Shown here piece by piece: positions 1 to 64,000 of a stretch of DNA of 64,000 nucleotides (its first letter is position 1; each line of letters begins with the position of its first letter). The stretch comes from Candidatus Zhuqueibacterota bacterium (GTDB lineage: Bacteria; BS750m-G25). The notes under the pieces were generated by a model. That model saw only the letters and a list, made by a program, of their open reading frames with translations, had not been told where the DNA came from and searched no databases. The position numbers and the translations under genes are program-made. The DNA lies in the NCBI GenBank assembly GCA_016783505.1, contig JADHWK010000005.1, positions 21,935 through 85,934 of the forward strand, read 5' to 3'.

Positions 1-3000
1 GACGGGGCGGCGATCGTGGACGATTTCGAGGGGGCCCGCAAGACCACCCCCCTGGGGGTGATGCGCCGCCAGTGGAGCCTGTGCAGTAGCCCGGGGGGGA
101 ATTATACGGAGTCGAAACGATGGCGGGAATTTATCTGGTATAATCCCTTTCAACAGGTGCCCATCAAAGAGATATGGCCTAACCGGCCGGTGAACACCCG
201 GGTGGCGAACAACGTCCATGTGCTGAACCTCGGCTTCATCAGCGAAAAGCTGCATCAGGTTAAGGACCAACACTCTTGGGCGGGGGTGATGCGAGCCCTT
301 TCCTCTGGATATGCGGACCAGACGGACAGCCGGTATATCGAGATGTGGATCAAAGGGGAACAGGGTCGCATCCATGTTGACATCGGGAAGATCAGCGAGG
401 ATGTGATCCCCAACGGGAGATTGGATACTGAAGATATTCCTTTCCCGGGGCGGGTGACCGGGAACGGCCTTTTGGATGAAGGGGAGGACGTAGGGCTGGA
501 CGGAATGGCGGGCACTGACCCGGGTGATTTCTGGGACATCAACGGGAATGGAATCCAGGACCCGGGCGAGCCCCCCTCCATGGACGATTGGGATTACCAG
601 AGCCGCAGCTTTGACTACGACCACATCAACGGGATTGAGGGCAACCAGAACGATGTGGGGGGACGCTTTCCGGATACCGAGGACTTAAACCGCAACGGCA
701 GCGTGGACCTGGCCAGCGATTTCTTCCGGTATTCCTTCACGCTGGGGGACCAATCCTATATCGTCGGGGAGGGGGGACCCGAAGGGGCACCCCAAGAGAA
801 AAAATGGCACCTTTACCGGATTCCTCTGGAGGAACCCCAATCAGTGGTGGGGTGCCCCGAAGTGACCATGATCGAATACGCCCGGCTGTGGGTATCCGAT
901 TTTGAGAAGGACGGTGATATCAGCATCGCTACCTTTGACATCGTGGGGAACGACTGGAGGGTGGCTGACAGCACCTCGGCCGATTATGTGGAGGTAGCGG
1001 TCATTAACAATCATGAGAATCCCCAATACGACCCCAGGGAAATCGGGGTGGCCGGTGAGTTGGATCGGATAACCGAGCTGGCGTCCAAAGAGCAATCACT
1101 GGTTTTAAAGGTCAAACGTCTCCCCCCCGGGGAAGCGGGGATGGTGGAGAAGGTGTTTGGCTTTGGCGGACGGAAGCTGAACTTCACCGAATACCGGATC
1201 CTCAAGATGTTCGTCCACGGTGGGGGGGTGGGGGTCCATCCGGGTGATTTTGACCTCTGGGATTACGATCTGGACCTGTTTGTCCGCTTCGGGGCCGATG
1301 AGAACAACTATTATGAATTCAAAGAGAAGGTTTGGCCCGGTTGGCATTTGAACAACGAAATGGTGATTGATTTTGCCGACCTGAACGAGATCAAGCTAAA
1401 AATGAGAAGTGACCCTACCCAGAACTTTGCGGTCTTCCCGGAGACCGTAGGGGAGGAAACCTTCTATGACACCCTGCGTATCGTGGGAAAACCCTCGCTG
1501 ACGGAGATAAAGCTGTTCGTCCTCGGGCTAACCAATAAGGGCGAGGATGAAATTAATGAAAATGAAGGGGATATTGTGGAGGTCTGGTTCAACGAGCTTC
1601 GGCTGACGGATGTGAAGAAGGATCGGGGCTGGGCCTACCGGGCCCGGGCCGACCTGAAGCTGGCCGACCTGGCGAATTTTAACATCGAGGTGAACCATAA
1701 GGACGATGATTTTCACAACCTGTCCAGCCGGGTGGGCGGGGGCCGCAACGAGAACCGGCTGACCATGAATAGTGGAATAAGCCTGGACCGAATGCTGCCC
1801 CCCAGCCTGGGACTGCGGATCCCGGTGAACCTTTCTTATACGGAGAGCAACGCCTTCCCCAAATATTTTCCCGGCAGCGACATTGAGGTGAACCAGCTAG
1901 AAGTTCCCGATTCCATCCGCACCAAGAAGCTGCAGCGGGGGATCACCCTTTCTCTTTCCAGAACCAGCCAGTCCCCACATTGGTTTAGCAAATACACCAT
2001 AGACAAAACCTCCCTCAGCGCCAATTATAACAACAGTCGTTCTTCTAACCCCACGGTTGCCTTCGACCGCACCGAGGCAAGTGGGGGTAGTATCAATTAT
2101 GGACTGACATTCAGCCGGGACCATTCCCTGACCCCCTTTGGATTTCTGGGAGAAGTTCCCTTGGTCAAGAAGATCAGTCAGACCAAGTTTTATTATTCCC
2201 CTACCAAGCTAAACCTGGGCCTTTCGGCATCGGCCAATACCGGTTGCCGACAGACCCGCAGCCGGGTGACATCATTTTCTAAAGCCTTTTTCATGACCCA
2301 GAAATTTTCCACTGGCTACCGTCCCACAGATAGGCTCTCCTTTGATTTCAGTCGCACCACTAAACGGGATCTGCTGACCCAGGGGGAGCAGCCGGTTTTG
2401 AGCGGGGAATGGGAGAATCCTACCCGGTTATCCCAGCTTTTAGGTCGGGCCGGCCAGCCTATCCTGGAGGGGAGGTTCGGCGATGCTACTGACATCTCCC
2501 AGAACGTGACTGGAAGCTTCAATACCCCCACCCCTGATTGGTTGAGCAATGATTGGAACTACTCTACGAATTATCATTGGTCCCATAATATTCAATCAAA
2601 CCGCCAATCAGCTTCCAACCAGAACACTCTGTCCACCTCGGCGGCCTTTAAGTTTAACCGACTTATGCAGAAGTTCAAACGCTCCCAGCCTCCCGGGCAG
2701 CCACCGAAGCGAGGGGGTATTCCCCTGCCCCCGAAGAGGGGGGAGGATCAGGAGGAAGAGGAGCCCCAGGGACAAGGTCCGCCCCCGGGTCAAGAAGAAG
2801 GAAAGAAACAAAAGCCCCCATCCTTGCTGGATGGCTTAAGGTTTTTAAGTGAGAAGATGGGGGATATCAGGTATGAATGGAGCCAAAGCCGACAGTTGAA
2901 TAACCCGGCCATCCAAGGGACCCCGGGATGGAACTATCAACTTGGGCTGGTGGACCCGTCCAATCCCGATATTGAGATTGACTCTGCCTACGTAACGGTT

Positions 3001-3822
3001 CCCAGTTGGTCCCAGGTGGACAACCACGGGGTGCGCACCGCCCTCAACCTGACCAAAAATATATCTTCAAACCTCCAGTATAAGCTAAAGAATTCCCAGA
3101 ACCACGGCACCACGGTCACCGGGGAGCTGTCCCACAGCAGCTTTTACTATTTTAAAAAAGGTAAGACCAGTATTCAGGACTTCCCCTTTTTCGAATGGTC
3201 GCTGCGCTGGGGGGGATTGGAGAAGACCCCGCTGTTCTCCAAATTAACCACTAGCGTTTCCCTGGATCACTCCTTTACGGGGAACAAGGCAGAAAAGTGG
3301 AAGGAGATCCCCGGCGGTGACCGGGAGATCACTAACGTCAACTATACCAAAGGTTTCCAGCCGTTGGTGGGGCTGAACATTATGTGGAAGAAGGGGATTT
3401 CCACCAACCTCCGGTTGAACCAATCGGAAACGGTGGGGGACGTGCGCACCAGGGGGGAGAAGTCCCGCACCCGGCGGAGTTCACTCCAGCTTTCGGCCAG
3501 CTACTCCCTCACCAAAGGGGTCCGGATCCCCCTTTCCTTCTGGCCCTTTAAGAACCGACGATTCAAAAACAAGACGGATTTTTCCTTGACCGGGAATTGG
3601 TCCCAGGAGACCAGCGAGAGAAACACCGATCCTAAAGCCCCGTTTTACGAGGTGGACAGCAGCGAGAGCTGGTCCCTGATGTCCAAGATAAACTACTCCT
3701 TCACCAACAAGGTTACCGGGGGGGTCTTCTACGAATTCGGGAAAAATAAACGGAAGGCATGGGGGGAATCATCCTACCAAGAACTGGGTCTGGATGTCCG
3801 CATCGTTATCCGGGGAGGATAA
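1..3822 (+). CDS. sprA: SprA, T9SS outer-membrane translocon (C-terminal part; 5' end outside window)
   Basis: The frame is open from base 1 (Asp-Gly-Ala-Ala-Ile precede the GTG at 16), so this is the C-terminal ~1,270 residues of a protein whose family usually exceeds 2,000. SprA (Sov in Porphyromonas) is the very large outer-membrane beta-barrel through which type IX cargo leaves the cell. Visible features: the DDFEGA motif typical of SprA at the start; Asp/Asn-rich loops such as GNGLLDEGED, NGNGIQDPGE and NRNGSVD at about residues 130-240, which resemble calcium-binding loops; long alternating beta-strand sequence after about residue 550; and a Pro/Gly/Glu-rich low-complexity insert at nt 2684-2818. 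The stop is followed by two hairpins. T9SS-type cargo and PorV-like proteins elsewhere in the window support the call. Confidence 0.9.
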   Translation, partial: DGAAIVDDFEGARKTTPLGVMRRQWSLCSSPGGNYTESKRWREFIWYNPFQQVPIKEIWPNRPVNTRVANNVHVLNLGFISEKLHQVKDQHSWAGVMRALSSGYADQTDSRYIEMWIKGEQGRIHVDIGKISEDVIPNGRLDTEDIPFPGRVTGNGLLDEGEDVGLDGMAGTDPGDFWDINGNGIQDPGEPPSMDDWDYQSRSFDYDHINGIEGNQNDVGGRFPDTEDLNRNGSVDLASDFFRYSFTLGDQSYIVGEGGPEGAPQEKKWHLYRIPLEEPQSVVGCPEVTMIEYARLWVSDFEKDGDISIATFDIVGNDWRVADSTSADYVEVAVINNHENPQYDPREIGVAGELDRITELASKEQSLVLKVKRLPPGEAGMVEKVFGFGGRKLNFTEYRILKMFVHGGGVGVHPGDFDLWDYDLDLFVRFGADENNYYEFKEKVWPGWHLNNEMVIDFADLNEIKLKMRSDPTQNFAVFPETVGEETFYDTLRIVGKPSLTEIKLFVLGLTNKGEDEINENEGDIVEVWFNELRLTDVKKDRGWAYRARADLKLADLANFNIEVNHKDDDFHNLSSRVGGGRNENRLTMNSGISLDRMLPPSLGLRIPVNLSYTESNAFPKYFPGSDIEVNQLEVPDSIRTKKLQRGITLSLSRTSQSPHWFSKYTIDKTSLSANYNNSRSSNPTVAFDRTEASGGSINYGLTFSRDHSLTPFGFLGEVPLVKKISQTKFYYSPTKLNLGLSASANTGCRQTRSRVTSFSKAFFMTQKFSTGYRPTDRLSFDFSRTTKRDLLTQGEQPVLSGEWENPTRLSQLLGRAGQPILEGRFGDATDISQNVTGSFNTPTPDWLSNDWNYSTNYHWSHNIQSNRQSASNQNTLSTSAAFKFNRLMQKFKRSQPPGQPPKRGGIPLPPKRGEDQEEEEPQGQGPPPGQEEGKKQKPPSLLDGLRFLSEKMGDIRYEWSQSRQLNNPAIQGTPGWNYQLGLVDPSNPDIEIDSAYVTVPSWSQVDNHGVRTALNLTKNISSNLQYKLKNSQNHGTTVTGELSHSSFYYFKKGKTSIQDFPFFEWSLRWGGLEKTPLFSKLTTSVSLDHSFTGNKAEKWKEIPGGDREITNVNYTKGFQPLVGLNIMWKKGISTNLRLNQSETVGDVRTRGEKSRTRRSSLQLSASYSLTKGVRIPLSFWPFKNRRFKNKTDFSLTGNWSQETSERNTDPKAPFYEVDSSESWSLMSKINYSFTNKVTGGVFYEFGKNKRKAWGESSYQELGLDVRIVIRGG

Positions 3823-3905
3823 GTGGTCTGAGGATTACGAAAGTTGATAATTGAAGGATTATTAAAACCGGATTGGTAGTTGTCCGAATACTGGAAAATT
3901 AAAAA

Positions 3906-3930
3906 GGAAACCGCTCTAAAGAGCGGTTCC
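3906..3930 (+). terminator. Hairpin downstream of sprA
   Basis: An inverted repeat (CCGCTC / GAGCGG core, extended by A-T and G-C pairs with one bulge, loop TAAA) lies 84 bases after the sprA stop. There is no clear U-run behind it, so it may be an attenuating or RNA-protecting hairpin rather than a true terminator. Confidence 0.35.
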
Positions 3931-3967
3931 GGATAACATAACATTAATATAAACTCAGCCAGAACCT

Positions 3968-3994
3968 TATCCCGATGCTTCGGGATAGGTTTTT
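3968..3994 (+). repeat. Palindromic repeat (TATCCCGA-TGCT-TCGGGATA) with trailing T-run
   Basis: A perfect 8-bp stem with a 4-base loop is followed by GGTTTTT. It belongs to the dispersed TCCCGA...TCGGGA palindrome family seen repeatedly in this window. The T-run means this copy could also terminate sprA transcription. Confidence 0.6.
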
Positions 3995-4026
3995 GGCAGG
4001 CCAAAAATTTCTACCAACAAATTTAG

Positions 4027-4962
4027 ATGACTAAGCTCTTACAATCATCAACTTTGAGGTGGTTGATTTTTCCCTTGGTGGGACTGGTGTGGGGACTTTT
4101 TGGTACCCTCCGTTCCCAGACCGTCCCCCAATTTGATGACGATTCGGCCTTTGGAAATTTGGTGAGGCAATGTGAGTTCGGTCCCCGGAATCCAGGGTCG
4201 GAAGGGCATCGGAAATGCCGTAAATTTTTGGTGCAGGAGATGAAGCGTTATGCTGAAGAAGTAAAAATGCAGCATTTCACCCATTTCGACGAGGGAATGG
4301 ATTCTTCGATTTCCATGTCCAACATCATCGCCCGGTTTGGGCCCCAACGGGGTGGGCGGCTGCTCCTGTGCGCCCATTGGGATACCCGACCCCGGGCGGA
4401 CCGTGATCCAAACCCAGGGAACCGGTCCAAACCCATTCTCGGGGCTAACGATGGCGCTTCAGGGGTGGCCATTCTGCTGGAAATTGCCCGAATTATGGGC
4501 TCTTATCCACCACCGATGGGTGTTGATGTCGTGCTGTTTGACGGTGAGGATTGGGGCGAGGAGGGCCATATCCAGGACTATCTTTTGGGGTCCCGGGCCT
4601 TCGTAAAGGAAAATCCAGGGCTATCCTATCGGTTCGGGGTGTTGCTGGACATGGTGGGGGACCGGGATCTGGAGATTCCCATGGAAGGTCATTCGCTCAA
4701 GAATTTTCCTTTTAAAGTCCGCCGACTTTGGGATCGGGCTCGGGGCCTGGGACTGACCCCCTTTGTGCATCGGGAGGGTCCCTGGGTGATAGACGATCAC
4801 CTGATGCTGATAGATGCCGGCATACCCTGTATTGATCTCATTGACTTCGACTATCCCTACTGGCACACCCTGGAGGATACCCCGGACAAATGTGAGCCGG
4901 AAAGCCTGGGAGCGGTGGGTTCCCTGCTACTGAGTCTGATTTACGAAGGAATCCCCGAATGA
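4027..4962 (+). CDS. M28-family zinc hydrolase, glutaminyl-peptide cyclotransferase-like
   Basis: 311 residues. An N-terminal hydrophobic segment (about residues 10-30, ending LRSQ) suggests export. The co-catalytic zinc pattern of the M28 fold is intact: His117 (AHWDTRP), Asp142 (GANDGASG), Glu174 (FDGED), Asp208 (LLDMVGD) and His280 (YWHTLEDT). The spacing and the WHTLEDT ending are closer to bacterial glutaminyl cyclase-like proteins than to aminopeptidases. Such enzymes cyclise N-terminal Gln of secreted proteins; simple aminopeptidase activity remains possible. No strong Shine-Dalgarno sequence precedes the ATG. Its stop overlaps the next start (ATGA at 4959-4962), so the two genes are translationally coupled. 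Confidence 0.82.
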   Translation: MTKLLQSSTLRWLIFPLVGLVWGLFGTLRSQTVPQFDDDSAFGNLVRQCEFGPRNPGSEGHRKCRKFLVQEMKRYAEEVKMQHFTHFDEGMDSSISMSNIIARFGPQRGGRLLLCAHWDTRPRADRDPNPGNRSKPILGANDGASGVAILLEIARIMGSYPPPMGVDVVLFDGEDWGEEGHIQDYLLGSRAFVKENPGLSYRFGVLLDMVGDRDLEIPMEGHSLKNFPFKVRRLWDRARGLGLTPFVHREGPWVIDDHLMLIDAGIPCIDLIDFDYPYWHTLEDTPDKCEPESLGAVGSLLLSLIYEGIPE

Positions 4963-5897
4963 AGAGGGTGGCTGTGGTTGACATCGGAAGCCATACCAGC
5001 CTGTTTGCGGTGGTGGAAGGGGACGGCTCCGGTGCCTTTAGGGTTCTTCTTGAGGCTCAGGCCACCAATTGTCTGGGCATGAGTTTGGGCGTGGATAGGG
5101 AAATTCCACCCGGGGTAATTTCGAAAAACATCGGGATTATCCAAGGGTTTCTAAGGAAAGCCCGGGGGTTAAAGGCCGAGAAGATAGCAGCGGTGGGGAC
5201 GAAAGTCCTGAGGAAAGCTACCAATGCGGGGGATTTTATCCAGGCCGTCCGACAGGAATTGGGTGTTGATCTGGTTATCGTATCAGGGGATGAAGAGGCC
5301 CGGCTGGGTTATCTGGGCGTCAGGACCGGTCTGGGACAATCCGTCGGCGGGGTTTACCTTATTGATGTGGGGGGCGGGAGCACTGAGGTTACCATCGGTC
5401 AGGGTGAGCTCATTAAAGAAACCTATAGCCTGGAACTGGGGGCGGTGAGCCTGACCCAGAAATATGTTCATAACGACCCTGTTACCCAGGAAGAGTGGGG
5501 GGCGATGGCAGAATACATCGCACGATGGCTAAAAGAGCGGCTTCCCCCTCTCGATCAGGATCAGTTTATGCTTTTCGGTATCGGGGGCACCCTCTGCACC
5601 CTTGCCGCCTTAGACCTGGAATTGACCCGTTTTGATTACATCCGGGTGGATGGTCATGTGCTTTCCCAGTCCCGGGTTAATAAATTTCTGGAGACATTCA
5701 AAAAAAACACCAGCCGTCTAAACCGGGCTCTGCTCAGCTTCGACCCTGACCGGGCGGGAATCATTCTGGCGGGGACCACCATCTGGTCGGAAATCCTGAA
5801 GAAATTAGGGTCTGATAAGGTAATTGTATCCACAAGAGGGGTGAGGCATGGGGTGGCGTGGCAATATTTAAACTCGGATCCGGGGATTAAATACTAA
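4959..5897 (+). CDS. Ppx/GppA-family phosphatase (exopolyphosphatase-like)
   Basis: 312 residues, the length of the short, single-unit Ppx/GppA proteins (ASKHA fold). Visible signatures are the N-terminal phosphate-1 loop VVDIGSHTSLFAVVE, the DVGGGSTEVT loop at residues 136-144 and a second glycine motif GIGGTLCTLAAL near residue 210. Members hydrolyse polyphosphate or pppGpp in the cytoplasm; which of the two cannot be decided from sequence. It overlaps the M28 gene by four bases, an unusual partner for a cytoplasmic phosphatase, so co-transcription may be all they share. Confidence 0.85.
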   Translation: MKRVAVVDIGSHTSLFAVVEGDGSGAFRVLLEAQATNCLGMSLGVDREIPPGVISKNIGIIQGFLRKARGLKAEKIAAVGTKVLRKATNAGDFIQAVRQELGVDLVIVSGDEEARLGYLGVRTGLGQSVGGVYLIDVGGGSTEVTIGQGELIKETYSLELGAVSLTQKYVHNDPVTQEEWGAMAEYIARWLKERLPPLDQDQFMLFGIGGTLCTLAALDLELTRFDYIRVDGHVLSQSRVNKFLETFKKNTSRLNRALLSFDPDRAGIILAGTTIWSEILKKLGSDKVIVSTRGVRHGVAWQYLNSDPGIKY

Positions 5898-5950
5898 AAA
5901 ACAACGAAAAAATTTTAAATTCAGACCTCCTCATTCTGAATCCCGATCTA

Positions 5951-5966
5951 TCCCGAATAATCGGGA
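5951..5966. repeat. Palindromic repeat TCCCGA-ATAA-TCGGGA
   Basis: Six-base-pair perfect inverted repeat with a 4-base loop between the Ppx-like gene and the following lipoprotein. It is a member of the dispersed palindrome family. Confidence 0.55.
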
Positions 5967-6007
5967 CGGGTCGGGTGAAGAATCTGGATGGAACAACGAG
6001 ATTCTTC

Positions 6008-6050
6008 CCCCGAAACTTCGGGGTCAGAATGACAGGGGGTGAACTATTAC
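6008..6050. repeat. Composite repeat: CCCCGA-AACT-TCGGGG palindrome plus GTCAGAATGACAGGG...GTGAACTATTAC tail
   Basis: A palindrome of the dispersed family (6008-6023) is followed by a tail (6024-6050) that recurs with few changes at 13859-13895, again just upstream of an envelope gene. The tail would be translated if the following lipoprotein were given a far-upstream start, which argues for the start at 6056. Confidence 0.55.
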
Positions 6051-6055
6051 AAGAA

Positions 6056-7141
6056 ATGAAAAAATTATTCTTGTATATCCTCTGTTTAGGTTGGGTTATG
6101 GGGGGATGTGATCGGGAGCCCAATGGTCCGGAACCCGAAGATCCCAGTCCTGTTTTTGAAATAGTGGATGTACCCTCGAAATGGGCCCTGAGATCGGATA
6201 GGCCCCGGACCGTGGCGGCGAAGGTTTACGATCCTCAGGGGGTAGAAGACCTCTCCGCCGTATGGGTTAATATTATGGAGTTGGGCACCAATGGGGTAAC
6301 GTGGGCGGATACCTTACTGGATGACGCAAATATTGATTCAACCAGTGGCGATTTGGTTCCCAAAGATGGGATTTTTTCTAAACTTATGAAATCCGATGAT
6401 TTCGCTCCCTTTGAGGGACAATACATTTTTTTGTTTCAAGCATTGGATATTTCCAGCAATCTGGGAGAACATCTGGATACGGTATGGGTAGGGGAGAATT
6501 CCCCTCCGGTGGTTTATAATCCGGACATCCCTGATACCCTGCTAAGTGGGTTTGCGGTGGCCCAGTTTTCTATCCAGGTCTCCGACTCCCAGGGCCAGGG
6601 GGATATAAAGGACGTTTGTTTTACCATCGGGGGTTCTGTGTTCTATCTGTTGCCATCTACACAGCCTTTTCACTATTATTTAGCAGTGGACTCCTCCTTT
6701 AGTGCCGGGTTAAAGGGAGATTACCAGATCGTTTTCAGAGCCACGGATTACTTCGAGGAAACGAACGAACCAGTAATAGACAGCCTATGGATAGAAAATC
6801 TGTCCCCCCGCCTGGGTCAGATCACCGCCCCTGACACCATGGTCAGGGGATCGGGTGACACTTTCGTTCTGGAGGTGGTGGTAAGCGACCCTCAAGGCCT
6901 TGGCGATATCAGGGAGGTTCGCTTCCGGGTCATTAAGCCCGATGGGTCCCAAGGTTTTAGCGATGATCTTCACGACGACGAGACCCACGAGGATAGGGAT
7001 GCTGGGGATGGAGTTTTTTCCCAGGGCATTTCTGCCCCCGACCCTGAAAATCTTGAAGGGGATTATACCTTCATTTTCTGGGCGGAAGATCGGGTGGGTA
7101 ACATCAGCCCTGAAGATTCGGTGATTGTGGTGGTGGAATAA
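6056..7141 (+). CDS. Lipoprotein with three Ig/cadherin-like repeats
   Basis: 361 residues when started at the ATG at 6056. This start puts a classical lipoprotein signal (basic MKK, hydrophobic core, lipobox VMGGC) at the N-terminus, and everything upstream is repeat DNA. The mature part contains three related modules of about 100 residues, each opening with a V-x-D-P/S-Q-G-x-x-D-[LI] motif (VYDPQGVEDL, VSDSQGQGDI, VSDPQGLGDI) and ending in a strand such as GDYTFIFWAEDRVGN. This suggests tandem beta-sandwich domains on the cell surface or periplasmic face. No catalytic motif is visible. It heads a run of envelope genes reaching 16.2 kb. Exact function unknown. Confidence 0.75.
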   Translation: MKKLFLYILCLGWVMGGCDREPNGPEPEDPSPVFEIVDVPSKWALRSDRPRTVAAKVYDPQGVEDLSAVWVNIMELGTNGVTWADTLLDDANIDSTSGDLVPKDGIFSKLMKSDDFAPFEGQYIFLFQALDISSNLGEHLDTVWVGENSPPVVYNPDIPDTLLSGFAVAQFSIQVSDSQGQGDIKDVCFTIGGSVFYLLPSTQPFHYYLAVDSSFSAGLKGDYQIVFRATDYFEETNEPVIDSLWIENLSPRLGQITAPDTMVRGSGDTFVLEVVVSDPQGLGDIREVRFRVIKPDGSQGFSDDLHDDETHEDRDAGDGVFSQGISAPDPENLEGDYTFIFWAEDRVGNISPEDSVIVVVE

Positions 7142-7264
7142 ATTTCTATGGTCATGTTACAGACAATGAATCGGTGCATATCTCATTTTATTCATTTCTT
7201 TAGATTGGGGGGGTGCATTACTCAATTAGAGCGGAGTTACCCAACCTTGTTGGGTAAGGTTAGA

Positions 7265-8704
7265 ATGAAAATCTTTTTTCTTGTTTTTCTATTAACTACT
7301 ACAATCGTCCATTCCCAGGTTTTAAAACCGATCAGTTTCAATCTTACAGAGAATGAGTCCCCGGTAGAACGGATTCTGTCAAATTCCGTCATTGACATCC
7401 AGGCGTCCGATGGGGTGGTTTGGTTTGCTACGGGTAAAGGGGTGAGCAAGACTCCTGATGGAGGGGATAACTGGTTCACCTACACCCGGGATCACGGACT
7501 GGGCAAGGGGGGGATATCGGCCCTGGCGGTCAGGGACAGCATTATCTGGGTGGCCACTGCTTTCGATACCACGGTGGGGGTAGTGGGCGCCGGAGGGGGG
7601 TTGAGCTATTCAACCGATGGGGGGAATAGCTGGACCTGGATGCCCCAGCCAGTGGACTCCCGGGGGGATACTTTAGGCGGCATGAACCCAACTACTACCA
7701 ATGTGGACAATATCACCTACGACATTGCCCTTACTGACTCGACCGTCTGGATTGCTTCCTTCGGCGGGGGATTAAGAAAATATTCCTACGCCAATGGCCG
7801 CTGGGAGGTGATTCCCCCCGATGATAAACCCTTCAGCGTCTGGGATAATCTGAACCACCGGGCCTTTTCAGTGGCGACTGCGGAGGAGAGTATCTGGGTG
7901 GGAACGGCGGATGGGCTGAACAAGTCCACCGATGGTGGGGAAAGTTGGGACAATTACAATTCACAGAATGGAATCCCTGGTGACTGGGTGACGGGCCAGG
8001 GGGTTCAACGCTGGGGTGAAAGGGAAATCCTCTGGGCTGCCTGCTGGCCCACCGATGAGAGCGAATATTATGGGGTGGCTAAATCAGAAAACGGGGGGCT
8101 TTCCTGGCAGACCACTCTCACCGGGGAGAAGGTTTACAACTTCGGTTTTCAGGATTCGGTGGTATACACCGCCGCCGAGAGCGGGCTTTGGAAGTCAGCC
8201 GATGGGGGGTTGACCTGGGGAAAATTTCCCCCAATGGTAGATCACCAGAACGGGGACCGTATTTACTCTGATGCGGTTTATGCCGTCTTCCCGGCGGGAA
8301 ATACCCTGTGGGTGGGAACGGGAGATGGGGTGGCCAAATCGGATGACCTGGGTTACAGCTGGACGATCTACCGTTCCTTCGTGCCGGCGGGTAGGGATGG
8401 CCAGCCCTCAACCTACGCCTATCCCAACCCCTTCTCTCCTGCCCGGATCGGTGATCTACCCCCGGTGCGGTTTCAATACCGAACTACTGCTACCAACACC
8501 TTAGTGACGATGAAGGTTTATAATTTCGCACTTGAGTGGGTACGAACAGTAGTAGAGAACCGGCAGCGGCTGGCGCCCGGGGATTACGCCGAGATCTGGG
8601 ACGGTAGGGATGACGACGGCCGTATCGTGGCCAACGGAGTTTACTTTTACCAGCTAATCCGAAACGGCCGGGAGGACTGGGGGAAGGTGATGGTGCTCGA
8701 TTAG
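7265..8704 (+). CDS. Secreted Asp-box beta-propeller protein with FlgD/T9SS-like C-terminal domain
   Basis: 479 residues from the ATG at 7265, chosen because it begins a clear signal peptide (MKIFFLVFLLTTTIVHSQ). The body carries at least six Asp-box (BNR) repeats of the form S-x-D-x-G-x-x-W (TPDGGDNW, STDGGNSW, STDGGESW, SENGGLSW, SADGGLTW, SDDLGYSW), the hallmark of sortilin/sialidase-type propellers. The last ~90 residues (YPNPFSP ... WDGRDDDGRIVANGVYFYQL ... KVMVLD) are the FlgD-Ig/T9SS type A sorting-like domain, which suggests export through SprA. No sialidase active-site residues were identified, so a structural or binding role is more likely than an enzymatic one. Confidence 0.8.
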   Translation: MKIFFLVFLLTTTIVHSQVLKPISFNLTENESPVERILSNSVIDIQASDGVVWFATGKGVSKTPDGGDNWFTYTRDHGLGKGGISALAVRDSIIWVATAFDTTVGVVGAGGGLSYSTDGGNSWTWMPQPVDSRGDTLGGMNPTTTNVDNITYDIALTDSTVWIASFGGGLRKYSYANGRWEVIPPDDKPFSVWDNLNHRAFSVATAEESIWVGTADGLNKSTDGGESWDNYNSQNGIPGDWVTGQGVQRWGEREILWAACWPTDESEYYGVAKSENGGLSWQTTLTGEKVYNFGFQDSVVYTAAESGLWKSADGGLTWGKFPPMVDHQNGDRIYSDAVYAVFPAGNTLWVGTGDGVAKSDDLGYSWTIYRSFVPAGRDGQPSTYAYPNPFSPARIGDLPPVRFQYRTTATNTLVTMKVYNFALEWVRTVVENRQRLAPGDYAEIWDGRDDDGRIVANGVYFYQLIRNGREDWGKVMVLD

Positions 8705-9119
8705 GATTATTCTAACCAAGTGTGAAGTGAATTAAAGTGCGAAGTTAGAAGTGCAAAAAGTTTATAGGTAGGAATTCAGTGAACTGCGCATTTGGAGAGT
8801 AGCCGAAAACCCTTCCTTGCCTGAAGGTCTCCCCAGACGGGCCGTATGGCTGACCGAGGAATGGTCTTGTTCGGTAAGGACACCTTTGCCCTAAATATAG
8901 TGATAGTCGAAATTTTCTTCGCAATTTGATTTACGATAAAATATAATAAGCCCGTGAACGGGTAACCCTGGCACTTTTTTAATTGGAGTTATCCCGATGT
9001 ATCGGGATTTATCAAAAGTAATATTTTCGGACATTCATCTGGGGAAATTGATAGGTTTTCGTTGTTATAGAATAAATTGGCTTATGCATAATCCATTGGA
9101 ACTAAGACATAGTTTTTTA
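8705..9119. other. Intergenic region, no recognised gene
   Basis: This 415-base stretch holds a TATAAT box at 8942-8947 without a convincing -35, a small CCCG-TGAA-CGGG hairpin at 8951-8962 and a copy of the dispersed palindrome at 8991-9008. A GC-rich part at 8786-8900 might form a structured leader, but it matches no riboswitch consensus I know. Confidence 0.5.
8991..9008. repeat. Palindromic repeat ATCCCGA-TGTA-TCGGGAT
   Basis: Perfect 7-bp stem with a 4-base loop, a member of the dispersed palindrome family. It lies within an apparent upstream extension of the next gene, supporting the later start at 9120. Confidence 0.55.
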
Positions 9120-11057
9120 ATGCCACTACTAAAGCTGATATCTTTAGTCGGATTCTTAAGTTTCATTATTGGGGCAGGATGTGAAGTAAAACCCCCGGGG
9201 GCGGGAAACCATGCCCCTGAAGTAACCAGGATAACGGCTTCGCCGTCGGTGATCCTTCCCCAGGGGGAAACAACCTTGAAGGTTGAAGCTTCTGATGATG
9301 ATAATGACCCCTTGCAATATCAATGGATGTCCGAGGCTGGATCTTTTCTTGGGGACAGTACAAAGAGTCAAGTGACCTGGAAGGCCCCTAGTTTGGTGGA
9401 TACATTTACTTTTTTTGTAACGGTGAGTGATGGCAAGGATTCCACCTCGGGGATGGTAGATGTGGTCGTGGATACAACAACCGGGGAGATTGTGGGCTAT
9501 GTAAAAGCTGGAGGGGATAGTATCCCTGTTGCCAACGTAGTTGTGGAATGTCGAGGTGTGGCGGATACTACTGATGCTGACTCGGGTTTGTATCGGCTGA
9601 AGAATATCCTCATCGGGATGGATTCGATCCGGGCTGAGGTGCTGCCGGAGATCATTCAGGTCGTCTTTTACCAAAGCTTGTTTGAAATCCCCACATGGGA
9701 TTACTTGCCCTGGGGGGATACAATTATTGTTGAAGTAGGGGTGAACCGTAAGGATATCCTGCTGTCACCGGCCGCTAACCTATACGGATATGTCAAGAAT
9801 TCCCAAGATGTACCTGTTGACAGCGCAATCGTTTTCTTGGATAGCTGGGAATACGTTACCGACAGCACCGGGGTTTTTGGATTTCTTTCCGTTCCCTGGG
9901 ATCAGTATGAGCTAACAGTTCAGGCCAGGGGCTATCGGGACACCAGTTTTGTCCTGAACCTGGACACCTTCCGTGTTCGTTTTGACCCCCAGTTGGTGGC
10001 CGAGCCGATCTCCCCCCCATGGGGAATAGATGCCTTCTTATATGGGAACAGTGTAATTGCTGTTACCTGGAATTTTCCCGAGGAAAGGTTTACACTATTA
10101 GGATATACCCTGTATCGAGGACGCTCAGCAGAGAGCCCAGGTGAGCGGGTGAATACAACTCTCATTTCCCCTGAACAAGTATTTTATGAAGAGTCGGGAC
10201 TGGAACTGGGAAGATATTTCTATAAAATTTGTTCAGTTAATATTGACTCAGTAGAAGGATTCCTATCCTTAGCCAGCCCCGGGGTGGGGATATGGGATAC
10301 CGTTGATGCGATGGCCCGGGTGCCGACGGGATATTTCATACAGGGCGATTTCCCGGCGGACTCGGGCTACGGGAATTATACGGTGCCAGCCAATCCCGTA
10401 TGGGTAAATGAGTTCTTCATGGATCAATTTGAGGCGACCAATCAGCAATATGCAGACTATTTGAATGATGCCATGAACCAAGGGAAGATCGAAACCGATG
10501 GGCTCTCAGTTACCGGGATCACCCCCTATTTCGGGGAAGAATATCTAGATTTGGATGACACCCATTGTATAATAAACTATCAGGGTGGTGAGTTTGAGAT
10601 TGAAAGTGGTTTTGAAAAATTACCGGTGGTGGAGGTGTCGTGGTTTGGTGCTGATGCCTACGCCCAGCATATGGGGAAAAGGCTGCCCACCGAAGCCGAA
10701 TGGGAGAAGGCGGCCCGGGGAGTATCCCCTGACTACGGGCAGACAGAAGGGGTCGGGTGGGGTTTTAAATACCCCTGGGGCAACAATCCATCCAACCCAA
10801 GCCTTTGCAATTCGGGCAACTGGATGGGTGAGCTAATCCCGGTGGACAGCTTAAATAATGGGGTTTCCCAATATGGTGTCTACAATATGGCCGGCAATGT
10901 CTGGGAATGGACCGCCGATTCCTCAGGGACGAATCGAATCCTCCGGGGGGGGAGTTGGCTGAATGATTATTATCTGGGCTGCGGCTTCCGTTTCGCCATA
11001 GCTCCATCCACGATGAAGAACGATGTCGGGTTTCGTTGCGTAAGCGACACACGTTGA
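9120..11057 (+). CDS. Lipoprotein with PKD-like, carboxypeptidase-regulatory-like and C-terminal SUMF1/FGE-sulfatase domains
   Basis: 645 residues from the ATG at 9120, which begins a lipoprotein signal with lipobox FIIGAGC. In order: a PKD-like Ig domain (about residues 30-115, ending FFVTVSDGKD), two carboxypeptidase-regulatory-like folds (about 120-300), an FnIII-like segment, and a C-terminal formylglycine-generating-enzyme (SUMF1) domain from about residue 395, recognised by DQFEATNQQYADYLN, GKRLPTEAEWEKAARG, KYPWGNN, GNVWEWT and ILRGGSW. The pair of active-site cysteines of true FGE is not evident (only one Cys in GGSWLNDYYLGCGF), so it probably uses this fold for binding. The next gene is a paralogue. 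Confidence 0.8.
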   Translation: MPLLKLISLVGFLSFIIGAGCEVKPPGAGNHAPEVTRITASPSVILPQGETTLKVEASDDDNDPLQYQWMSEAGSFLGDSTKSQVTWKAPSLVDTFTFFVTVSDGKDSTSGMVDVVVDTTTGEIVGYVKAGGDSIPVANVVVECRGVADTTDADSGLYRLKNILIGMDSIRAEVLPEIIQVVFYQSLFEIPTWDYLPWGDTIIVEVGVNRKDILLSPAANLYGYVKNSQDVPVDSAIVFLDSWEYVTDSTGVFGFLSVPWDQYELTVQARGYRDTSFVLNLDTFRVRFDPQLVAEPISPPWGIDAFLYGNSVIAVTWNFPEERFTLLGYTLYRGRSAESPGERVNTTLISPEQVFYEESGLELGRYFYKICSVNIDSVEGFLSLASPGVGIWDTVDAMARVPTGYFIQGDFPADSGYGNYTVPANPVWVNEFFMDQFEATNQQYADYLNDAMNQGKIETDGLSVTGITPYFGEEYLDLDDTHCIINYQGGEFEIESGFEKLPVVEVSWFGADAYAQHMGKRLPTEAEWEKAARGVSPDYGQTEGVGWGFKYPWGNNPSNPSLCNSGNWMGELIPVDSLNNGVSQYGVYNMAGNVWEWTADSSGTNRILRGGSWLNDYYLGCGFRFAIAPSTMKNDVGFRCVSDTR

Positions 11058-11082
11058 CCAGCTGCGTTTAAATCGGTTCGTT

Positions 11083-12543
11083 ATGATAAGGAAAAGAACA
11101 CATAGACTGATTTTATTTCTCATTCTTTCGGGGTTGGTTTCCTGCAGCCGGGACGAGGGTGAAGAGCTGACAGGTCCTGGGGGGGGAGATGATTTGACGG
11201 GAAATTTCCCCGTCAGCATCGCCTATCCCCCCCATCAGGCTACTGTCTTCGATTCAATATCCATAGTGGTGACTATCGGCGCCGAAATCGAAATCATCAG
11301 TGTGAACTTCTTCATCAATCTCAATTCAACCTTCACCGATACGTTAGCCCCATGGCGGTATGAGTGGGACTTATCTATTTATGAGTCGTTTGCGGAATGC
11401 GAGCTCTTTGCCATTGCCTACGACATTAATAATAAGGGTAGTTCGTCGGATACTATCACTGTTACAATTGGGCAACCAGGGGGAAACAACCCCCCCTTAC
11501 CGGTGAACTTATTTAAACCGGGCGAAGATGATGTCACTTCATCTTCAGTCTTTTTGTCCTGGTCAAAAAGCGAAGATGATGATTTTACTTTTTATAAAAT
11601 TTGTTACTCCCGAAATCCTGAAGTCGGATTAATCCCCTCTAATTTGGATACTACCATTGAAGACATATTGGATACTACACACTATGTTCAGGGTTTGGGT
11701 TCTGATAGTGTTTATTATTTCAAGGTGTTTGTTGCCGATTCAGGGGAGATGACATCGGAGAGCAATGAGGTCAGGGTAAAAACGCCAAGGGGTGGGGGAA
11801 CCTATGGCGAAATGGTCTTCATTCCCCGGGGATATTTCGTCATGGGGGATACCCCGGATGGTTACGGAAACGAGGATCATCCCGACACCGCCGTTTTTGT
11901 CCCCGGGTTTTTCATTGACAAATACGAGGTAACCAATGAGGCCTTTGCCGATTTTCTCAATGATGGAAATGCCGCCTATTATGACAGTGCTCAGAAAATT
12001 CAGGATACCCTGGGAATATTTTCAACCAGTCCGGGCTATAAACATCATCCGGTGGAGTATGTTTCTTGGGAGGCGGCCCACACCTTCGCCAACTGGGCGG
12101 GCAAAGGGCTGCCCACCGAAGCCGAATGGGAGAAAGCGGCCCGGGGGGTAAGCAGGGAACACGGATATGTCATTATAGGATCGGATACGGTGGGTTACGG
12201 TTATAAATATCCCTGGGATAATGGGGACTATTCCTCAGGCCTGGCCAATTGCAATAACGTCGTTGGGGAGACCACACCAGTGGGGGGCTATCCGGATGGG
12301 GATAGTCAATGGGAGGACGGTAGTGTGAGCGACCTGGCGGGCAACGTGGCGGAATGGACCGCTGATTGGTACGGGGCATACCGGTCCACCCACCAGCCCC
12401 CAATTTCGGGGACCCACCGGGTTGTCCGTGGGGGTGGATGGAACCTGAACCTCACCGGTATACCGACGGCTGCTCGGAGCCAGGTGCCGCCGTCGTTCAC
12501 AGAGCAGGGTGTGGGATTCCGCTGTGTAGCGGATGCGAAATAG
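11083..12543 (+). CDS. Lipoprotein with Ig/FnIII and C-terminal SUMF1 domains (paralogue of preceding gene)
   Basis: 486 residues with a lipoprotein signal (lipobox GLVSC). It has an Ig-like module (about residues 35-125), an FnIII-like module (about 130-230) and a SUMF1 domain (about 245-486) with DKYEVTNEAFADFLNDG, GLPTEAEWEKAARG, KYPWDNG, GNVAEWTADW and VVRGGGWNLN. The FGE catalytic cysteine pair is absent. It starts 25 bases after the preceding gene, and a stretch around the PTEAEWEKAARG motif is nearly identical at DNA level in both (10683-10720 and 12111-12148), consistent with tandem duplication. Probably a surface structural or ligand-binding lipoprotein. Confidence 0.8.
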   Translation: MIRKRTHRLILFLILSGLVSCSRDEGEELTGPGGGDDLTGNFPVSIAYPPHQATVFDSISIVVTIGAEIEIISVNFFINLNSTFTDTLAPWRYEWDLSIYESFAECELFAIAYDINNKGSSSDTITVTIGQPGGNNPPLPVNLFKPGEDDVTSSSVFLSWSKSEDDDFTFYKICYSRNPEVGLIPSNLDTTIEDILDTTHYVQGLGSDSVYYFKVFVADSGEMTSESNEVRVKTPRGGGTYGEMVFIPRGYFVMGDTPDGYGNEDHPDTAVFVPGFFIDKYEVTNEAFADFLNDGNAAYYDSAQKIQDTLGIFSTSPGYKHHPVEYVSWEAAHTFANWAGKGLPTEAEWEKAARGVSREHGYVIIGSDTVGYGYKYPWDNGDYSSGLANCNNVVGETTPVGGYPDGDSQWEDGSVSDLAGNVAEWTADWYGAYRSTHQPPISGTHRVVRGGGWNLNLTGIPTAARSQVPPSFTEQGVGFRCVADAK

Positions 12544-12633
12544 TAGACGTAAAACACTTCACAGGGTACGGCCTTAAAGGGCCTACTCCGGGAGAATGGC
12601 TGATTTTTGAGGTGATTCATCAGGCAGAATCTT

Positions 12634-13569
12634 ATGAAACGTTTGACTTTAGGTAAGTTTTGTCTCTTTCTTGTTTTTTTCGGCCTGGTCTTCCCGGGAC
12701 TTTCTGGAGCCAGCCAGGGCGCGGCGGGGGCTTTTCTGCGGATGGGGCTGGGGGCCAAGGCTATGGCCATGGGGGATGCCTTTGTGGCCGGAGGGAATGA
12801 CGGATTCGCCGGGTTTTACAACCCCGCCCTGCTTCCCTCCTTGGTGGGACGATGGATAGCCCTCTCATACCGTTTCCTTGCACTGGATCGTCGGTTTATG
12901 TATCTGGGGTATGCTTCCCCCCTTAAACCCACCGCTGGCCTGGCCATCGGATGGATAAGTTCCGGAATAGGTGACGTCGGTGGGTATGATTTTGAAGGAA
13001 ATTATTACGGGGATCTAACCGCCGGTGAGGATGCCTTCTATTTTTCTTTTGCTAACAAGTTCGGAGACCGGGTTTCGGTGGGCCTGAGCGCTAAAGTGGT
13101 CCGGCACCGATTGGATGAGGTTACCGCCAGGGGATTTGGGTTGGATTTCGGGGGGCTGATTCAAGTCTGGTCCGGTCTTTGGATCGGGGGTCAGGTTAAA
13201 GATGTGCGGACCCAATACAGTTGGGATACCTCGGACTACTGGGAGCACGGAATGAGCAAGGTGGACCACTTCCCCCGGGTTCAGCGCTACGGTCTGTGCT
13301 ATCGCTTTTCTGGATCCCGAATGGTAATGGCAGACGTTGAAGCCCAGGATGGGGAAGTTGCCTATCATCTGGGGGGAGAAGTCGGTTTTGTCCTAAACCC
13401 CACGGCACTTTTTGTCCTCCGGGGTGGATATGACGACGGAAAACCGACCCTGGGATTCGGATATTCCTTCTCTTTATACCGTGCCTCTTCGGTGCTGGAT
13501 TATGCTTTCGTCCTCGAAGATGTAGCTCCGGCTGGAAGCCAGATCATCTCGTGGTCATTTCTCTTCTAG
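12634..13569 (+). CDS. PorV/PorQ-like outer-membrane barrel protein
   Basis: 311 residues with a signal peptide (cleavage near SGASQG). The segment after it, FLRMGLGAKAMAMGDAFVA...FYNPALL, is the diagnostic N-terminus of the PorV/PorQ (UPF0164-like) family: glycine-rich first strands followed by a [WY]NPA[GL]L turn. The remainder alternates amphipathic strands and ends in an aromatic residue (WSFLF), as outer-membrane barrels do. PorV shuttles T9SS cargo from SprA to the attachment machinery; other family members have unknown roles. The second family member at 13.9 kb is divergent, so neither can be called PorV proper. Confidence 0.78.
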   Translation: MKRLTLGKFCLFLVFFGLVFPGLSGASQGAAGAFLRMGLGAKAMAMGDAFVAGGNDGFAGFYNPALLPSLVGRWIALSYRFLALDRRFMYLGYASPLKPTAGLAIGWISSGIGDVGGYDFEGNYYGDLTAGEDAFYFSFANKFGDRVSVGLSAKVVRHRLDEVTARGFGLDFGGLIQVWSGLWIGGQVKDVRTQYSWDTSDYWEHGMSKVDHFPRVQRYGLCYRFSGSRMVMADVEAQDGEVAYHLGGEVGFVLNPTALFVLRGGYDDGKPTLGFGYSFSLYRASSVLDYAFVLEDVAPAGSQIISWSFLF

Positions 13570-13694
13570 CATAGCTTATTCATTAGTCATAAAGAGACAG
13601 AGATTCTTTGCAACAATTCACTACTAAATGTTATTTCTGAATCCTTTATCCTTTTTGTTCTATTTCAAAGTTCCCCTTTGAAATCCCCCCTTAT

Positions 13695-13717
13695 TCCCCC
13701 CTTTAATAAAGGGGGGA
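13695..13717. repeat. Hairpin TCCCCCCTTT-AAT-AAAGGGGGGA
   Basis: Perfect 10-bp inverted repeat with a 3-base loop. It is preceded by a similar ATCCCCCCTTATT half-copy at 13683-13695. No U-run follows, so it looks like repeat DNA rather than a terminator. It resembles CCCCCTTT...AAAGGGGG elements common in intergenic DNA of many bacteria. Confidence 0.6.
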
Positions 13718-13858
13718 TTACAAATCAAGGCCTATATTGTGCCTTGCTCCAAAGGGACTCCTTCGGGGGGTGACTTAGTGGCTGAACTGTTACAAAAACA
13801 CTAATGTTTTCATTAAGTTTTAGAAAATCTTAAACATTAAGAAAGGTTTTTTTCTCAT

Positions 13859-13895
13859 AACTTCGGTGTCAGAATGATAGGGAGTGAACTGTTAC
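13859..13895. repeat. Second copy of the GTCAGAATGA...GTGAACTRTTAC repeat tail
   Basis: AACTTCGGTGTCAGAATGAT followed by AGGGAGTGAACTGTTAC matches 6013-6050 with only a few substitutions. It sits directly upstream of the PorV-like gene and contains an apparent upstream start codon that I rejected. Confidence 0.55.
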
Positions 13896-13906
13896 GGAGA
13901 CTGAAT

Positions 13907-14830
13907 ATGCGCTCGGCTGGTATGGGATTTATAGGAAGAGGCGCTGTTAGTTTTATCTTTTTGTTTCTCATTGGGACCCCTTTATCGGCGAAAGAATCCG
14001 GTCTGGCCTTCCTTAAGATCGGGGTCGGGGGCCGGGAGATGGGAATGGGAGGGGCGGGCAGTGCCCTTGCCAGGGGGGGGGTGGCAACTTACTGGAACCC
14101 GGCGGGGTTGGCTGGGTTGGAAAGAAGCGAGATCGTTTTTTCCCACAGCCCTTGGATACTGGATATTAAGCGTCAATTTTTAGCAGTGGTTCTTCCAGGG
14201 TGGGGTGTGACTTTTGGCATGAGTGCAAATTATCTAACCGTAGGGGGAATTGAGATCCGAAAATCCCCTACCGCTGAGCCAATTGGAACCTTTACCAGCC
14301 GGGACGTGGCATTGGGTCTGTCCGTTGCCAGGACTATCGGGGGGGGACTGTCAGCGGGCTTGACCCTAAAATACCTGTACGAAAAGATTTACTGGGAGAG
14401 CTCAAAAGGGGTGGCCCTGGACATGGGAATGTTATGGGGTGATCCCAGCGGGGATCTGAGATTGGGACTGGTGGGTCAGAATCTGGGCACCATGGATGCG
14501 ATGAAAGAAGAAAGGGTTGCGCTGCCAACGCAGATCAGAATGGGGATTGGCTACCGGATTCCCCGGGATTTTTTTGGTGGGCAGGTTCTGATGGGGTCCG
14601 ATCTGATTCGATCCTTTTCTGTCCCCCTTACTTGCTTTCATAGTGGGATGGAGTATAGTTTTCGTGGGCTATTGGCCCTGCGCTGGGGGTATCGCTGGAG
14701 TTCCCGACAGCGGGGGATAACAACGGGGTTCGGCCTAAGCTGGGGCTGGCTTCGGCTGGATTACGGGTACGTCCCCTTCCCTTATGATCTGGGAAATACC
14801 CACTGCTTTTCCATGACTATAGATATTTAA
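13907..14830 (+). CDS. PorV/PorQ-like outer-membrane barrel protein
   Basis: 307 residues from the ATG at 13907, which has a GGAGA ribosome site 7 bases upstream; the longer frame would run into repeat DNA. After a signal peptide (cleavage near PLSAKES) comes FLKIGVGGREMGMGGAGSAL and TYWNPAGLAG, the characteristic PorV/PorQ N-terminus, then barrel strands through YGYVPFPYDLGNTHCFSMTIDI. This is the more canonical of the two + strand family members. The role is likely in the outer membrane, possibly cargo handling for T9SS; substrate unknown. Confidence 0.8.
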   Translation: MRSAGMGFIGRGAVSFIFLFLIGTPLSAKESGLAFLKIGVGGREMGMGGAGSALARGGVATYWNPAGLAGLERSEIVFSHSPWILDIKRQFLAVVLPGWGVTFGMSANYLTVGGIEIRKSPTAEPIGTFTSRDVALGLSVARTIGGGLSAGLTLKYLYEKIYWESSKGVALDMGMLWGDPSGDLRLGLVGQNLGTMDAMKEERVALPTQIRMGIGYRIPRDFFGGQVLMGSDLIRSFSVPLTCFHSGMEYSFRGLLALRWGYRWSSRQRGITTGFGLSWGWLRLDYGYVPFPYDLGNTHCFSMTIDI

Positions 14831-14897
14831 GCCTGCGCTTTCCGATCAAAAAATCTATTTCCTTATTGTTCCTCTTACAAAAAATGTATATTTCTTG

Positions 14898-14925
14898 TTG
14901 ACTTTTAAAAAATTTTTAGTAAATT
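14898..14925 (+). promoter_or_regulatory. Candidate sigma-70-like promoter (TTGACT-N16-TAAATT)
   Basis: TTGACT at 14898-14903 and TAAATT at 14920-14925 with 16-base spacing in AT-rich DNA, upstream of the lipoprotein pair at 15.1 kb. The -35 and following bases (TTGACTTTTAA) match the stronger promoter at 20769. Confidence 0.4.
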
Positions 14926-15066
14926 TAAGGCATAACTATGTAACGTTGGTTATTCAAGAAGGAAAAATGCGGACCCATTAAAAGGGGAGGGGATCCTTCA
15001 GCTTAATTTTTTTGTTGCATTTACCATCAAATTTTATTGGTTTTGTTTATAGGGAGGGATGATTTT

Positions 15067-15669
15067 TTGAAACGGATTTGTTTTTTTATCCCCGGCTTAG
15101 TCTGGGCCTTGCTTAATTTCGTTTCCTGTGACGATCTTTTCAGCACCCGGAGCCCGGAGCCCCCCGAAGGGGGACAGCGCTCCAGTTGGGTCCCGCCAAC
15201 CTCACCGGATATTGTGCTAACGAACATGAAAAATGCGGTGCAAGATTTGAACTCGAGCGATTACCAATCATGCTTTAGTGACACTGGCGGTGGACTTGAA
15301 CCCTTCATGTTTAAGGCGGATCAGGCTTCATTAAATAATTTTCCGATACTTAAAGATTGGGGGTTAGAGGAGGAAATAGATTTCTTTGATCGTTTAAAGC
15401 CCCCCTTTCTTCCATCCGATTCAACGAAGGAACTGAGACTCTATCCTCAGTCTGAGACATTGTATTCCGACTCGGCGGTGTTTATCGAAGATTATGTCCT
15501 GACGGTTAATCATACCGACTCTCAGATCCCCCAGCGGGTTCAGGGCAATGCCGAATTTCATTTAAAAAGGGATGAAGGTGGGCTTTGGGCTATCACCTTG
15601 TGGCAGGATGAAGATCTAGCCGACGATATCCCCCCGTGGAGCGAACTCAAAGCCCTTTTGGCGGATTAA
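15067..15669 (+). CDS. Lipoprotein, NTF2-like fold suspected
   Basis: 200 residues starting at the TTG at 15067, preceded by AGGGAGG at about 15051-15057; this start gives a lipoprotein-like signal (LKRICFFIPGLVWALLNFVSC). The mature sequence opens with a Pro-rich linker, then SPDIVLTNMKNAVQDLNSSDYQSCFSD and ends with alternating strands (QGNAEFHLKRDEGGLWAITLWQDED). This helix-then-sheet pattern is that of NTF2-like domains, but the assignment is weak. It forms a pair with the next gene, which has the same pattern. Function unknown. Confidence 0.6.
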   Translation: MKRICFFIPGLVWALLNFVSCDDLFSTRSPEPPEGGQRSSWVPPTSPDIVLTNMKNAVQDLNSSDYQSCFSDTGGGLEPFMFKADQASLNNFPILKDWGLEEEIDFFDRLKPPFLPSDSTKELRLYPQSETLYSDSAVFIEDYVLTVNHTDSQIPQRVQGNAEFHLKRDEGGLWAITLWQDEDLADDIPPWSELKALLAD

Positions 15670-15694
15670 AGCTATATTTGGGAAGCTTAAAATT

Positions 15695-16174
15695 ATGAGG
15701 CCGATATTTATAGTTTTATTGGTGATTTTGATGACGGGGTGTTATAATCCCTTTGCCCCGAAACTGGGCAAGTCCGGTTCCTCTCTAATCACCTCACAGG
15801 AAACCGTCCCCGACCTTCTGGATAATTTTAAATACGCATATACCTTCAAAGATTCTGTTATTTACAGTAACCTTCTAGATTCATCCTTCGTTTTTGTCTA
15901 TTATGATTATGATCAGAACCGCTATCTCTCGTGGGATCGGGATGTGGAACTGAGGACGACGGGGAGATTGCTCCGGTATTTCGAACATAACCAACTGGTC
16001 TGGCATGAACCCATTCCCGAGATGACCCCTTCGACCCAGGATAGCAGCTTTCTGGTTAGTTTTAATCTGGAAATGGACGATCATCATATCTTCGGGGACG
16101 CATTCTTCACTATTGTTCGCAACGCCGACCAGAAGCTTCGCATCGCTAAATGGAAGGATTTTAGCAATTTTTAA
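15695..16174 (+). CDS. Small lipoprotein, NTF2-like fold suspected
   Basis: 159 residues with a clear lipobox (VILMTGC). The mature part resembles the preceding gene in layout: PDLLDNFKYAYTFKDSVIYSNLLDSSFVFVYYD, then beta strands and a final FFTIVRNADQKLRIAKWKDF. Two neighbouring lipoproteins of the same apparent fold suggest duplication and divergence. No catalytic residues identified. Confidence 0.65.
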   Translation: MRPIFIVLLVILMTGCYNPFAPKLGKSGSSLITSQETVPDLLDNFKYAYTFKDSVIYSNLLDSSFVFVYYDYDQNRYLSWDRDVELRTTGRLLRYFEHNQLVWHEPIPEMTPSTQDSSFLVSFNLEMDDHHIFGDAFFTIVRNADQKLRIAKWKDFSNF

Positions 16175-16201
16175 GATTATAATTAAGCTGGTTTCTTAGA
16201 A

Positions 16202-17344
16202 ATGGGGAATATTAGGACCAAGACTAATTGGGTTGTTTTTTTGGTAGCCATTTCTGCCGTCCTGTTGGTGTTGTATCTGGTGTTGCCAGACCAGCTGCCC
16301 AAGGAAATTGAAGAAGGCTTGGAACCGCCCTCCCATGCGGGTGATTTCGTGACCCAGGTGGAATTGATCCAGTCCCAGGTGGATGCCACCTTTCGGGAGC
16401 TTGGTTTCAAGAAAGACTGGATCAGAACCCAGCGTAAAGAAGATAGGATTTCAGGGAATAAGAAATGGCAAAAGTTATGGCTAAAGGTTAAGACCCCGGA
16501 GAAGACCTCCTTTATTCAGATTCACGATCAACTCAGTCGAGGAGTACAGGGGTATGGGGGAAGGGTCCTTTTGGCCAAGGAAGAAAAAGGGGGTCGGGCC
16601 TTTGCTTTGGTGGTCGGGTATGAAAACGAGGCGCTCGTAGAGATCAATCTTCAGAAGATCCCCGGGCTTTTGGGACCCAAGGGTCAGATTGCCATTATCA
16701 TTGACGACTTTGGGAATCAACTGGATACCCCAACCGTCAAGGGGTTTTTATCATTGCAGTATCCCCTAACTCTTTCGGTGATCCCCGGACTGGCCGCTTC
16801 GGGGGCAGTGGCCCGACGGTCGGTTCAACATCAGAAGGAGGTGATGATCCACCTGCCTATGGAGGCTTTTGAAGAGGGATGGAAGGATCAACGTTTTCTG
16901 ATCAAAGTGGGGATGAGTGAGGAGGAAATAGCAGCGGTATTCCAAAGAGCAATCGAGAGCGTTCCCAACGCCAAGGGGCTCAACAACCATATGGGATCTA
17001 AGGCCACCGGTTCTTGGAGCACCATGGGGCTGGTGGCCGATCAATTAAAGAAATATCGTCTTTATTTCATTGACAGTCTGACCTCTAAGAACTCGGTGGC
17101 CTACGAGGAGACCCATCGCAGAGGGGTCTGGTGTGCTAAACGGGATGTGTTTCTGGATAACCGAGACGACATCGAGTATATAAAAAATAACATTCGCCGA
17201 CTCATGAAGATCGCCGACGAGGGGAAAAGGGCGGTCGGCATCGGTCACGTCCGGGCCAATACCCTGACGGCCCTTAAGGTCCTTCTGCCGGTGCTGAAGA
17301 GAAGGGGCTATCAGCTTGTCTATGCCTCAGAGGTTGTCCGCTAA
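16202..17344 (+). CDS. Divergent polysaccharide deacetylase (YibQ-like)
   Basis: 380 residues. An N-terminal membrane anchor (about residues 9-29) is followed by a linker and, from residue ~160, a divergent polysaccharide-deacetylase domain (PF04748 type): AIIIDDFG with Asp168/Asp169, [18 protein letters not shown] and [13 protein letters not shown]. The family adopts the NodB-like barrel, but its substrate is unknown; several members sit near envelope protease genes, as here (S41 protease two genes downstream). Its end lies 16 bases before pdxJ. Confidence 0.82.
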
Positions 17345-17360
17345 ACGTTATAGGAGGAAT

Positions 17361-18098
17361 ATGAGATTAGGGGTTAACGTAGATCATGTGGCCACGGTTC
17401 GTCAGGCCCGGGGTGGTCAGGAACCGGACCCGGTGGCGGCTGCTTTGCTGGTGGAGTTGGCTGGGGCGGACGGCATTGTCTGTCACCTTCGGGAGGACCG
17501 GAGACACATCAACGACCGCGATCTGGACCTGCTGAAAAAGTTGGTCAAGACCCATCTGAATTTAGAGATGGCGGCCACCGAAGAGATGGTGGCCAAGGCC
17601 ATGGCGGTGAAACCGGACATGGTGACCTTAGTCCCCGAGCGACGGGAGGAGCTGACAACAGAAGGGGGATTAGACGTGGTAGGCATGGGGGAGAATCTGG
17701 TGGCGGTTATCGGGGAGCTTAAGCGGGAGAATATCGTCGTCAGCCTGTTTATTGATCCTGAGATCCAACAGGTCAAGGAGGCGGCTCGGGTGGGGGCGGA
17801 TTTCGTAGAGTTGCATACCGGACCTTATGCCAACTCGGTTGACGAGAACGAGGCCGACCTGGAAGCTGAGAAGCTGGAATCTATGGCGATAGCGGCCTCC
17901 AAGTTGAACCTGGGGGTGTCAGCCGGGCATGGGCTGAACTATCAAAACGTTCCCCGCATCGCCCAAATCGAACTGATCGAAGAGCTAAACATCGGCCATT
18001 CCATAATATCCAAGGCGGTTTTCGTGGGGCTGGAAAGAGCGGTGAAGGAGATAATCGAATTAATTCGTGGATCAATCCAGGGAAGGATTGAAGGATGA
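17361..18098 (+). CDS. pdxJ: Pyridoxine 5'-phosphate synthase
   Basis: 245 residues, the usual PdxJ length, from the ATG at 17361 with an AGGAGG site 3-8 bases upstream. PdxJ condenses 1-deoxy-D-xylulose 5-phosphate with 3-amino-2-oxopropyl phosphate to make the vitamin B6 ring. Family signatures are plain: [52 protein letters not shown] and [11 protein letters not shown]. Its stop overlaps the next gene's start (ATGA). Confidence 0.96.
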
Positions 18099-19162
18099 AA
18101 AATCGTTGTAGGTTCATTGTTGGCTTAGGGGGTTTTGTGCTGCTGTTTTTTAGTTCCTGTACCTGGGAGCCGGACGACACGCCCCCCGCCGCCCCCACCG
18201 GGGTGGGCACCCGGAATGGCTACAATTACATCGAAATCTATTGGGATGAGAATACCGAGAGCGATCTGGACGGTTATAACGTGTATTGGAGCCCCACCGA
18301 ATTTGGGGAGTATCAACCGGTAGCTGAGCATTTGGGGAAGAATCAGACTTACTTCCAGGATAATCGAATCGCATTAAACCAAAGCTATTACTACAAGGTT
18401 ACTGCTTTTGATGATTCCGACAATGAAAGCGGTTTCAGCAACCCGGCTCTGGGCTATGTGGTCGGTGGTGTGACCTCTATAACCGGGGATGGTGAGGTTA
18501 GCTTGGAGTGGGATGAATGTCAGATTGAAACTATTGAGAGGTTTAGGATTTATCGGGGGGATAGTGCAACTCAAATAGACTCAATAATCGGTGAAGTTCT
18601 CGTCAGCGATAGTTCCTATCTGGATCAAAACCTTCAAAACGGGGCTACCTATTTTTACGCCGTGTCCGCCTATGATGATCAGGGAAATGAGGGTGGGAAA
18701 AGCGTTGCCGTTGATGATACCCCCAGGCCTGAGGGACATGGATTAATTCTGAAGAACCGAAGTTTTTATTCAGAAAATGGTATTGACTTTTCAGACTATT
18801 TAGACAACTTAATTATAAATTACAACATAGATTCCTTAAACACCGATGTCTATTTGGAGGATAACCACCTTATTGTTCCTGGTTTTAGTTCATTTAACAG
18901 AATCTTGGAATACGGTCTAACTAATAATTTAAATGAGGTTAATGAAGTTCCCATTAATGCCCAATGGAATAGTGAAGGGAAGGCTGAAGTTAATGTCAAC
19001 CAATCTTACATCGTATCAACAGAACTCTTCGGTTATATTAATTATGCCCATATAAGGATCACTGATGTTTACGGGGATTCCATAAAGTTGGATTGGGCCT
19101 ACCAGATTCAGGCTGGTAATCCCGAGCTTAAATCAATTCCTCCCGGGGGAACTAACCCATGA
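18095..19162 (+). CDS. Lipoprotein with two fibronectin type III domains
   Basis: 355 residues, translationally coupled to pdxJ through ATGA. A lipoprotein signal (lipobox FFSSC) is followed by two FnIII-type domains (about residues 30-110 and 113-205), recognisable by YIEIYWDEN...LDGYNVYWS...[15 protein letters not shown] and the repeat of this pattern. The C-terminal 150 residues are unassigned and Asn-rich. Its stop overlaps the S41 protease start, suggesting it is an accessory to that protease or simply an operon passenger. Confidence 0.72.
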
Positions 19163-20739
19163 ACCGAAAAAGATTGGGATATGCTGCCATTTTGCTAAGT
19201 ACGCTGGTGCTGGCCTTGGTCCTTATCAGCGGGGGGTTCTTAGCTGCCGGACAGAACATCTACCGCCAGTTGAATAAGCTGACCCGGGTGATCAAGATCA
19301 TCCATTCTGTCTATGTGGAGGTTCCGGACGGGGGTAAGTTAATTGATGGGGCTGTCAGGGGGATGCTGGAACAACTGGATCCCCATTCGGTTTACATTCC
19401 CCCGAAGAAGCTTGCCAAGGTGGAAGAGAAGTTTAAGGGGTCGTTCACCGGCATCGGGATCAGCTTTATGGTTCAGAATAAAATCTTGACGGTGATTTCC
19501 CCCATCCCCGGTACCCCCTCCGACCGATTGGGCATCCGCAGCGGGGACCAGATTGTGGAGATTGACGGGGTCTCTGCTATTGGGATCACCACCCAGGGGG
19601 TCTACGAGAAGCTCCGGGGTCCCAAGGGGACGGAAGTGAAGATTAAGGTGAGGCGATCCGGGGTGAAGGACCTTCTGGATTTCACCATTCAGCGGGATGA
19701 GATACCCATCTATTCCGTTGAAGCCGGTTTTTTATTGGATGATTCCACCGGTTATGTGCTTCTCAACCGCTTTTCCAGTACCACTGCTGACGAGCTGGAA
19801 AAGACCTTAAGCGAATTGGAAGCCGGGGGAATGAGACGGTTAATTCTGGATCTGAGGGGTAATTCCGGCGGATACTTGGAACAAGCGGTCAGGGTGGCTG
19901 ACATTTTCATCGAGGGGGATCGAAAGATCGTCTATACCCGGGGCCGGCTACCCGATTCCAACCAAGATTATTACGCCACCTACCGGGCCACCCACCCCAA
20001 AATTCCCCTCATTATCCTCATCAATCATGGCTCTGCCAGTGCCTCAGAGATCGTGGCCGGCGCCGTGCAGGATTGGGACCGGGGTCTGATCGTGGGGACC
20101 ACCACCTTCGGCAAGGGACTGGTGCAGAGGCAATATGTATTGGAAGATAGCTCGGCCATCCGGGTCACTGTGGCCCGCTACTATACCCCATCGGGCCGGC
20201 TCATCCAACGATCCTATGAGGAGGGGATCAGCCAGTATTACCGGGATGGGTATGATGAGAAGGATCCTAACTTTCAGGCCGATTCGGCAGCCGACCGACC
20301 CATCTACTATACCCATGCCGGGAGGACCGTCTACGGGGGTGGGGGGATTACCCCCGATGTTTTCCTGAAATCAAAATACCTAACCCTCACTACCAGTAAA
20401 ATTCTGGGCAAGAGGCTCTTTTTTGAATATGCCTTCCAATATGTTGCCGACCATAAAGATCTGACCCATAGCTTTGCTGGCTTTCTTGGGGATTTTAAAG
20501 TAAACAAGAGGATGATTAGGGGGTTTAAGGTATTTATTAAGGAAAAGGGTATCGAGGTAATCGAGAAAGATTTTGAACAGGATATAGAATATATCAAGGT
20601 ATTCATCAAGGGAGAAATTGCCCAGAGCCTGTGGAGCAACCGGGAGAAATATTATCAGGTCCGGATTCAGGGGGACCCGCAGGTACAGGAAGCGCTGAAG
20701 CTCTTTGGTCAGGCCAGGGAGATAGCGGGAATTTTTTAA
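19159..20739 (+). CDS. ctpA: S41-family C-terminal processing protease with PDZ domain
   Basis: 526 residues: N-terminal membrane anchor (about 8-32), PDZ domain (about 85-180; GIGISF, GIRSGDQIVEIDG) and S41 protease core. The Ser/Lys dyad is present: Ser294 in GSASASE and Lys319 in TTFGKG, with the 25-residue spacing known from Prc. Tail-specific proteases of this family trim the C-termini of periplasmic proteins. The ~120-residue tail after the core (from residue ~400) is long for CtpA and of unknown role. It is coupled to the upstream lipoprotein by ATGA. Confidence 0.93.
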   Translation: MNRKRLGYAAILLSTLVLALVLISGGFLAAGQNIYRQLNKLTRVIKIIHSVYVEVPDGGKLIDGAVRGMLEQLDPHSVYIPPKKLAKVEEKFKGSFTGIGISFMVQNKILTVISPIPGTPSDRLGIRSGDQIVEIDGVSAIGITTQGVYEKLRGPKGTEVKIKVRRSGVKDLLDFTIQRDEIPIYSVEAGFLLDDSTGYVLLNRFSSTTADELEKTLSELEAGGMRRLILDLRGNSGGYLEQAVRVADIFIEGDRKIVYTRGRLPDSNQDYYATYRATHPKIPLIILINHGSASASEIVAGAVQDWDRGLIVGTTTFGKGLVQRQYVLEDSSAIRVTVARYYTPSGRLIQRSYEEGISQYYRDGYDEKDPNFQADSAADRPIYYTHAGRTVYGGGGITPDVFLKSKYLTLTTSKILGKRLFFEYAFQYVADHKDLTHSFAGFLGDFKVNKRMIRGFKVFIKEKGIEVIEKDFEQDIEYIKVFIKGEIAQSLWSNREKYYQVRIQGDPQVQEALKLFGQAREIAGIF

Positions 20740-20768
20740 GCAAGGGGTCCTGATTGATAAAAAAATTA

Positions 20769-20797
20769 TTGACTTTTAAGGAAAAAATAGTTATAAT
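20769..20797 (+). promoter_or_regulatory. Strong sigma-70-type promoter for the exbB operon
   Basis: TTGACT at 20769-20774, exactly 17 bases, then a perfect TATAAT at 20792-20797, in AT-rich DNA 49 bases upstream of the exbB start. A GAGGAGGAG ribosome site (20832-20840) follows. This is the clearest promoter in the window. Confidence 0.75.
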
Positions 20798-20846
20798 TAT
20801 AATGGTAAAGAAGAGAACAATTTATTAGGGATGAGGAGGAGCAGTT

Positions 20847-21479
20847 ATGGTCAAGATGTTTATCCAGGGTGGGGGATTTATGTGGCCGATATTGATCTGC
20901 CTCGTTGCTGGTATCGCCATCAGTATCGAGCGGTTAATCTCCCTCCAGTTAGCCTCCGTCAACACCCGGAAATTTTTGGGGATGATTAAAGAGGCTTTAG
21001 TTTCCACGGGGGTGAAGGGGGCTATCGAGAGGTGTGCCCGGACCCGGGGTCCGGTAGCTTCCATCTTTCATGCTGGGCTGATCCGGGCCGACCGGGGTAT
21101 CGAGCACGTGGAAAAGGCCATCACCAATGCCGGCTCCATTGAGATGTCCATGCTCGAGCGGGGGCTGGTGTGGCTGTCCACCATTATCGCCATCGCCCCC
21201 ATGCTGGGGTTCACGGGCACGGTGTATGGGATGGTGCTGGCCTTTCAAGCCATTGAGAAAGCCAACGATATCTCCCCTTCGGTAGTCGCCAGTGGGATAT
21301 CGGTGGCCCTGCTTACCACCCTGTTCGGGCTGATTGTAGCCATAATCATTCAGCTGGCCCACAACTTCTTCGTGTCCAAGGTGGACCGGATCGTGATCGG
21401 AATGGAGGAGGGGTCGGTGGAGCTGGTGGACTACCTCATCGAAATGGAGGAGAGCAAAGCCACCGCTGGCAGTAAATAA
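20847..21479 (+). CDS. exbB: ExbB/TolQ/MotA-family proton channel
   Basis: 210 residues with the three-helix ExbB layout: first helix at about residues 8-27 (FMWPILICLVAGIAISIE), then a cytoplasmic loop, and two helices at about 112-134 and 148-175 around the conserved GFTGTVYGMV...SGISVALLTTLFGLIVAI region. With ExbD it forms the proton-driven motor that energises TonB. Good GAGGAG ribosome site. First gene of exbB-exbD-exbD-tonB. Confidence 0.95.
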   Translation: MVKMFIQGGGFMWPILICLVAGIAISIERLISLQLASVNTRKFLGMIKEALVSTGVKGAIERCARTRGPVASIFHAGLIRADRGIEHVEKAITNAGSIEMSMLERGLVWLSTIIAIAPMLGFTGTVYGMVLAFQAIEKANDISPSVVASGISVALLTTLFGLIVAIIIQLAHNFFVSKVDRIVIGMEEGSVELVDYLIEMEESKATAGSK

Positions 21480-21492
21480 CAGGGGGTGAACC

Positions 21493-21894
21493 ATGTTGAC
21501 TGCAAGACCGAGCAAGGCCACGGGCGAAATTCCCACCTGTTCTATGGCCGACATCGCCTTTCTGCTGCTGATCTTTTTTCTGGTGACCACTACCATTGAT
21601 ATGGACAAGGGGATCGGACTGACCCTACCCGCCAAGGGGGAGACCATAGAGGTGGCCAGCAGGAACATTATCAACATTCTCGTTAACGCCGCTGGTGATG
21701 TGATGATCGGCGATGAGATCGTGGGTCGGATGCAGATTAAGGAGAGGGTGAGGATGGAACTGCAAAAAAACCCCAGATTAATCCTCTCAGTTAAGACGGA
21801 CCGGGAGACAAGATATAATGACTTTATCGCCGTCATGGATCAGATAAAAATGGCCGGGGCCACCCGAATATCCCTGGCTGAACCCGAAATTTAG
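21493..21894 (+). CDS. exbD: ExbD/TolR-family motor protein (first of two)
   Basis: 133 residues: a cytoplasmic N-terminus, one transmembrane helix (residues 21-38) preceded by the conserved aspartate Asp20 in SMADIAFLLL, and a periplasmic domain ending in the DFIAVMDQIKMAG-type helix. The aspartate is the proton-carrying residue of the motor. 13 bases after exbB. The LTLPAKGE stretch after the helix is the peptidoglycan/TonB-binding face in the family. Confidence 0.93.
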   Translation: MLTARPSKATGEIPTCSMADIAFLLLIFFLVTTTIDMDKGIGLTLPAKGETIEVASRNIINILVNAAGDVMIGDEIVGRMQIKERVRMELQKNPRLILSVKTDRETRYNDFIAVMDQIKMAGATRISLAEPEI

Positions 21895-21919
21895 TTATGT
21901 AATCTGATGGGATTTTAAG

Positions 21920-22327
21920 ATGAAGTTCGAAAAGAAGGAGAAGGCGGCGGCGGAAATCCCCACCGCATCCATGCCCGACATTATTTTCATGCTGCTAATT
22001 TTCTTTATGGTCTCTGCGGTCTTTAAAGAGTTCCGGGGGCTTCCGGTGACCCTCCCCTCGGCCAAAATGATAGAGAAGCTGGAAACAAAACGGAACGTGG
22101 CCTACATCTATACCGATAAAGACGGCCGGGTTTCTATTGATGATATGATCGTGCCCATCCCCTCCATCGGGCCTATCATGTATCAGAAAAGGGTGGACAA
22201 TCCGAGGGTGATCGTCTCCTTGAAAACGGACAAGGAGTGTAAAATGGGGGTCATGAACGACATTCAGGAGCAGCTCCGAGAGGCTGACGCCTTAAGGGTT
22301 AATTACTCTTCCAAATTTAAGGGTTAA
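21920..22327 (+). CDS. exbD: ExbD/TolR-family motor protein (second of two)
   Basis: 135 residues with the same architecture as its upstream neighbour, including Asp20 (SMPDIIFMLL) and the VTLPSAK segment. Two non-identical ExbDs after one ExbB is a common FCB arrangement; the ExbD dimer in the motor may be a heterodimer here. Confidence 0.93.
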   Translation: MKFEKKEKAAAEIPTASMPDIIFMLLIFFMVSAVFKEFRGLPVTLPSAKMIEKLETKRNVAYIYTDKDGRVSIDDMIVPIPSIGPIMYQKRVDNPRVIVSLKTDKECKMGVMNDIQEQLREADALRVNYSSKFKG

Positions 22328-22332
22328 AGAAG

Positions 22333-22971
22333 TTGAGAAAACATCCTGAAGCCGACCTGCGGTTGAAATACCGGAAATTCATGGAGATCTCGTTAACCAT
22401 CTCCCTTTCCATCGTTATCATTGTCTTCTTAATTTCAAAGGAGTTCAGGGCTAAGGAGATCAAGCAGGAGGTTACGCAGATTATCGTGGAGGTGGAGGAC
22501 ATTCCTCAGACGGAGCAGATTAAGCGTCCCCCGCCCCCCCCTCGCCCGGCGGTGCCCATCGAATCGGAGGACCCAGACATCGAGGAGGACATCACTATTG
22601 AAGAGACCCTCCTGGACCTCTCAGACTACGACATCTCTCCCCCTCCCCCACCGGCGTCGGCCATTGAATTCTTCGCCTACGATGAGGCCCCTACCATCAT
22701 CGGGGGGATGGCCGCCATCAAGAAAAACCTGGTATATCCAGAGATTGCCCAGAAGGCCGGGGTATCGGCAACGGTCATTGTCCTGGTGGGTATTGACGAA
22801 AAAGGGGGGATCATTCTCGTTGAGGTCATGCAGGAGAGGCCGAAGGGTCTGGGGTTTGGTGAGGCGGCCATGGATGCGGTTCGTAAGGTCAAGTTCACCC
22901 CGGGCAAGCAGCGGGATAAACCCGTTCCAGTGAAAATTTCCATCCCCGTGCATTTCCAGATTAAAAAGTAA
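22333..22971 (+). CDS. tonB: TonB-family energy transducer
   Basis: 212 residues starting at a TTG five bases after the second exbD. It has one N-terminal transmembrane helix (about 17-34), two proline-rich stretches (KRPPPPPRP near residue 60, SPPPPPASA near 99) that would span the periplasm, and a C-terminal TonB domain (about 115-212) with YPEIAQKAGVSATVIVLVGID and AVRKVKFTPGKQ. It carries motor energy to TonB-dependent outer-membrane receptors; none is encoded in this window. An intrinsic terminator follows. Confidence 0.93.
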   Translation: MRKHPEADLRLKYRKFMEISLTISLSIVIIVFLISKEFRAKEIKQEVTQIIVEVEDIPQTEQIKRPPPPPRPAVPIESEDPDIEEDITIEETLLDLSDYDISPPPPPASAIEFFAYDEAPTIIGGMAAIKKNLVYPEIAQKAGVSATVIVLVGIDEKGGIILVEVMQERPKGLGFGEAAMDAVRKVKFTPGKQRDKPVPVKISIPVHFQIKK

Positions 22972-22993
22972 CCTCCTTACGAGAAAATCCAAG

Positions 22994-23027
22994 ACCCTGG
23001 GATGTGACTCAATCCTGGGGTTTTTTT
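22994..23027 (+). terminator. Intrinsic terminator of the exbB-tonB operon
   Basis: A 10-bp stem (ACCCTGGGAT / ATCCTGGGGT, two G-U pairs) closed by a short loop and followed immediately by seven T residues, 23 bases after the tonB stop. Confidence 0.8.
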
Positions 23028-23066
23028 GTTTTAACCTAGATTTGGGGAAAAGGTGTTTATAATGTT

Positions 23067-23090
23067 TCAATCCCGAATGTTCGGGATTGA
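23067..23090. repeat. Palindromic repeat TCAATCCCGA-ATGT-TCGGGATTGA
   Basis: Perfect 10-bp stem, the longest member of the dispersed palindrome family in the window. Confidence 0.6.
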
Positions 23091-23116
23091 AGCAGCAGTT
23101 GAATTTTAAGGAGTTA

Positions 23117-23133
23117 TCCCGAAAAATTCGGGA
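23117..23133. repeat. Palindromic repeat TCCCGAA-AAA-TTCGGGA
   Basis: Perfect 7-bp stem with a 3-base loop, 27 bases after the preceding copy and in the same intergenic region. AACCCGAAAAAACGG at 23154-23168 may be a degenerate third copy. Confidence 0.55.
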
Positions 23134-23256
23134 CAGATTAACCCCAACGGATTAACCCGAAAAAACGGTAGACAATTAGCTTTTTAGAAAAAAGAGTTGA
23201 TTCTTTGGAGAGAATATGTTATTTTTCTGATGTGAAAAAGATCGTGAGGTTAATTA

Positions 23257-24261
23257 ATGACCCGGGTAAAGGTGGGCGTTATTGGGGTTGGTAGGCTCGG
23301 TCAGCACCATGCCAGATTATACAGACAACTTGAAACGGCTCGGTTGATAGGGGTTTTTGACGCCGATTGGGAAGTCTGCCAGGGCGTGGCCGTTGAGCTT
23401 AAAATTTTAGCCTTCAGGCAGATGGAAGATTTGCTGAACCAGGTGGATGCCGTCAGTGTGGCTACCCCCACCGCCACCCATGGCAGGATTGGCCGACTAG
23501 TGCTTCAGGCAGGGGTTCACATTTTTATTGAAAAACCCATCGCTGATACCCTGGCCACGGCGGATGATCTGATCAATCAGGCCCGGAAGCGGGGACTTAA
23601 GATTCAGGTCGGACACATTGAGCGTTTCAACCCTGCCCTTTTGGCCCTGCGGGGGGTTGGGCTTGAGCCCCGGTTCATCGAGTCGCACCGACTGGCTACC
23701 TTCGATCCCCGGGGGACGGATGTGGCCGTCGTCCTCGACCTGATGATCCACGACCTCGATATTATAATAAATTTGGTGAAAAGCCCGATAAGAAGGATTG
23801 ATGCCAACGGGGTCAACGTTCTCACCGATTCGATTGACATCGCTAACGCCCGGCTGACTTTTGATAACGGTTGTGTTGCCAATGTAACCGCCAGCAGGAT
23901 TTCCCAGAAGAAGATGCGGAAGATGCGCCTATTCCAGCGGGATGTCTATATCTCCGTTGACTTTCTCGATGGGATATCTGAAATCTTCCGACTGGAGGAT
24001 GTGCATGAAGGGCTGGAAAAGACCCCGTCCATTGGGGTAATCGGGGAATACAGGATTGGAGGCAGGAAGAAACGGATCGTATACAACCAGCCCCAAGTTC
24101 CCGGGGTCAACGCCCTCCAGCTCGAACTTGAGGGTTTCCTGAAGGCCGTTGCCGGGGGGGGTGATCCCCCCGTCACTGGTGAGGACGGCAGGCGGGCCCT
24201 GGAGGTGGCTATGAAGGTCATAGAGGAAATCGAAAGGCAAAATCAAAAGGTAACTTTTTAG
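23257..24261 (+). CDS. Gfo/Idh/MocA-family NAD(P)-dependent oxidoreductase, lpx-linked
   Basis: 334 residues. Rossmann motif GVIGVGRLGQHH (8-19), the family-defining Glu92-Lys93-Pro94, then GHIERFNPA (119-127) and LMIHDLDI with His165 in the substrate domain. This subtype (GHIERFNPA, FIESHRLATFDPRGTD) is commonly found between lpx genes, and lpxB follows one gene downstream. The known lpx-linked member GnnA oxidises UDP-GlcNAc at C3 so that GnnB can aminate it, giving 2,3-diaminoglucose lipid A. No gnnB-like aminotransferase is in the window, so the GnnA role is inference. Confidence 0.82.
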   Translation: MTRVKVGVIGVGRLGQHHARLYRQLETARLIGVFDADWEVCQGVAVELKILAFRQMEDLLNQVDAVSVATPTATHGRIGRLVLQAGVHIFIEKPIADTLATADDLINQARKRGLKIQVGHIERFNPALLALRGVGLEPRFIESHRLATFDPRGTDVAVVLDLMIHDLDIIINLVKSPIRRIDANGVNVLTDSIDIANARLTFDNGCVANVTASRISQKKMRKMRLFQRDVYISVDFLDGISEIFRLEDVHEGLEKTPSIGVIGEYRIGGRKKRIVYNQPQVPGVNALQLELEGFLKAVAGGGDPPVTGEDGRRALEVAMKVIEEIERQNQKVTF

Positions 24262-24370
24262 CCGTTGGAAGTTGAAAAGCAGCAGGGGGACAGAGGGGCT
24301 GGGGAGCAGAGGAGAAAAAAATCGTATCCTCAATAGGTATCATCGTGAATCCGTCTAACAATATGGAATT

Positions 24371-24388
24371 ACCCCGAAACTTCGGGGT
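24371..24388. repeat. Palindromic repeat ACCCCGA-AACT-TCGGGGT
   Basis: Perfect 7-bp stem with a 4-base loop in the gap between the oxidoreductase and methyltransferase genes; same core and loop as the copy at 6008-6023. Confidence 0.55.
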
Positions 24389-24476
24389 TTATCATAAACC
24401 CGTCCATACGGATCCGTCTGGATAAACGGATAACTCCGGTTGTTTTTATTGCGTTTTGAATTTCGGTCATTTGTCG

Positions 24477-24502
24477 TGCCTGAGGCAGATCCGCCTTGGG
24501 CG
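24477..24502. repeat. TGCCTGAGGCAGATCCGCC repeat, copy 1
   Basis: The 19 bases TGCCTGAGGCAGATCCGCC occur here and at about 39483-39501 in an unrelated intergenic region. It contains an internal GCCTGAGGC palindrome and is followed by TTGGGCGGA, which pairs with ATCCGCC. It falls in the rejected N-terminal extension of the next gene. Confidence 0.6.
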
Positions 24503-24545
24503 GAAATTTGTTTCGGATTTCGTGTTTCGGATTTTATCTTGTAAT

Positions 24546-25118
24546 ATGGACATTCGTCAATTTTTTTTCCAATATCGCAGCTTTACGCCGATTCCATTAA
24601 TCCTGCTTTTGTTCTATCTGGCACAGCCGAAAATTTATCCTTTTGTATTCGGTCTGCTTTTGGCCCTTGTCGGGGAGGGGCTTCGGTGGTGGGCGGTGGC
24701 CCATGCGGGCGGGGAGACCCGAACCCGCCAGGTGGGTGCCGGGGAATTGGTAACCAGCGGCCCCTTTGCCCATGTACGGAACCCCCTTTACCTTGCAAAT
24801 CTATTCATCATTACCGGATTTGTCCTCATGGCCGGCGGGGGTCTTCCCTGGATGCTGGGGGTGGGCTGGGCCTTCTGGGCGGTGCAATATTCCCTCATCA
24901 TCTCCTTAGAAGAGGAAACCCTGGACAAACTCTTCGGGGATACCTACCGCCGATACAGAAACAAAGTTCCCAGGTTCTTGCCTTTGTTAAAAGGTCAGAC
25001 CCCAGAAGGGAGGACGACCCTTCCCCTAAGGAAAGTCCTGCGGTCGGAGCGTAGTACGCTTTTAGGACTTTTATTGCTGACGGGCGGCATCATTTTACGG
25101 GGTGCTCTTTTTGGGTAA
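24546..25118 (+). CDS. Isoprenylcysteine carboxyl methyltransferase-like integral membrane protein
   Basis: 190 residues from the ATG at 24546; the longer frame would translate repeat DNA. Several hydrophobic helices (about 14-45, 83-120, 165-188) surround the ICMT/PEMT-family SAM-binding region GPFAHVRNPLYLAN (72-85) and EEETLDKLFGDTYRRY. Bacterial members methylate small hydrophobic or lipid substrates; the target is unknown. It ends 4 bases before lpxB, so a lipid-related substrate is plausible. Confidence 0.8.
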   Translation: MDIRQFFFQYRSFTPIPLILLLFYLAQPKIYPFVFGLLLALVGEGLRWWAVAHAGGETRTRQVGAGELVTSGPFAHVRNPLYLANLFIITGFVLMAGGGLPWMLGVGWAFWAVQYSLIISLEEETLDKLFGDTYRRYRNKVPRFLPLLKGQTPEGRTTLPLRKVLRSERSTLLGLLLLTGGIILRGALFG

Positions 25119-25122
25119 TGGG

Positions 25123-26247
25123 ATGGTCAAGAGAATATTAATGGTTGCCGGGGAGCCCTCGGGAGACCTGCATGGTTCGGGGTTGGTTCGGGAGCTGAAG
25201 CGGCGATCACCAAACCTTAATCTCTACGGCATCGGCGGGGACCAGATGGCCGCCGCCGGGTTTGAGAACCTCTATCACATTGATCAGCTCTCCCTGCTGG
25301 GGTTTACGGAAGTGGTCAGACGGCTGCCTTTCGTCAACCAGGTCCTTCGGCAGCTCGGCAGGCTCCTGAAATCCCGACGGCCCGACTTGGTGGTTCTCAT
25401 TGATTTTCCCGGCTTCAACCTGCGGTTGGCCAGGATGGCCAAGGGCCTGGGGGTGCCGGTTCTCTACTACATCAGCCCCCAAGTGTGGGCCTGGGCCCGG
25501 GAACGGATATGGAAGATAGCCCGCTGGGTGGATCGGATGGCCGTTATTTTGCCTTTCGAGGAGAAGTTATTTCGTCAGGCCGGAATAAACGCTCGATTTG
25601 TGGGCCATCCCCTGTTGGATGGTCAGGGCTCCCAAATGACCCATTCGGAGTTTTGCCTTGCCTACGACCTGGATCCCAACCGAAGGACAATTGCCCTATT
25701 GCCGGGAAGCCGGTCCACCGAAATTCTTAAGCTGTTTCCTGTTATGATAGGGGCAACAGAACGTATCCGGGGAATCTTAGGGAATATTCAGGTGACCGTG
25801 GGGGTGGCCTCTACCGTTAATCAGCGGGATCTGGAGCGAATGGTTCCCCCAGACGCCTGGGTGCGTTTGGTGCCCGATGCCATCCAGGACGTGTTGAAGC
25901 ACGCCGAAATAGCTATCGTTGCCTCGGGGACGGCGACACTGGAGGCCGCCATCCTGGGGGTCCCCATGGTCATCGTATACCGTGTTTCCCCCCTTTCCTA
26001 TCTCATCGGCAGGCTGCTGGTGAGCACAGATTACATCGGGCTGGTGAACTTAGTGGCCGGTCGAGAGGTAGTTCCCGAGCTCATTCAGGGGGCGGCTACG
26101 GCCGAGAATATTGCGGCTACGGCGATTCGAATTATTCGGGATTCCACATATCGCCAATCCATTCTGAAGGATTTAAGGATGGTGCGGGAGCGGCTGGGGA
26201 AGCCGGGAGCCACCCGCCGGGTGGCCGATATGGTGTTTGAATTTTAA
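25123..26247 (+). CDS. lpxB: Lipid-A-disaccharide synthase
   Basis: 374 residues, typical of LpxB, from the ATG at 25123. Signatures: AGEPSGDLHG at 9-18, the DFPGFNLRLA segment, YYISPQVWAW, FVGHPLLD, LLPGSR and ASGTATLEAAILGVPMVIVYR (GT19 fold). The enzyme joins 2,3-diacyl-GlcN-1-P and UDP-2,3-diacyl-GlcN in lipid A synthesis at the inner membrane. It follows the methyltransferase by 4 bases. The downstream lipid A genes are separated from it by an AT-rich insert. Confidence 0.96.
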   Translation: MVKRILMVAGEPSGDLHGSGLVRELKRRSPNLNLYGIGGDQMAAAGFENLYHIDQLSLLGFTEVVRRLPFVNQVLRQLGRLLKSRRPDLVVLIDFPGFNLRLARMAKGLGVPVLYYISPQVWAWARERIWKIARWVDRMAVILPFEEKLFRQAGINARFVGHPLLDGQGSQMTHSEFCLAYDLDPNRRTIALLPGSRSTEILKLFPVMIGATERIRGILGNIQVTVGVASTVNQRDLERMVPPDAWVRLVPDAIQDVLKHAEIAIVASGTATLEAAILGVPMVIVYRVSPLSYLIGRLLVSTDYIGLVNLVAGREVVPELIQGAATAENIAATAIRIIRDSTYRQSILKDLRMVRERLGKPGATRRVADMVFEF

Positions 26248-26442
26248 ATGAACTTTTAGCTATGCTCCTTTTAGATTCTGCGGGTCATCTGCCATTATTT
26301 TTAATTTGACAGGATTGATTGTTTTTATTCTTGTGCCGACTCGTCGGCATGATGGTTTAGTTAGTAAATAAAATTAAATGATCTAACAATATAAAACTAG
26401 AATTTTTGAGAATTTTACTAATCAGCTGAGAGAGTCTCCATT

Positions 26443-26928
26443 ATGTACCCAATAAATGAAATTGAAATTGCTGCAAATGAATTTGTTGAGTTACGGCGAA
26501 AAGTACATCATGAGATAGCTAAAAAGTTAGATCAAGGATCATTCGAAAATGGAACTACTTTAATCTATAAAGGAAATTTTATGCGTATAGAATTAACTAT
26601 CAAGGATGATACCCAAAAGAGTACACTTCATAGCTATGGGACTTTATCGCCGAATGCGCGTTACTTTCTAAAGGCCTTTGCCAAGGGAATTTCAACACCT
26701 TTCAGACTTGAGATAGACAATAAATGGAATACTCCTCATATTAACAGTTGTTGTTCACAAGATAACCATCGATCCATTCCGAATTGGGGAACAAGCAACA
26801 TTAGTTCTATTGGATCGACTGTTACCGGTGTTGTTCTTGGTGATTGTTTGGTATTTGATTTAATGAAGCGTCATTTGAAATACGGCGGTTTTGGAACAAC
26901 AACGGATTGTACCCTACACCATAGTTAA
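26443..26928 (+). CDS. Unknown small protein in AT-rich insert
   Basis: 161 residues, not recognised. The N-terminal half is charged and probably helical then beta (NEFVELRRKVHHEIAKKL; FMRIELTIKDD). The middle has a cluster of Cys, Asn and His (NTPHINSCCSQDNHRS), and the C-terminal part has a short hydrophobic glycine stretch (SSIGSTVTGVVLGDCLVFDL). No signal peptide. AGAGAG lies about 10 bases before the ATG. Sixteen bases separate its stop from the YidD-like start, so the two probably act as a unit. Confidence 0.55.
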   Translation: MYPINEIEIAANEFVELRRKVHHEIAKKLDQGSFENGTTLIYKGNFMRIELTIKDDTQKSTLHSYGTLSPNARYFLKAFAKGISTPFRLEIDNKWNTPHINSCCSQDNHRSIPNWGTSNISSIGSTVTGVVLGDCLVFDLMKRHLKYGGFGTTTDCTLHHS

Positions 26929-26944
26929 GGATATAGGTAATCTG

Positions 26945-27325
26945 ATGGCAAGAAGACGTACATGTGGTGAGGAATTGGTTGAGCAAACGACAAGTGCTTG
27001 CGGAAGAGAATGTAGTAAAAGTTGCTCTAAAGGATGTATTGTCTCCTTTGTACCAATTTTGCTTTCAAATCTGAGGTTGTTCTTATACAGTATCGTAAAC
27101 TTTTCATCGCTCAAAAGCGTGCTTATTGAAATGATTCATCATTATCAAACAGATGTTTCTCCTTACCTAAATACTTGCTGTCTATTTGAACCTTCATGCT
27201 CAAACTACGCAATCCAAACATTTCGGAATCATGGTTTATTGATGGCATTACTGAAAGTGTCCTTTCGTATTGTGAGGTGCAACGCAATGGTTGCCCATTT
27301 CTTTCAGTTAACGATTTATAGTTAG
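26945..27325 (+). CDS. yidD: Cys-rich protein with YidD-like (membrane insertion efficiency factor) domain
   Basis: 126 residues from the ATG at 26945. Residues 60-113 match the YidD core: hydrophobic-Y-Q-x-x-[IV]SP (HYQTDVSPYL), a CLFEPSCSNYA block corresponding to CRFxPTCSxYA, NHG, and RIVRCN. YidD is a small membrane-associated protein normally near yidC and rnpA, which are not here. The N-terminal extension carries five cysteines (7, 19, 23, 27, 31) and then a hydrophobic segment. The usual GGxDPVP tail is missing. It may be a diverged YidD paralogue with a private role with the upstream gene. Confidence 0.7.
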   Translation: MARRRTCGEELVEQTTSACGRECSKSCSKGCIVSFVPILLSNLRLFLYSIVNFSSLKSVLIEMIHHYQTDVSPYLNTCCLFEPSCSNYAIQTFRNHGLLMALLKVSFRIVRCNAMVAHFFQLTIYS

Positions 27326-27585
27326 CCTAGAATTTTTACTTCAAATAATTAGGAAGTCTTAAGCTGTACCGAATTATTTACCATAAGTTGAAGAAGTTGA
27401 AGGAAATTCCATAGGAATTATTAAAATGTGTATTTTTCAGTGCAAGTAATGGATCATAATATGGACTGCATTTCTATAAGGTTTGTTTGGAATACTGTCA
27501 GCTTCTTTAGGCAATTAACTAACACGCCTGACCCGAATAGTGTGACTGTATGATCAAGCTTTTTTAATAACTTATTACCTAAAAA

Positions 27586-28269
27586 TTGGGACCAAAGAAG
27601 AACATACTTTCTTGGTTAGCGGTCCATTTCGGGTGGCTCATAATTCTTTTATTAGGGGCGACCTTACGGATCAAGTTTGTGGGCAGGCAGCATTATCTGA
27701 CGCTTAAGAAGAAGAAAAAGCCCTTTGTCATTACCCTTTGGCACGGGAGGATTCTGCTGCCCATTTACGTTCACCGGGGGGAGGGCATCCGGGGCATGGC
27801 CAGCCTGAGTCAGGACGGTCGGATGGTCGCTCAGACCATCCTTAAATTAGGGTATAGGATTGCCTGGGGGTCCAGCTCCCGAAGGGGAAAGGAGGCTCTT
27901 CATGAACTTGCCGCTGCTTTAAAGCGGGGTGAGGTAGGCGCCTTAATACCCGATGGTCCCCGGGGCCCCCGACACAGACTGAAGATGGGCGCCATTGTGC
28001 TCTCTTTAAAGACCGGAGCCTTTCTGCTCCCCCTGACCTACGCCGCCACCCGCCGGACGGTCTTCCGTTCCTGGGACCGCTTTTACCTCCCATGGCCCAG
28101 CTCTCGATGTGTAATTATGTACGGGGAGCCCATCTGGGTCAGTCCGGACCTGTCTGACGATGCTCTGGAGGCCTTTCGTAAACAGGTTGAGGAAAGAATG
28201 ATAGCTCTGGAACGTGAAGCTGATGAATTTATTCAGAACTACAAAAATAGCAAAGGCCTGGTGAAATGA
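27586..28269 (+). CDS. DUF374-family lysophospholipid acyltransferase-like protein
   Basis: 227 residues. N-terminal hydrophobic segment (about 9-27), then TLWHGR with His53, ASLSQDGRMVAQTI, WGSSSRRGKEAL, LIPDGPRGPRH and VYGEPIWV, all typical of the DUF374 subgroup of the PlsC-like acyltransferase superfamily, often encoded beside lipid A and Kdo genes. The start is a TTG only 3 bases after an in-frame stop (27580-27582) and lacks a ribosome site, so the original 5' end may have been changed by the upstream insert. It overlaps lpxK by ATGA. Confidence 0.82.
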   Translation: MGPKKNILSWLAVHFGWLIILLLGATLRIKFVGRQHYLTLKKKKKPFVITLWHGRILLPIYVHRGEGIRGMASLSQDGRMVAQTILKLGYRIAWGSSSRRGKEALHELAAALKRGEVGALIPDGPRGPRHRLKMGAIVLSLKTGAFLLPLTYAATRRTVFRSWDRFYLPWPSSRCVIMYGEPIWVSPDLSDDALEAFRKQVEERMIALEREADEFIQNYKNSKGLVK

Positions 28270-29306
28270 AATTGAACCCCTTTGTCAGTCTGTTGATGGT
28301 TCCTTTCTCTTTCCTTTATGGGACAGCGGTGGCTCTTCGAAACTGGCTCTACAACCGGGGGATTAAGGTCTCCCACCGGTTGGACTGCCGGGTCATCAGC
28401 GTGGGTAATCTGAGCGTTGGGGGCACAGGGAAGACCCCTATGGTGGAGTGCTTTGCCCGGCGGTTGCACGGGGATGGCCGGGGAGTGGCTATCCTCAGCC
28501 GGGGATACCGGGGTAAAGGCAAGGGGACGGTCATCGTCTCCGATGGGGTGAACCTGCTGGTGGATGACCGGTATGCCGGTGACGAGCCCTATCTTCTGGC
28601 CTCCCGCCTGCGGTCGGTGCCCATCATCGTGAACCGGGATCGGGTTAAGGGGGCAGAAGAAGCCCTTCATCGTTTCCATTCTAAATACCTGATCCTTGAC
28701 GACGGGTTCCAATACCGCCGACTCCAGCGGGACCTGGATGTGGTTCTAGTTGATTTTCAATCCTCCCCCCAGAGGCTTCTACCTGCTGGTCCCTTAAGGG
28801 AGCCCTGGAGAAACCTCAGGCGGGCTGACCTCATTTTCCTGACCAAATGCCCCCTGCCCGGGGGCAGCAACTGGGAGCTGGTAGCCGGGCAGAAGGACTT
28901 CCTTCGCCAGTTTACGGAGGCCCCTATTGTAGCCTGCCGTCACCACCCGGTGAAATTGGTTGATGTCAAGACCAGGGAGGATGTGGGGCTTAAGATTCTT
29001 CACAATCGCAAGGTGGTGGCCTTCGCTGGAATTGCCAATCCGGCCTCCTTCAGGCTGACCCTGCTGGATGAAAAGTCCAAGGTGGTGAAATTCTTCCGCT
29101 TTCCCGACCATTATCGGTATGGGACCAAGGATATAAAACGCATTTTTTCCGTTAGCAGCGAGCTTGAGGGAGATCTGGTGGTGACCACGGAGAAGGACCG
29201 GGTGCGGCTTCCCCGGGAATTCGACATACCCATCCCCCTCTATTTTCTAGTCATAGAGATCGAGATATTGGAAGAGTTCGATGTCTTAAAAGCGTTGAAA
29301 TGGTAA
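28266..29306 (+). CDS. lpxK: Tetraacyldisaccharide 4'-kinase
   Basis: 346 residues. LpxK phosphorylates the 4' position of the lipid A precursor at the inner membrane. An N-terminal hydrophobic helix (about 6-28) precedes a Walker A motif [12 protein letters not shown] (46-57), then [34 protein letters not shown] and TTEKDRVR. All key motifs are intact. Start overlaps the acyltransferase stop. Confidence 0.96.
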
Positions 29307-29309
29307 AAA

Positions 29310-30896
29310 ATGGAAATAGAAAGTGATTTCTTGGTCATAGGAAGTGGCATTGCCGGGCTGTCCTTTGCCCTAAAGGCGGCCCGTTTCGGTCGGGTAAATT
29401 TGGTTACCAAGAAGGATAACACCGAATCCAACACCAACTACGCCCAGGGGGGGATCGCCGTCGTGGTGTCCCCTGAGGACAGTTTCCAGCGCCACGTTGA
29501 GGATACCCTTGAGGCCGGAGCCGGTCTCTGCCACCCCGATGCGGTGGAGATGCTGGTCCGGGAGGGGCCCTGCGGGGTTCGGGAATTGATGGACTGGGGA
29601 GTCAGGTTCAGTCTGAGAAAGGCGGGGGTCTTCGACTTAGGCCGGGAGGGGGGACACTCGGTCAAGCGCATTGTCCACGCCGCTGACCTCACCGGCCGCG
29701 AGGTGGAGCGGGCCCTGGTGGCCGCCGCCAAGGCCAACCCCAACATCACCATCTTCGAAAACCATCAAGCCGTGGATCTGCTGACCGAGCACCATCTAAA
29801 GGACAAGAAGCAAGATGGTATTCACTGCTGGGGGGCTTATGTGCTGGACGAGGGCCGCGAGGTTGTGTTTACCTTTAAGTCTATGGTGACATTTCTGGCC
29901 ACCGGAGGGGTGGGGCAGGTGTATCTGCACACCACCAATCCGGGGATCGCCACCGGGGACGGGATCGCCATGGCCTACCGGGCCGGAGCCAGTGTGGCTA
30001 ACCTGGAGTTTACCCAGTTTCACCCCACCACCCTCTACCATCCCGATGCCAATTCCTTCCTCATCTCCGAACGCCTGCGGGGATATGGGGCGGTGCTCAA
30101 AACCAAGGACGGCAGGACGTTTATGGAGAACTACCATCCCCAGGGATGCCTGGCCCCCCGGGATGTTGTGGCCAGGGCCATAGACAACGAACTGAAAAAG
30201 AGGGGTGAGGATTACGTGCTGTTAGACGCCACCCACCTGGACAAGGAGGGTCTAAGATCCCATTTTCCCACCATCTATCAAAAATGTCTTTCTTATAATT
30301 TGGATGTAACGGAAGAGCCCATTCCGGTGGTGCCCGCCGCCCACTACATCTGCGGGGGTGTGGTGACCGACTTGGATGGCAGAACTTCTATCGAAGGGCT
30401 TTTTGCCGGGGGGGAAGTGGCCTGTACCGGGGTGCACGGGGCCAACCGGCTGGCCTCGAACTCTCTTTTAGAGGCGGTGGTCTTTTCCGACCGGGCGGTG
30501 AAGGGTACGGTAAAATACTGGAAGGAACACAAGGGCAAATTGCCATTAATCCCCACCTGGAGCGATGAGGGAACCTTTGACCCTGAGGAATGGGTGTTAA
30601 TCTCCCATGACAAGCAGGAGATCCAGCGGCTGATGTGGGACTACGTGGGCATCGTGCGGGCCACCCATAGATTGAAACGGGCCCAGGAGAGAATTCAGTT
30701 AATCGCCAAGGAAGTTGAGGATTTCTATCGAAAGACCAGGGTCACCGAGGGGTTAATTGAACTGCGGAACATCACCACCGTGGCCCTCCTGATCATTGAA
30801 TCGGCCATGCGCCGCAAAGAGAGCCGGGGATTGCACTACATTCTCGATTATCCGAATACCGATGATAAATACTGGAAGAAAGATACTATCCTGTAA
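29310..30896 (+). CDS. nadB: L-aspartate oxidase
   Basis: 528 residues. NadB oxidises L-aspartate to iminoaspartate, the first step of de novo NAD synthesis. The FAD-binding N-terminus (VIGSGIAGLSFALKAA), TESNTNYAQGGIAVV, REGGHSVKRIVHAADLTG, QFHPT, RGYGAVL and EVACTGVHGANRLASNSLLEAVVF are diagnostic. The start is 3 bases after lpxK, so it appears to be an operon passenger. nadA and nadC are not in the window. Confidence 0.96.
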   Translation: MEIESDFLVIGSGIAGLSFALKAARFGRVNLVTKKDNTESNTNYAQGGIAVVVSPEDSFQRHVEDTLEAGAGLCHPDAVEMLVREGPCGVRELMDWGVRFSLRKAGVFDLGREGGHSVKRIVHAADLTGREVERALVAAAKANPNITIFENHQAVDLLTEHHLKDKKQDGIHCWGAYVLDEGREVVFTFKSMVTFLATGGVGQVYLHTTNPGIATGDGIAMAYRAGASVANLEFTQFHPTTLYHPDANSFLISERLRGYGAVLKTKDGRTFMENYHPQGCLAPRDVVARAIDNELKKRGEDYVLLDATHLDKEGLRSHFPTIYQKCLSYNLDVTEEPIPVVPAAHYICGGVVTDLDGRTSIEGLFAGGEVACTGVHGANRLASNSLLEAVVFSDRAVKGTVKYWKEHKGKLPLIPTWSDEGTFDPEEWVLISHDKQEIQRLMWDYVGIVRATHRLKRAQERIQLIAKEVEDFYRKTRVTEGLIELRNITTVALLIIESAMRRKESRGLHYILDYPNTDDKYWKKDTIL

Positions 30897-31051
30897 AGCT
30901 TGTGTCCTAATAATGACTAGACTTCGGCAAATTTTATAATGTGCAGTAAAGAAAACCGACCGGCCTTAGGCGGATGAATCGGTTAGTTCTGTTGTTATGG
31001 CGAAAATCATTATCCCCCAAATGAATTCGGGGGCTATCATGTTCAAATAAA

Positions 31052-31079
31052 TAACCCCCCAGTTTCAACTGGGGGGTTA
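31052..31079. terminator. Strong hairpin between convergent nadB and DUF6249-like gene
   Basis: A perfect 12-bp stem (TAACCCCCCAGT / ACTGGGGGGTTA) with a TTCA loop. Read on the - strand it is followed by TTTATTTG, so it may end the - strand gene; for nadB it would act as a weaker bidirectional terminator. A smaller hairpin with the same TTCA loop (AACCGT-TTCA-ACGGTT) lies at 31103-31118. Confidence 0.65.
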
Positions 31080-31172
31080 ACCGAAACCAAAATATCAGTT
31101 GTAACCGTTTCAACGGTTTATTATCCTAATTCATCCCCAGAAATATTTTTTGCTAAAGTTTAGTGATGAGCC

Positions 31173-31640
31173 TTATTGAGCCTCTCCTTGGGATTCCTTT
31201 TCCCTTTTGATAGCCCCTTCCTGATCAGCCAATATCCTGGTGAAGATTAACAGAGCAATACCTATTAAAAAGGGAATAACCCCCCATACCCCAACCCTGA
31301 TTCCCACCGCCACCCATAGTGCGATAAATGTGCCTACCCCTAATCCAGTAAAGATCAGGCCCCAGGCCAGTGGTATGCGACTGCGGGGGGGTTCCTCGGG
31401 CAGGGGGGGAACAGACATCCCCTTCTCAATGGCCAGCATGATGGCCGCATGGCGGAGCATCCTCCGAGAGCTTGAGGCCGTCAGCGAATGGATGGATACC
31501 CCTTTTTCAATGGCTGATATCCGCTCTTCGCTTAAGAGCCTCCTTTTCCTGAAACCATAATAGAGCGCTAAGACAATAGTAACCAGGGGGGCTCCAAAAG
31601 ACATCACGATGGCAACAATGGGTACCCATAATTCTTTCAT
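31173..31640 (-). CDS. DUF6249-like small membrane protein
   Basis: 155 residues with an AAGGAG ribosome site. Predicted helices at about 7-28, 89-112 and 115-136, with a cytoplasmic-looking loop containing two EKG motifs (SAIEKGVSIHS and LAIEKGMSVPP). This resembles small membrane proteins often found next to ECF sigma/anti-sigma pairs, and one lies immediately to the right in divergent orientation. Function unknown; a link to the sigma factor regulon is inference. Confidence 0.65.
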   Translation of the reverse strand: MKELWVPIVAIVMSFGAPLVTIVLALYYGFRKRRLLSEERISAIEKGVSIHSLTASSSRRMLRHAAIMLAIEKGMSVPPLPEEPPRSRIPLAWGLIFTGLGVGTFIALWVAVGIRVGVWGVIPFLIGIALLIFTRILADQEGAIKREKESQGEAQ

Positions 31641-31824
31641 AATAACTCCTTTGATCTATTTAACCTCTCACATTACTATTAAAATGAAAAACAACCCTTT
31701 TTCAGGTTTCTAATCTATTTGATAGGGATACTGAGAAAAATGTTTCACTAAAAGAACATTTTTTGAAACTTTTTTTATTTTAAACCAATCAAATTAATCA
31801 GAGAACAGGTGGTTGGAATAGGGG

Positions 31825-32394
31825 ATGGTTGAAACCAGCGAAAAAGAGCTGATCAAAAGATGCCAGCGGGGCGATCAAAAGGCGTTCGCAGAGCTGGTTG
31901 ACCGTTACAAAGTATGGGTGTTCACTATTATTGACCGCATGATTTACGACGAAAGCCAAACCGAGGATTTAGCTCAGGAGGTATTTATAAGGATATTTAA
32001 GGGGATCGCCGATTTCCGGGGGAAGGCCAAGCTCTCTACCTGGATTTACCGGATTACCTACAATATATGTTTAACCGAGATCGCCCGGAAAGGAAGGGAG
32101 AAGGAGTGGATTTCCCTAGACGAAGAGAATCCTTTGGGAGGTCAGTCTTTGGGAGAGATACTTCCGGGTGGTGAGGACTTCATCCGAGACCATGATATTA
32201 AAGATACCGTAGAGGTACTGTTAAAAGAGTTATCCCCCCGTTATCGAATGGTCATTACACTTTATTATTTAAGGGAAATGTCATACCAGGAGATCGGGGA
32301 GGTGATGGATCTGCCCCTTGGTACGGTGAAGGCCCAGCTTCATCGGGCCAAAAAGTTCATGCGGCGGGTTTTACTGAGTGAAGATATAAGGTAA
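31825..32394 (+). CDS. ECF-type RNA polymerase sigma factor
   Basis: 189 residues: sigma-2 domain at about 20-85 (DRYKVWVFTIIDRMI, TEDLAQEVFIRIFKG, LSTWIYRITYNICL) and sigma-4 at about 128-185 (LSPRYRMVITLYYL, SYQEIGEVMDLPLGTVKAQLHRAKK). No extra C-terminal domain. The cognate anti-sigma factor is the next gene. The upstream region is AT-rich with a TGAAAC at 31764, but I could not identify a matching -10 element. Confidence 0.93.
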   Translation: MVETSEKELIKRCQRGDQKAFAELVDRYKVWVFTIIDRMIYDESQTEDLAQEVFIRIFKGIADFRGKAKLSTWIYRITYNICLTEIARKGREKEWISLDEENPLGGQSLGEILPGGEDFIRDHDIKDTVEVLLKELSPRYRMVITLYYLREMSYQEIGEVMDLPLGTVKAQLHRAKKFMRRVLLSEDIR

Positions 32395-32398
32395 CTAT

Positions 32399-32556
32399 TC
32401 AGCCACAAAGACACTAAGACACCAAGATTATTATGAGGCTAGCTACTGGAGACCGAAGACCGAAAAAAATAGAATAAACATCTATCCTCTTACTTCGTAA
32501 TTCATAATTCTTAATTCTACATTATTTTTCGTGCCTTGGCGCCTTAGTGGCTAAGC
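32399..32556. repeat. Imperfect inverted-repeat element between sigma and anti-sigma genes
   Basis: The left arm AGCCACAAAGACACTAAGAC plus ACCAAG (32401-32426) and the right arm CTTGGCGCCTTAGTGG plus CTAAGCT (about 32535-32558) are imperfect reverse complements around an AT-rich centre. Such CTTGGTGTCTTAGTG...TGG elements look like MITE or REP-type repeats. It separates two genes that are normally adjacent. Confidence 0.5.
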
Positions 32557-32582
32557 TGATACGATATAAGGGAGTGATGATG

Positions 32583-33119
32583 ATGGATTGTAGTCAGTTC
32601 AGCGATCTGCTGTCGGATTATCTTGAGGGATCCTTATCCCCGCCTTTAATGCAGGCGATGAAGGACCACTGGGAAAAATGCCCGACCTGTCAGAAAGAAC
32701 TAACCCTTGAGGGGCGGTTGAACCAGGCATTGCGGGCCGGAAAACTTAAGGAGCCCCCGGCCAATTTTACCAATCGGCTCATTGAAAAAATCTCTGAGCT
32801 ACCCGACCCTCTTGTCCCCGAGAAAATACCCATCATAAATGTGGTTACCGCTGTGGTAGCGATCCTGGTTTTGGGGGGGCTCTTGTTTTTCGGTGTCCAT
32901 CGCCTCTTGGATTTCAGCGATATAGTCTTATTGGTGAGTCAGAAATTCATCTGGGTCGCTGCTGATCTATCCGATGGCCTATACCATTTTTTCTGGAATT
33001 TTAGTCACCAGGTTCAACTGCTGCCTGGATTTTTCGGCTCCCTTGTCTTTGCTGTGATTATCATTCCCATATTTTTGAGCTGGGGGGTATGGGAAACGGT
33101 GAAGGCTTTAAGGAGTTAA
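32583..33119 (+). CDS. Anti-sigma factor with zf-HC2 zinc-binding domain
   Basis: 178 residues when begun at the ATG at 32583, 8 bases after AAGGGAG; ATGs at 32577 and 32580 are alternatives. The N-terminus has the zinc-binding anti-sigma pattern: Cys3, His29, Cys33, Cys36 (DHWEKCPTC) after SDLLSDYLEGSL. Two hydrophobic segments (about 86-107 and 150-171) anchor it in the inner membrane. It should hold the upstream ECF factor inactive until an envelope signal is received. The last codons lie against the truncated GH130 fragment on the opposite strand. Confidence 0.88.
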   Translation: MDCSQFSDLLSDYLEGSLSPPLMQAMKDHWEKCPTCQKELTLEGRLNQALRAGKLKEPPANFTNRLIEKISELPDPLVPEKIPIINVVTAVVAILVLGGLLFFGVHRLLDFSDIVLLVSQKFIWVAADLSDGLYHFFWNFSHQVQLLPGFFGSLVFAVIIIPIFLSWGVWETVKALRS

Positions 33120-33388
33120 CCCCGAACTTTGGGTTTTGGCTGAACTTCCCAATTTATACCGTCATCGCTAAAAGCAAGCCCCATATTCCTACCATCGAGG
33201 CGCTTATCTTTAAGAGAGCCGTAATCATTGCGGAAAACCATAACATGCCTGCCTTGAAACCTAGTGACCCCTGGATTGAAGACTAAAGTACCCTGATATG
33301 GAATATCCCTTGCCGTCAGAATCGGGTTCCCGTAGTGGCATTTTATTACGGGGCTGGACATCAATTCGCTGATTATTAAATTTCCCAT
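33116..33388 (-). pseudogene. Truncated GH130-type glycoside phosphorylase (N-terminal fragment)
   Basis: 90 codons resembling only the first quarter of a GH130 protein: HYGNPILTARDIPY, LVFNPGVTRFQGRHVMVFR and MGLAFSDDGINWEV. Intact family members have roughly 290-390 residues and need the EDPR motif that comes later, so this cannot be active. Similarity stops after QPKP, where the sequence enters an imperfect AACCCCGAA...TTTGGGTT palindrome and a stop codon, right at the end of the anti-sigma gene. This looks like a gene cut at a recombination junction. Confidence 0.7.
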
Positions 33389-33456
33389 TGCCAGACTTTT
33401 GTTGGACTTGGCTTTTATCCTTAAACAGATTTATAGTGCTTTCACCCTAAAAGCGG

Positions 33457-34344
33457 CTATTTCTTCCATGGTGGCACTTCCGGTAAGAGTGTGTCGAACT
33501 CAGCGATCAGCTCTGATTCGTATTCCGCCGTATATAAACCGTTCAAGAACTTATCAGCGCCCTCTTTGAAGAAAAGTTCCCAAGACCTGTCCTCCTGCCC
33601 GGGATTTATCGGAAAAAAGATGGCTCCATTCGCTTTGGCGGCCTTCATATCACCGGGAGCATCCCCAATCATCAACAGGTGGCCCTCAAGATATTTACCG
33701 TCGGAGGCCAAATGAATGTGCTCCTTTTTGCTTCCCATTTCTTGGCCGGCAATCACACGGGCATATTGAGCAATGTTATGTTCCTGCCATTCCCGACGCA
33801 GTGCCTCGCCTGGGGTCGCGGAACAGACAATAATGTCAGCCCACCGGGAAATCTTCTCTAAGCTCTCGCGCACAAAGGGAAACGGTGGCACCCCATAAAC
33901 CATATCCGCCACAGTGGCATTTACGGCTTCGCTCCATTTTAAGGCCTGTGCCAAAATCGGATCACCGGTTTTCTTCACCTCGGCTTTCAGAGCCGGATTC
34001 CCCAATTTTGTCTCTCGTTCAATCCAGTCGCGCAGGGGCTGGGCAACCGGAATATTGAGATGACGCTTCTGCACATCCGGCCACTCGCGGAGCAGATCGA
34101 AAACCATAATCAGGGCCGGGAAACGATTCACGCCGCGCCATTTTGAGTAGAGGTTAACAAATTCGGCCGCCGCCCGGGCATATTTGGATACCGGCTGCAG
34201 GGTCCAATACTTGATGATATTCGGGATAAAACATTCTTTGTGTTTGATCTCCATCGTATCAAAGGCACATCCATCCGAATCAATCGCAACCAAGAAATCA
34301 TGCCGTGGTTCTAAATCCTTCAATTCAACTTGGGGATCTGACAT
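33457..34344 (-). CDS. HAD-superfamily phosphatase-like hydrolase
   Basis: 295 residues. HAD motif I is VAIDSDGCAFDT, with Asp22 (nucleophile) and Asp24 (acid/base); motif II is probably VCSATPGE; motif IV is LLMIGDAPGDMKAAKANGA. A large helical cap lies between motifs I and II. The substrate is unknown. It ends the carbohydrate operon, 42 bases downstream of the phosphofructokinase, so a sugar phosphate is a reasonable guess. Confidence 0.75.
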   Translation of the reverse strand: MSDPQVELKDLEPRHDFLVAIDSDGCAFDTMEIKHKECFIPNIIKYWTLQPVSKYARAAAEFVNLYSKWRGVNRFPALIMVFDLLREWPDVQKRHLNIPVAQPLRDWIERETKLGNPALKAEVKKTGDPILAQALKWSEAVNATVADMVYGVPPFPFVRESLEKISRWADIIVCSATPGEALRREWQEHNIAQYARVIAGQEMGSKKEHIHLASDGKYLEGHLLMIGDAPGDMKAAKANGAIFFPINPGQEDRSWELFFKEGADKFLNGLYTAEYESELIAEFDTLLPEVPPWKK

Positions 34345-34386
34345 AGGCTAAACCCTCTTTATCGTTAAATTCTAATGACCAACAAG

Positions 34387-35679
34387 CTATTTACGATATG
34401 CTTGAGGTACATATTCTGGCAATTTTTGTTCTGCGAAAATCCTGTCAAACCGCGCAAATCTCTGCAACCCGTTGACAACGGGCACACTCACCCAATCTTC
34501 GCCGATCAATGGGCGGGCATAATGGATAAAATCATCTGTTACGTCAATCTGATTGGGAGCGATCCAATCCTTTGGGAATTTGCGTTCGGAATTGGCCACC
34601 ACGTCCAAGGGTACTTTATCGTAATCCACATTATAAATCAAACCCTGCCGGCGAAGGATAGTGGACATATAGCCAGAGCCGTGTTCGACCGCGATGACCA
34701 CCGCCTTCTGACCTACTTTATAAGCTTCGTCTAAATCCACTGTGGATGCATAAATCGCTGTGTCGCGCTGATCCGTACCAACAACTTGCCCGCGCGCAAC
34801 TCCCCTCGCCTTCAATCCGACTTTATTGAGATGATTGACCACGATCTGCTGCGCGGTAGACATGCTCGAACTAAATTGGGTATGACCGAAAGAATCCTTT
34901 ACTTCACCGACCGTACCGACATCAAAACCTTCACTTACGACAAGGATGACCCGTCCACTTCGCTTAAGCTCATCATTTACATTATCCATTAACTCGGATA
35001 AACTGAGACCGGATTCTGGCATATAGATCTGGAGCGGCATTTCACGTTTGGGGTCTGCTAACCGTACTGCTGCCGGAATAAAGCCAATTTTCCGTCCCAT
35101 TACCTGTATCACAAGAACGGGGTCTGATGGGCAAGAACCCATATTTTCTTCGTTAGCATTTTGGATATTATAGGCCCAGTATCGAGCCACACTACCATAT
35201 CCTGGGGTATGATCAACCAGTTTGAATTCGGAGTCGCCTACATCGTTGTCAATCGTTTTGGCAATCCCCACCGCCACTAGGTCAAAACCTTTTTCGTGAG
35301 CCATTTTCGCTACTTTTTGCGCCGTGTCCATTGAGTCGTTACCGCCGATGTAAAAGAAGTAGCCGATGTTATGTGCTTTGAACACATCAATGATGCGATT
35401 AAAATCCTCTTGCTGATGGCTTTTTAGTTTATAGCGGCAGGTGCCGATGGGACCGGCGGCGGGGGTGGTCCGCAACAAGCGAATTTCCTCTTCTCGCTGG
35501 GCAGAGACATCCAGCAATTCCTCTTTGAGAATGCCTTCTAACCCGTGGTACCCACCGTAAATTTTATCAAATTTATCTGGATACATCCAGCAGGTTTCTA
35601 CAATCCCCCGAAGGGAATTATTGATCACCGGCGATGGACCGCCGGACTGAGCAACGACTACGTTTTTGTCTACTGCCAT
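34387..35679 (-). CDS. pfp: Diphosphate-dependent 6-phosphofructokinase
   Basis: 430 residues from the ATG at 35679 (a TTG two codons earlier is an alternative). GGPSPVINNSLRG and the GGNDSMDT and AKTIDNDVG motifs identify a group A phosphofructokinase. Asp in GGND and Lys before TIDND are the residues that mark PPi rather than ATP as phosphoryl donor. MGRKIGFIPAA and GHTQFSSSMST are further signatures. It interconverts fructose 6-phosphate and fructose 1,6-bisphosphate reversibly in the cytoplasm and would join the pentose phosphate genes upstream to glycolysis. Confidence 0.9.
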   Translation of the reverse strand: MAVDKNVVVAQSGGPSPVINNSLRGIVETCWMYPDKFDKIYGGYHGLEGILKEELLDVSAQREEEIRLLRTTPAAGPIGTCRYKLKSHQQEDFNRIIDVFKAHNIGYFFYIGGNDSMDTAQKVAKMAHEKGFDLVAVGIAKTIDNDVGDSEFKLVDHTPGYGSVARYWAYNIQNANEENMGSCPSDPVLVIQVMGRKIGFIPAAVRLADPKREMPLQIYMPESGLSLSELMDNVNDELKRSGRVILVVSEGFDVGTVGEVKDSFGHTQFSSSMSTAQQIVVNHLNKVGLKARGVARGQVVGTDQRDTAIYASTVDLDEAYKVGQKAVVIAVEHGSGYMSTILRRQGLIYNVDYDKVPLDVVANSERKFPKDWIAPNQIDVTDDFIHYARPLIGEDWVSVPVVNGLQRFARFDRIFAEQKLPEYVPQAYRK

Positions 35680-35708
35680 ACACAAACCCCCAAATTGCTG
35701 CTTTTTAG

Positions 35709-36983
35709 TTACGGCCCGAATGGATCGTCTTTCAAGCGATAGAGCATTTCTCCCGCCCTGGGGACATATAAAACCCCTTCATCCTCATGATTTTTCCAAT
35801 CGTCTACGTTGATCAATTTCGGATCGCAATAGCCAAGATTTATCTTCTTACAAACATCCTCTGGGATTTGCGTAGCTAAAACCACCTTGACCCGCGGCTT
35901 TTCTACGCCGTTCTCGAAAGAGCCAATCCCTTTCACGTGGGTGGAGTGCGCCATCACGCCGCCGGGTATATCTGTGAATCTATCCATTTGTTTGATAAAA
36001 TAGTCGCGAACGTGATAACCGATCTTCTCAATGATTGCCCCATGGGTAACGGATATTTCGGTGATATTTGGCGCATAGATGATTAACTCACCACCGTCAG
36101 CAACCACGGGTTCGAGTTTGTACATGCATTTGCCCCCGGTCCAGAGGTCATCGTACATTTTGGGGGCGCAGGATAAAACCCGATGAAAGGGATGATCCTT
36201 ATAAATAATATGCAATTTGCCTGACAAATCAGCAGCGGAAGCAAACGCTTCCTCCGGAGTCCCGACGAAAAGACCGGCCAGATCATTCCCCTTAACTACT
36301 AGACTCAAACAAATCCGCTCTATAAGTAAAAATGCTGCCGCCTTATCCACCAATTTCCGCACCGGTGTATCCTTGGTGCCGATGATGACCGGGTTGGTGA
36401 TAAGGGCTCCGAACCAATGGAGTATATCAATGATCTCCTGCCCACCAATGCCTGGAAACAGATACTTGTTGCCACCCGAGAATCCCACCACCTCATGGGG
36501 AAAGGTGGGACCAATGATCATGAGCAGGTCATAATCAAAAATCAGTTTATTTATGGTTACATCTACTTTCTGGCGCAGCAGTCCACCGGAGATGTCGGCG
36601 ACCTCATCTTCGCTAATGGTCCCAATGCACCTTAGCTGATCAGGGTCCTTCCAATAATGATTGAAGAATCTCGCTTTGGGATATTTACTGGTACGCTCTT
36701 TCTGGGTAATGCCGACTCGCTCGTTAATCGCCCTGTCGCTCATAGGTGGATGGGTACCAAGAGCGATAAGAAAGTGAAGGGCTTGCACCCGTGCCGCCAG
36801 CAATTTATAGACGACCCGGAACATTGCATCCATAGGGGCGGTGCGGGTGTGATCGGGTATGATGGCCAGAATGCGCCTGTCGTCCAAATGGTTTAGCGAG
36901 AACGCTTGGGCACAGAGATTGAAGACCTGCGCCTCATTCAGCAAATCAGATGGAGAGCCTTTGCCAATAACCATGTGTAACAT
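35709..36983 (-). CDS. LarA-family nickel-pincer-dependent hydroxyacid racemase/epimerase
   Basis: 424 residues. Family motifs: IPDHTRTAP (42-50), ALGTHPPM (74-81), FPHEVVGFSGGNKYLFPGIGG (161-181) and KMYDDLWTGGKCMYKLEPVV near residue 280. His163, Lys173 and His189 have the same spacing as His174, Lys184 (cofactor attachment) and His200 (nickel ligand) of Lactiplantibacillus LarA, so the enzyme should carry the Ni-pincer nucleotide. LarA homologues racemise lactate, malate and other 2-hydroxy acids, and gluconate C2-epimerisation has been reported. Lying directly after gnd and near the fructuronate-reductase-like SDR, a mannonate/gluconate epimerase is the best contextual guess. Cofactor genes larBCE are not in the window. 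Confidence 0.8.
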   Translation of the reverse strand: MLHMVIGKGSPSDLLNEAQVFNLCAQAFSLNHLDDRRILAIIPDHTRTAPMDAMFRVVYKLLAARVQALHFLIALGTHPPMSDRAINERVGITQKERTSKYPKARFFNHYWKDPDQLRCIGTISEDEVADISGGLLRQKVDVTINKLIFDYDLLMIIGPTFPHEVVGFSGGNKYLFPGIGGQEIIDILHWFGALITNPVIIGTKDTPVRKLVDKAAAFLLIERICLSLVVKGNDLAGLFVGTPEEAFASAADLSGKLHIIYKDHPFHRVLSCAPKMYDDLWTGGKCMYKLEPVVADGGELIIYAPNITEISVTHGAIIEKIGYHVRDYFIKQMDRFTDIPGGVMAHSTHVKGIGSFENGVEKPRVKVVLATQIPEDVCKKINLGYCDPKLINVDDWKNHEDEGVLYVPRAGEMLYRLKDDPFGP

Positions 36984-37002
36984 TATAGGGAAAAGCCAAC
37001 CG

Positions 37003-38424
37003 CTAATCTTTCAACCACTCGGTATGGAAAAACTGACCGCGCGGTTTGTCAACGCGTTCATAGGTGTGAGCGCCGAAATAGTCACGCTGGGCCTGCAGCA
37101 GGTTCGCCGGCAGTTGGGCGCTACGGTAGCCGTCATAATAGGCCAACGCACTGCTGAAAGCCGGAACCGGCAGACCTAAGGCAACCGCTTGGGCAACCAC
37201 CTTACGCCAGGCATCCTGGTTCGCCTCCACAGCGGATTTAAAATAGGAATCCAGCAAAAGATTCGGCAGATCCGGCTGCCTGTCAAACGCTTCTTTAATC
37301 TTGTCTAGGAATTGTGCGCGGATAATACAACCGTTGCGCCATAACAACGCTATCTCGCCGAACTTCAGATCCCAGTGGTACTCCTCGGCCGCGGCCCGCA
37401 TCAATTGATAGCCCTGGGCGTAAGAGCAGATCTTGGAAGCATACAGTGCCTTGCGGATAATCTCGATAAATTCTACTTTATCACCTTCGAACTTGGCATC
37501 GGGGCTGGATAAAACCTTTGATGCGGCCACACGCTCTTCCTTTATAGCACTTAAAGCACGGGCAAACACGGCCTCTGCAATCGTCTGCGAGGGGACACCC
37601 AGATCCAAAGCGGCCTGGCTGGCCCATTTGCCCGTACCTTTCTGCCCAGCCGTATCCAGGATAACATGGATCATCGGTTTACCGGTTTCGGGGTCCTTTT
37701 TAGCCATAATGTCACTGGTGATTTGAATCAGGTAGCTGTTTAATTCCCCTTTATTCCATTCTGCAAAAACATCGTACATTTCCCCTGGGGTTAATCCGAG
37801 GGCCTGTTCCATTATAAAGTATGACTCACAGATCATCTGCATGTCGCCGTACTCAATCCCATTGTGGACCATTTTAACGAAATGCCCAGCGCCGTTGTTC
37901 CCGATCCATTCACAGCAGGGGGAGCCATCAGCAACCTTGGCAGCAATGGATTGAAAGATCGTTTTCACGTGGGGCCAGGCCTCGGGGCTTCCCCCAGGCA
38001 TAATAGAGGGGCCCTTTAATGCCCCCTCTTCGCCACCGGAAACGCCGGTGCCGATAAATAAATAACCTTTTTCTTTCAAATAGTTGGTCCTGCGTATGGA
38101 ATCCGGAAAATGGCTGTTACCACCGTCAATGATAATATCACCTGGTTCCAAATGCGGCAGAAGCAGCTCGATAAAATCATCCACGGGCTTACCGGCTTTG
38201 ACCATAAGCATGGTCTTCCGCGGTTTTTTAAGACTTGCGGCCAACTCCTCAATGTTGTGACAACCCTTAATGTTTTTACCTTTTGCACGGCCTTCAATGA
38301 ATTTATCCACTTTGCTGACGGTGCGATTGAAGACGGCTACCGAAAAACCATGGTTCTCTATATTGAGAACAAGATTTTCGCCCATTACGGCAAGACCAAT
38401 CAGTCCGATGTCATAAGTGCCCAT
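37003..38424 (-). CDS. gnd: 6-phosphogluconate dehydrogenase, decarboxylating
   Basis: 473 residues, full length. [20 protein letters not shown] is the NADP-binding N-terminus; [36 protein letters not shown] and [21 protein letters not shown] are strict family signatures. The enzyme converts 6-phosphogluconate to ribulose 5-phosphate and CO2. It has a GGGAGG ribosome site and lies between the SDR and larA-like genes rather than with zwf, suggesting it serves a catabolic route that delivers gluconate. Confidence 0.96.
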
Positions 38425-38440
38425 TCTGTTTTCCTCCCTG

Positions 38441-39220
38441 TTAAATGGTCATGGCGGTAAAACCGCCGTCCACGCGAATAACGGCACCGGTAACGAAAGA
38501 AGAAGCCTTTTCTGAGGCCAACCAGAGTGTGGCTCCCACCAATTCCTCGGGTTCACCAAATCGAGCCATGGGAGTATGGCGGAAAATAGCCTCGGTGCGC
38601 TCCTTGGTCAGCAGTTTGCGATTCTGCTCAGCCGGGAAAAACCCTGGGGCAATGGCATTCACCCGAACCCTATGGGGCGCCCATTCCCGGGCCAGAAACT
38701 GGGTCAGATTGTTGACACCTGCTTTGGAAATACCGTATGTAAACACCTTGGAAAGCGGTGGTCCCGATGAGGCTGAGGAAATGTTAATGATACTCCCCCC
38801 TTCGCCCTGTTCAATCATTCTTTTCCCAAAAATCTGACAGGCTAAAAACATGCTCTTCAGGTTCACGCTGAGGATCTTTTCCCACTCCCCTTCGGTAATC
38901 TCGAAAAAGGGAGTAGCTGAATTGATGCCCGGGGCATTGATCAGGATATTTACCCGGCCTAACTCAGTGACGATTTTCTCCAGGGCCTTCATAATATCCT
39001 CTTTTATGGAGGCATCCAGTTGGATCGCCAGCGCCCTGACACCTACGGCAGAAATTTCCTCGGCCTTTTTCCTGGCACTCTCGACGTTAAGATCCAAGAC
39101 GGCAATATCGGCCCCTGCCCTAGCCAGCCCATCTGCTATGGCCCCAGCAAGCACCCCACCACCCCCTATAATCGCTGCTACCTTATTCTTTAATCCAAAA
39201 AGTGATTCAAGAAATTCCAT
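38441..39220 (-). CDS. SDR-family oxidoreductase, fructuronate reductase-like
   Basis: 259 residues, classical short-chain dehydrogenase: cofactor loop [13 protein letters not shown] (17-29), the NAG-like NAPG motif at 95-98, catalytic Ser149, Tyr162 and Lys166 (TYGISKAG), and [12 protein letters not shown] after the catalytic core. The LKNKVA-x-I-x-GGGGVL start and APGFFP stretch are typical of SDRs annotated as D-mannonate oxidoreductase or gluconate 5-dehydrogenase. Next to uxaE, reduction of fructuronate to mannonate is the likely reaction; substrate specificity is inferred from context. Confidence 0.8.
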
Positions 39221-39526
39221 ATTTAATCCCCTCTTATGAACTTAAGGGCTACGCCCCAACTGGAATAATGGGCAATAAATATATCTGGAGATCAGGGTAT
39301 CAGTGGGAAGAATATCAGTGGATCAGAACATTCGGAACGATCTTGGGACAGGATAAAATCTGATATTCTTGTAATCTGATTCCCTTCCTATCCCCAAGCT
39401 TCGGGACTGATATTCTGATTTACTTTGAAGCCCTTTCTTAGAGATTCAAAGATGTTAAGTTACCATCCGCAATCATGAAGTCATGCCTGAGGCAGATCCG
39501 CCTATGGCGTGACCTGCGGCTACATC
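39221..39526. other. Intergenic region with repeat DNA, no gene
   Basis: 306 bases between the SDR and uxaE. It contains an imperfect TCCCCAAGCTTCGGGA palindrome (39391-39406), several GATATTCTGAT/ATCAG words and a second copy of the TGCCTGAGGCAGATCCGCC repeat (39483-39501). No terminator with a U-run on the - strand was seen, so transcription may continue. Confidence 0.55.
39483..39510. repeat. TGCCTGAGGCAGATCCGCC repeat, copy 2
   Basis: Identical over 19 bases to the copy at 24477-24502, then diverges (TATGGCGTGAC here, TTGGGCGGA there). Confidence 0.6.
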
Positions 39527-41086
39527 CTACAGAAAAGGTATAATATGTTTTCTCAAATGCTTCGATAGATTCTCATAGTGATCTTCTTCGTTTGCAACCA
39601 AACACTCCTTGATTTGGTCCCGAAACAGATAATTCCCCTTAGTATCCTTTGCGGTCAGAACAGAACCGAAGGCAACATGCAACACCTGACGGGCATCGTC
39701 CTGTTCAAAAAGAGCCAACAGTTGATCGTTCGAACATTCCGAACTCAATGGGACATCATCCACCTTGGCTGAGACATGATAGGATGCTTTGTCCAACGGA
39801 TATCTTTCCCGTGAGAAATCAAAGATCTCGCGGAACAGATCCGGCTCTTTTGAACAGATGGTATACAATGCCACCAGGTAGCTCGTCCCGGCGGTTTTCA
39901 CATGAACATACCCTTGCTTAAGCTTTCCGATAATTTCATACACACTGAATTTATCACTACCGGAATGAAGGCTGATTTTATAAGGACCCCATTGCTGAGC
40001 GATCAGCACATGTTTTTTATACTCCTCCGCAAAGCGATCGAGATCCCCCCTGTAGTCAACCCCTTTTTCAAAATCCCCGATGAAACGCGGGGCCAGACTC
40101 ACAAATTTGATTCCCAATCTGATCATTTCTCCGACGAAAAAAAGGTGCTCAAAGGCGGTGGTGACAGAATCTGTCTCGTCTACTGAGACTTCCAATTCAA
40201 AGGGACTCCCGGAAGACCTTTCCACCAGATATTTGTACATCTTATAGGTGTGTGCAATCGCCTTCCCATATTTAGCCATGGCACGGTAAATTTCTTCCCG
40301 ATCGGGATGGATGACGAATTCATCATCAAGCACAAAATCCCGGTCATCATATCTTCGCAGGCAATCATCAGAGGTATCTTCGAGCGTGGACCACGGGATT
40401 TTCTCCACCCTGGCCATAAGCTCCCGGCTCGAATATGAATCGGCCTGGTTGTCCACGTGATCCCCGGGATCGATGGTATACATGGTGTAACCGGCTTGGA
40501 CCATCAAGTCGATGTCCTCTGACGTTTTGAGATGATCGGCATCGGCCCCGAAACCCTCCATATATCCCTCCTGGAAAACAGCCCAGGTGGCGGCATTCAT
40601 CACCTCCTCGGGACTACGATGGGTCCGCTTAAGCTCCCGAATGGACTGCTGGGCCAGCACAGGTTTTATCCCTGTTCCTACAACCGCCCGGATGTGTCCC
40701 GGTCCCGCCAGGCCCAATCTGTCGCCCAGCCCGATTGCATTCCCAAGACCGAGCACCTTCGGTCGGGTAAAAGGGAAAAAATTACGTATGGTCACCGCAT
40801 TGGAATGACTTATGGAACATTTTTTTAGAAATATGTTTTCCTTATCCAAGATCTCGGCTAAAATCTCCCCATCAAAATCCATGAATTGAGAGCTTTTATC
40901 CCCACCGAATAGTATCCAAAGACACTTTTCTTCCTCAGAGACACCGACAAAAAAATAATCCTCCCCGATTTTGGTAATTGACCGGGGATAAACGTCAACC
41001 TTTACCTTATCAGTAAACCTAATTTTTTGCCTTTGGGAAGGGGCACCTTTCTTTAGTCCTTCAAGCAGGGCTTTGTAATCCCCCAT
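39527..41086 (-). CDS. uxaE: Tagaturonate/fructuronate epimerase
   Basis: 519 residues, with a GGAGGAT ribosome site. The protein matches the UxaE family known from Thermotoga, which interconverts D-tagaturonate and D-fructuronate by C4 epimerisation. Recognisable stretches include GLGDRLGLAGPGHIRAV, RSPEEVMNAATWAVFQEGY, GFGADADHLKT, TIDPGDHVDN, ELEVSVDETDS and KISLHSGSDKFSVYEIIGK, rich in candidate metal ligands (His, Asp, Glu). It brings galacturonate-derived tagaturonate into the fructuronate branch, served by the SDR gene downstream. Confidence 0.87.
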   Translation of the reverse strand: MGDYKALLEGLKKGAPSQRQKIRFTDKVKVDVYPRSITKIGEDYFFVGVSEEEKCLWILFGGDKSSQFMDFDGEILAEILDKENIFLKKCSISHSNAVTIRNFFPFTRPKVLGLGNAIGLGDRLGLAGPGHIRAVVGTGIKPVLAQQSIRELKRTHRSPEEVMNAATWAVFQEGYMEGFGADADHLKTSEDIDLMVQAGYTMYTIDPGDHVDNQADSYSSRELMARVEKIPWSTLEDTSDDCLRRYDDRDFVLDDEFVIHPDREEIYRAMAKYGKAIAHTYKMYKYLVERSSGSPFELEVSVDETDSVTTAFEHLFFVGEMIRLGIKFVSLAPRFIGDFEKGVDYRGDLDRFAEEYKKHVLIAQQWGPYKISLHSGSDKFSVYEIIGKLKQGYVHVKTAGTSYLVALYTICSKEPDLFREIFDFSRERYPLDKASYHVSAKVDDVPLSSECSNDQLLALFEQDDARQVLHVAFGSVLTAKDTKGNYLFRDQIKECLVANEEDHYENLSKHLRKHIIPFL

Positions 41087-41109
41087 TGATTTTCATCCTC
41101 CAAAAACGA

Positions 41110-43116
41110 TTACCCACCATTCGACCAAGCCTTGATTTTCTCTGAAACCGCCTCACCCGTAAACCCGAACTTCTCAACCAGCATCCCTAACGGTGCTGAA
41201 GCGCCAAATCGGTCCAGGCTGACAATCAAAATGGGAGATTCGGTTATGCCATCCCAACCATGCGGAACTCCTGCTTCGATTACTGCTAACCGACAGTTTC
41301 TCCGGGGAATTACTGACTCCCGGTAGCTTTTCGATTGCCCCCTGAAGATTTCCAGGGAGGGCATGGAGACCACTCGAACCGAGCAACCCTCGCCTTCAAG
41401 AATCTTTTGGCTTTCTAAAGCCAAATGAACTTCCGACCCGGTCGCCACCAGAACGATGTACGGCCCTTCCTTTTTTTCTTCAGAGAGCACATACCCCCCC
41501 TTCTGAATGAGGAACGGATCGAAATTAGCCGGCCTTGGCAGGGTGGGAACATTCTGCCTCGTCAGGATCAAGGCCGATGGGCCGCTGCGATTCTTCAGTG
41601 CGTAGGTCCAGGCTATGGCCACTTCTAGACCATCGGCAGGGCGAATAACGGTAAGATTAGGTATCGCCCTCAAGGCCGCTAACTGCTCTACCGGCTGATG
41701 CGTCGGCCCATCCTCGCCCACAAAGATACTATCGTGAGTAAAAACGTAGATGACCTGAACCCCCATCATGGCAGCCAGGCGGATAGAAGGCCGCATATAG
41801 TCCGAAAAGACCAGAAATGTAGACCCGTATGGAATCCAACTGCCGTACAGTGCCAGTCCGTTGAGAACCGCTCCCATAGCATGTTCCCTAACACCGAAAT
41901 GAAAATTCCGGCCCCCGAAACGACCTTGACCAATCGAAGGGGAATCCTCGATCAAGGTTTTGGTTGATGGGGCCAGATCCGCCGATCCTCCACAGAGGCT
42001 GGGAACTAACTCAGCAGCTTTTTGCAAGATTTTACCCGAAATCACTCGTGTTGCATTCGGCTTGGTCGGAATACTACGAATAAGTTCCTCATCAATGGAA
42101 TTAGGAACCCGTTTGGCAAACATTTCACCCCATTGCTCTGCCAATTTCGGGTTTCTCTTTTGCCAGCTTCTGAAATTATCCTGCCACCTATTGTATTCTT
42201 TTTTCAACTCTTCGACTCGACAATAAAACAGTTCCCTTACTTCATCCGGTACGTAGAAATTGGGCCGAGTAGGCCAACCTAAGTTACGCTTCGTCTCTAA
42301 AACCTCCTCAACCCCCAAAGGTGCTCCGTGGGATTCTTCACTATCCTGCATATTGGGACTTCCATATGCGATATGGGTTTTGGCTATGATGAGCGAAGGT
42401 CGATCGTTTACTTCAATTCCCTTCTCGATGGCGCTTGCGACATCATCATGGTTATGCCCGTCAATTTGGTTCGTATGCCAACCGTAGGCCTCAAAACGCC
42501 TCCCCACATCCTCAGAAAAACTGAGGTTTGTATCTCCTTCAATCGTAATGTGGTTGTCGTCGTAAATATAGATGATGTTTCCCAGACCGAGGTGTCCAGC
42601 CATGGAGGCTGCTTCTGAAGCTACTCCTTCCATCAAGTCACCGTCACTGACAATCCCGTATATACGATGATCTAACAGTGAGAAGCCATTGGTATTGAAC
42701 CGTTCAGCCATCATTTTGGCACCAATGGCCATACCCACACCGTTGGCAAACCCCTGGCCCAGTGGACCGGTCGTCGTTTCGACACCAGGAAGACAATTAT
42801 ATTCGGGGTGACCCGGGGTTCGGCTCCCCCATTGTCGGAAGGACTTCAGATCCTCTATCAAAACATCGTAACCGCTCAGATAGAGCAATGCATAGAGAAG
42901 CATTGATCCGTGTCCAGCGGAGAGAACAAACCGATCCCGGTTTGGCCAAATGGGATCTTTGGGGTTAAATTTTAAAAAACGGTTCCAGAGGACAAATGCG
43001 CAATCGGCCATACCCATTGGCATGCCGGGGTGACCCGAATTTGCTTTTTGAACACCATCCACGGCCAGCATCCGAATCGTATTCACAGCCAACTGTGCTA
43101 ACCGTGGAGTTACCAT
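41110..43116 (-). CDS. tkt: Transketolase
   Basis: 668 residues from the ATG at 43116 (a TTG four codons upstream, with GGGGA before it, is possible). ThDP enzyme of the non-oxidative pentose phosphate pathway. Signatures: KANSGHPGMPMGMAD, GPLGQGFANGVGMAIG, the ThDP/Mg motif SDGDLMEGVASEAASMAGHLGL, and VFTHDSIFVGEDGPTHQPVEQL. Intact and full length. Together with gnd and the PPi-phosphofructokinase it would process ribulose 5-phosphate-derived sugars. It ends 23 bases before uxaE. Confidence 0.96.
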   Translation of the reverse strand: MVTPRLAQLAVNTIRMLAVDGVQKANSGHPGMPMGMADCAFVLWNRFLKFNPKDPIWPNRDRFVLSAGHGSMLLYALLYLSGYDVLIEDLKSFRQWGSRTPGHPEYNCLPGVETTTGPLGQGFANGVGMAIGAKMMAERFNTNGFSLLDHRIYGIVSDGDLMEGVASEAASMAGHLGLGNIIYIYDDNHITIEGDTNLSFSEDVGRRFEAYGWHTNQIDGHNHDDVASAIEKGIEVNDRPSLIIAKTHIAYGSPNMQDSEESHGAPLGVEEVLETKRNLGWPTRPNFYVPDEVRELFYCRVEELKKEYNRWQDNFRSWQKRNPKLAEQWGEMFAKRVPNSIDEELIRSIPTKPNATRVISGKILQKAAELVPSLCGGSADLAPSTKTLIEDSPSIGQGRFGGRNFHFGVREHAMGAVLNGLALYGSWIPYGSTFLVFSDYMRPSIRLAAMMGVQVIYVFTHDSIFVGEDGPTHQPVEQLAALRAIPNLTVIRPADGLEVAIAWTYALKNRSGPSALILTRQNVPTLPRPANFDPFLIQKGGYVLSEEKKEGPYIVLVATGSEVHLALESQKILEGEGCSVRVVSMPSLEIFRGQSKSYRESVIPRRNCRLAVIEAGVPHGWDGITESPILIVSLDRFGASAPLGMLVEKFGFTGEAVSEKIKAWSNGG

Positions 43117-43221
43117 CACTCTGCACACAAGATAGTCCCCTCTTTTAGAATCATAATGTTACGAAATCCTTTAGGGAATATCTAATTTAAACTACAAATT
43201 TATGCTCAGATTTCCATTCAA

Positions 43222-44256
43222 TCAGGGTGAAACATCTGGCCATTCATGCTTAGGATAGAACTGGTAATTAAGAAAACATTGGTTGATAACCGCATTAGGC
43301 CATCTACTTTTAATAACCATTCTTTTCTTCTTTATTATTTTAGAGAGATCATTATACTTCGAAAAATCGGTATATTTTTCCCAGCTTCCAGAAAACTTCT
43401 TCGGCCAGGATTTTGCTAAGGGATGGTCAGGCATCCTTGTAGTGACTTTATGTCTATCATATCTCGTCCTCATATCTTTTATCCGAGCCACTTCTTCTAT
43501 ATGAGCATATTTTACCGAAATTTTTTCCAAAGGAATGTTCTCCCACCCAACCGGCAAGGAGCCATGGCCTCCCCATTGAACATTGATCCTTGCCCTCTGA
43601 TTATGAGCATTGGCATCTTCTATGGCTTCTTTTGTAGCCAGAATCGCTCGATGAAAGTAAGTATACACCCCTTTCACTTTACCTGATTGGGGATCGTATT
43701 CAATCCAGACTTTCTCGTGATCAGTGGGATCATTATCCCCGGGATAGTCAATATCATCATCCCAGAAGAAACTATATTCGATAAGCGGTTTATCGGGATG
43801 AATAACCACCGTCAAATCTTCCAAGGGGAAGAATTCTTTGGGGTTGGTGTATACCCTGGGAGCATACTTTAGTATTAAACCAAATTCCTCAGCGGTTACA
43901 GGTTGGGGTGGATCCAATTCCAAGACTTTGGCATATTCTATGCTAGCCTCTTTCAATCTCCGCTCCAGGTGATAGACATACCCCAAGCGGTTGTGGTAAT
44001 AGGGGTCCTGGGGGGCAAGTTGGACTGCTTTTTGATAGTCTGCAATGGCTGCGGCATGATTCTCCGGCTTGTTCTCTTCTTCAGCGCGGAAAAGATCCAG
44101 ATAGACCTCTCCCCTTTCAAAGTAGAATCTAGCCAAATCCTGAACCGAGGAGAAAAATCGGCCCTTATCTGTTAAGTTCGATCTACCTTGAGCCTCAACT
44201 TTGGCGATGCCACAAAACAGTAAGAGGATTGATAGTAATCCTGTCAGCTTTCTCAT
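43222..44256 (-). CDS. Secreted TPR protein (intact copy of a partly duplicated gene)
   Basis: 344 residues from the ATG at 44256: signal peptide (MRKLTGLLSILLLFCGIAKVEAQ), about two TPR motifs (residues 30-115; AAIADYQKAVQLAPQDPYYHNRLGYVYH, ERRLKEASIEYAKVLELDP), then an uncharacterised ~220-residue domain with VWIEYDPQSGKVKGVYTYFH, WGGHGSLPVGW and His-rich stretches. The frame continues upstream without a stop into a decayed 91-codon copy of the same gene, so translation could start at 44529 instead. The C-terminal domain resembles nothing I can name. Confidence 0.65.
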   Translation of the reverse strand: MRKLTGLLSILLLFCGIAKVEAQGRSNLTDKGRFFSSVQDLARFYFERGEVYLDLFRAEEENKPENHAAAIADYQKAVQLAPQDPYYHNRLGYVYHLERRLKEASIEYAKVLELDPPQPVTAEEFGLILKYAPRVYTNPKEFFPLEDLTVVIHPDKPLIEYSFFWDDDIDYPGDNDPTDHEKVWIEYDPQSGKVKGVYTYFHRAILATKEAIEDANAHNQRARINVQWGGHGSLPVGWENIPLEKISVKYAHIEEVARIKDMRTRYDRHKVTTRMPDHPLAKSWPKKFSGSWEKYTDFSKYNDLSKIIKKKRMVIKSRWPNAVINQCFLNYQFYPKHEWPDVSP

Positions 44257-44529
44257 TTTTAGAGCCCTCCTTTTTGCTTCAAAGCCGTTATCCCTTGGAA
44301 TCAGGATAGGATTTTTGTCATATTTCACGAATGCCCTGGGTGGATCCAATTCCAAGACCTTGTCATATTCTATGCTAGCCTCTTTCAATCTCCGCTCCAG
44401 GCGATAGACATACCCCACCGAGGAGAAAAATTGGCCCTCGTCTGTTAAGTTTGATCTACTTTGAGCCTCAACTTTGGCGACGCCACAAAACAGTAAGATG
44501 ATTGATAGTAATCCTGTCGGCCTTCTCAT
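44257..44529 (-). pseudogene. Decayed tandem copy of the TPR gene fused to a GH130-like leader
   Basis: Exactly 273 bases (91 codons) lie between the start of this copy and that of the intact gene, in the same frame. It repeats the signal peptide (MRRPTGLLSIILLFCGVAKVEAQ) and SRSNLTDEGQFFSSV, jumps across a deletion of ~50 residues to GYVYRLERRLKEASIEYDKVLELDPP, then runs into AFVKYDKNPILIPRDNGFEA, which looks like a GH130 N-terminus, before the intact copy begins. It is best read as a whole-gene tandem duplication collapsed by two deletions. Confidence 0.7.
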
Positions 44530-44634
44530 TTTTAGAGTCCTCCTTTTTACTTCAAAGCCGTTGCCCCTTGGAATCAGGATAGGATTTTTGTTATATTTTA
44601 CGAATCCCTTGGACGGGAAAAATTCCTTTGCCCC
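44530..44634 (-). pseudogene. GH130-like N-terminal fragment upstream of the TPR gene
   Basis: Reading toward the TPR start, the frame gives GAKEFFPSKGFVKYNKNPIL followed by IPRGNGFEVKRRTLK. The KYxKNPILxP...FE pattern is the beginning of GH130 phosphorylases. The homology ends at the TPR signal peptide ATG, with which it is in frame. The same leader, slightly diverged, is present again at 44257-44330 in the duplicated unit. Confidence 0.5.
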
Positions 44635-44635
44635 G

Positions 44636-45403
44636 TTAGAATTTCTTGTCTCGTCCTGATTTTTTCGTATATATTCTCTCCGAGGTGCACCCTTGTGATA
44701 AATGAATCAAGACACACCCTAATCTCGGCGTGTTTATTCCCCCAGAAAAATATCCGGGTCCGACATCTATTCTCTCTACATACTTCCTATCTTCCGTCCC
44801 GCCGATGTCTCTGATACCCTGACTCACCCGGTTGAAAGCGTCCCTTATCTTTTTACCCCTTATCTTGCCTTCCAAAAGAAATTCCAGCCCCAGCGGGTCT
44901 CGTATCTTCTCGTAACTGTCACCGATGGCGACATTTTTATCAATTCGACCGCAGAAGGGGCAGGTCTGGAGCTCAGGATATTCTTCCATTGATAGATAGT
45001 GGACGCTGCCGCCGGGTTCGAAATGAACACTGGTGGCGATGGCCCAACATGAGTATGTCCTATCGCCTTTGACCTCAAATAGCCTATCCCCCAAGGCCTT
45101 GAGGTAATACCTGAGATGTAGGGAGTGCTCGTGGAAAAGGGCCGGGTTGGAAAAGCCACCATAGGGTTGCCAGTGATCCCGGGCAACCTCGCCGTCGGCC
45201 CCATCCAGGGGTGATCTCCATGTTACCCGGTACATGTTACATTTATCGAAGAGACCGAGCACAACGTTCACCGCATTGTCATAGGAGGCTGCAAAGTCCT
45301 TGCTGACGTAGAACCAGACGTTGGGATAGCGCGGCATCTCTTGGGGAAAATCCACCCTGGGAATCAAGGGATATTCCCGTCCCTCTAAGGGAATCGTAAG
45401 CAT
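44636..45403 (-). CDS. Uncharacterised protein with CxxC motif
   Basis: 255 residues, GGAGTG ribosome site, not recognised. No signal peptide or membrane helix. The N-terminal half has strand-rich sequence (RYPNVWFYVSKDFAASYDNAVNVVLGLFD, CNMYRVTWRSP, HSLHLRYYLKALGDRLFEVKG). The middle contains TCPFCGRID, which could bind zinc. The C-terminal third is basic. It lies between the ABC transporter and the TPR gene in the same orientation. Its last codons overlap the GH130-like leader in another frame, so the 3' end may have been altered. Confidence 0.6.
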   Translation of the reverse strand: MLTIPLEGREYPLIPRVDFPQEMPRYPNVWFYVSKDFAASYDNAVNVVLGLFDKCNMYRVTWRSPLDGADGEVARDHWQPYGGFSNPALFHEHSLHLRYYLKALGDRLFEVKGDRTYSCWAIATSVHFEPGGSVHYLSMEEYPELQTCPFCGRIDKNVAIGDSYEKIRDPLGLEFLLEGKIRGKKIRDAFNRVSQGIRDIGGTEDRKYVERIDVGPGYFSGGINTPRLGCVLIHLSQGCTSERIYTKKSGRDKKF

Positions 45404-45471
45404 CTTTCACTCCAAGCCTTGATTGTCACTACAATAATTAGGAGTTTTAAAAATAAGAGAAAATTTTAACA

Positions 45472-46494
45472 TTATCCTGATACTTTTCTTAGGGTAAGCT
45501 TACTGGCAAAATGGCAAGCAACCCAATGTTCAGATCCAACTTCTCCCCATTTAGGTTTTTCATTTTTGCATATGTCTTTAGCATATTTACAGCGAGGATG
45601 AAAATAGCATCCAGAGGGTGGATTGGAGGGGTCAGCTATTTCACCGGGGAGGATAATTCGCTCCATTCTCAGGCGAGGATCGGGCTTGGGTAGAGCGGAT
45701 AAGAGGGCTTCTGAGTAAGGGTGCTTTGGATTAAGAAAAAATTCTTCGGTTTCAGCCAGCTCAACAATCTTCCCCACATACATCACCGCCACCCGATCAG
45801 AGATATGTTCAATTACGCTCAAATCATGGGAGATGAAGAGATAAGTGAGATTAAATTCTTTTTGTAAATCCTGCAAGAGATTTAATGTTTGGGCTTGGAC
45901 AGAAACGTCCAGGGCAGAAACTGGTTCATCGGCCACAATAAATTTAGGATTGAGAGCCAGTGCTCGGGCAATTCCGATGCGCTGGCGTTGTCCACCACTA
46001 AAAGCATGGGGATAGCGTCTTAAATGCCTTACATCTAATCCCACAGTTTTAACTAAATCCTTAACTCTATTTCTTAACTCTACGCCTTTAGCGATTTTAT
46101 TAACTAATAAGGGTTCTCCGATAATGTCTAATACTGTCATTCTGGAATCTAAGGAAGAATAAGGATCCTGAAAAATTAATTGCATATCTTTCCTAATTGA
46201 TCTTAGCTCTTCCTTGTTTAGTCGAGTAATATCTACCATTTTACTATCACCCATTTTAAAAAGAACCTCTCCCCCTGTAGGCTCAATAGCACGCAGGATA
46301 CATCTGCCGATAGTAGTCTTACCGCAACCACTTTCCCCGACCAATCCCAAAGTTTCTCCTTCCGGGACATAGAGATTAACCCCATCAACTGCTTTTACAT
46401 AACCGACTATTTTTTTCCAGAATCCCTTCTCAATGGGGAAATATTTTTTAAGATTTTTGACTTCTAAGAGTGGTTTTTTATCTTCTTTCGGCAT
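45472..46494 (-). CDS. Oligopeptide/oligosaccharide ABC transporter ATP-binding protein (OppF/DppF type)
   Basis: 340 residues. Walker [10 protein letters not shown], signature [15 protein letters not shown], Walker [13 protein letters not shown], and the C-terminal oligo_HPY extension with its Cys-rich [15 protein letters not shown]. One of the two ATPases of a cluster-C (Dpp/Opp) importer. Starts two bases after the partner ATPase gene. In this context the transporter probably imports oligosaccharides rather than peptides, since GH130 phosphorylases adjoin the operon. Confidence 0.9.
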
Positions 46495-46496
46495 GA

Positions 46497-47507
46497 TTAC
46501 CTATACAGGACACATTCAACTTTATGCCCATTTTCTAATTCGATTAAAGGAGGAGCATCAATATTGCAGATACCTTCTTTAGCTTGGGGGCAGCGGGGAT
46601 AAAATGTGCATCCCCGAGGAAGTCCCAGGGGAAGGGGCACTGTCCCTTTGATAGAGTCAAGGCGTGCCCTTACCTTTCTTCCCACTCTGGGGATAGATTT
46701 CAATAATCTGCTGGTATAGGGATGTTTAGGATTATGGAAAATATCCTCTACACTGCCATATTCTACCACTTTACCCAAATACATAACTGCTACTTCATCT
46801 GATATCTCTGCAATGACCCCTAAATTATGGGTAATATAAATAATTGACATTCCAAATTCCTTTTGCAAATCTTTCATTAGTTCCAAAATTTGAGCCTGCA
46901 CGGTGACATCTAAGGCAGTGGTAGGCTCATCGGCAATAAGCAGGCTGGGATTACAGGATAGAGCCATAGCAATCATTGCTCTTTGGCGCAAGCCACCGGA
47001 AAGCTGATGGGGGTAATCATCTATTCTGTGAGATGGATCAGGAATACCAACTTTATCCAGCATTTCCTTGGCCAGTCCTCTGGCTTCAGTCTTATTTAGT
47101 TTCCGATGTAGAAGAATAGTTTCCATAATTTGATTTCCTATAGTATGCAAAGGGGAAAGGGAAGTCATTGGCTCTTGAAATATCATTGTTATCTGGTTAC
47201 CCCTAATGTTTCTAATTTCTTTCCCAAAAGGATCTAATTCAGCAAGGTCAACGTTTTTCTCATTCTCTTGGTGGAATAATATTTCCCCTTCTGTTTTCCC
47301 AGGAGAGGGAACTATCCTCAGGATAGACTGAGCAGTAACGGATTTGCCACAGCCTGATTCACCGACTATGCCTAACGTTTTCCCCCTGTCTATTTTAAAG
47401 CTGACCCCGTCCACTGCCTTCAGGATGCCTTCATCTAAATAAAAATACGTCCTAAGGTCTTTTATTTCCAGCAAGGGGTCATCTTCGCTTTTCAATTTTG
47501 ATCTCAT
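46497..47507 (-). CDS. Oligopeptide/oligosaccharide ABC transporter ATP-binding protein (OppD/DppD type)
   Basis: 336 residues. Walker [10 protein letters not shown], signature [15 protein letters not shown], Walker [13 protein letters not shown], and a C-terminal [16 protein letters not shown] oligo_HPY segment. Its start overlaps the preceding permease stop by one base (TAATG), so the two are coupled. Confidence 0.9.
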
Positions 47508-48619
47508 TATTTATAAGGATCAGCCGCATCTCGCAGGCCATCCCCTAAAAAATTGAAAGCAAGTACTGTAACGATAACAAAAAGGCCGGGAATTAAAAGC
47601 CAGGGATGAAGGACAACGGTGCGGACATTTTGTGCATCCCGTAAAAGCACTCCCCAGCTAACCACCGGTGGTTGAAGCCCAAGGCCAAGAAAACTTAAAG
47701 AGGTTTCCCCTAAAATCATACCGGGTATGGCTAAGGTTATGTTCACGATGAGGTATGACAAAAATGAGGGAAGGAGATGTCTGGTTATTATTCGGCCATC
47801 AGTTGCCCCGATAATTTTCGCTGCCATAACAAAATCCTCTTGCCTTAGTTCCAAAAGTTTCCCCCTGACTACCCGGGCTAAACCGCACCATCCTACAATA
47901 GAGAGGATAATGGTAATTCCAAAGTAAACCTTAATTGGCGGCCAATGGGGTGGTAAAGCTGCGCTCAATGCCATCCAGAGGGGAATAGTTGGTATGGACA
48001 TTAAAAATTCGATAACTCTCTGGATAACCATATCAGCAGTTCCGCCAAAATATCCGGAGATTCCCCCAAGGGCACATCCTAAGATAAAACTGAGAGCTAC
48101 TCCTACTAATCCGATGGATAAAGAAATCCGGGCTGCATGGAGATTACGGGAGAACAAATCTCTGCCTAATTTGTCGGTTCCAAAAAGAAATATTGTCCCG
48201 GGCTCTTTCACCCCGAGAAGATGGAGATCTGTGGGGAACAAGTTCCAGAGTTTATACTTATCACCGCGAATAAAGAAATAGATGGGATACTTTTTAGTTC
48301 TATCCTCGGAATATGTTCTGCGGAGGGTTACTGGATTGATCTTTCTTTTTAATCCATAAACAAACGGTCGAAGATGAAATCCTTCTTCATCAAAGAAATG
48401 AATCCTCTGCGGTGGGGCGTGGATATATTTTGTATGGCGTTTATATATGTCCTGGGTAGAAAAGAACCCACAGAATATGGCTACAAAGTAAAAAATAAAT
48501 AATACAATGGCGCCAAAGATGGCTAACTTATGTTTCTTAAACTTTCGCCACATAAGTTGCCATTGTGTAGCAATATAAAACTTTTCTTCAGCGGTGATCT
48601 TATCTTGCCTGTTTTTCAT
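47507..48619 (-). CDS. ABC transporter permease (OppC/DppC type)
   Basis: 370 residues, longer than most OppC proteins because of a ~110-residue periplasmic insertion after the first helix (about 60-150; YIHAPPQRIHFFDEEGFHLR...LFGTDKLGRDLFSR). The remaining five helices and the EAA-type loop (MAAKIIGATDGRIITRHLLPS) are conventional. This extended first loop is familiar from Dpp-type transporters of oligosaccharides in Thermotoga-like bacteria. It overlaps the OppB-type gene by 20 bases. Confidence 0.9.
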   Translation of the reverse strand: MKNRQDKITAEEKFYIATQWQLMWRKFKKHKLAIFGAIVLFIFYFVAIFCGFFSTQDIYKRHTKYIHAPPQRIHFFDEEGFHLRPFVYGLKRKINPVTLRRTYSEDRTKKYPIYFFIRGDKYKLWNLFPTDLHLLGVKEPGTIFLFGTDKLGRDLFSRNLHAARISLSIGLVGVALSFILGCALGGISGYFGGTADMVIQRVIEFLMSIPTIPLWMALSAALPPHWPPIKVYFGITIILSIVGWCGLARVVRGKLLELRQEDFVMAAKIIGATDGRIITRHLLPSFLSYLIVNITLAIPGMILGETSLSFLGLGLQPPVVSWGVLLRDAQNVRTVVLHPWLLIPGLFVIVTVLAFNFLGDGLRDAADPYK

Positions 48620-49595
48620 AGCGGATCCGGGGATCTAACCAAACCAACAAAATATCGGAGATAAAGGTTCCAATTACGGTCAGAAAGGTTAAAATCATAA
48701 TCGAACTACCGGCTAAATACATATCCTGATTCACCAATGCCCGGAAAAGTAGAGGCCCTATTGTAGGAAGGCCAAGTACTATAGCCACAATAGTCTGGCC
48801 AGAAATGATACGGGGAAGGGTCCAGCCGATGGTACTAATTATGGGATTAATAGCTACTCTTACTGGATATTTGAACAAGAGCCTTCGTTCTGAGACCCCT
48901 TTGGCTCGAGCAGTGATGACATATTGCTTCTGAAGTTCGTCTAATAAACATCCTCGCATAACCCGGATAAGTCCAGCAGTACCAGCCATACCAATAACTA
49001 CTACGGGAATCGGCAGATGTTTTAGTAAATCTATGAATTTAGCCCCACTCCAGGGAGCTAACTGATACTGGGGCGAAAAAAGGCCACCAATACTGAGACC
49101 AAAATATCTGTAAGAAACAAACATTAATATTAGCGCAAGAAGGAAACGAGGGGTAGCCAGACCAATAAAACCAATAACCGTAAAGGCATAATCACCAACG
49201 GAGTATTGATGGGTAGCTGAGTAAATACCGATGGGGATAGCCAACAGATAGGTAAAAATGAGCGTAAAAAGGGACACGGTTACCGTTAAAGGTAGGCGTT
49301 CCAATATTAAATCTTTTACTGGCCGGTTCCATTCGAAAGATTTTCCGAAATTGCCATGCAGCATTTTCCACATCCATTGGCAATACTGAAGATGTATTGG
49401 TAAATCCAGGTCATACTGTTTTCTCAACGCGGCAATTTCCGCTTCGTCAACAATCTGGCCGCTTGCCTTCAATTTCATTATATAGGAAGTCAAAAAGTCT
49501 CCGGGGGGAAGCTGAATAATGACGAATGCAGTAATTGATACTACTAATAAGACAATGATCATGTAAAAAAAGCGACGAAGGACATAAGATAGCAT
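48600..49595 (-). CDS. ABC transporter permease (OppB/DppB type)
   Basis: 331 residues with the six-helix OppB layout: first helix at 8-30, periplasmic loop (PPGDFLTSYIMKLKASGQIVDEAEIAALRKQYDLDLP), and the EAA loop ITARAKGVSERRLLFKYPVR. It pairs with the OppC-type permease to form the membrane channel. It follows the substrate-binding protein by 47 bases. Confidence 0.9.
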   Translation of the reverse strand: MLSYVLRRFFYMIIVLLVVSITAFVIIQLPPGDFLTSYIMKLKASGQIVDEAEIAALRKQYDLDLPIHLQYCQWMWKMLHGNFGKSFEWNRPVKDLILERLPLTVTVSLFTLIFTYLLAIPIGIYSATHQYSVGDYAFTVIGFIGLATPRFLLALILMFVSYRYFGLSIGGLFSPQYQLAPWSGAKFIDLLKHLPIPVVVIGMAGTAGLIRVMRGCLLDELQKQYVITARAKGVSERRLLFKYPVRVAINPIISTIGWTLPRIISGQTIVAIVLGLPTIGPLLFRALVNQDMYLAGSSIMILTFLTVIGTFISDILLVWLDPRIRYEKQAR

Positions 49596-49642
49596 TTTAT
49601 TTCTCTTTTATCCTTTGCTAGAACCCGTAAGGACCAAAGGTC

Positions 49643-51556
49643 TTACGGGGTGAAGAAGAATTGAGCTGGCTCAAAAGCTATCCAGAAATTGCTATCCCAA
49701 CTCCAGTATCCTTGGGTAGGAACATTCTTGAGATTATTCTTTACTACCGCAGGCCAGGGAGACATGCCTACGGTACCGATATAGATCAGTTGCTTGGCAT
49801 GGAAGTCAAATATCTTCTGAGCCAGGCGGGTATACTCTTCTTTAGTTCTCGCAGATGCCCAGTCTTCCATGTCTTTATAGAATTCCTTCATCTCTTCGGG
49901 GGGTTCTTCTCCGTCTTTCCCTTCTGTATTAAACCATAACTCCCACTGCTTGGCCCAACCCCAGCCACCGTCAAAGCTGAGTAATCGCCCTGAAAGAGGC
50001 TGGCCATATCCATAAAGCTCGGTAACACAGTCTAAATGCCATAGACCTATATCTAAAACGCCGGCATCTTTGCGTTTGGCATAATAACTACGATCCTCGG
50101 GTTTAAGGGTTATCTTTATTCCGATCTCTTCCCAATATTCTTTTACCAGCTCGCAAATTGCTGTTTTCGGTCCCTCTCCGGCATAATACTCAATCAAAAT
50201 GTTTAGAGGTTTACCATCGGGTCTTAGACGATACTTTCGTCCTTTGTCCCATTTTAGACCCATCTTATCCAAGAGTTCATGGGCTCTTTGTGGGTCATAG
50301 GTCGCGTATGCTTTGGCCCATTCCTCTTTATAGTAGCTGCAAGTAGGAAGGACAGTTGCCTGGCGAGGGGTAGCCAGACCAAAGCAGACAACCTCGTTGA
50401 TTTCCTCCCGGTTAATAGCTAAGGAGAGTGCTTGCCGGAATCTAACATCCTGCATGATCTTCCGAAGTAGGGGGTCGGGATGATTTTGATTGGGTGCAAA
50501 GGCAACTGCCGCTCCGATAGCGCTCTTCCACATAAAGGCATGATAATTCCCCTTTTTTTCATTTTCCTTAAAAAGGGGATAATCTCCCAGCAATAGATTA
50601 AAAGAAACGATATCTATCTCTCCAGCAGTCACTTTCATGTTCAATATTTCCTGATTCTCATACAGTCGGTCAACGATCCGATCAATGTAAGGGAGTTGAT
50701 TGCCCGCAGTATCCACCTGCCAGAAGTAAGGGTTCCGTTCCCATATCTGGTAGGTAGATGCGACTTTCTTTATCACATACGCATCAAGAGTAGGAAGATC
50801 AAGATCCAGGTTCCATAGGTCATAACCAGGATTTCTGACAGCTTTGAATAATTCCCACCAACGAGTATAACCTGCTTTTTTTGCCAGCTCGTTTGCTTCT
50901 GGGTTATATTTTATATGATACTTTTTTAAATAATGTTTTGGATCATACAGCTTTGTCTGTGCAGAGTTCCAACTGTGGCCAAGCAGAGTTACTACCGGAT
51001 AGGGCACAGCAAAGTGTATTTGTAAGATATAATTGTCTACTTTTTCAAATTTTGCTAACCCCCCGCCCGGTTTCCAGAATTTCTTCACAATGGGGGAAAG
51101 CTCCTTGTTCAGCATGTAATCTTCCCACCAGAAGAGAATATCATCAACAGTGAAAGGAACACCATCTGACCATTTCAACCCCTTTCTTAAGTAGATAGTC
51201 AGCGTCTTTTTATCCTCAGAAACTTCGTAATCCTTGGCTATGTCAGGAATTATTTCTGTGCAGTCCCCAGAATACCTGAATAAGCCATGATGCCGGAGTG
51301 TTCTTCCTTCGATGGCATTAAACGGGGATAAGTCTGCTGTATTTAATGTGCCCCCATACCGCCCAATTTCCTCCAACGGCTCTATTACTCTCGGCTCTTC
51401 GGGAAGTCTTTCTTCTACTGGGGGGAGTTTACCTGCGGCAACTTTTGTCCTGAGCATGGGAGCTTCATTATACCTTGCCGCTGCTGGGGTTGCTCCCAGC
51501 AGCAATATTGCTCCGATCAACCCCATAAGTTTATTGAACTTAATGGGTAACCCCAT
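49643..51556 (-). CDS. Extracellular solute-binding protein, family 5
   Basis: 637 residues from the ATG at 51556 (GTG codons at 51562 and 51559 are alternatives). A Sec signal peptide (KLMGLIGAILLLGATPAAA) lacks a lipobox cysteine, so the protein is probably free in the periplasm. The body has the family 5 features: YGGTLNTADLSPFN, GLKWSDGVPFTVDDILFWWED and VRFRQALSLAINREEIN. Family 5 binds peptides, nickel or oligosaccharides. It lies 11 bases after a GH130 gene, so a beta-mannoside or uronate-containing oligosaccharide is the favoured ligand. Confidence 0.88.
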   Translation of the reverse strand: MGLPIKFNKLMGLIGAILLLGATPAAARYNEAPMLRTKVAAGKLPPVEERLPEEPRVIEPLEEIGRYGGTLNTADLSPFNAIEGRTLRHHGLFRYSGDCTEIIPDIAKDYEVSEDKKTLTIYLRKGLKWSDGVPFTVDDILFWWEDYMLNKELSPIVKKFWKPGGGLAKFEKVDNYILQIHFAVPYPVVTLLGHSWNSAQTKLYDPKHYLKKYHIKYNPEANELAKKAGYTRWWELFKAVRNPGYDLWNLDLDLPTLDAYVIKKVASTYQIWERNPYFWQVDTAGNQLPYIDRIVDRLYENQEILNMKVTAGEIDIVSFNLLLGDYPLFKENEKKGNYHAFMWKSAIGAAVAFAPNQNHPDPLLRKIMQDVRFRQALSLAINREEINEVVCFGLATPRQATVLPTCSYYKEEWAKAYATYDPQRAHELLDKMGLKWDKGRKYRLRPDGKPLNILIEYYAGEGPKTAICELVKEYWEEIGIKITLKPEDRSYYAKRKDAGVLDIGLWHLDCVTELYGYGQPLSGRLLSFDGGWGWAKQWELWFNTEGKDGEEPPEEMKEFYKDMEDWASARTKEEYTRLAQKIFDFHAKQLIYIGTVGMSPWPAVVKNNLKNVPTQGYWSWDSNFWIAFEPAQFFFTP

Positions 51557-51567
51557 CACCACTGATT

Positions 51568-52449
51568 TTAGTCTAATTTTTCCACCTCACTGCTAATGGC
51601 TACACAGATAACTTTATCACCGCCACCATAGTAAACATAAAAAGAATCATCTTTCTCAATGGCTCCACAAGTGAACACCACATTGGGGACATCGCCATAT
51701 AACTCATAATCTTCTTCGGGCTCAAGGATGGGCTCGTCCTGGCGGGCTAATAATTTGGAGGGATCGTTTAAATCAAATAACGCTACACCCAATCTATACG
51801 CTTTTTTTTCATCAACCCCATGATAAAACTCCAACCAACCTTTTTCTGTTTTTATCGGGGGTGCACCGGCACCAATTTTCTTACAATCCCACGAATTTCC
51901 CCTGGGCCTCATCACAATTTTATGGCCATACCAATCCTTGAGATTTTCAGAGTAAGCAATCCACATATCTGGTGGGATTCTGTGAAACATGACATACTTC
52001 CCATTTATTTTTTCGGGGAACAGCACCGCATCTTTGTTTTCCATGTCAGGTAAAATAACGCCGTGTCGCTTGTAAGTCTTAAAGTCAGTAGTCGAAGAAA
52101 GAGCAACACGGTTGCCAGACCCGGACCATGCACGATTTGAAAGAGCCGTGTATGTAATATAAAACCTATCATTGATATGGGTTATTCTTGGATCTTCACA
52201 GCCGAAATGTTCGTAGTCTTCTTGGGGTTCAAATACTGGACTGTTAAATCGTTTAAAATTCAAACCGTCTTCACTAACAGCGTGACCAAACCTGGAGATA
52301 TAAGTATCATACTCACCAATTGCGCGATATAGGAGATGGATTAATCCACCCGCATACACAGCAGCACAATTGAAGACTGCTCCGGATTCCCACTTGTTCT
52401 CTTTACCGGGTCTTAGAATGGGATTTCCCTTATAACGTCTCAGCTTCAT
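51568..52449 (-). CDS. GH130-family glycoside phosphorylase
   Basis: 293 residues, five-bladed beta-propeller family acting mainly on beta-mannosides by phosphorolysis. MKLRRYKGNPILRPG, ESGAVFNCAAVY, the CEDPRIT motif with Asp86 (expected proton donor), KIGAGAPPIKTEKGWLEFYHGVD and EPILEPEEDYELYGDVPNVVFTCG are typical. No signal peptide, so it is cytoplasmic and would act on imported oligosaccharides. It shares layout and many motifs with the next upstream gene (52572-53546), so the two are paralogues. Confidence 0.9.
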   Translation of the reverse strand: MKLRRYKGNPILRPGKENKWESGAVFNCAAVYAGGLIHLLYRAIGEYDTYISRFGHAVSEDGLNFKRFNSPVFEPQEDYEHFGCEDPRITHINDRFYITYTALSNRAWSGSGNRVALSSTTDFKTYKRHGVILPDMENKDAVLFPEKINGKYVMFHRIPPDMWIAYSENLKDWYGHKIVMRPRGNSWDCKKIGAGAPPIKTEKGWLEFYHGVDEKKAYRLGVALFDLNDPSKLLARQDEPILEPEEDYELYGDVPNVVFTCGAIEKDDSFYVYYGGGDKVICVAISSEVEKLD

Positions 52450-52571
52450 TTTGATCCTTATTTTTACTATTCACAAAAATCACCATATTCTTCAGCAGAT
52501 AAATATAAACTTAAATCAAACTCAGAGCCAGAAAAAACAATATGTGCGTTTTTGTTCAGACTTATAAAAAG

Positions 52572-53546
52572 TTAAAGTGCCAGCAAATAGTCAATTAGTT
52601 CATCTGAGCATACTCTGGCGGCGCAGCAAACCTTGTCGGCTGCTCCGTAGAAAATAAGCAGCTCATCACCGATATTCACAATTCCTTCGGGAAACACAAC
52701 ATTAGGAACATCACCAACCATCTCATACTCCTCCTCAGGCACAAAGATAGGCCCCGGCGAGCGGGCGATTACCCTCCAGGGCTCCTCCAGATCCAGGAGA
52801 GCAACCCCCGTCCGGTATACATGGTTCTTATCAACCCCATGATAGATCAGAAGCCAGCCTTCTTTGGTCTTTACGGGCGGAGGCCCAGCACCTATCTTCT
52901 TGGACTCCCAATCCCTCTCCGATTTCATCACCAGCTTATGTTCAAACATGTCCCCGTTTAAACCATCTAGATAAGCAAACCAGATACCTGGAAACTCGGT
53001 GCCATAATTGGGACCAACCCAGTTAGCCGCCCTGTGATACACTGCATACCTGCCTTTGATCTTCTCCGGGAAGAGCACCACATCTCTTTCATCGGTATCC
53101 TCGGGGGTGATGATCCCCAGCCGTTCAAAATTGCAGAAATCCTTTACCTCAGCAAGGGCCGTACGGGGATAGGTTCCCCCGTGGTCGGGTATACCAAGGC
53201 GCCTTCGAACAGCGCCGGGAGGGCCTGGCGTAGCCGTAACCACATAGGTCATGTAAAGATTACCTTCCAACAGGGTAAATCTTGGATCCTCGACCGACTT
53301 TTCCCAGCCTTTTCCTTCAGGCACAAAACCGGGCTCGTGAGATCTCTTTACAAGGTTTAGGTCTTCATCGAGGATAGCGTGCCCAAGCCTTGAAATGTAT
53401 CTCTCATATTCTCCTACCGCACGGTAGAATACATGAATCTTTCCTCCCGTATAAACAGCGGCCGGATTGAACACCGCCTTGGATTCCCATTGATTTCCCT
53501 CATTGGGTTTCAAAATGGGATTTCCAATGTAACGACTTAGTTTCAT
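52572..53546 (-). CDS. GH130-family glycoside phosphorylase (second copy)
   Basis: 324 residues from the ATG at 53546, which has GGAGG 5-9 bases upstream; an ATG at 53558 contains that ribosome site and is unlikely. Motifs parallel the neighbouring paralogue: MKLSRYIGNPILKPNEG, ESKAVFNPAAVY, SVEDPRFT with Asp87, KIGAGPPPVKTKEGWLLIYHGVD and VPEEEYEMVGDVPNVVFPEG. It has a ~20-residue insertion after EDPR. Two paralogues in tandem suggest action on different chain lengths or linkages. Confidence 0.9.
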   Translation of the reverse strand: MKLSRYIGNPILKPNEGNQWESKAVFNPAAVYTGGKIHVFYRAVGEYERYISRLGHAILDEDLNLVKRSHEPGFVPEGKGWEKSVEDPRFTLLEGNLYMTYVVTATPGPPGAVRRRLGIPDHGGTYPRTALAEVKDFCNFERLGIITPEDTDERDVVLFPEKIKGRYAVYHRAANWVGPNYGTEFPGIWFAYLDGLNGDMFEHKLVMKSERDWESKKIGAGPPPVKTKEGWLLIYHGVDKNHVYRTGVALLDLEEPWRVIARSPGPIFVPEEEYEMVGDVPNVVFPEGIVNIGDELLIFYGAADKVCCAARVCSDELIDYLLAL

Positions 53547-53752
53547 GCTTACCTCCATAGTTTAAATCCCCGCTTTATAGATCAGACAATCAAAACCCAA
53601 CCAGGTTTTTTCGCGTTTATTTCAGGAATATGAGTTGGTTGCGATTCAATTCTCCTGATTTTATTATTCCAACTATCTGAATCACCAATGTCCCTAATCC
53701 CTTTAACTTTCCAGTTATTGATGTCCTTTATCCTTATATGTCAGAAACCACC

Positions 53753-55402
53753 TTATCTTATCAATATCATCTTCTTGGTCTGGGTGAACTCTCCAGCAGT
53801 TATCCGACAGAAGTATAGTCCGGATGAAACAACGCTTCCCTCATCATTCCTGCCATCCCAATGAGCTGTGTAAAAGCCTGGACCCTGATATTGATCTACC
53901 AAGGTTTTAACCTCTTGTCCCCTGGTGCTGTAGATTTTGAGGGTTACCCCCAATGGATTCGGCAACTCGTATTGAATACTGGTCAATGTGTTAAAAGGAT
54001 TAGGGTAGTTCTGAGACAGGAAGAAAACTTGGGACCTCAAAGTTACTTGATTTCCGGCAATAGCAGTCAATTCATCAAAGGCGAACAGGACCGTACTATT
54101 GTACTCATTTAAAACTACTTCTCCCCCCCAAAGCAAGGGATACTCCAATAGGGTATAATCGTCATTAAGCATGAAGATTTTAGACAAATCTTCAAGGATA
54201 ATGGTAAAAATCCAGTAGCTGGAACCCATTATTTTTAAGCTGTCCAAGTCGTTAATGGGAGTCCCTTCAGGTAGCTCAATAGTAGTGCGGCGCCATCCCT
54301 CCCCATTCACGGCTTGAACAGCAGGGTCGTTGTGAACTGAATAATACCAGATGGAATTATCCTTTAGTTTCACCCCAAAAGTCAATCTTAAATCTGATCC
54401 TTCCATCAGGCTATTAAATTCCAAGTAGAGATAATTCCGGGCATCGCTGACTTCCACGGTAAATGGATCGGCGGGGCTTTCGTATTTCCCCTCATTTATC
54501 ATTTCCTCTGCCATAATTTTATAGGTCCAGGGATCGTTATCCATCAAAGTTTCTCTTGAATAATCTTCGCCTTTGCTTCTTTCCGGTGAGAGGAAGAACT
54601 TGTAATCCGATATTCCTACGTCGCTTACCATATTGTTGAGGGTAACAGTTTTCAAAATGGGATGATCATTAGCCCTTATCCCCAGAAAGGGCGAGGTACT
54701 GTGGCCCGGCCCTTGAAAATAATTCTCCAAAATATTTCCCCCAGAATCAATTTTAACCCAATAAATCCATTCAATGTCAGTGGTTCGTCCCCAGCGAGAC
54801 ATTAAATTAATGGAATTGGTTCCCCCATCCTCATTACTCCAGATTATGCTATATTGAATCCACTTATCCTGGCCCTCATATTGAACCTCATGCCATAACA
54901 GTAGAGGGGTATCGGTGTAATAGTTATCATCCCTGCCGTATAAGATGGGCGAGAGTCTATATACATCATAATATTCATTGTCAGGGGTAATCGGTATAAT
55001 ATCCCATCGCTCTATATGAATATTAGTAGCATTCAAGGAAGACTTTCCTTCATCGAAGTAAAATTCCAGGGTGTGGTCTCCTGCACTAAGCCTTCCGAGG
55101 GATACTTTGTAGACAAAAAGCTGATCCCCATTAAACAAAACAATATCTTGATTTCTTTCATCGTAGTTACTGTCAACAAAGATGGTTAATACCGCGGACT
55201 CCATCCCTGCGATGGCCCAATTGGTGTTCGAACTCATTTCTAAGTGAAGAATCACCTCGCTTTCCTCATCGATATTAAACCCCACTGGCTCAGACATGTC
55301 TCCTGGGTTAAGATCAAGCTGAAAGTACGTGAAACCTGTCAAAAAAACAACTGATATTCCGGATATGATAAAAGAAATACTTCTGAATAATATGACTCGC
55401 AT
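53753..55402 (-). CDS. Secreted protein with T9SS type A C-terminal sorting domain
   Basis: 549 residues from the ATG at 55402 (a TTG two codons upstream is possible). An N-terminal hydrophobic signal is followed by beta-rich domains resembling carbohydrate-binding modules (WAIAGMESAVLTIFVDSNYDERN; LYLEFNSLMEGSDLRLTFGVK). The C-terminus SQNYPNPFNTLTSIQYELP...WDGRNDEGSVVSSGLYFCRITAGEFTQTKKMILIR type sequence, split here for length, is a textbook FCB sorting domain for export through SprA. No glycosidase catalytic motif was recognised. It sits between the GH130 pair and another T9SS cargo, so glycan binding at the cell surface is plausible. Confidence 0.8.
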   Translation of the reverse strand: MRVILFRSISFIISGISVVFLTGFTYFQLDLNPGDMSEPVGFNIDEESEVILHLEMSSNTNWAIAGMESAVLTIFVDSNYDERNQDIVLFNGDQLFVYKVSLGRLSAGDHTLEFYFDEGKSSLNATNIHIERWDIIPITPDNEYYDVYRLSPILYGRDDNYYTDTPLLLWHEVQYEGQDKWIQYSIIWSNEDGGTNSINLMSRWGRTTDIEWIYWVKIDSGGNILENYFQGPGHSTSPFLGIRANDHPILKTVTLNNMVSDVGISDYKFFLSPERSKGEDYSRETLMDNDPWTYKIMAEEMINEGKYESPADPFTVEVSDARNYLYLEFNSLMEGSDLRLTFGVKLKDNSIWYYSVHNDPAVQAVNGEGWRRTTIELPEGTPINDLDSLKIMGSSYWIFTIILEDLSKIFMLNDDYTLLEYPLLWGGEVVLNEYNSTVLFAFDELTAIAGNQVTLRSQVFFLSQNYPNPFNTLTSIQYELPNPLGVTLKIYSTRGQEVKTLVDQYQGPGFYTAHWDGRNDEGSVVSSGLYFCRITAGEFTQTKKMILIR

Positions 55403-55425
55403 ATCCAAAACCCAAGGCTCTTTAA

Positions 55426-57378
55426 TTATTTTAAGTAAACCATCTTCTTCGCCGAGGAAAATTCACCAATCCCAAGACCCATGTGGGCTCGGAGTTGATA
55501 AAGATAAATTCCGCTGGTAACTTCCCTGCTGTCATTATCCCTGCCATCCCAAGCCACCATATATCTGGCCGCCGGTTGGGGTTCGTTTACTAAAGTCCTT
55601 ATCTCTTGGCCCAATAGATTGTAAATCTTAAGTGTGATGGAACTAAAATCACCAAAAACTGGTACCTCATAGCTAATAACTGTTTGGAGATTAAAGGGAT
55701 TAGGATAGTTCTGAAAAAGATTGAAGATCTTGGGTATTTCTTCTTCTTTGAGGGTTTGGATACTGAAAAATATTCCCACATCATCAATACGAACGCCGCT
55801 GTCGGTACCGCTGGAATCCGTGACCAGCCGAAATCGGATACTGATATTATCGTTACCGGGACCACTAAAAGGGCCTAAAGAGTGGAAAGTTTGAATCCAA
55901 TTTTCTTGTCTGCCTGTGAAGCAGCCCAGTTGAGACCAATTATTTCCATCTGCGCTAGCTTCCACATACAGGAAATCTTTACCCTCTTCGAGACGGTTTT
56001 TGGTCCAGAGGTTTAAGGTCAGTATGTCTTGTGCCAAAAAACCCGAAAAGTCGAAAAATGATATAAAGGTTACAGGATTATTCGTGTTGTTCGCATAAGG
56101 CCTGGGGGTACTCCACAGTGAAAATAAACTATTATGACCTTGACCCATTAGCGACAGCTTCCAACCCATATCCTGCTCCCATTTTTCCATCCCATACTCA
56201 AAATCATCTACTACATTGGAAACATCGACTGCCAGACGCAGGGTGTCGTTGCTGGTGTCCAGATCATTAGAGAGCTCGGTATAGAAGCTGAAATTATACA
56301 GTCCAGCCTTTTGAGGCGTCCACCTGGCAAAGCTGACGGTTGAGTCCGCCAGGCTGGCAAGGTCTGCTATAATTTGGACGTTGCGATACAACTCGACGCC
56401 AGAAGTATCTATCGAACAGACCAGTTGGACAATCTCTTCATTGTTTTCCCCAATGTTCCATATCTTTACTGTCGGGGTAATGTTCCCCCATATCGGCATT
56501 TTGGGATTGGGCCAAACAATTGAACGAACCATCAGGTCGTGGGCTAAGGGTGTGCCGTAATGATAAAATATGTTTGTAGAGCCACCGGTTTCAGCTACAA
56601 AATGAAGGACACCGGAATCTAGCTCATACGCTTCGATGCCCTCCATCTCAGGACCGAGTGGAACTATGATAACAGGTGTAACCGCTCCAGATGCGACCTC
56701 CACCTCATATACATAATCACCATTGTCACAAGCAAGATAGAGAAAATCCCCAAGGAAAGCACCACCCTGAACCCGAGAGAGGGTGAGATTCAGAGGGATC
56801 TCGTCTATAAGAGAAAAGTTTTGTTCTGGGTCATAGACAAACAATTTATTGACACCGCTAAACTCTGATGAGTAAAAATAGCCCGTTCGAGGATCCACTG
56901 CGATCCAGGGGAAATGAGATTGGGGTACTTGCACAAATTCTCCGGTGAAATTCAGGCTGTCGGCATCATAAATGCCAATGATCGGCTTGACATAGGATAC
57001 ATCTTCAATGGGTGCATAAAGCTTACCCACAAAATAGGCAATGTCTCCAATATGATTGTAGCCCTGGTCCCATAGAAATCCCGGTATAGGATTTTGAGTA
57101 CCATCTTTTTCAATTAACATGTTAAAATATGCATCGGTTTTATAAAGCCCTCCCCTGGAAGAGAAATACCAAAAAACCCCATCAGTAGCCACACCTTGCG
57201 AAAAACGCCCATCTACCTGATCTTTACTTTTCTCAAACCAGCTGTCATTAAGGACTAAGGTTTGTAATGAATCGTACAAATATTGTCCCCGGATGATTGT
57301 TGGAACAGTTTGAGCAAAACTGGATTCTAAAATCATCAATACTATTCCAATTGATATTATCTCTAAATGTCTTCTCAT
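55426..57378 (-). CDS. Secreted beta-propeller/CARDB-like protein with T9SS sorting domain
   Basis: 650 residues with a signal peptide (MRRHLEIISIGIVLMILESSFAQ) and an AAAGGA ribosome site. Residues ~40-270 look like a propeller (FWYFSSRGGLYKTD, YFYSSEFSGVNKLFVYD, FLYLACDNGDYVYEVE). About 280-390 is a CARDB-like Ig domain, 395-555 a jelly-roll module with SVRIDDVGIFF-like Ca/ligand loops, and the last ~90 residues are the sorting domain (QNYPNPFNLQT ... AKKMVYLK). Probably cell-surface exposed. Its start follows the OPA transporter by 12 bases, so they share a transcript. Confidence 0.8.
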   Translation of the reverse strand: MRRHLEIISIGIVLMILESSFAQTVPTIIRGQYLYDSLQTLVLNDSWFEKSKDQVDGRFSQGVATDGVFWYFSSRGGLYKTDAYFNMLIEKDGTQNPIPGFLWDQGYNHIGDIAYFVGKLYAPIEDVSYVKPIIGIYDADSLNFTGEFVQVPQSHFPWIAVDPRTGYFYSSEFSGVNKLFVYDPEQNFSLIDEIPLNLTLSRVQGGAFLGDFLYLACDNGDYVYEVEVASGAVTPVIIVPLGPEMEGIEAYELDSGVLHFVAETGGSTNIFYHYGTPLAHDLMVRSIVWPNPKMPIWGNITPTVKIWNIGENNEEIVQLVCSIDTSGVELYRNVQIIADLASLADSTVSFARWTPQKAGLYNFSFYTELSNDLDTSNDTLRLAVDVSNVVDDFEYGMEKWEQDMGWKLSLMGQGHNSLFSLWSTPRPYANNTNNPVTFISFFDFSGFLAQDILTLNLWTKNRLEEGKDFLYVEASADGNNWSQLGCFTGRQENWIQTFHSLGPFSGPGNDNISIRFRLVTDSSGTDSGVRIDDVGIFFSIQTLKEEEIPKIFNLFQNYPNPFNLQTVISYEVPVFGDFSSITLKIYNLLGQEIRTLVNEPQPAARYMVAWDGRDNDSREVTSGIYLYQLRAHMGLGIGEFSSAKKMVYLK

Positions 57379-57390
57379 CGTAACTTTCCT

Positions 57391-58728
57391 TTAATCTTTT
57401 ACCTTTACGTTCCAAAGAGTAGTTGCCAGGATCAATGATAGAATGGATGCACCGATCCAGAAATAAAATGCATTATCAAAATTGTAGGTGGTCACCCCGT
57501 GTATCACCGCTTTTGAAGATTCAATTAGATAACCACTCACATAATCCTGAATAGAAGCACCTATATAGCTGAAGCCCCCAATGATTCCCATTGCCGCTCC
57601 AGCAGCCCGTTTGGGACTGATATCAATAGCAATCAGTCCACCAAGGAGTGCCAGTAATCCTCCCATCGCAAAACCAAACAAGGTCATTATAAGCCTGTCC
57701 AACCAAACATTTCCCGCAGGAATAAGGTAAAATATAATCAAGGTTATGATCTCAGTCAACCCATAGGCCAATGTAACCGGGCCTCTACGAGCACCAAAGA
57801 ATTTATCGGAAATCCATCCACACGTAACTGCACCGCCGACTGCCGCAATAGGGTAAAATGCTAAAACGGACCCTGCCTGAACAAGGGAATAGCCCTTTCC
57901 CTCCTGTAGGTAAAATATTCCCCAGTTATTCATTGCATAACGAGCCACATACATTAAAGCACTACTGCATCCCAATACCCAGACCCAGGGATTTTTCAGA
58001 ACTCCCAATTGACGTTTCAACAACGTTGCATTATCATCTCTGGTTGCCATGCCATGGTCGTTTTTAAAATCGGCAATAGCAGGAAGACCGTATGTTTGGG
58101 GTCTATCCTGATAGGTTTGAAAAAAGATAAAAGCAGCAATAATACAAACAATGCCGGGTCCCCAGAATCCCCATCTCCAACCTAAGTAACTTATCAATGC
58201 CGCAGTGGCAATAAAGGAGAGCCCTTCACCGATACTATGACCGGCACTCCAGATGGAATACTTGGTCCCTCTTTCCCTATTGCTATACCATTTGGCAATA
58301 GTTGAGCCCGTGGGTGCCGAGTTCATTCCCTGGAACCATCCATTAATTCCCCACAGTATAATAAAAGCGATAGCCCAACTTGCAGATCCAACGATTATAG
58401 TGAGGAGCGCTGAGATCAACAGCCCGGTTGGGATAAATCTCTGGATATTACTGTGGTCAGAAAGAAATCCATTGATTAATTTACTAAAGGCGTAGACGAA
58501 GAAAAACGCTGAGCCCATAACACCCAGCTGATAAGCATTAACCATTCCTGAATCAATCATCGGTTTCTTGGCAACAGAATGACTTAAACGACATATATAA
58601 TACATCGCTGTGCCCATTGTAATGGTAACCAGAACCATCCTTCGCTTTCTATTATATGTTCTGGCGATCTCCTTTGGATCCTGAGAGAATAAGGGTTTAT
58701 CTTCCCTTGTCTTCCACCAATTAAACAT
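57391..58728 (-). CDS. MFS transporter, organophosphate:phosphate antiporter (GlpT/UhpT) family
   Basis: 445 residues with 12 predicted helices. The N-terminal NRKRRMVLVTITMGTAMYYICRLS, FSKLINGFLSD, NGWFQGMNSAPTGSTIAKWYSNRERGT and IWSAGHSIGEGL stretches are characteristic of the OPA family, which exchanges sugar phosphates or glycerol 3-phosphate for phosphate across the inner membrane. Its companions (PfkB kinase, DUF6454 protein) fit a sugar-related substrate, but the exact one is unknown. Confidence 0.85.
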   Translation of the reverse strand: MFNWWKTREDKPLFSQDPKEIARTYNRKRRMVLVTITMGTAMYYICRLSHSVAKKPMIDSGMVNAYQLGVMGSAFFFVYAFSKLINGFLSDHSNIQRFIPTGLLISALLTIIVGSASWAIAFIILWGINGWFQGMNSAPTGSTIAKWYSNRERGTKYSIWSAGHSIGEGLSFIATAALISYLGWRWGFWGPGIVCIIAAFIFFQTYQDRPQTYGLPAIADFKNDHGMATRDDNATLLKRQLGVLKNPWVWVLGCSSALMYVARYAMNNWGIFYLQEGKGYSLVQAGSVLAFYPIAAVGGAVTCGWISDKFFGARRGPVTLAYGLTEIITLIIFYLIPAGNVWLDRLIMTLFGFAMGGLLALLGGLIAIDISPKRAAGAAMGIIGGFSYIGASIQDYVSGYLIESSKAVIHGVTTYNFDNAFYFWIGASILSLILATTLWNVKVKD

Positions 58729-58754
58729 GCTGCATTGCCTCTCTATTTATTAAA

Positions 58755-59666
58755 CTATTGACCTTGATAAATATAGATGATAGTTTTATTGTCTTGGGGA
58801 GCGAAATAGAATTGCAATTTCTCGTTACTAATACTGATATACATTGGGTTATGGGTTATTACACAGCCATTGCCGCAATAAACAAGAACGGGTATTTCGT
58901 TGATGATCCTTCCGGTGGGTAACTCAATCAAAGCCATCCCACCGAATTCCCGGACATCTTTTTGCCCGGCGATGCCGAAGTTGAATTTATTCATCCCGCT
59001 TGCAAGCATAAGGTTGTCGCCAACATATTTGGCGTCCTGATAATCCACAAAATGGCTGGGATTTTTGTAGCGATAGAGCTCAAATCCCCCCGGCGTCCAG
59101 CAGTAGATCCGGCGCGAGCCCCAACTGAGACCGTATAGAAGATCGTCATCCCTGTCGTATACAAGGCCTCCGATGTGGTCACCGACGGTAAAGATTTTTT
59201 CAGCATTTGTAAGATTAGTGTCCACCTTGAATATTGTGGACCTACTGTCGGGCCTGTATTCAGCCACGCCCACCCAAATATGGGTGCCATCAAAATCAAT
59301 TCCGCTTGGGTGATACATCCTACCTTCAGTTAATATAAGATCCTTTACCAAATTGCCCTCAGCATCTACTTTGAACAGATGTCCGATGCCCCGGCCCGGG
59401 GTCCGGTCGTAGCCAAACTCATCGGGTTGATCGTATTTTCTCCTTGCTTCAAGGACTTCAACAGAACTTATATAGTAGTTATCGCCGATTTTCAGAATGC
59501 CTTGCGGGTGATAGGTATTGAATTTGCACTCTATTCTGCTAATTAATTCAAACTTGGCGTCTTTCGTCAGCCCGATAAACTTATCACTGATCTCACTCGC
59601 GAGGGATTCCAGGGTGAGAATGAAAATGATGCACCCTGATAGTAGCGGAGATAAAAAACGTCTCAT
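58755..59666 (-). CDS. Secreted DUF6454-like beta-propeller protein
   Basis: 303 residues, AGGAGG ribosome site, signal peptide cleaved near SLASEIS. The sequence shows propeller-type repeats: YHPQGILKIGDNYYISSVEV, GRGIGHLFKVDAEGNLV, YHPSGIDFDGTHIWVGVAEYRPDSRS, GGLVYDRDDDLLYGLSWGSR. This matches the DUF6454 family of six-bladed propeller proteins of unknown function. It is 26 bases upstream of the OPA transporter in one transcript. A glycan- or phosphosugar-related role is inferred from neighbours only. Confidence 0.7.
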   Translation of the reverse strand: MRRFLSPLLSGCIIFILTLESLASEISDKFIGLTKDAKFELISRIECKFNTYHPQGILKIGDNYYISSVEVLEARRKYDQPDEFGYDRTPGRGIGHLFKVDAEGNLVKDLILTEGRMYHPSGIDFDGTHIWVGVAEYRPDSRSTIFKVDTNLTNAEKIFTVGDHIGGLVYDRDDDLLYGLSWGSRRIYCWTPGGFELYRYKNPSHFVDYQDAKYVGDNLMLASGMNKFNFGIAGQKDVREFGGMALIELPTGRIINEIPVLVYCGNGCVITHNPMYISISNEKLQFYFAPQDNKTIIYIYQGQ

Positions 59667-59699
59667 GTGGATACCTCCTCGTATAATTGGTGCGTTAAA

Positions 59700-59921
59700 C
59701 TACCGGCTAAAACTCACCTTTTTACTTTTAATCTCGTATCCCTTTATCGGTAATGATAATTGCTTTCGGGCAGGTAATTTTCGGAGGTTGTTTTCCATAC
59801 AAGAGGGAATCTCATCGACAACAACTAGGTAGGTAAACATTAGTTTGCCAGGCCCATTACCATTTATTACTACCAGCCATTCCTCATCTGGCGAGGCATT
59901 TTCAGTTAAGACAACCTCACT
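59700..59921 (-). pseudogene. Overlooked in-frame ORF directly after the PfkB stop codon
   Basis: Reading past the TAA of the PfkB gene, the same frame stays open for 73 codons to a TAG at 59700-59702: SEVVLTENASPDEEWLVVIN, GNGPGKLMFTYLVVVDEIPS, then CMENNLRKLPARKQLSLPIK and a basic tail. The sequence looks protein-like (beta strands, mixed codons) but has no good start; the first ATG would give only 42 residues. It may be the 3' remnant of a deleted gene or a C-terminal domain split off by a stop mutation. Not recognised. Confidence 0.4.
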
Positions 59922-60818
59922 TTACAGGTAGGAGTGTAATGTTTTTCGAATGGCTTCCGCTGAACTTAGGTCACCCTTGAAAGGACCGGGTTTCTTGAGT
60001 TTAGCGGAAACAACCGCAGCGGCAAATCTACAGGATTCTTCTGGCGAATGAGTCAATCTCCTGCCGAGATAGGAGGCCATACAGGTATCCCCTCTGCCGG
60101 TTCTACCTATCAGGTTCTGTGTGTCAAATGAGTTTGAATAGAACTTGCCGTTTGCGTAGAGGAGGATGCCGTCTTTATGTGTAACTATTACCTCCCGCGG
60201 CCCCAGAGAAGAGAGTGATTCTGCGGCCTGCTGCATATCTTTCGTTTCCGTCAATATTTCGGCCTCTCTCTGGTCTGTTTTAAGATAATGTACATAAGAG
60301 AGCCCCTCTTTCTTCTCGTCCCAATCCGAAGATCGTATAGTATCCCCCTTCTTCACCCTGGTAAATCCCTGGGCGTCGAGACCCAGCCTGGCGCGTTTTG
60401 ACAGGTTTTTTATTACCTCGATCGGTGTCTCACCTTTTATCAGGGGACATATATTGATGATTTCTGCACTGACCTCAACGAAGTCTTCGATACAAAAGGG
60501 ATCAGCCAGGGAGTTGACCACGAACTTTCGGCGCTCCCCGTCCTCAGTCAAAGGGATAATTGTTAACCCGGTGGTCTCTCCACTTTCTTTGGCGAGGACC
60601 GGAATATCATACTGCCTGAACTCCTCCAGCAGGTGATGGTCCCTGGGGTCGAGCTTGGTCACCACCCCCACATTTATACCGAGCATCTTCAGGGGAAAGG
60701 CACTGTAGTACACGGCACCCCCAACCCGCAGGCTCTCTCTATCCCCTGAGATCAACCGATCCCTCGCAATATGACCTACAAGAAGGATATCGAACCTTTT
60801 CTTGTTTACCGACACCAT
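59922..60818 (-). CDS. PfkB/ribokinase-family carbohydrate kinase
   Basis: 298 residues. The N-terminal DILLVGHIARDRL and GGAVYYSAFPLKMLG correspond to the ribokinase-family first motif. The C-terminal GRTGRGDTCMASYLGRRL holds the catalytic aspartate (RGD) and anion hole, with AAAVVSAKLKKPGPF after it. It phosphorylates a sugar or sugar acid with ATP; the specificity is not evident. Given the missing gluconate kinase in the adjacent pathway it is a candidate, but it lies in a separate gene group with the DUF6454 protein and the OPA transporter. Confidence 0.85.
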   Translation of the reverse strand: MVSVNKKRFDILLVGHIARDRLISGDRESLRVGGAVYYSAFPLKMLGINVGVVTKLDPRDHHLLEEFRQYDIPVLAKESGETTGLTIIPLTEDGERRKFVVNSLADPFCIEDFVEVSAEIINICPLIKGETPIEVIKNLSKRARLGLDAQGFTRVKKGDTIRSSDWDEKKEGLSYVHYLKTDQREAEILTETKDMQQAAESLSSLGPREVIVTHKDGILLYANGKFYSNSFDTQNLIGRTGRGDTCMASYLGRRLTHSPEESCRFAAAVVSAKLKKPGPFKGDLSSAEAIRKTLHSYL

Positions 60819-60954
60819 CTCACCCCATACTTATTTCTTCTAATGAAAAAGGGATATAAGTAAAAATCCCCCCAGCAGAGCTAGAGGGTTATTCAGCGGT
60901 GAATTTTTATGAATTAGTTGTTTTTTGAGTTTCAATCATGTTTAAGACCTTTAA

Positions 60955-60988
60955 AAAGAGCCCCGCCCAACTCTGGGCGGGGCTCTTT
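60955..60988 (-). terminator. Intrinsic terminator of the FG-GAP cargo gene
   Basis: A perfect 15-bp stem (AAAGAGCCCCGCCCA / TGGGCGGGGCTCTTT) with a 4-base loop. On the - strand it is followed by TTAAAGG after CTCTTT, giving a short U-rich end. It lies 33 bases after the stop of the gene at 61021-62694. Confidence 0.85.
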
Positions 60989-61020
60989 CCTCCCATTAAA
61001 CTCCCTCCTTAGTTGAAAAA

Positions 61021-62694
61021 CTACCTAAGGAGGACCATCTTCTTGGTCGCCCTGAAGTCACCAGTCTCTATCTTGTAGAAATAGACGCCACTGGTGACCA
61101 TAGCGCCCCTGTTGTCCGTGGCATCCCAGCTTACCCTGTAGGTCCCAATCTCCTGAAGTTTATCCTTCACCAGGGTGTTTACCTTCTGACCCAGCACATT
61201 GTAGACGTCCAGGGTCACCCGGCTGGCCCGGGGAAGTTCATACAGTATTTCAGTGATTGGGTTGAAGGGATTGGGATAGTTCTGGCTGAGGATAAAGGAT
61301 CCTGGAATGGAGGTGGAAGGCTCAAATATGCCAGTGGTGGCATCCCATTCAATCATATAGATCCCAGGCATCGTACCCTCATTGCCATTACCGGTGGTGA
61401 AGACGACATCCTGATGGTCCGCTCCGTCCCCATCAAGGTCCCCGATGGCTATGGCTACAAATCCTACGGTGATCTCGTCGGTGTTATCTTCCCTGAAGAT
61501 GACGCTCATCACGTAGTTATCCGGATCGTCAACATCACCGGTCCCCCCGACCCACTCAAAATCATAGACGGCTTCGACAGGATCCCTGCCCGTAATGTAA
61601 AAATTCGGCAGACCATCGTTGTCGGCATCACCGGTGATTCCCCCCCTCAACTCCGGCTTGCCCGGTGGACAACCTTCAAGCGCATTAATATCCTCAATCA
61701 GATAGAAATTGTCCCTCCGGAAGGCTGTGGCAGCACTGGTGATCTCGTTCACCACCCATACCTTACCACCGCGGGCCCCGACATAGACCTCGTTGTTACC
61801 ATCCCCGTCAAAATCCGCAATGGCCAACTTGCCGGCACTACCCATGTAGTCGAGATGGTACATCGACGAGTCAAATTCCGTGGCCGTATAGCTGTTAGCA
61901 CCGGTGACCGAGTAAACCATAATCGGTTTCTTGTCGCCATCCATCTGGACGAGCATATCATTGTTCCCGTCGCCGTCAACATCCCCCACCGTCATGGAGT
62001 GCACCTTCAGACCATACCTGGATGCTGCGGAATCAATATATTCCACAACCCACCCCGGATTGGTAAAATCCGCACCGGGCATGGAGAGGATGGACAGGAA
62101 GATGTCCTTCCCCCCCCGATGGGTCAGAATGAGTTCCACCACCCCATCACCGTCCACATCCAGGGCCTGACTCTGAAACTCCAGGCGAACAAGAGCGGCC
62201 TCATTCCTGGGTGGGTCGTAAGTCGCGGTGGGTTCATCCGGCAGAAACTCACCGCTGGTGGGATCGTGCTCGTAGATCTCCAGGGCTTCAAACCCATCGG
62301 TCGAATCAGGATGAAAAGAATCCCAGACCTGAATGAGCTCCTTATGACCGTCATTATCCAGGTCGGTGATCATTAGGCTCCGTTCACCACCATTAAGGAT
62401 GCTTACACCCCCTACCTCTTTGTCCATATACCAGACCAGATCGTACTCACCGTCCACACCCTGGTATTCCCAGACATAGATCCTTTTCGCGGTGCCGTCG
62501 AAAGTTGCAAATTCCTTGTTTCCGTCACCGTCCAGGTCAAAACCAGCCACGACACCCCAGGCACGAATCAGATTGGGGGGATCTGTTCCTGCTCCTCCAA
62601 TACCCCCGGTCCAGACCTTACTAAACTGCCCAAAGGAGATGGACGTCAGTAAAATCAGCGACAAGATCGTGCCCAAAACAATTATTTTTTTCAT
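61021..62694 (-). CDS. Secreted FG-GAP/VCBS-repeat protein with T9SS sorting domain
   Basis: 557 residues: signal peptide (MKKIIVLGTILSLILLTSISFGQ), then at least seven FG-GAP type calcium loops of the form D-x-D-x-D-G-x-x-[ED] (DLDGDGNKEF, DLDNDGHKEL, DVDGDGVVEL, DVDGDGNNDM, DFDGDGNNEV, DADNDGLPNF, DLDGDGADH), forming an integrin-like propeller at about 30-450. The C-terminal SQNYPNPFNPITEILYELP ... KKMVLLR is a canonical T9SS type A sorting domain. Exported to the surface; ligand unknown. A short upstream ORF with an extended Shine-Dalgarno sequence ends 5 bases before its start. Confidence 0.88.
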   Translation of the reverse strand: MKKIIVLGTILSLILLTSISFGQFSKVWTGGIGGAGTDPPNLIRAWGVVAGFDLDGDGNKEFATFDGTAKRIYVWEYQGVDGEYDLVWYMDKEVGGVSILNGGERSLMITDLDNDGHKELIQVWDSFHPDSTDGFEALEIYEHDPTSGEFLPDEPTATYDPPRNEAALVRLEFQSQALDVDGDGVVELILTHRGGKDIFLSILSMPGADFTNPGWVVEYIDSAASRYGLKVHSMTVGDVDGDGNNDMLVQMDGDKKPIMVYSVTGANSYTATEFDSSMYHLDYMGSAGKLAIADFDGDGNNEVYVGARGGKVWVVNEITSAATAFRRDNFYLIEDINALEGCPPGKPELRGGITGDADNDGLPNFYITGRDPVEAVYDFEWVGGTGDVDDPDNYVMSVIFREDNTDEITVGFVAIAIGDLDGDGADHQDVVFTTGNGNEGTMPGIYMIEWDATTGIFEPSTSIPGSFILSQNYPNPFNPITEILYELPRASRVTLDVYNVLGQKVNTLVKDKLQEIGTYRVSWDATDNRGAMVTSGVYFYKIETGDFRATKKMVLLR

Positions 62695-62699
62695 CTCTC

Positions 62700-62768
62700 T
62701 TACCTCGCTTTTAGGTTGTTGGATTCACTTCTTATCTTCCCCCAGCATGGATGTTTTCTATTTCTCAC
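62700..62768 (-). CDS. Possible 22-codon leader ORF before the FG-GAP gene
   Basis: A GTG at 62768 is preceded by AAAGGAGG, nearly a full complement of the 16S rRNA tail, 4-5 bases away. It opens a frame encoding MRNRKHPCWGKIRSESNNLK and two more residues, then TAA five bases before the FG-GAP start. An in-frame ATG at 62783 would lengthen it by five codons. It may serve as a translational coupling leader. Coding status is uncertain. Confidence 0.3.
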   Translation of the reverse strand: MRNRKHPCWGKIRSESNNLKAR

Positions 62769-62772
62769 ATCA

Positions 62773-62821
62773 CCTCCTTTCATAGGTTTTTTCGTGCCCC
62801 TCTTTATCCCCCCTCACCTCC
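62773..62821 (-). promoter_or_regulatory. Two extended Shine-Dalgarno-like sequences in the 5' leader
   Basis: GAAAGGAGGTGA occurs twice on the - strand (cores at 62773-62777 and 62817-62821). Both are far upstream of the FG-GAP start at 62694. The second copy is not followed by a start codon at a normal distance, so the arrangement may bind ribosomes without initiating. Confidence 0.35.
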
Positions 62822-62874
62822 TTTCTTAAATTTCTTAGGGCACCAAGATTTGGCTATCTTCTCCTCATCCAGTC

Positions 62875-63903
62875 CTAAAACTGTAATCTAACTGAAAATC
62901 GTTGGGCATTAGTCAGCCTCCCGAAGTCCGCATAAGCATAATCCAATCTCAGGGAGGTGTTCTGAAAAACACGTAATTTAACCCCTCCGCCAACGGTTAA
63001 ACCCTCTTCCGAATTCTCATTGAAGAGGGATTTGTAGCCAAACCTGATGGCGGCGAGATCGCCTAAGACATATTCCGTTCCCAGGTTAAGACTCTCGGCG
63101 TTATCACTTGGATTGAAGGCATCAACGGCTATTGTCCAACGATTTCTTTCGCTCTTAAGGACGTCCATAGCCACCCCGGCCCTGAAAGCCAGCGGTAGGG
63201 GAAAACTGTTGGTCTGAAGATTGGAAACGATCCGGTCGTTGCTACCGTACTTATCCGGGGCTGGATCTACTAATATAATCAGGTCCCTGCCCCCCATTTT
63301 CATCTTGGGACCAAAATTTGTTATGACGGCCCCTATCCGCATCCCCCTGAACTGGGTAGTGAAAAGGGTCCCCACATCCAGGGCAAAGCTGCTGGCCGAT
63401 TCGTTGAAGATGCGTGAATTGATGTACTTTCCGTTAAATCCGATTGAGAATCTATCGGTCAGATTAATGGCGTAGGTCAACCCTATGGACAGGTCGCCGG
63501 CGCCGAAGAATTCACCAGTACCCTCGGGCTGGGCAATTGTTCTGATCTCCATGTCTTCCATGGAGAGGGAGGTGATGCTGGCACCCAGGGTGCCGAGACG
63601 CCCCAACGGAAAGGTAATCGCCCCGAAATCAAAATTGGTTCCGGCAAGCCATTCTGTATGAATGAGGGCAATTTCCCCCCCCGGCAGCCTGGCTACGCCG
63701 GCCGGATTCCAATAGATAGCGGTGGCGTCGTCGGCCACGGCAACAAACGATCCACCCATGGCCACGGCCCGGGCCCCAACGTCAATGCCCAGAAACACGG
63801 CGCTGCTTGTTCCAACCTTGGTTACATCAGAAATTCCTTGCCCATAAATTGGCATGGTAATGAAGAGCAGGAACAACATACCAAAGGTTAATTTCTTTTT
63901 CAT
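62875..63903 (-). CDS. PorV/PorQ-like outer-membrane barrel protein
   Basis: 342 residues: signal peptide (MKKKLTFGMLFLLFITMPIYGQ), then FLGIDVGARAVAMGGSFVAVADDATAIYWNPAG in two parts, the canonical PorV/PorQ N-terminus, 14-strand-like alternation and an aromatic end (FSVRLQF). It sits immediately upstream of a T9SS cargo gene in the same direction, supporting a role in cargo export or as a dedicated partner. Start overlaps the preceding gene's stop by ATGA. Confidence 0.85.
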   Translation of the reverse strand: MKKKLTFGMLFLLFITMPIYGQGISDVTKVGTSSAVFLGIDVGARAVAMGGSFVAVADDATAIYWNPAGVARLPGGEIALIHTEWLAGTNFDFGAITFPLGRLGTLGASITSLSMEDMEIRTIAQPEGTGEFFGAGDLSIGLTYAINLTDRFSIGFNGKYINSRIFNESASSFALDVGTLFTTQFRGMRIGAVITNFGPKMKMGGRDLIILVDPAPDKYGSNDRIVSNLQTNSFPLPLAFRAGVAMDVLKSERNRWTIAVDAFNPSDNAESLNLGTEYVLGDLAAIRFGYKSLFNENSEEGLTVGGGVKLRVFQNTSLRLDYAYADFGRLTNAQRFSVRLQF

Positions 63904-64000
63904 TTTTTTAACCCCACGATTATTGTTGCAGCTTCAATTTCTAGGTCCGGGACGATCACCTCATTTCCTTCAGAGTCATAAAAGTACAACTCAGATGGAA
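63900..64000 (-). CDS. C-terminal fragment of a further gene (continues beyond window)
   Basis: On the - strand the frame entering at 63998 reads PSELYFYDSEGNEVIVPDLE and a further 12 residues ending VGLKK, with its TGA overlapping the PorV-like start (ATGA). The overlap implies translational coupling. Too little is visible to assign a function. Confidence 0.55.
   Translation of the reverse strand, partial: PSELYFYDSEGNEVIVPDLEIEAATIIVGLKK

Follow-up and report, generated by a model that had tools for sequence, protein, structure and literature searches.

The galacturonate locus of Thermotoga maritima provides the closest described system: gnd-uxaE-uxaD-gntE-gntK lie there in one UxaR regulon, and the route through them was proposed in 2012 (Rodionova et al., PMC3750489). 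The gnd-uxaE-SDR-gluconate kinase neighbourhood that the initial annotation of the present locus named for T. maritima is real, and the epimerase route, already published for Thermotoga, is not new, a point on which that annotation was silent. Mannonate/gluconate 2-epimerase activity has been measured for T. maritima GntE2, assayed in 2020, and D-gluconate 2-epimerases (GntE) have the consensus E-V-A-H (PMC11770544). What is new in the locus described here is a HAD/PFK/gnd module, in which the PFK could stand in for the absent gluconate kinase.

The window, which is the whole 64-kb stretch of DNA analysed, carries the minus-strand block of tkt, uxaE, SDR, gnd, larA and PFK as it had been described, with all six open reading frames intact and in place (Table 1). 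An alternative in-frame ATG of tkt at 43116 accounts for the block end given in the earlier description. From tkt to PFK the genes are spaced by 16-23 bp, the sole exception being the gap between SDR and uxaE, so two transcription units are possible. A seventh gene, encoding the HAD protein, begins 42 bp downstream of PFK and had been overlooked. UxaE matched PF16257 over its full length (556 bits, residues 33-515) and the tagaturonate/fructuronate epimerase in PDB 9lhu with E=1e-115. The best of 222 models for the SDR was PRK08277, 'D-mannonate oxidoreductase', with 271.6 bits, 9 short of the cut-off of 281, which counts slightly against the route; SDRs with 75-77% identity to it sit in three other larA loci (L031, L037 and L095).

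Table 1 Features of the block in the window
Feature	Position	Strand	Evidence
tkt, transketolase, 672 aa	41110..43128	-	TIGR00232, 819 bits (cut-off 682)
uxaE, tagaturonate/fructuronate epimerase, 519 aa	39527..41086	-	PF16257; PDB 9lhu
Intergenic gap SDR/uxaE, 306 bp; possible promoter region	39221..39526	.	Gap lengths
SDR, probable fructuronate reductase / D-mannonate oxidoreductase, 259 aa	38441..39220	-	PRK08277
gnd, decarboxylating 6-phosphogluconate dehydrogenase, 473 aa	37003..38424	-	TIGR00873, 763.6 bits (cut-off 426.7)
larA homologue, putative GntE-like hexonate 2-epimerase, 424 aa	35709..36983	-	PF09861 (Lar_N), 73 bits
PFK-family phosphotransferase, 432 aa	34387..35685	-	PRK14072, 375.6 bits (cut-off 273)
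HAD phosphatase, C1-cap, beta-phosphoglucomutase/phosphoglycolate-phosphatase-like, 295 aa	33457..34344	-	HAD_2, 24 bits

The LarA homologue contains the complete set of catalytic and NPN-binding residues. D44, R47, H78, H163, K173, H189 and K285, the equivalents of LarA D72, R75, H108, H174, K184, H200 and K298, were invariant in 20 homologues, and the ligand residues His163, Lys173 and His189 were found at exactly the positions first reported. Its specificity residues E164, V165, A345 and H346, corresponding to F175/F176/W358/T359 of LarA, reproduce the GntE signature exactly, and the closest solved structure was that of GntE2 (PDB: 4NAR, E=1e-67, 34% identity). A putative D-gluconate 2-epimerase (GntE) is thus a well-supported identity for this protein, in agreement with the mannonate/gluconate 2-epimerase suggested at first. 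None of the NCBIfam LarA models scored over its own cut-off for the window LarA; the LarAH18 model NF052594 gave 183 bits against a curated cut-off of 500. The lineage of the window LarA is separate from both GntE2 and LarAH18. A distant LarA in a locus with the same module, L090, reached 621 bits with NF052594.

From this gene content we infer each reaction in this organism as follows. UxaE would convert tagaturonate into fructuronate, which the SDR would reduce to mannonate; the LarA-type enzyme would epimerise mannonate at C2 to gluconate, and after phosphorylation of gluconate, Gnd would decarboxylate 6-phosphogluconate to ribulose 5-phosphate, which would reach glycolysis via transketolase and the remaining pentose phosphate pathway. 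The mannonate-gluconate-Gnd segment is well supported because of the LarA residues, the pocket signature and GntE2 as the best solved relative, and relatives with fuller gene sets are consistent with the same flow: transporter-UxaC-SDR-LarA-kinase-Gnd in L164 and TRAP-UxaC-UxaE-SDR-Gnd-LarA-HAD in L095. Catabolism of hexuronates (plant or algal sugar acids) that enters the oxidative pentose phosphate pathway through a LarA-type epimerase is in our judgement probable, a judgement that covers the epimerase route and excludes the roles of the PFK and the HAD protein.

A survey of 101 larA-clade loci for larA-gnd-uxaE-SDR clusters revealed recurring company across phyla: within 8 kb of larA we found SDR in 61, gnd in 44, uxaE in 19 and uxaC in 11. 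Genomes of at least seven phyla carry the HAD/PFK/gnd set, and the LarA that goes with it belongs to three different lineages. Because the block genes are found side by side in one phylum after another, chance does not account for their arrangement. The transketolase gene, intact and present in the block as claimed, turned out to be an uncommon partner, adjoining it in just 2/101 related loci. That the LarA homologue instead uses another hexonate or an aldarate, and that the block is no mannonate-to-gluconate route, is quite unlikely. The very high Km of Corynebacterium glutamicum GntE1 for mannonate, which means that its native substrate may differ (PMC7583248), would be in line with this, as would several close relatives without UxaC and uxaE; it fits poorly with the frequent presence near larA of SDR, uxaE and gnd, the last of which needs 6-phosphogluconate, and with a module common to three LarA lineages.

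The steps between mannonate and 6-phosphogluconate might also run in the opposite order, with a kinase (the PFK or another) acting on mannonate and the LarA homologue then epimerising 6-phosphomannonate to 6-phosphogluconate. Both activities are real in cell extracts of Lactobacillus suebicus, their genes being unassigned in 2020 (PMC6978723), the window LarA clade is just 34% identical to the assayed GntE2, and the gene order fits either sequence of steps. Against this, the pocket signature of the window LarA is that of enzymes assayed on free mannonate, and we regard the swapped order as unlikely.

With epimerisation before phosphorylation as the preferred order, the best candidate for the gluconate kinase is the PFK-family gene adjoining larA. 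The initial annotation placed the kinase outside the block and read the PFK as the link to glycolysis; both statements now look doubtful, as the PFK itself may be the kinase. In the tree, the cluster PFKs form one clade (support 100/99) sister to the PPi-PFKs, one row taken as a cluster PFK (L195) being a false positive of the motif search. Other PFKs were present in 12/12 cluster-PFK genomes checked, which makes the cluster PFK an extra paralogue, and the 60%-complete genome of the window holds three further PFKs; the cluster gene is probably not the one that serves glycolysis in general. LarA occurred in 13/13 cluster-PFK genomes compared with 27/290 overall (p=1.6e-15, kinship ignored), and 12/14 cluster PFKs were found within the cluster. 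Across cluster PFKs, the Arg at position 162 (Lys in 3k2q/3hno) is replaced by Pro and the His/Tyr at position 249 by Thr, and two of the four ligands of the fructose 6-phosphate phosphate group are retained (the equivalents of R243 and R252).

We therefore have two readings of this gene to weigh. Tentatively, we propose that the PFK could phosphorylate gluconate (or mannonate) with PPi as donor, having diverged within the PPi-PFK group to accept a sugar acid that bears no phosphate. Extended with similar caution to the HAD-PFK-larA-gnd module as a whole, the PFK might act as a gluconate/mannonate 6-kinase replacing GntK in many phyla, with its HAD partner as a repair phosphatase guarding Gnd. 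The other reading, that of the initial annotation, keeps the same epimerase route, has an ordinary PPi-phosphofructokinase take fructose 6-phosphate into glycolysis and leaves gluconate to an unlinked ATP enzyme; this is possible, if somewhat doubtful. The PRK14072 score over the cut-off and the PPi-type motifs (GGNDS, KTIDND) with the catalytic TIDND retained speak for it, and the presence of tkt in the block points to flux from pentoses to hexoses. The same score and the two remaining phosphate ligands speak against the kinase proposal. The ordinary phosphofructokinase reading is at odds with the surplus of the gene in all genomes checked, its confinement to LarA-bearing genomes and its altered 6-phosphate site, and neither a GntK (TIGR01313) over the cut-off nor an FGGY kinase was found in the 60%-complete window genome.

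PPi-PFKs are able to use sedoheptulose 7-phosphate, and a PFK that phosphorylates this sugar could, with transketolase and aldolase, replace transaldolase downstream of Gnd, as the tkt adjacent in the window and L035 would suggest. However, tkt is seldom in the cluster, and the bypass is not supported: most cluster-PFK genomes (G026, G037, G044, G053, G135, G192, G217, G273) and that of the window have genes of the transaldolase family, which are absent from G066, G074 and G277. We consider this function very unlikely.

Gene neighbourhoods bear on the kinase proposal in several ways. L048 has the order uxaE-SDR-larA-PFK-HAD, with PFK-HAD in the place of T. maritima gntK, and in loci without the cluster PFK, FGGY, GntK or PfkB can adjoin larA. 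Avoidance between PFK and a recognised kinase near larA was not significant (0/15 versus 13/88, p=0.21; several distances) and so is not counted as proof; in L042 both lie within 2.5 kb. In many larA-gnd loci no PFK and no obvious kinase was seen, and the gluconate kinase may thus be encoded at another place in the genome. Neither a gluconate kinase of the PFK family nor a HAD-PFK-LarA module came up in literature searches.

The HAD protein is a conserved companion of gnd and PFK. D22xD24, S175xT177, K206, G227D228 and D232 were invariant in 36 homologues. Its sequence had no match in the PDB; its AlphaFold model (pLDDT 96) resembled AlnB, beta-PGM and phosphoglycolate phosphatases with Z 16-18, which places it in the general HAD C1 class and names no substrate. 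It would protect the Gnd step, for example by clearing 4-phosphoerythronate, a suggestion that we regard as rather doubtful. A kinase role for the HAD protein was set aside, as it also accompanies gnd without a nearby larA (L096, L100, L102).

No homologues of uxuA, kdgK, eda or gntK were found in the 64-kb window with single-sequence E. coli profiles. In the window's genome, uxuA, uxaC and larC were not found and no larE scored over its cut-off, absences that, like that of gntK, mean little at 60% (59.9%) completeness. Near-complete genomes in which the epimerase looks intact also lack both LarC and LarE, which raises the question of the source of the NPN cofactor.

If the kinase proposal is true, this PFK clade has been wrongly annotated as glycolytic, and in many uncultured phyla the shortcut through LarA that leads from uronate to pentose phosphate is driven by pyrophosphate, not ATP. 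The module also gives LarAH18, whose hexonate activity was hitherto hypothesised, a pathway context.

Compared with known systems, the window has the reactions as far as mannonate in common with the canonical isomerase pathway (UxuA, KdgK, Eda), whereas the proposed route proceeds without dehydration to KDG. The galacturonate pathway of L. suebicus likewise converts mannonate into 6-phosphogluconate by C2 epimerisation and phosphorylation and then uses Gnd, but it has mannonate kinase first and 6-phosphomannonate 2-epimerase second, and feeds phosphoketolase (PMC6978723); the module offers a candidate gene for a mannonate-kinase type of step. The window PFK shares with the PRK14072 PPi-PFKs (3k2q, 3hno) the fold family, the PPi-type motifs and the TIDND/TVDND catalytic loop, and its clade differs from them at positions 162 and 249, as an extra gene and in its tie to LarA. 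The window LarA shares catalytic and NPN residues with GntE2 (LarAH20) and the D-gluconate 2-epimerases of the LarA superfamily, and pocket residues E, A and H with GntE2, its V being the GntE consensus. The T. maritima UxaR locus likewise combines UxaE, SDR, LarA-type epimerase and Gnd, and tagaturonate is inferred to reach ribulose 5-phosphate there by the same path, while the window has PFK and HAD in the place of gntK, an additional tkt and an epimerase of a different GntE lineage.

The six minus-strand genes that the initial annotation had read in the transcription order tkt, uxaE, SDR, gnd, larA homologue and PFK were found intact, and a seventh gene, encoding a HAD phosphatase, lies 42 bp downstream of PFK. 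UxaE, Gnd, transketolase and the PPi-type PFK all exceeded the cut-offs of their family models, the SDR fell 9 bits below that of its best model, and the larA product was placed in the LarA superfamily by family search and passed no NCBIfam LarA cut-off. The block may form one or two transcription units, because SDR and uxaE are separated by 306 bp among gaps of otherwise 16-23 bp. With single-sequence E. coli profiles, uxuA, kdgK, eda and gntK had no match within the window, in agreement with the earlier remark that the first three are absent from the block.

Coordinates of the block and its neighbours in the window
Feature	Position	Strand
HAD phosphatase	33457-34344	-
Six-gene block	34387-43128	-
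TPR protein	43222-44529	
Peptide/oligosaccharide-type ABC transporter genes	45472-51562	
Two GH130-like genes (first matches Pfam GH130)	51568-53558	
MFS transporter	57391-58728	
PfkB-like sugar kinase	59922-60818	

Judged by gene content, the stretch 45472-60818 looks like a mannoside-use region adjoining the uronate block. The start of the TPR protein, a signal-peptide-like segment, is tandemly duplicated, and a short insert (KYDKNPILIP) resembles the start of GH130 proteins; the gene looks like a recent rearrangement.

The top solved relative of the window LarA was GntE2 of Thermotoga maritima (4NAR, E=1e-67; 34.5% identity over 403 columns). All catalytic and NPN-binding equivalents are present (D44, R47, H78, H163, K173, H189, K285), and E164, V165, A345 and H346 reproduce the four residues E, V, A and H that mark D-gluconate 2-epimerases (PMC11770544). 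GntE2 epimerises D-mannonate with a Km of 17 mM and a kcat of 197 per s (PMC7583248). A tree built from 109 homologues placed the window LarA in a large lineage apart from GntE2 and LarAH18 (a putative hexonate epimerase group), beside Neomarinimicrobiota, Calditrichota and Latescibacterota rows. The proposed route from tagaturonate through mannonate and gluconate to ribulose 5-phosphate is therefore right in outline and not new, since its mannonate-to-gluconate step was proposed by Rodionova et al. 2012, as cited in PMC6978723 and PMC7583248, and later demonstrated in vitro; the epimerase route is already published.

The cofactor genes LarC and LarE were both missing from G044, G053, G124 and G192 (genomes 96-99% complete; loci L032, L035, L044 and L048) and from the window's genome (60%), a joint absence with p=0.0004, shared ancestry ignored; in all five, LarA is apparently intact and keeps every NPN-binding residue. 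No match to uxuA, uxaC, gntK, FGGY kinase, larC or larE was found in the window's genome, which is weak evidence because the assembly is 59.9% complete.

Relatives were drawn from 290 genomes, from 386 genomes for HAD and PFK, and from the best 80 loci of 84,980 species genomes scanned; most of the loci are on metagenome assemblies with provisional names. On the larA-gnd-uxaE-SDR clustering suggested for survey: among 101 loci with window-type LarA in this sample, SDR lay within 8 kb of larA in 61, gnd in 44, HAD in 30, PFK in 21, uxaE in 19, uxaC in 11 and tkt in 2. Gene sets more complete than the window's were TRAP-UxaC-UxaE-SDR-Gnd-LarA-HAD (L095), TRAP-UxaE-SDR-Gnd-LarA-PfkB with UxaC close by (L105) and transporter-UxaC-SDR-LarA-PfkB-Gnd (L164). 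In the UxaC-bearing loci L095, L105, L115 and L166, the place of UxaE is taken by a divergent relative that scores roughly 160 bits against the uxaE profile and, where its length was measured, has about 416 aa. IolB-type (5-deoxy-glucuronate isomerase) or KduI genes adjoin the block in L042, L043, L044, L089-L091 and L035, where no UxaC was seen, and may supply the uronate isomerase step. At L035, KduI and a rhamnogalacturonan-lyase-like protein both adjoin the block, which points to pectin-type substrates at that locus.

The HAD phosphatase, whose HAD motifs are invariant across 36 homologues, has the predicted structure (pLDDT 96) of a C1-cap HAD of the beta-phosphoglucomutase/phosphoglycolate-phosphatase kind, and accompanies gnd also where no larA is near (L096, L100, L102). 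4-Phosphoerythronate, an inhibitor of Gnd, is cleared by a phosphatase in B. subtilis (PMC6449344); the HAD may be a repair phosphatase guarding Gnd. One gene in L036 scored as 4-phosphoerythronate dehydrogenase PdxB (452 bits, cut-off 434), the only locus scored against this model, and its family adjoins larA in about a dozen loci. Such PdxB-related 2-hydroxyacid dehydrogenases stand by larA in L036, L090, L110, L133, L139, L142, L150, L165, L170 and L176; none was found in the window.

The HAD-PFK-gnd set co-occurs with three LarA lineages: that of the window, that of GntE2 (L047; L048, with gnd not in the stretch read) and LarAH18 (L089-L091; L090 LarA 621 bits on NF052594, cut-off 500), which supports the published guess that LarAH18 enzymes, too, are hexonate epimerases. 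The PFKs of these modules form a single clade (support 100/99) that neighbours 3hno and 3k2q, both PPi-PFKs. They occur in 14 of 386 genomes, and in 12 of these 14 the gene lies in the cluster. All 13 cluster-PFK genomes of the 290-genome set encode a LarA homologue, against 27/290 overall (hypergeometric p=1.6e-15, shared ancestry ignored), and at least one additional PFK was present in 12/12 checked, with three in the window's genome. In E. coli PfkA numbering, cluster PFKs have Pro throughout at the Arg162 equivalent (Lys in 3k2q and 3hno) and Thr at His/Tyr249. Their TIDND catalytic loop is conserved, as are the PPi-type residues and the R243 and R252 equivalents. Because these genomes commonly carry transaldolase-family genes, the PFK is unlikely to serve as a transaldolase bypass. 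Context and residues together suggest that the cluster PFK may be the pathway kinase for gluconate or mannonate, in which case it would probably be PPi-dependent. FGGY, GntK or PfkB kinases adjoin larA in other loci, and in many no kinase of any kind was seen. A recognised kinase lay within 1.5 kb of larA in 0/15 loci with PFK versus 13/88 without, which points in the same direction as the kinase reading and is not significant (p=0.21, ancestry ignored). L048, with the order uxaE-SDR-larA-PFK-HAD and a LarA grouping with GntE2, differs from the T. maritima locus in having PFK and HAD at the place of gntK.
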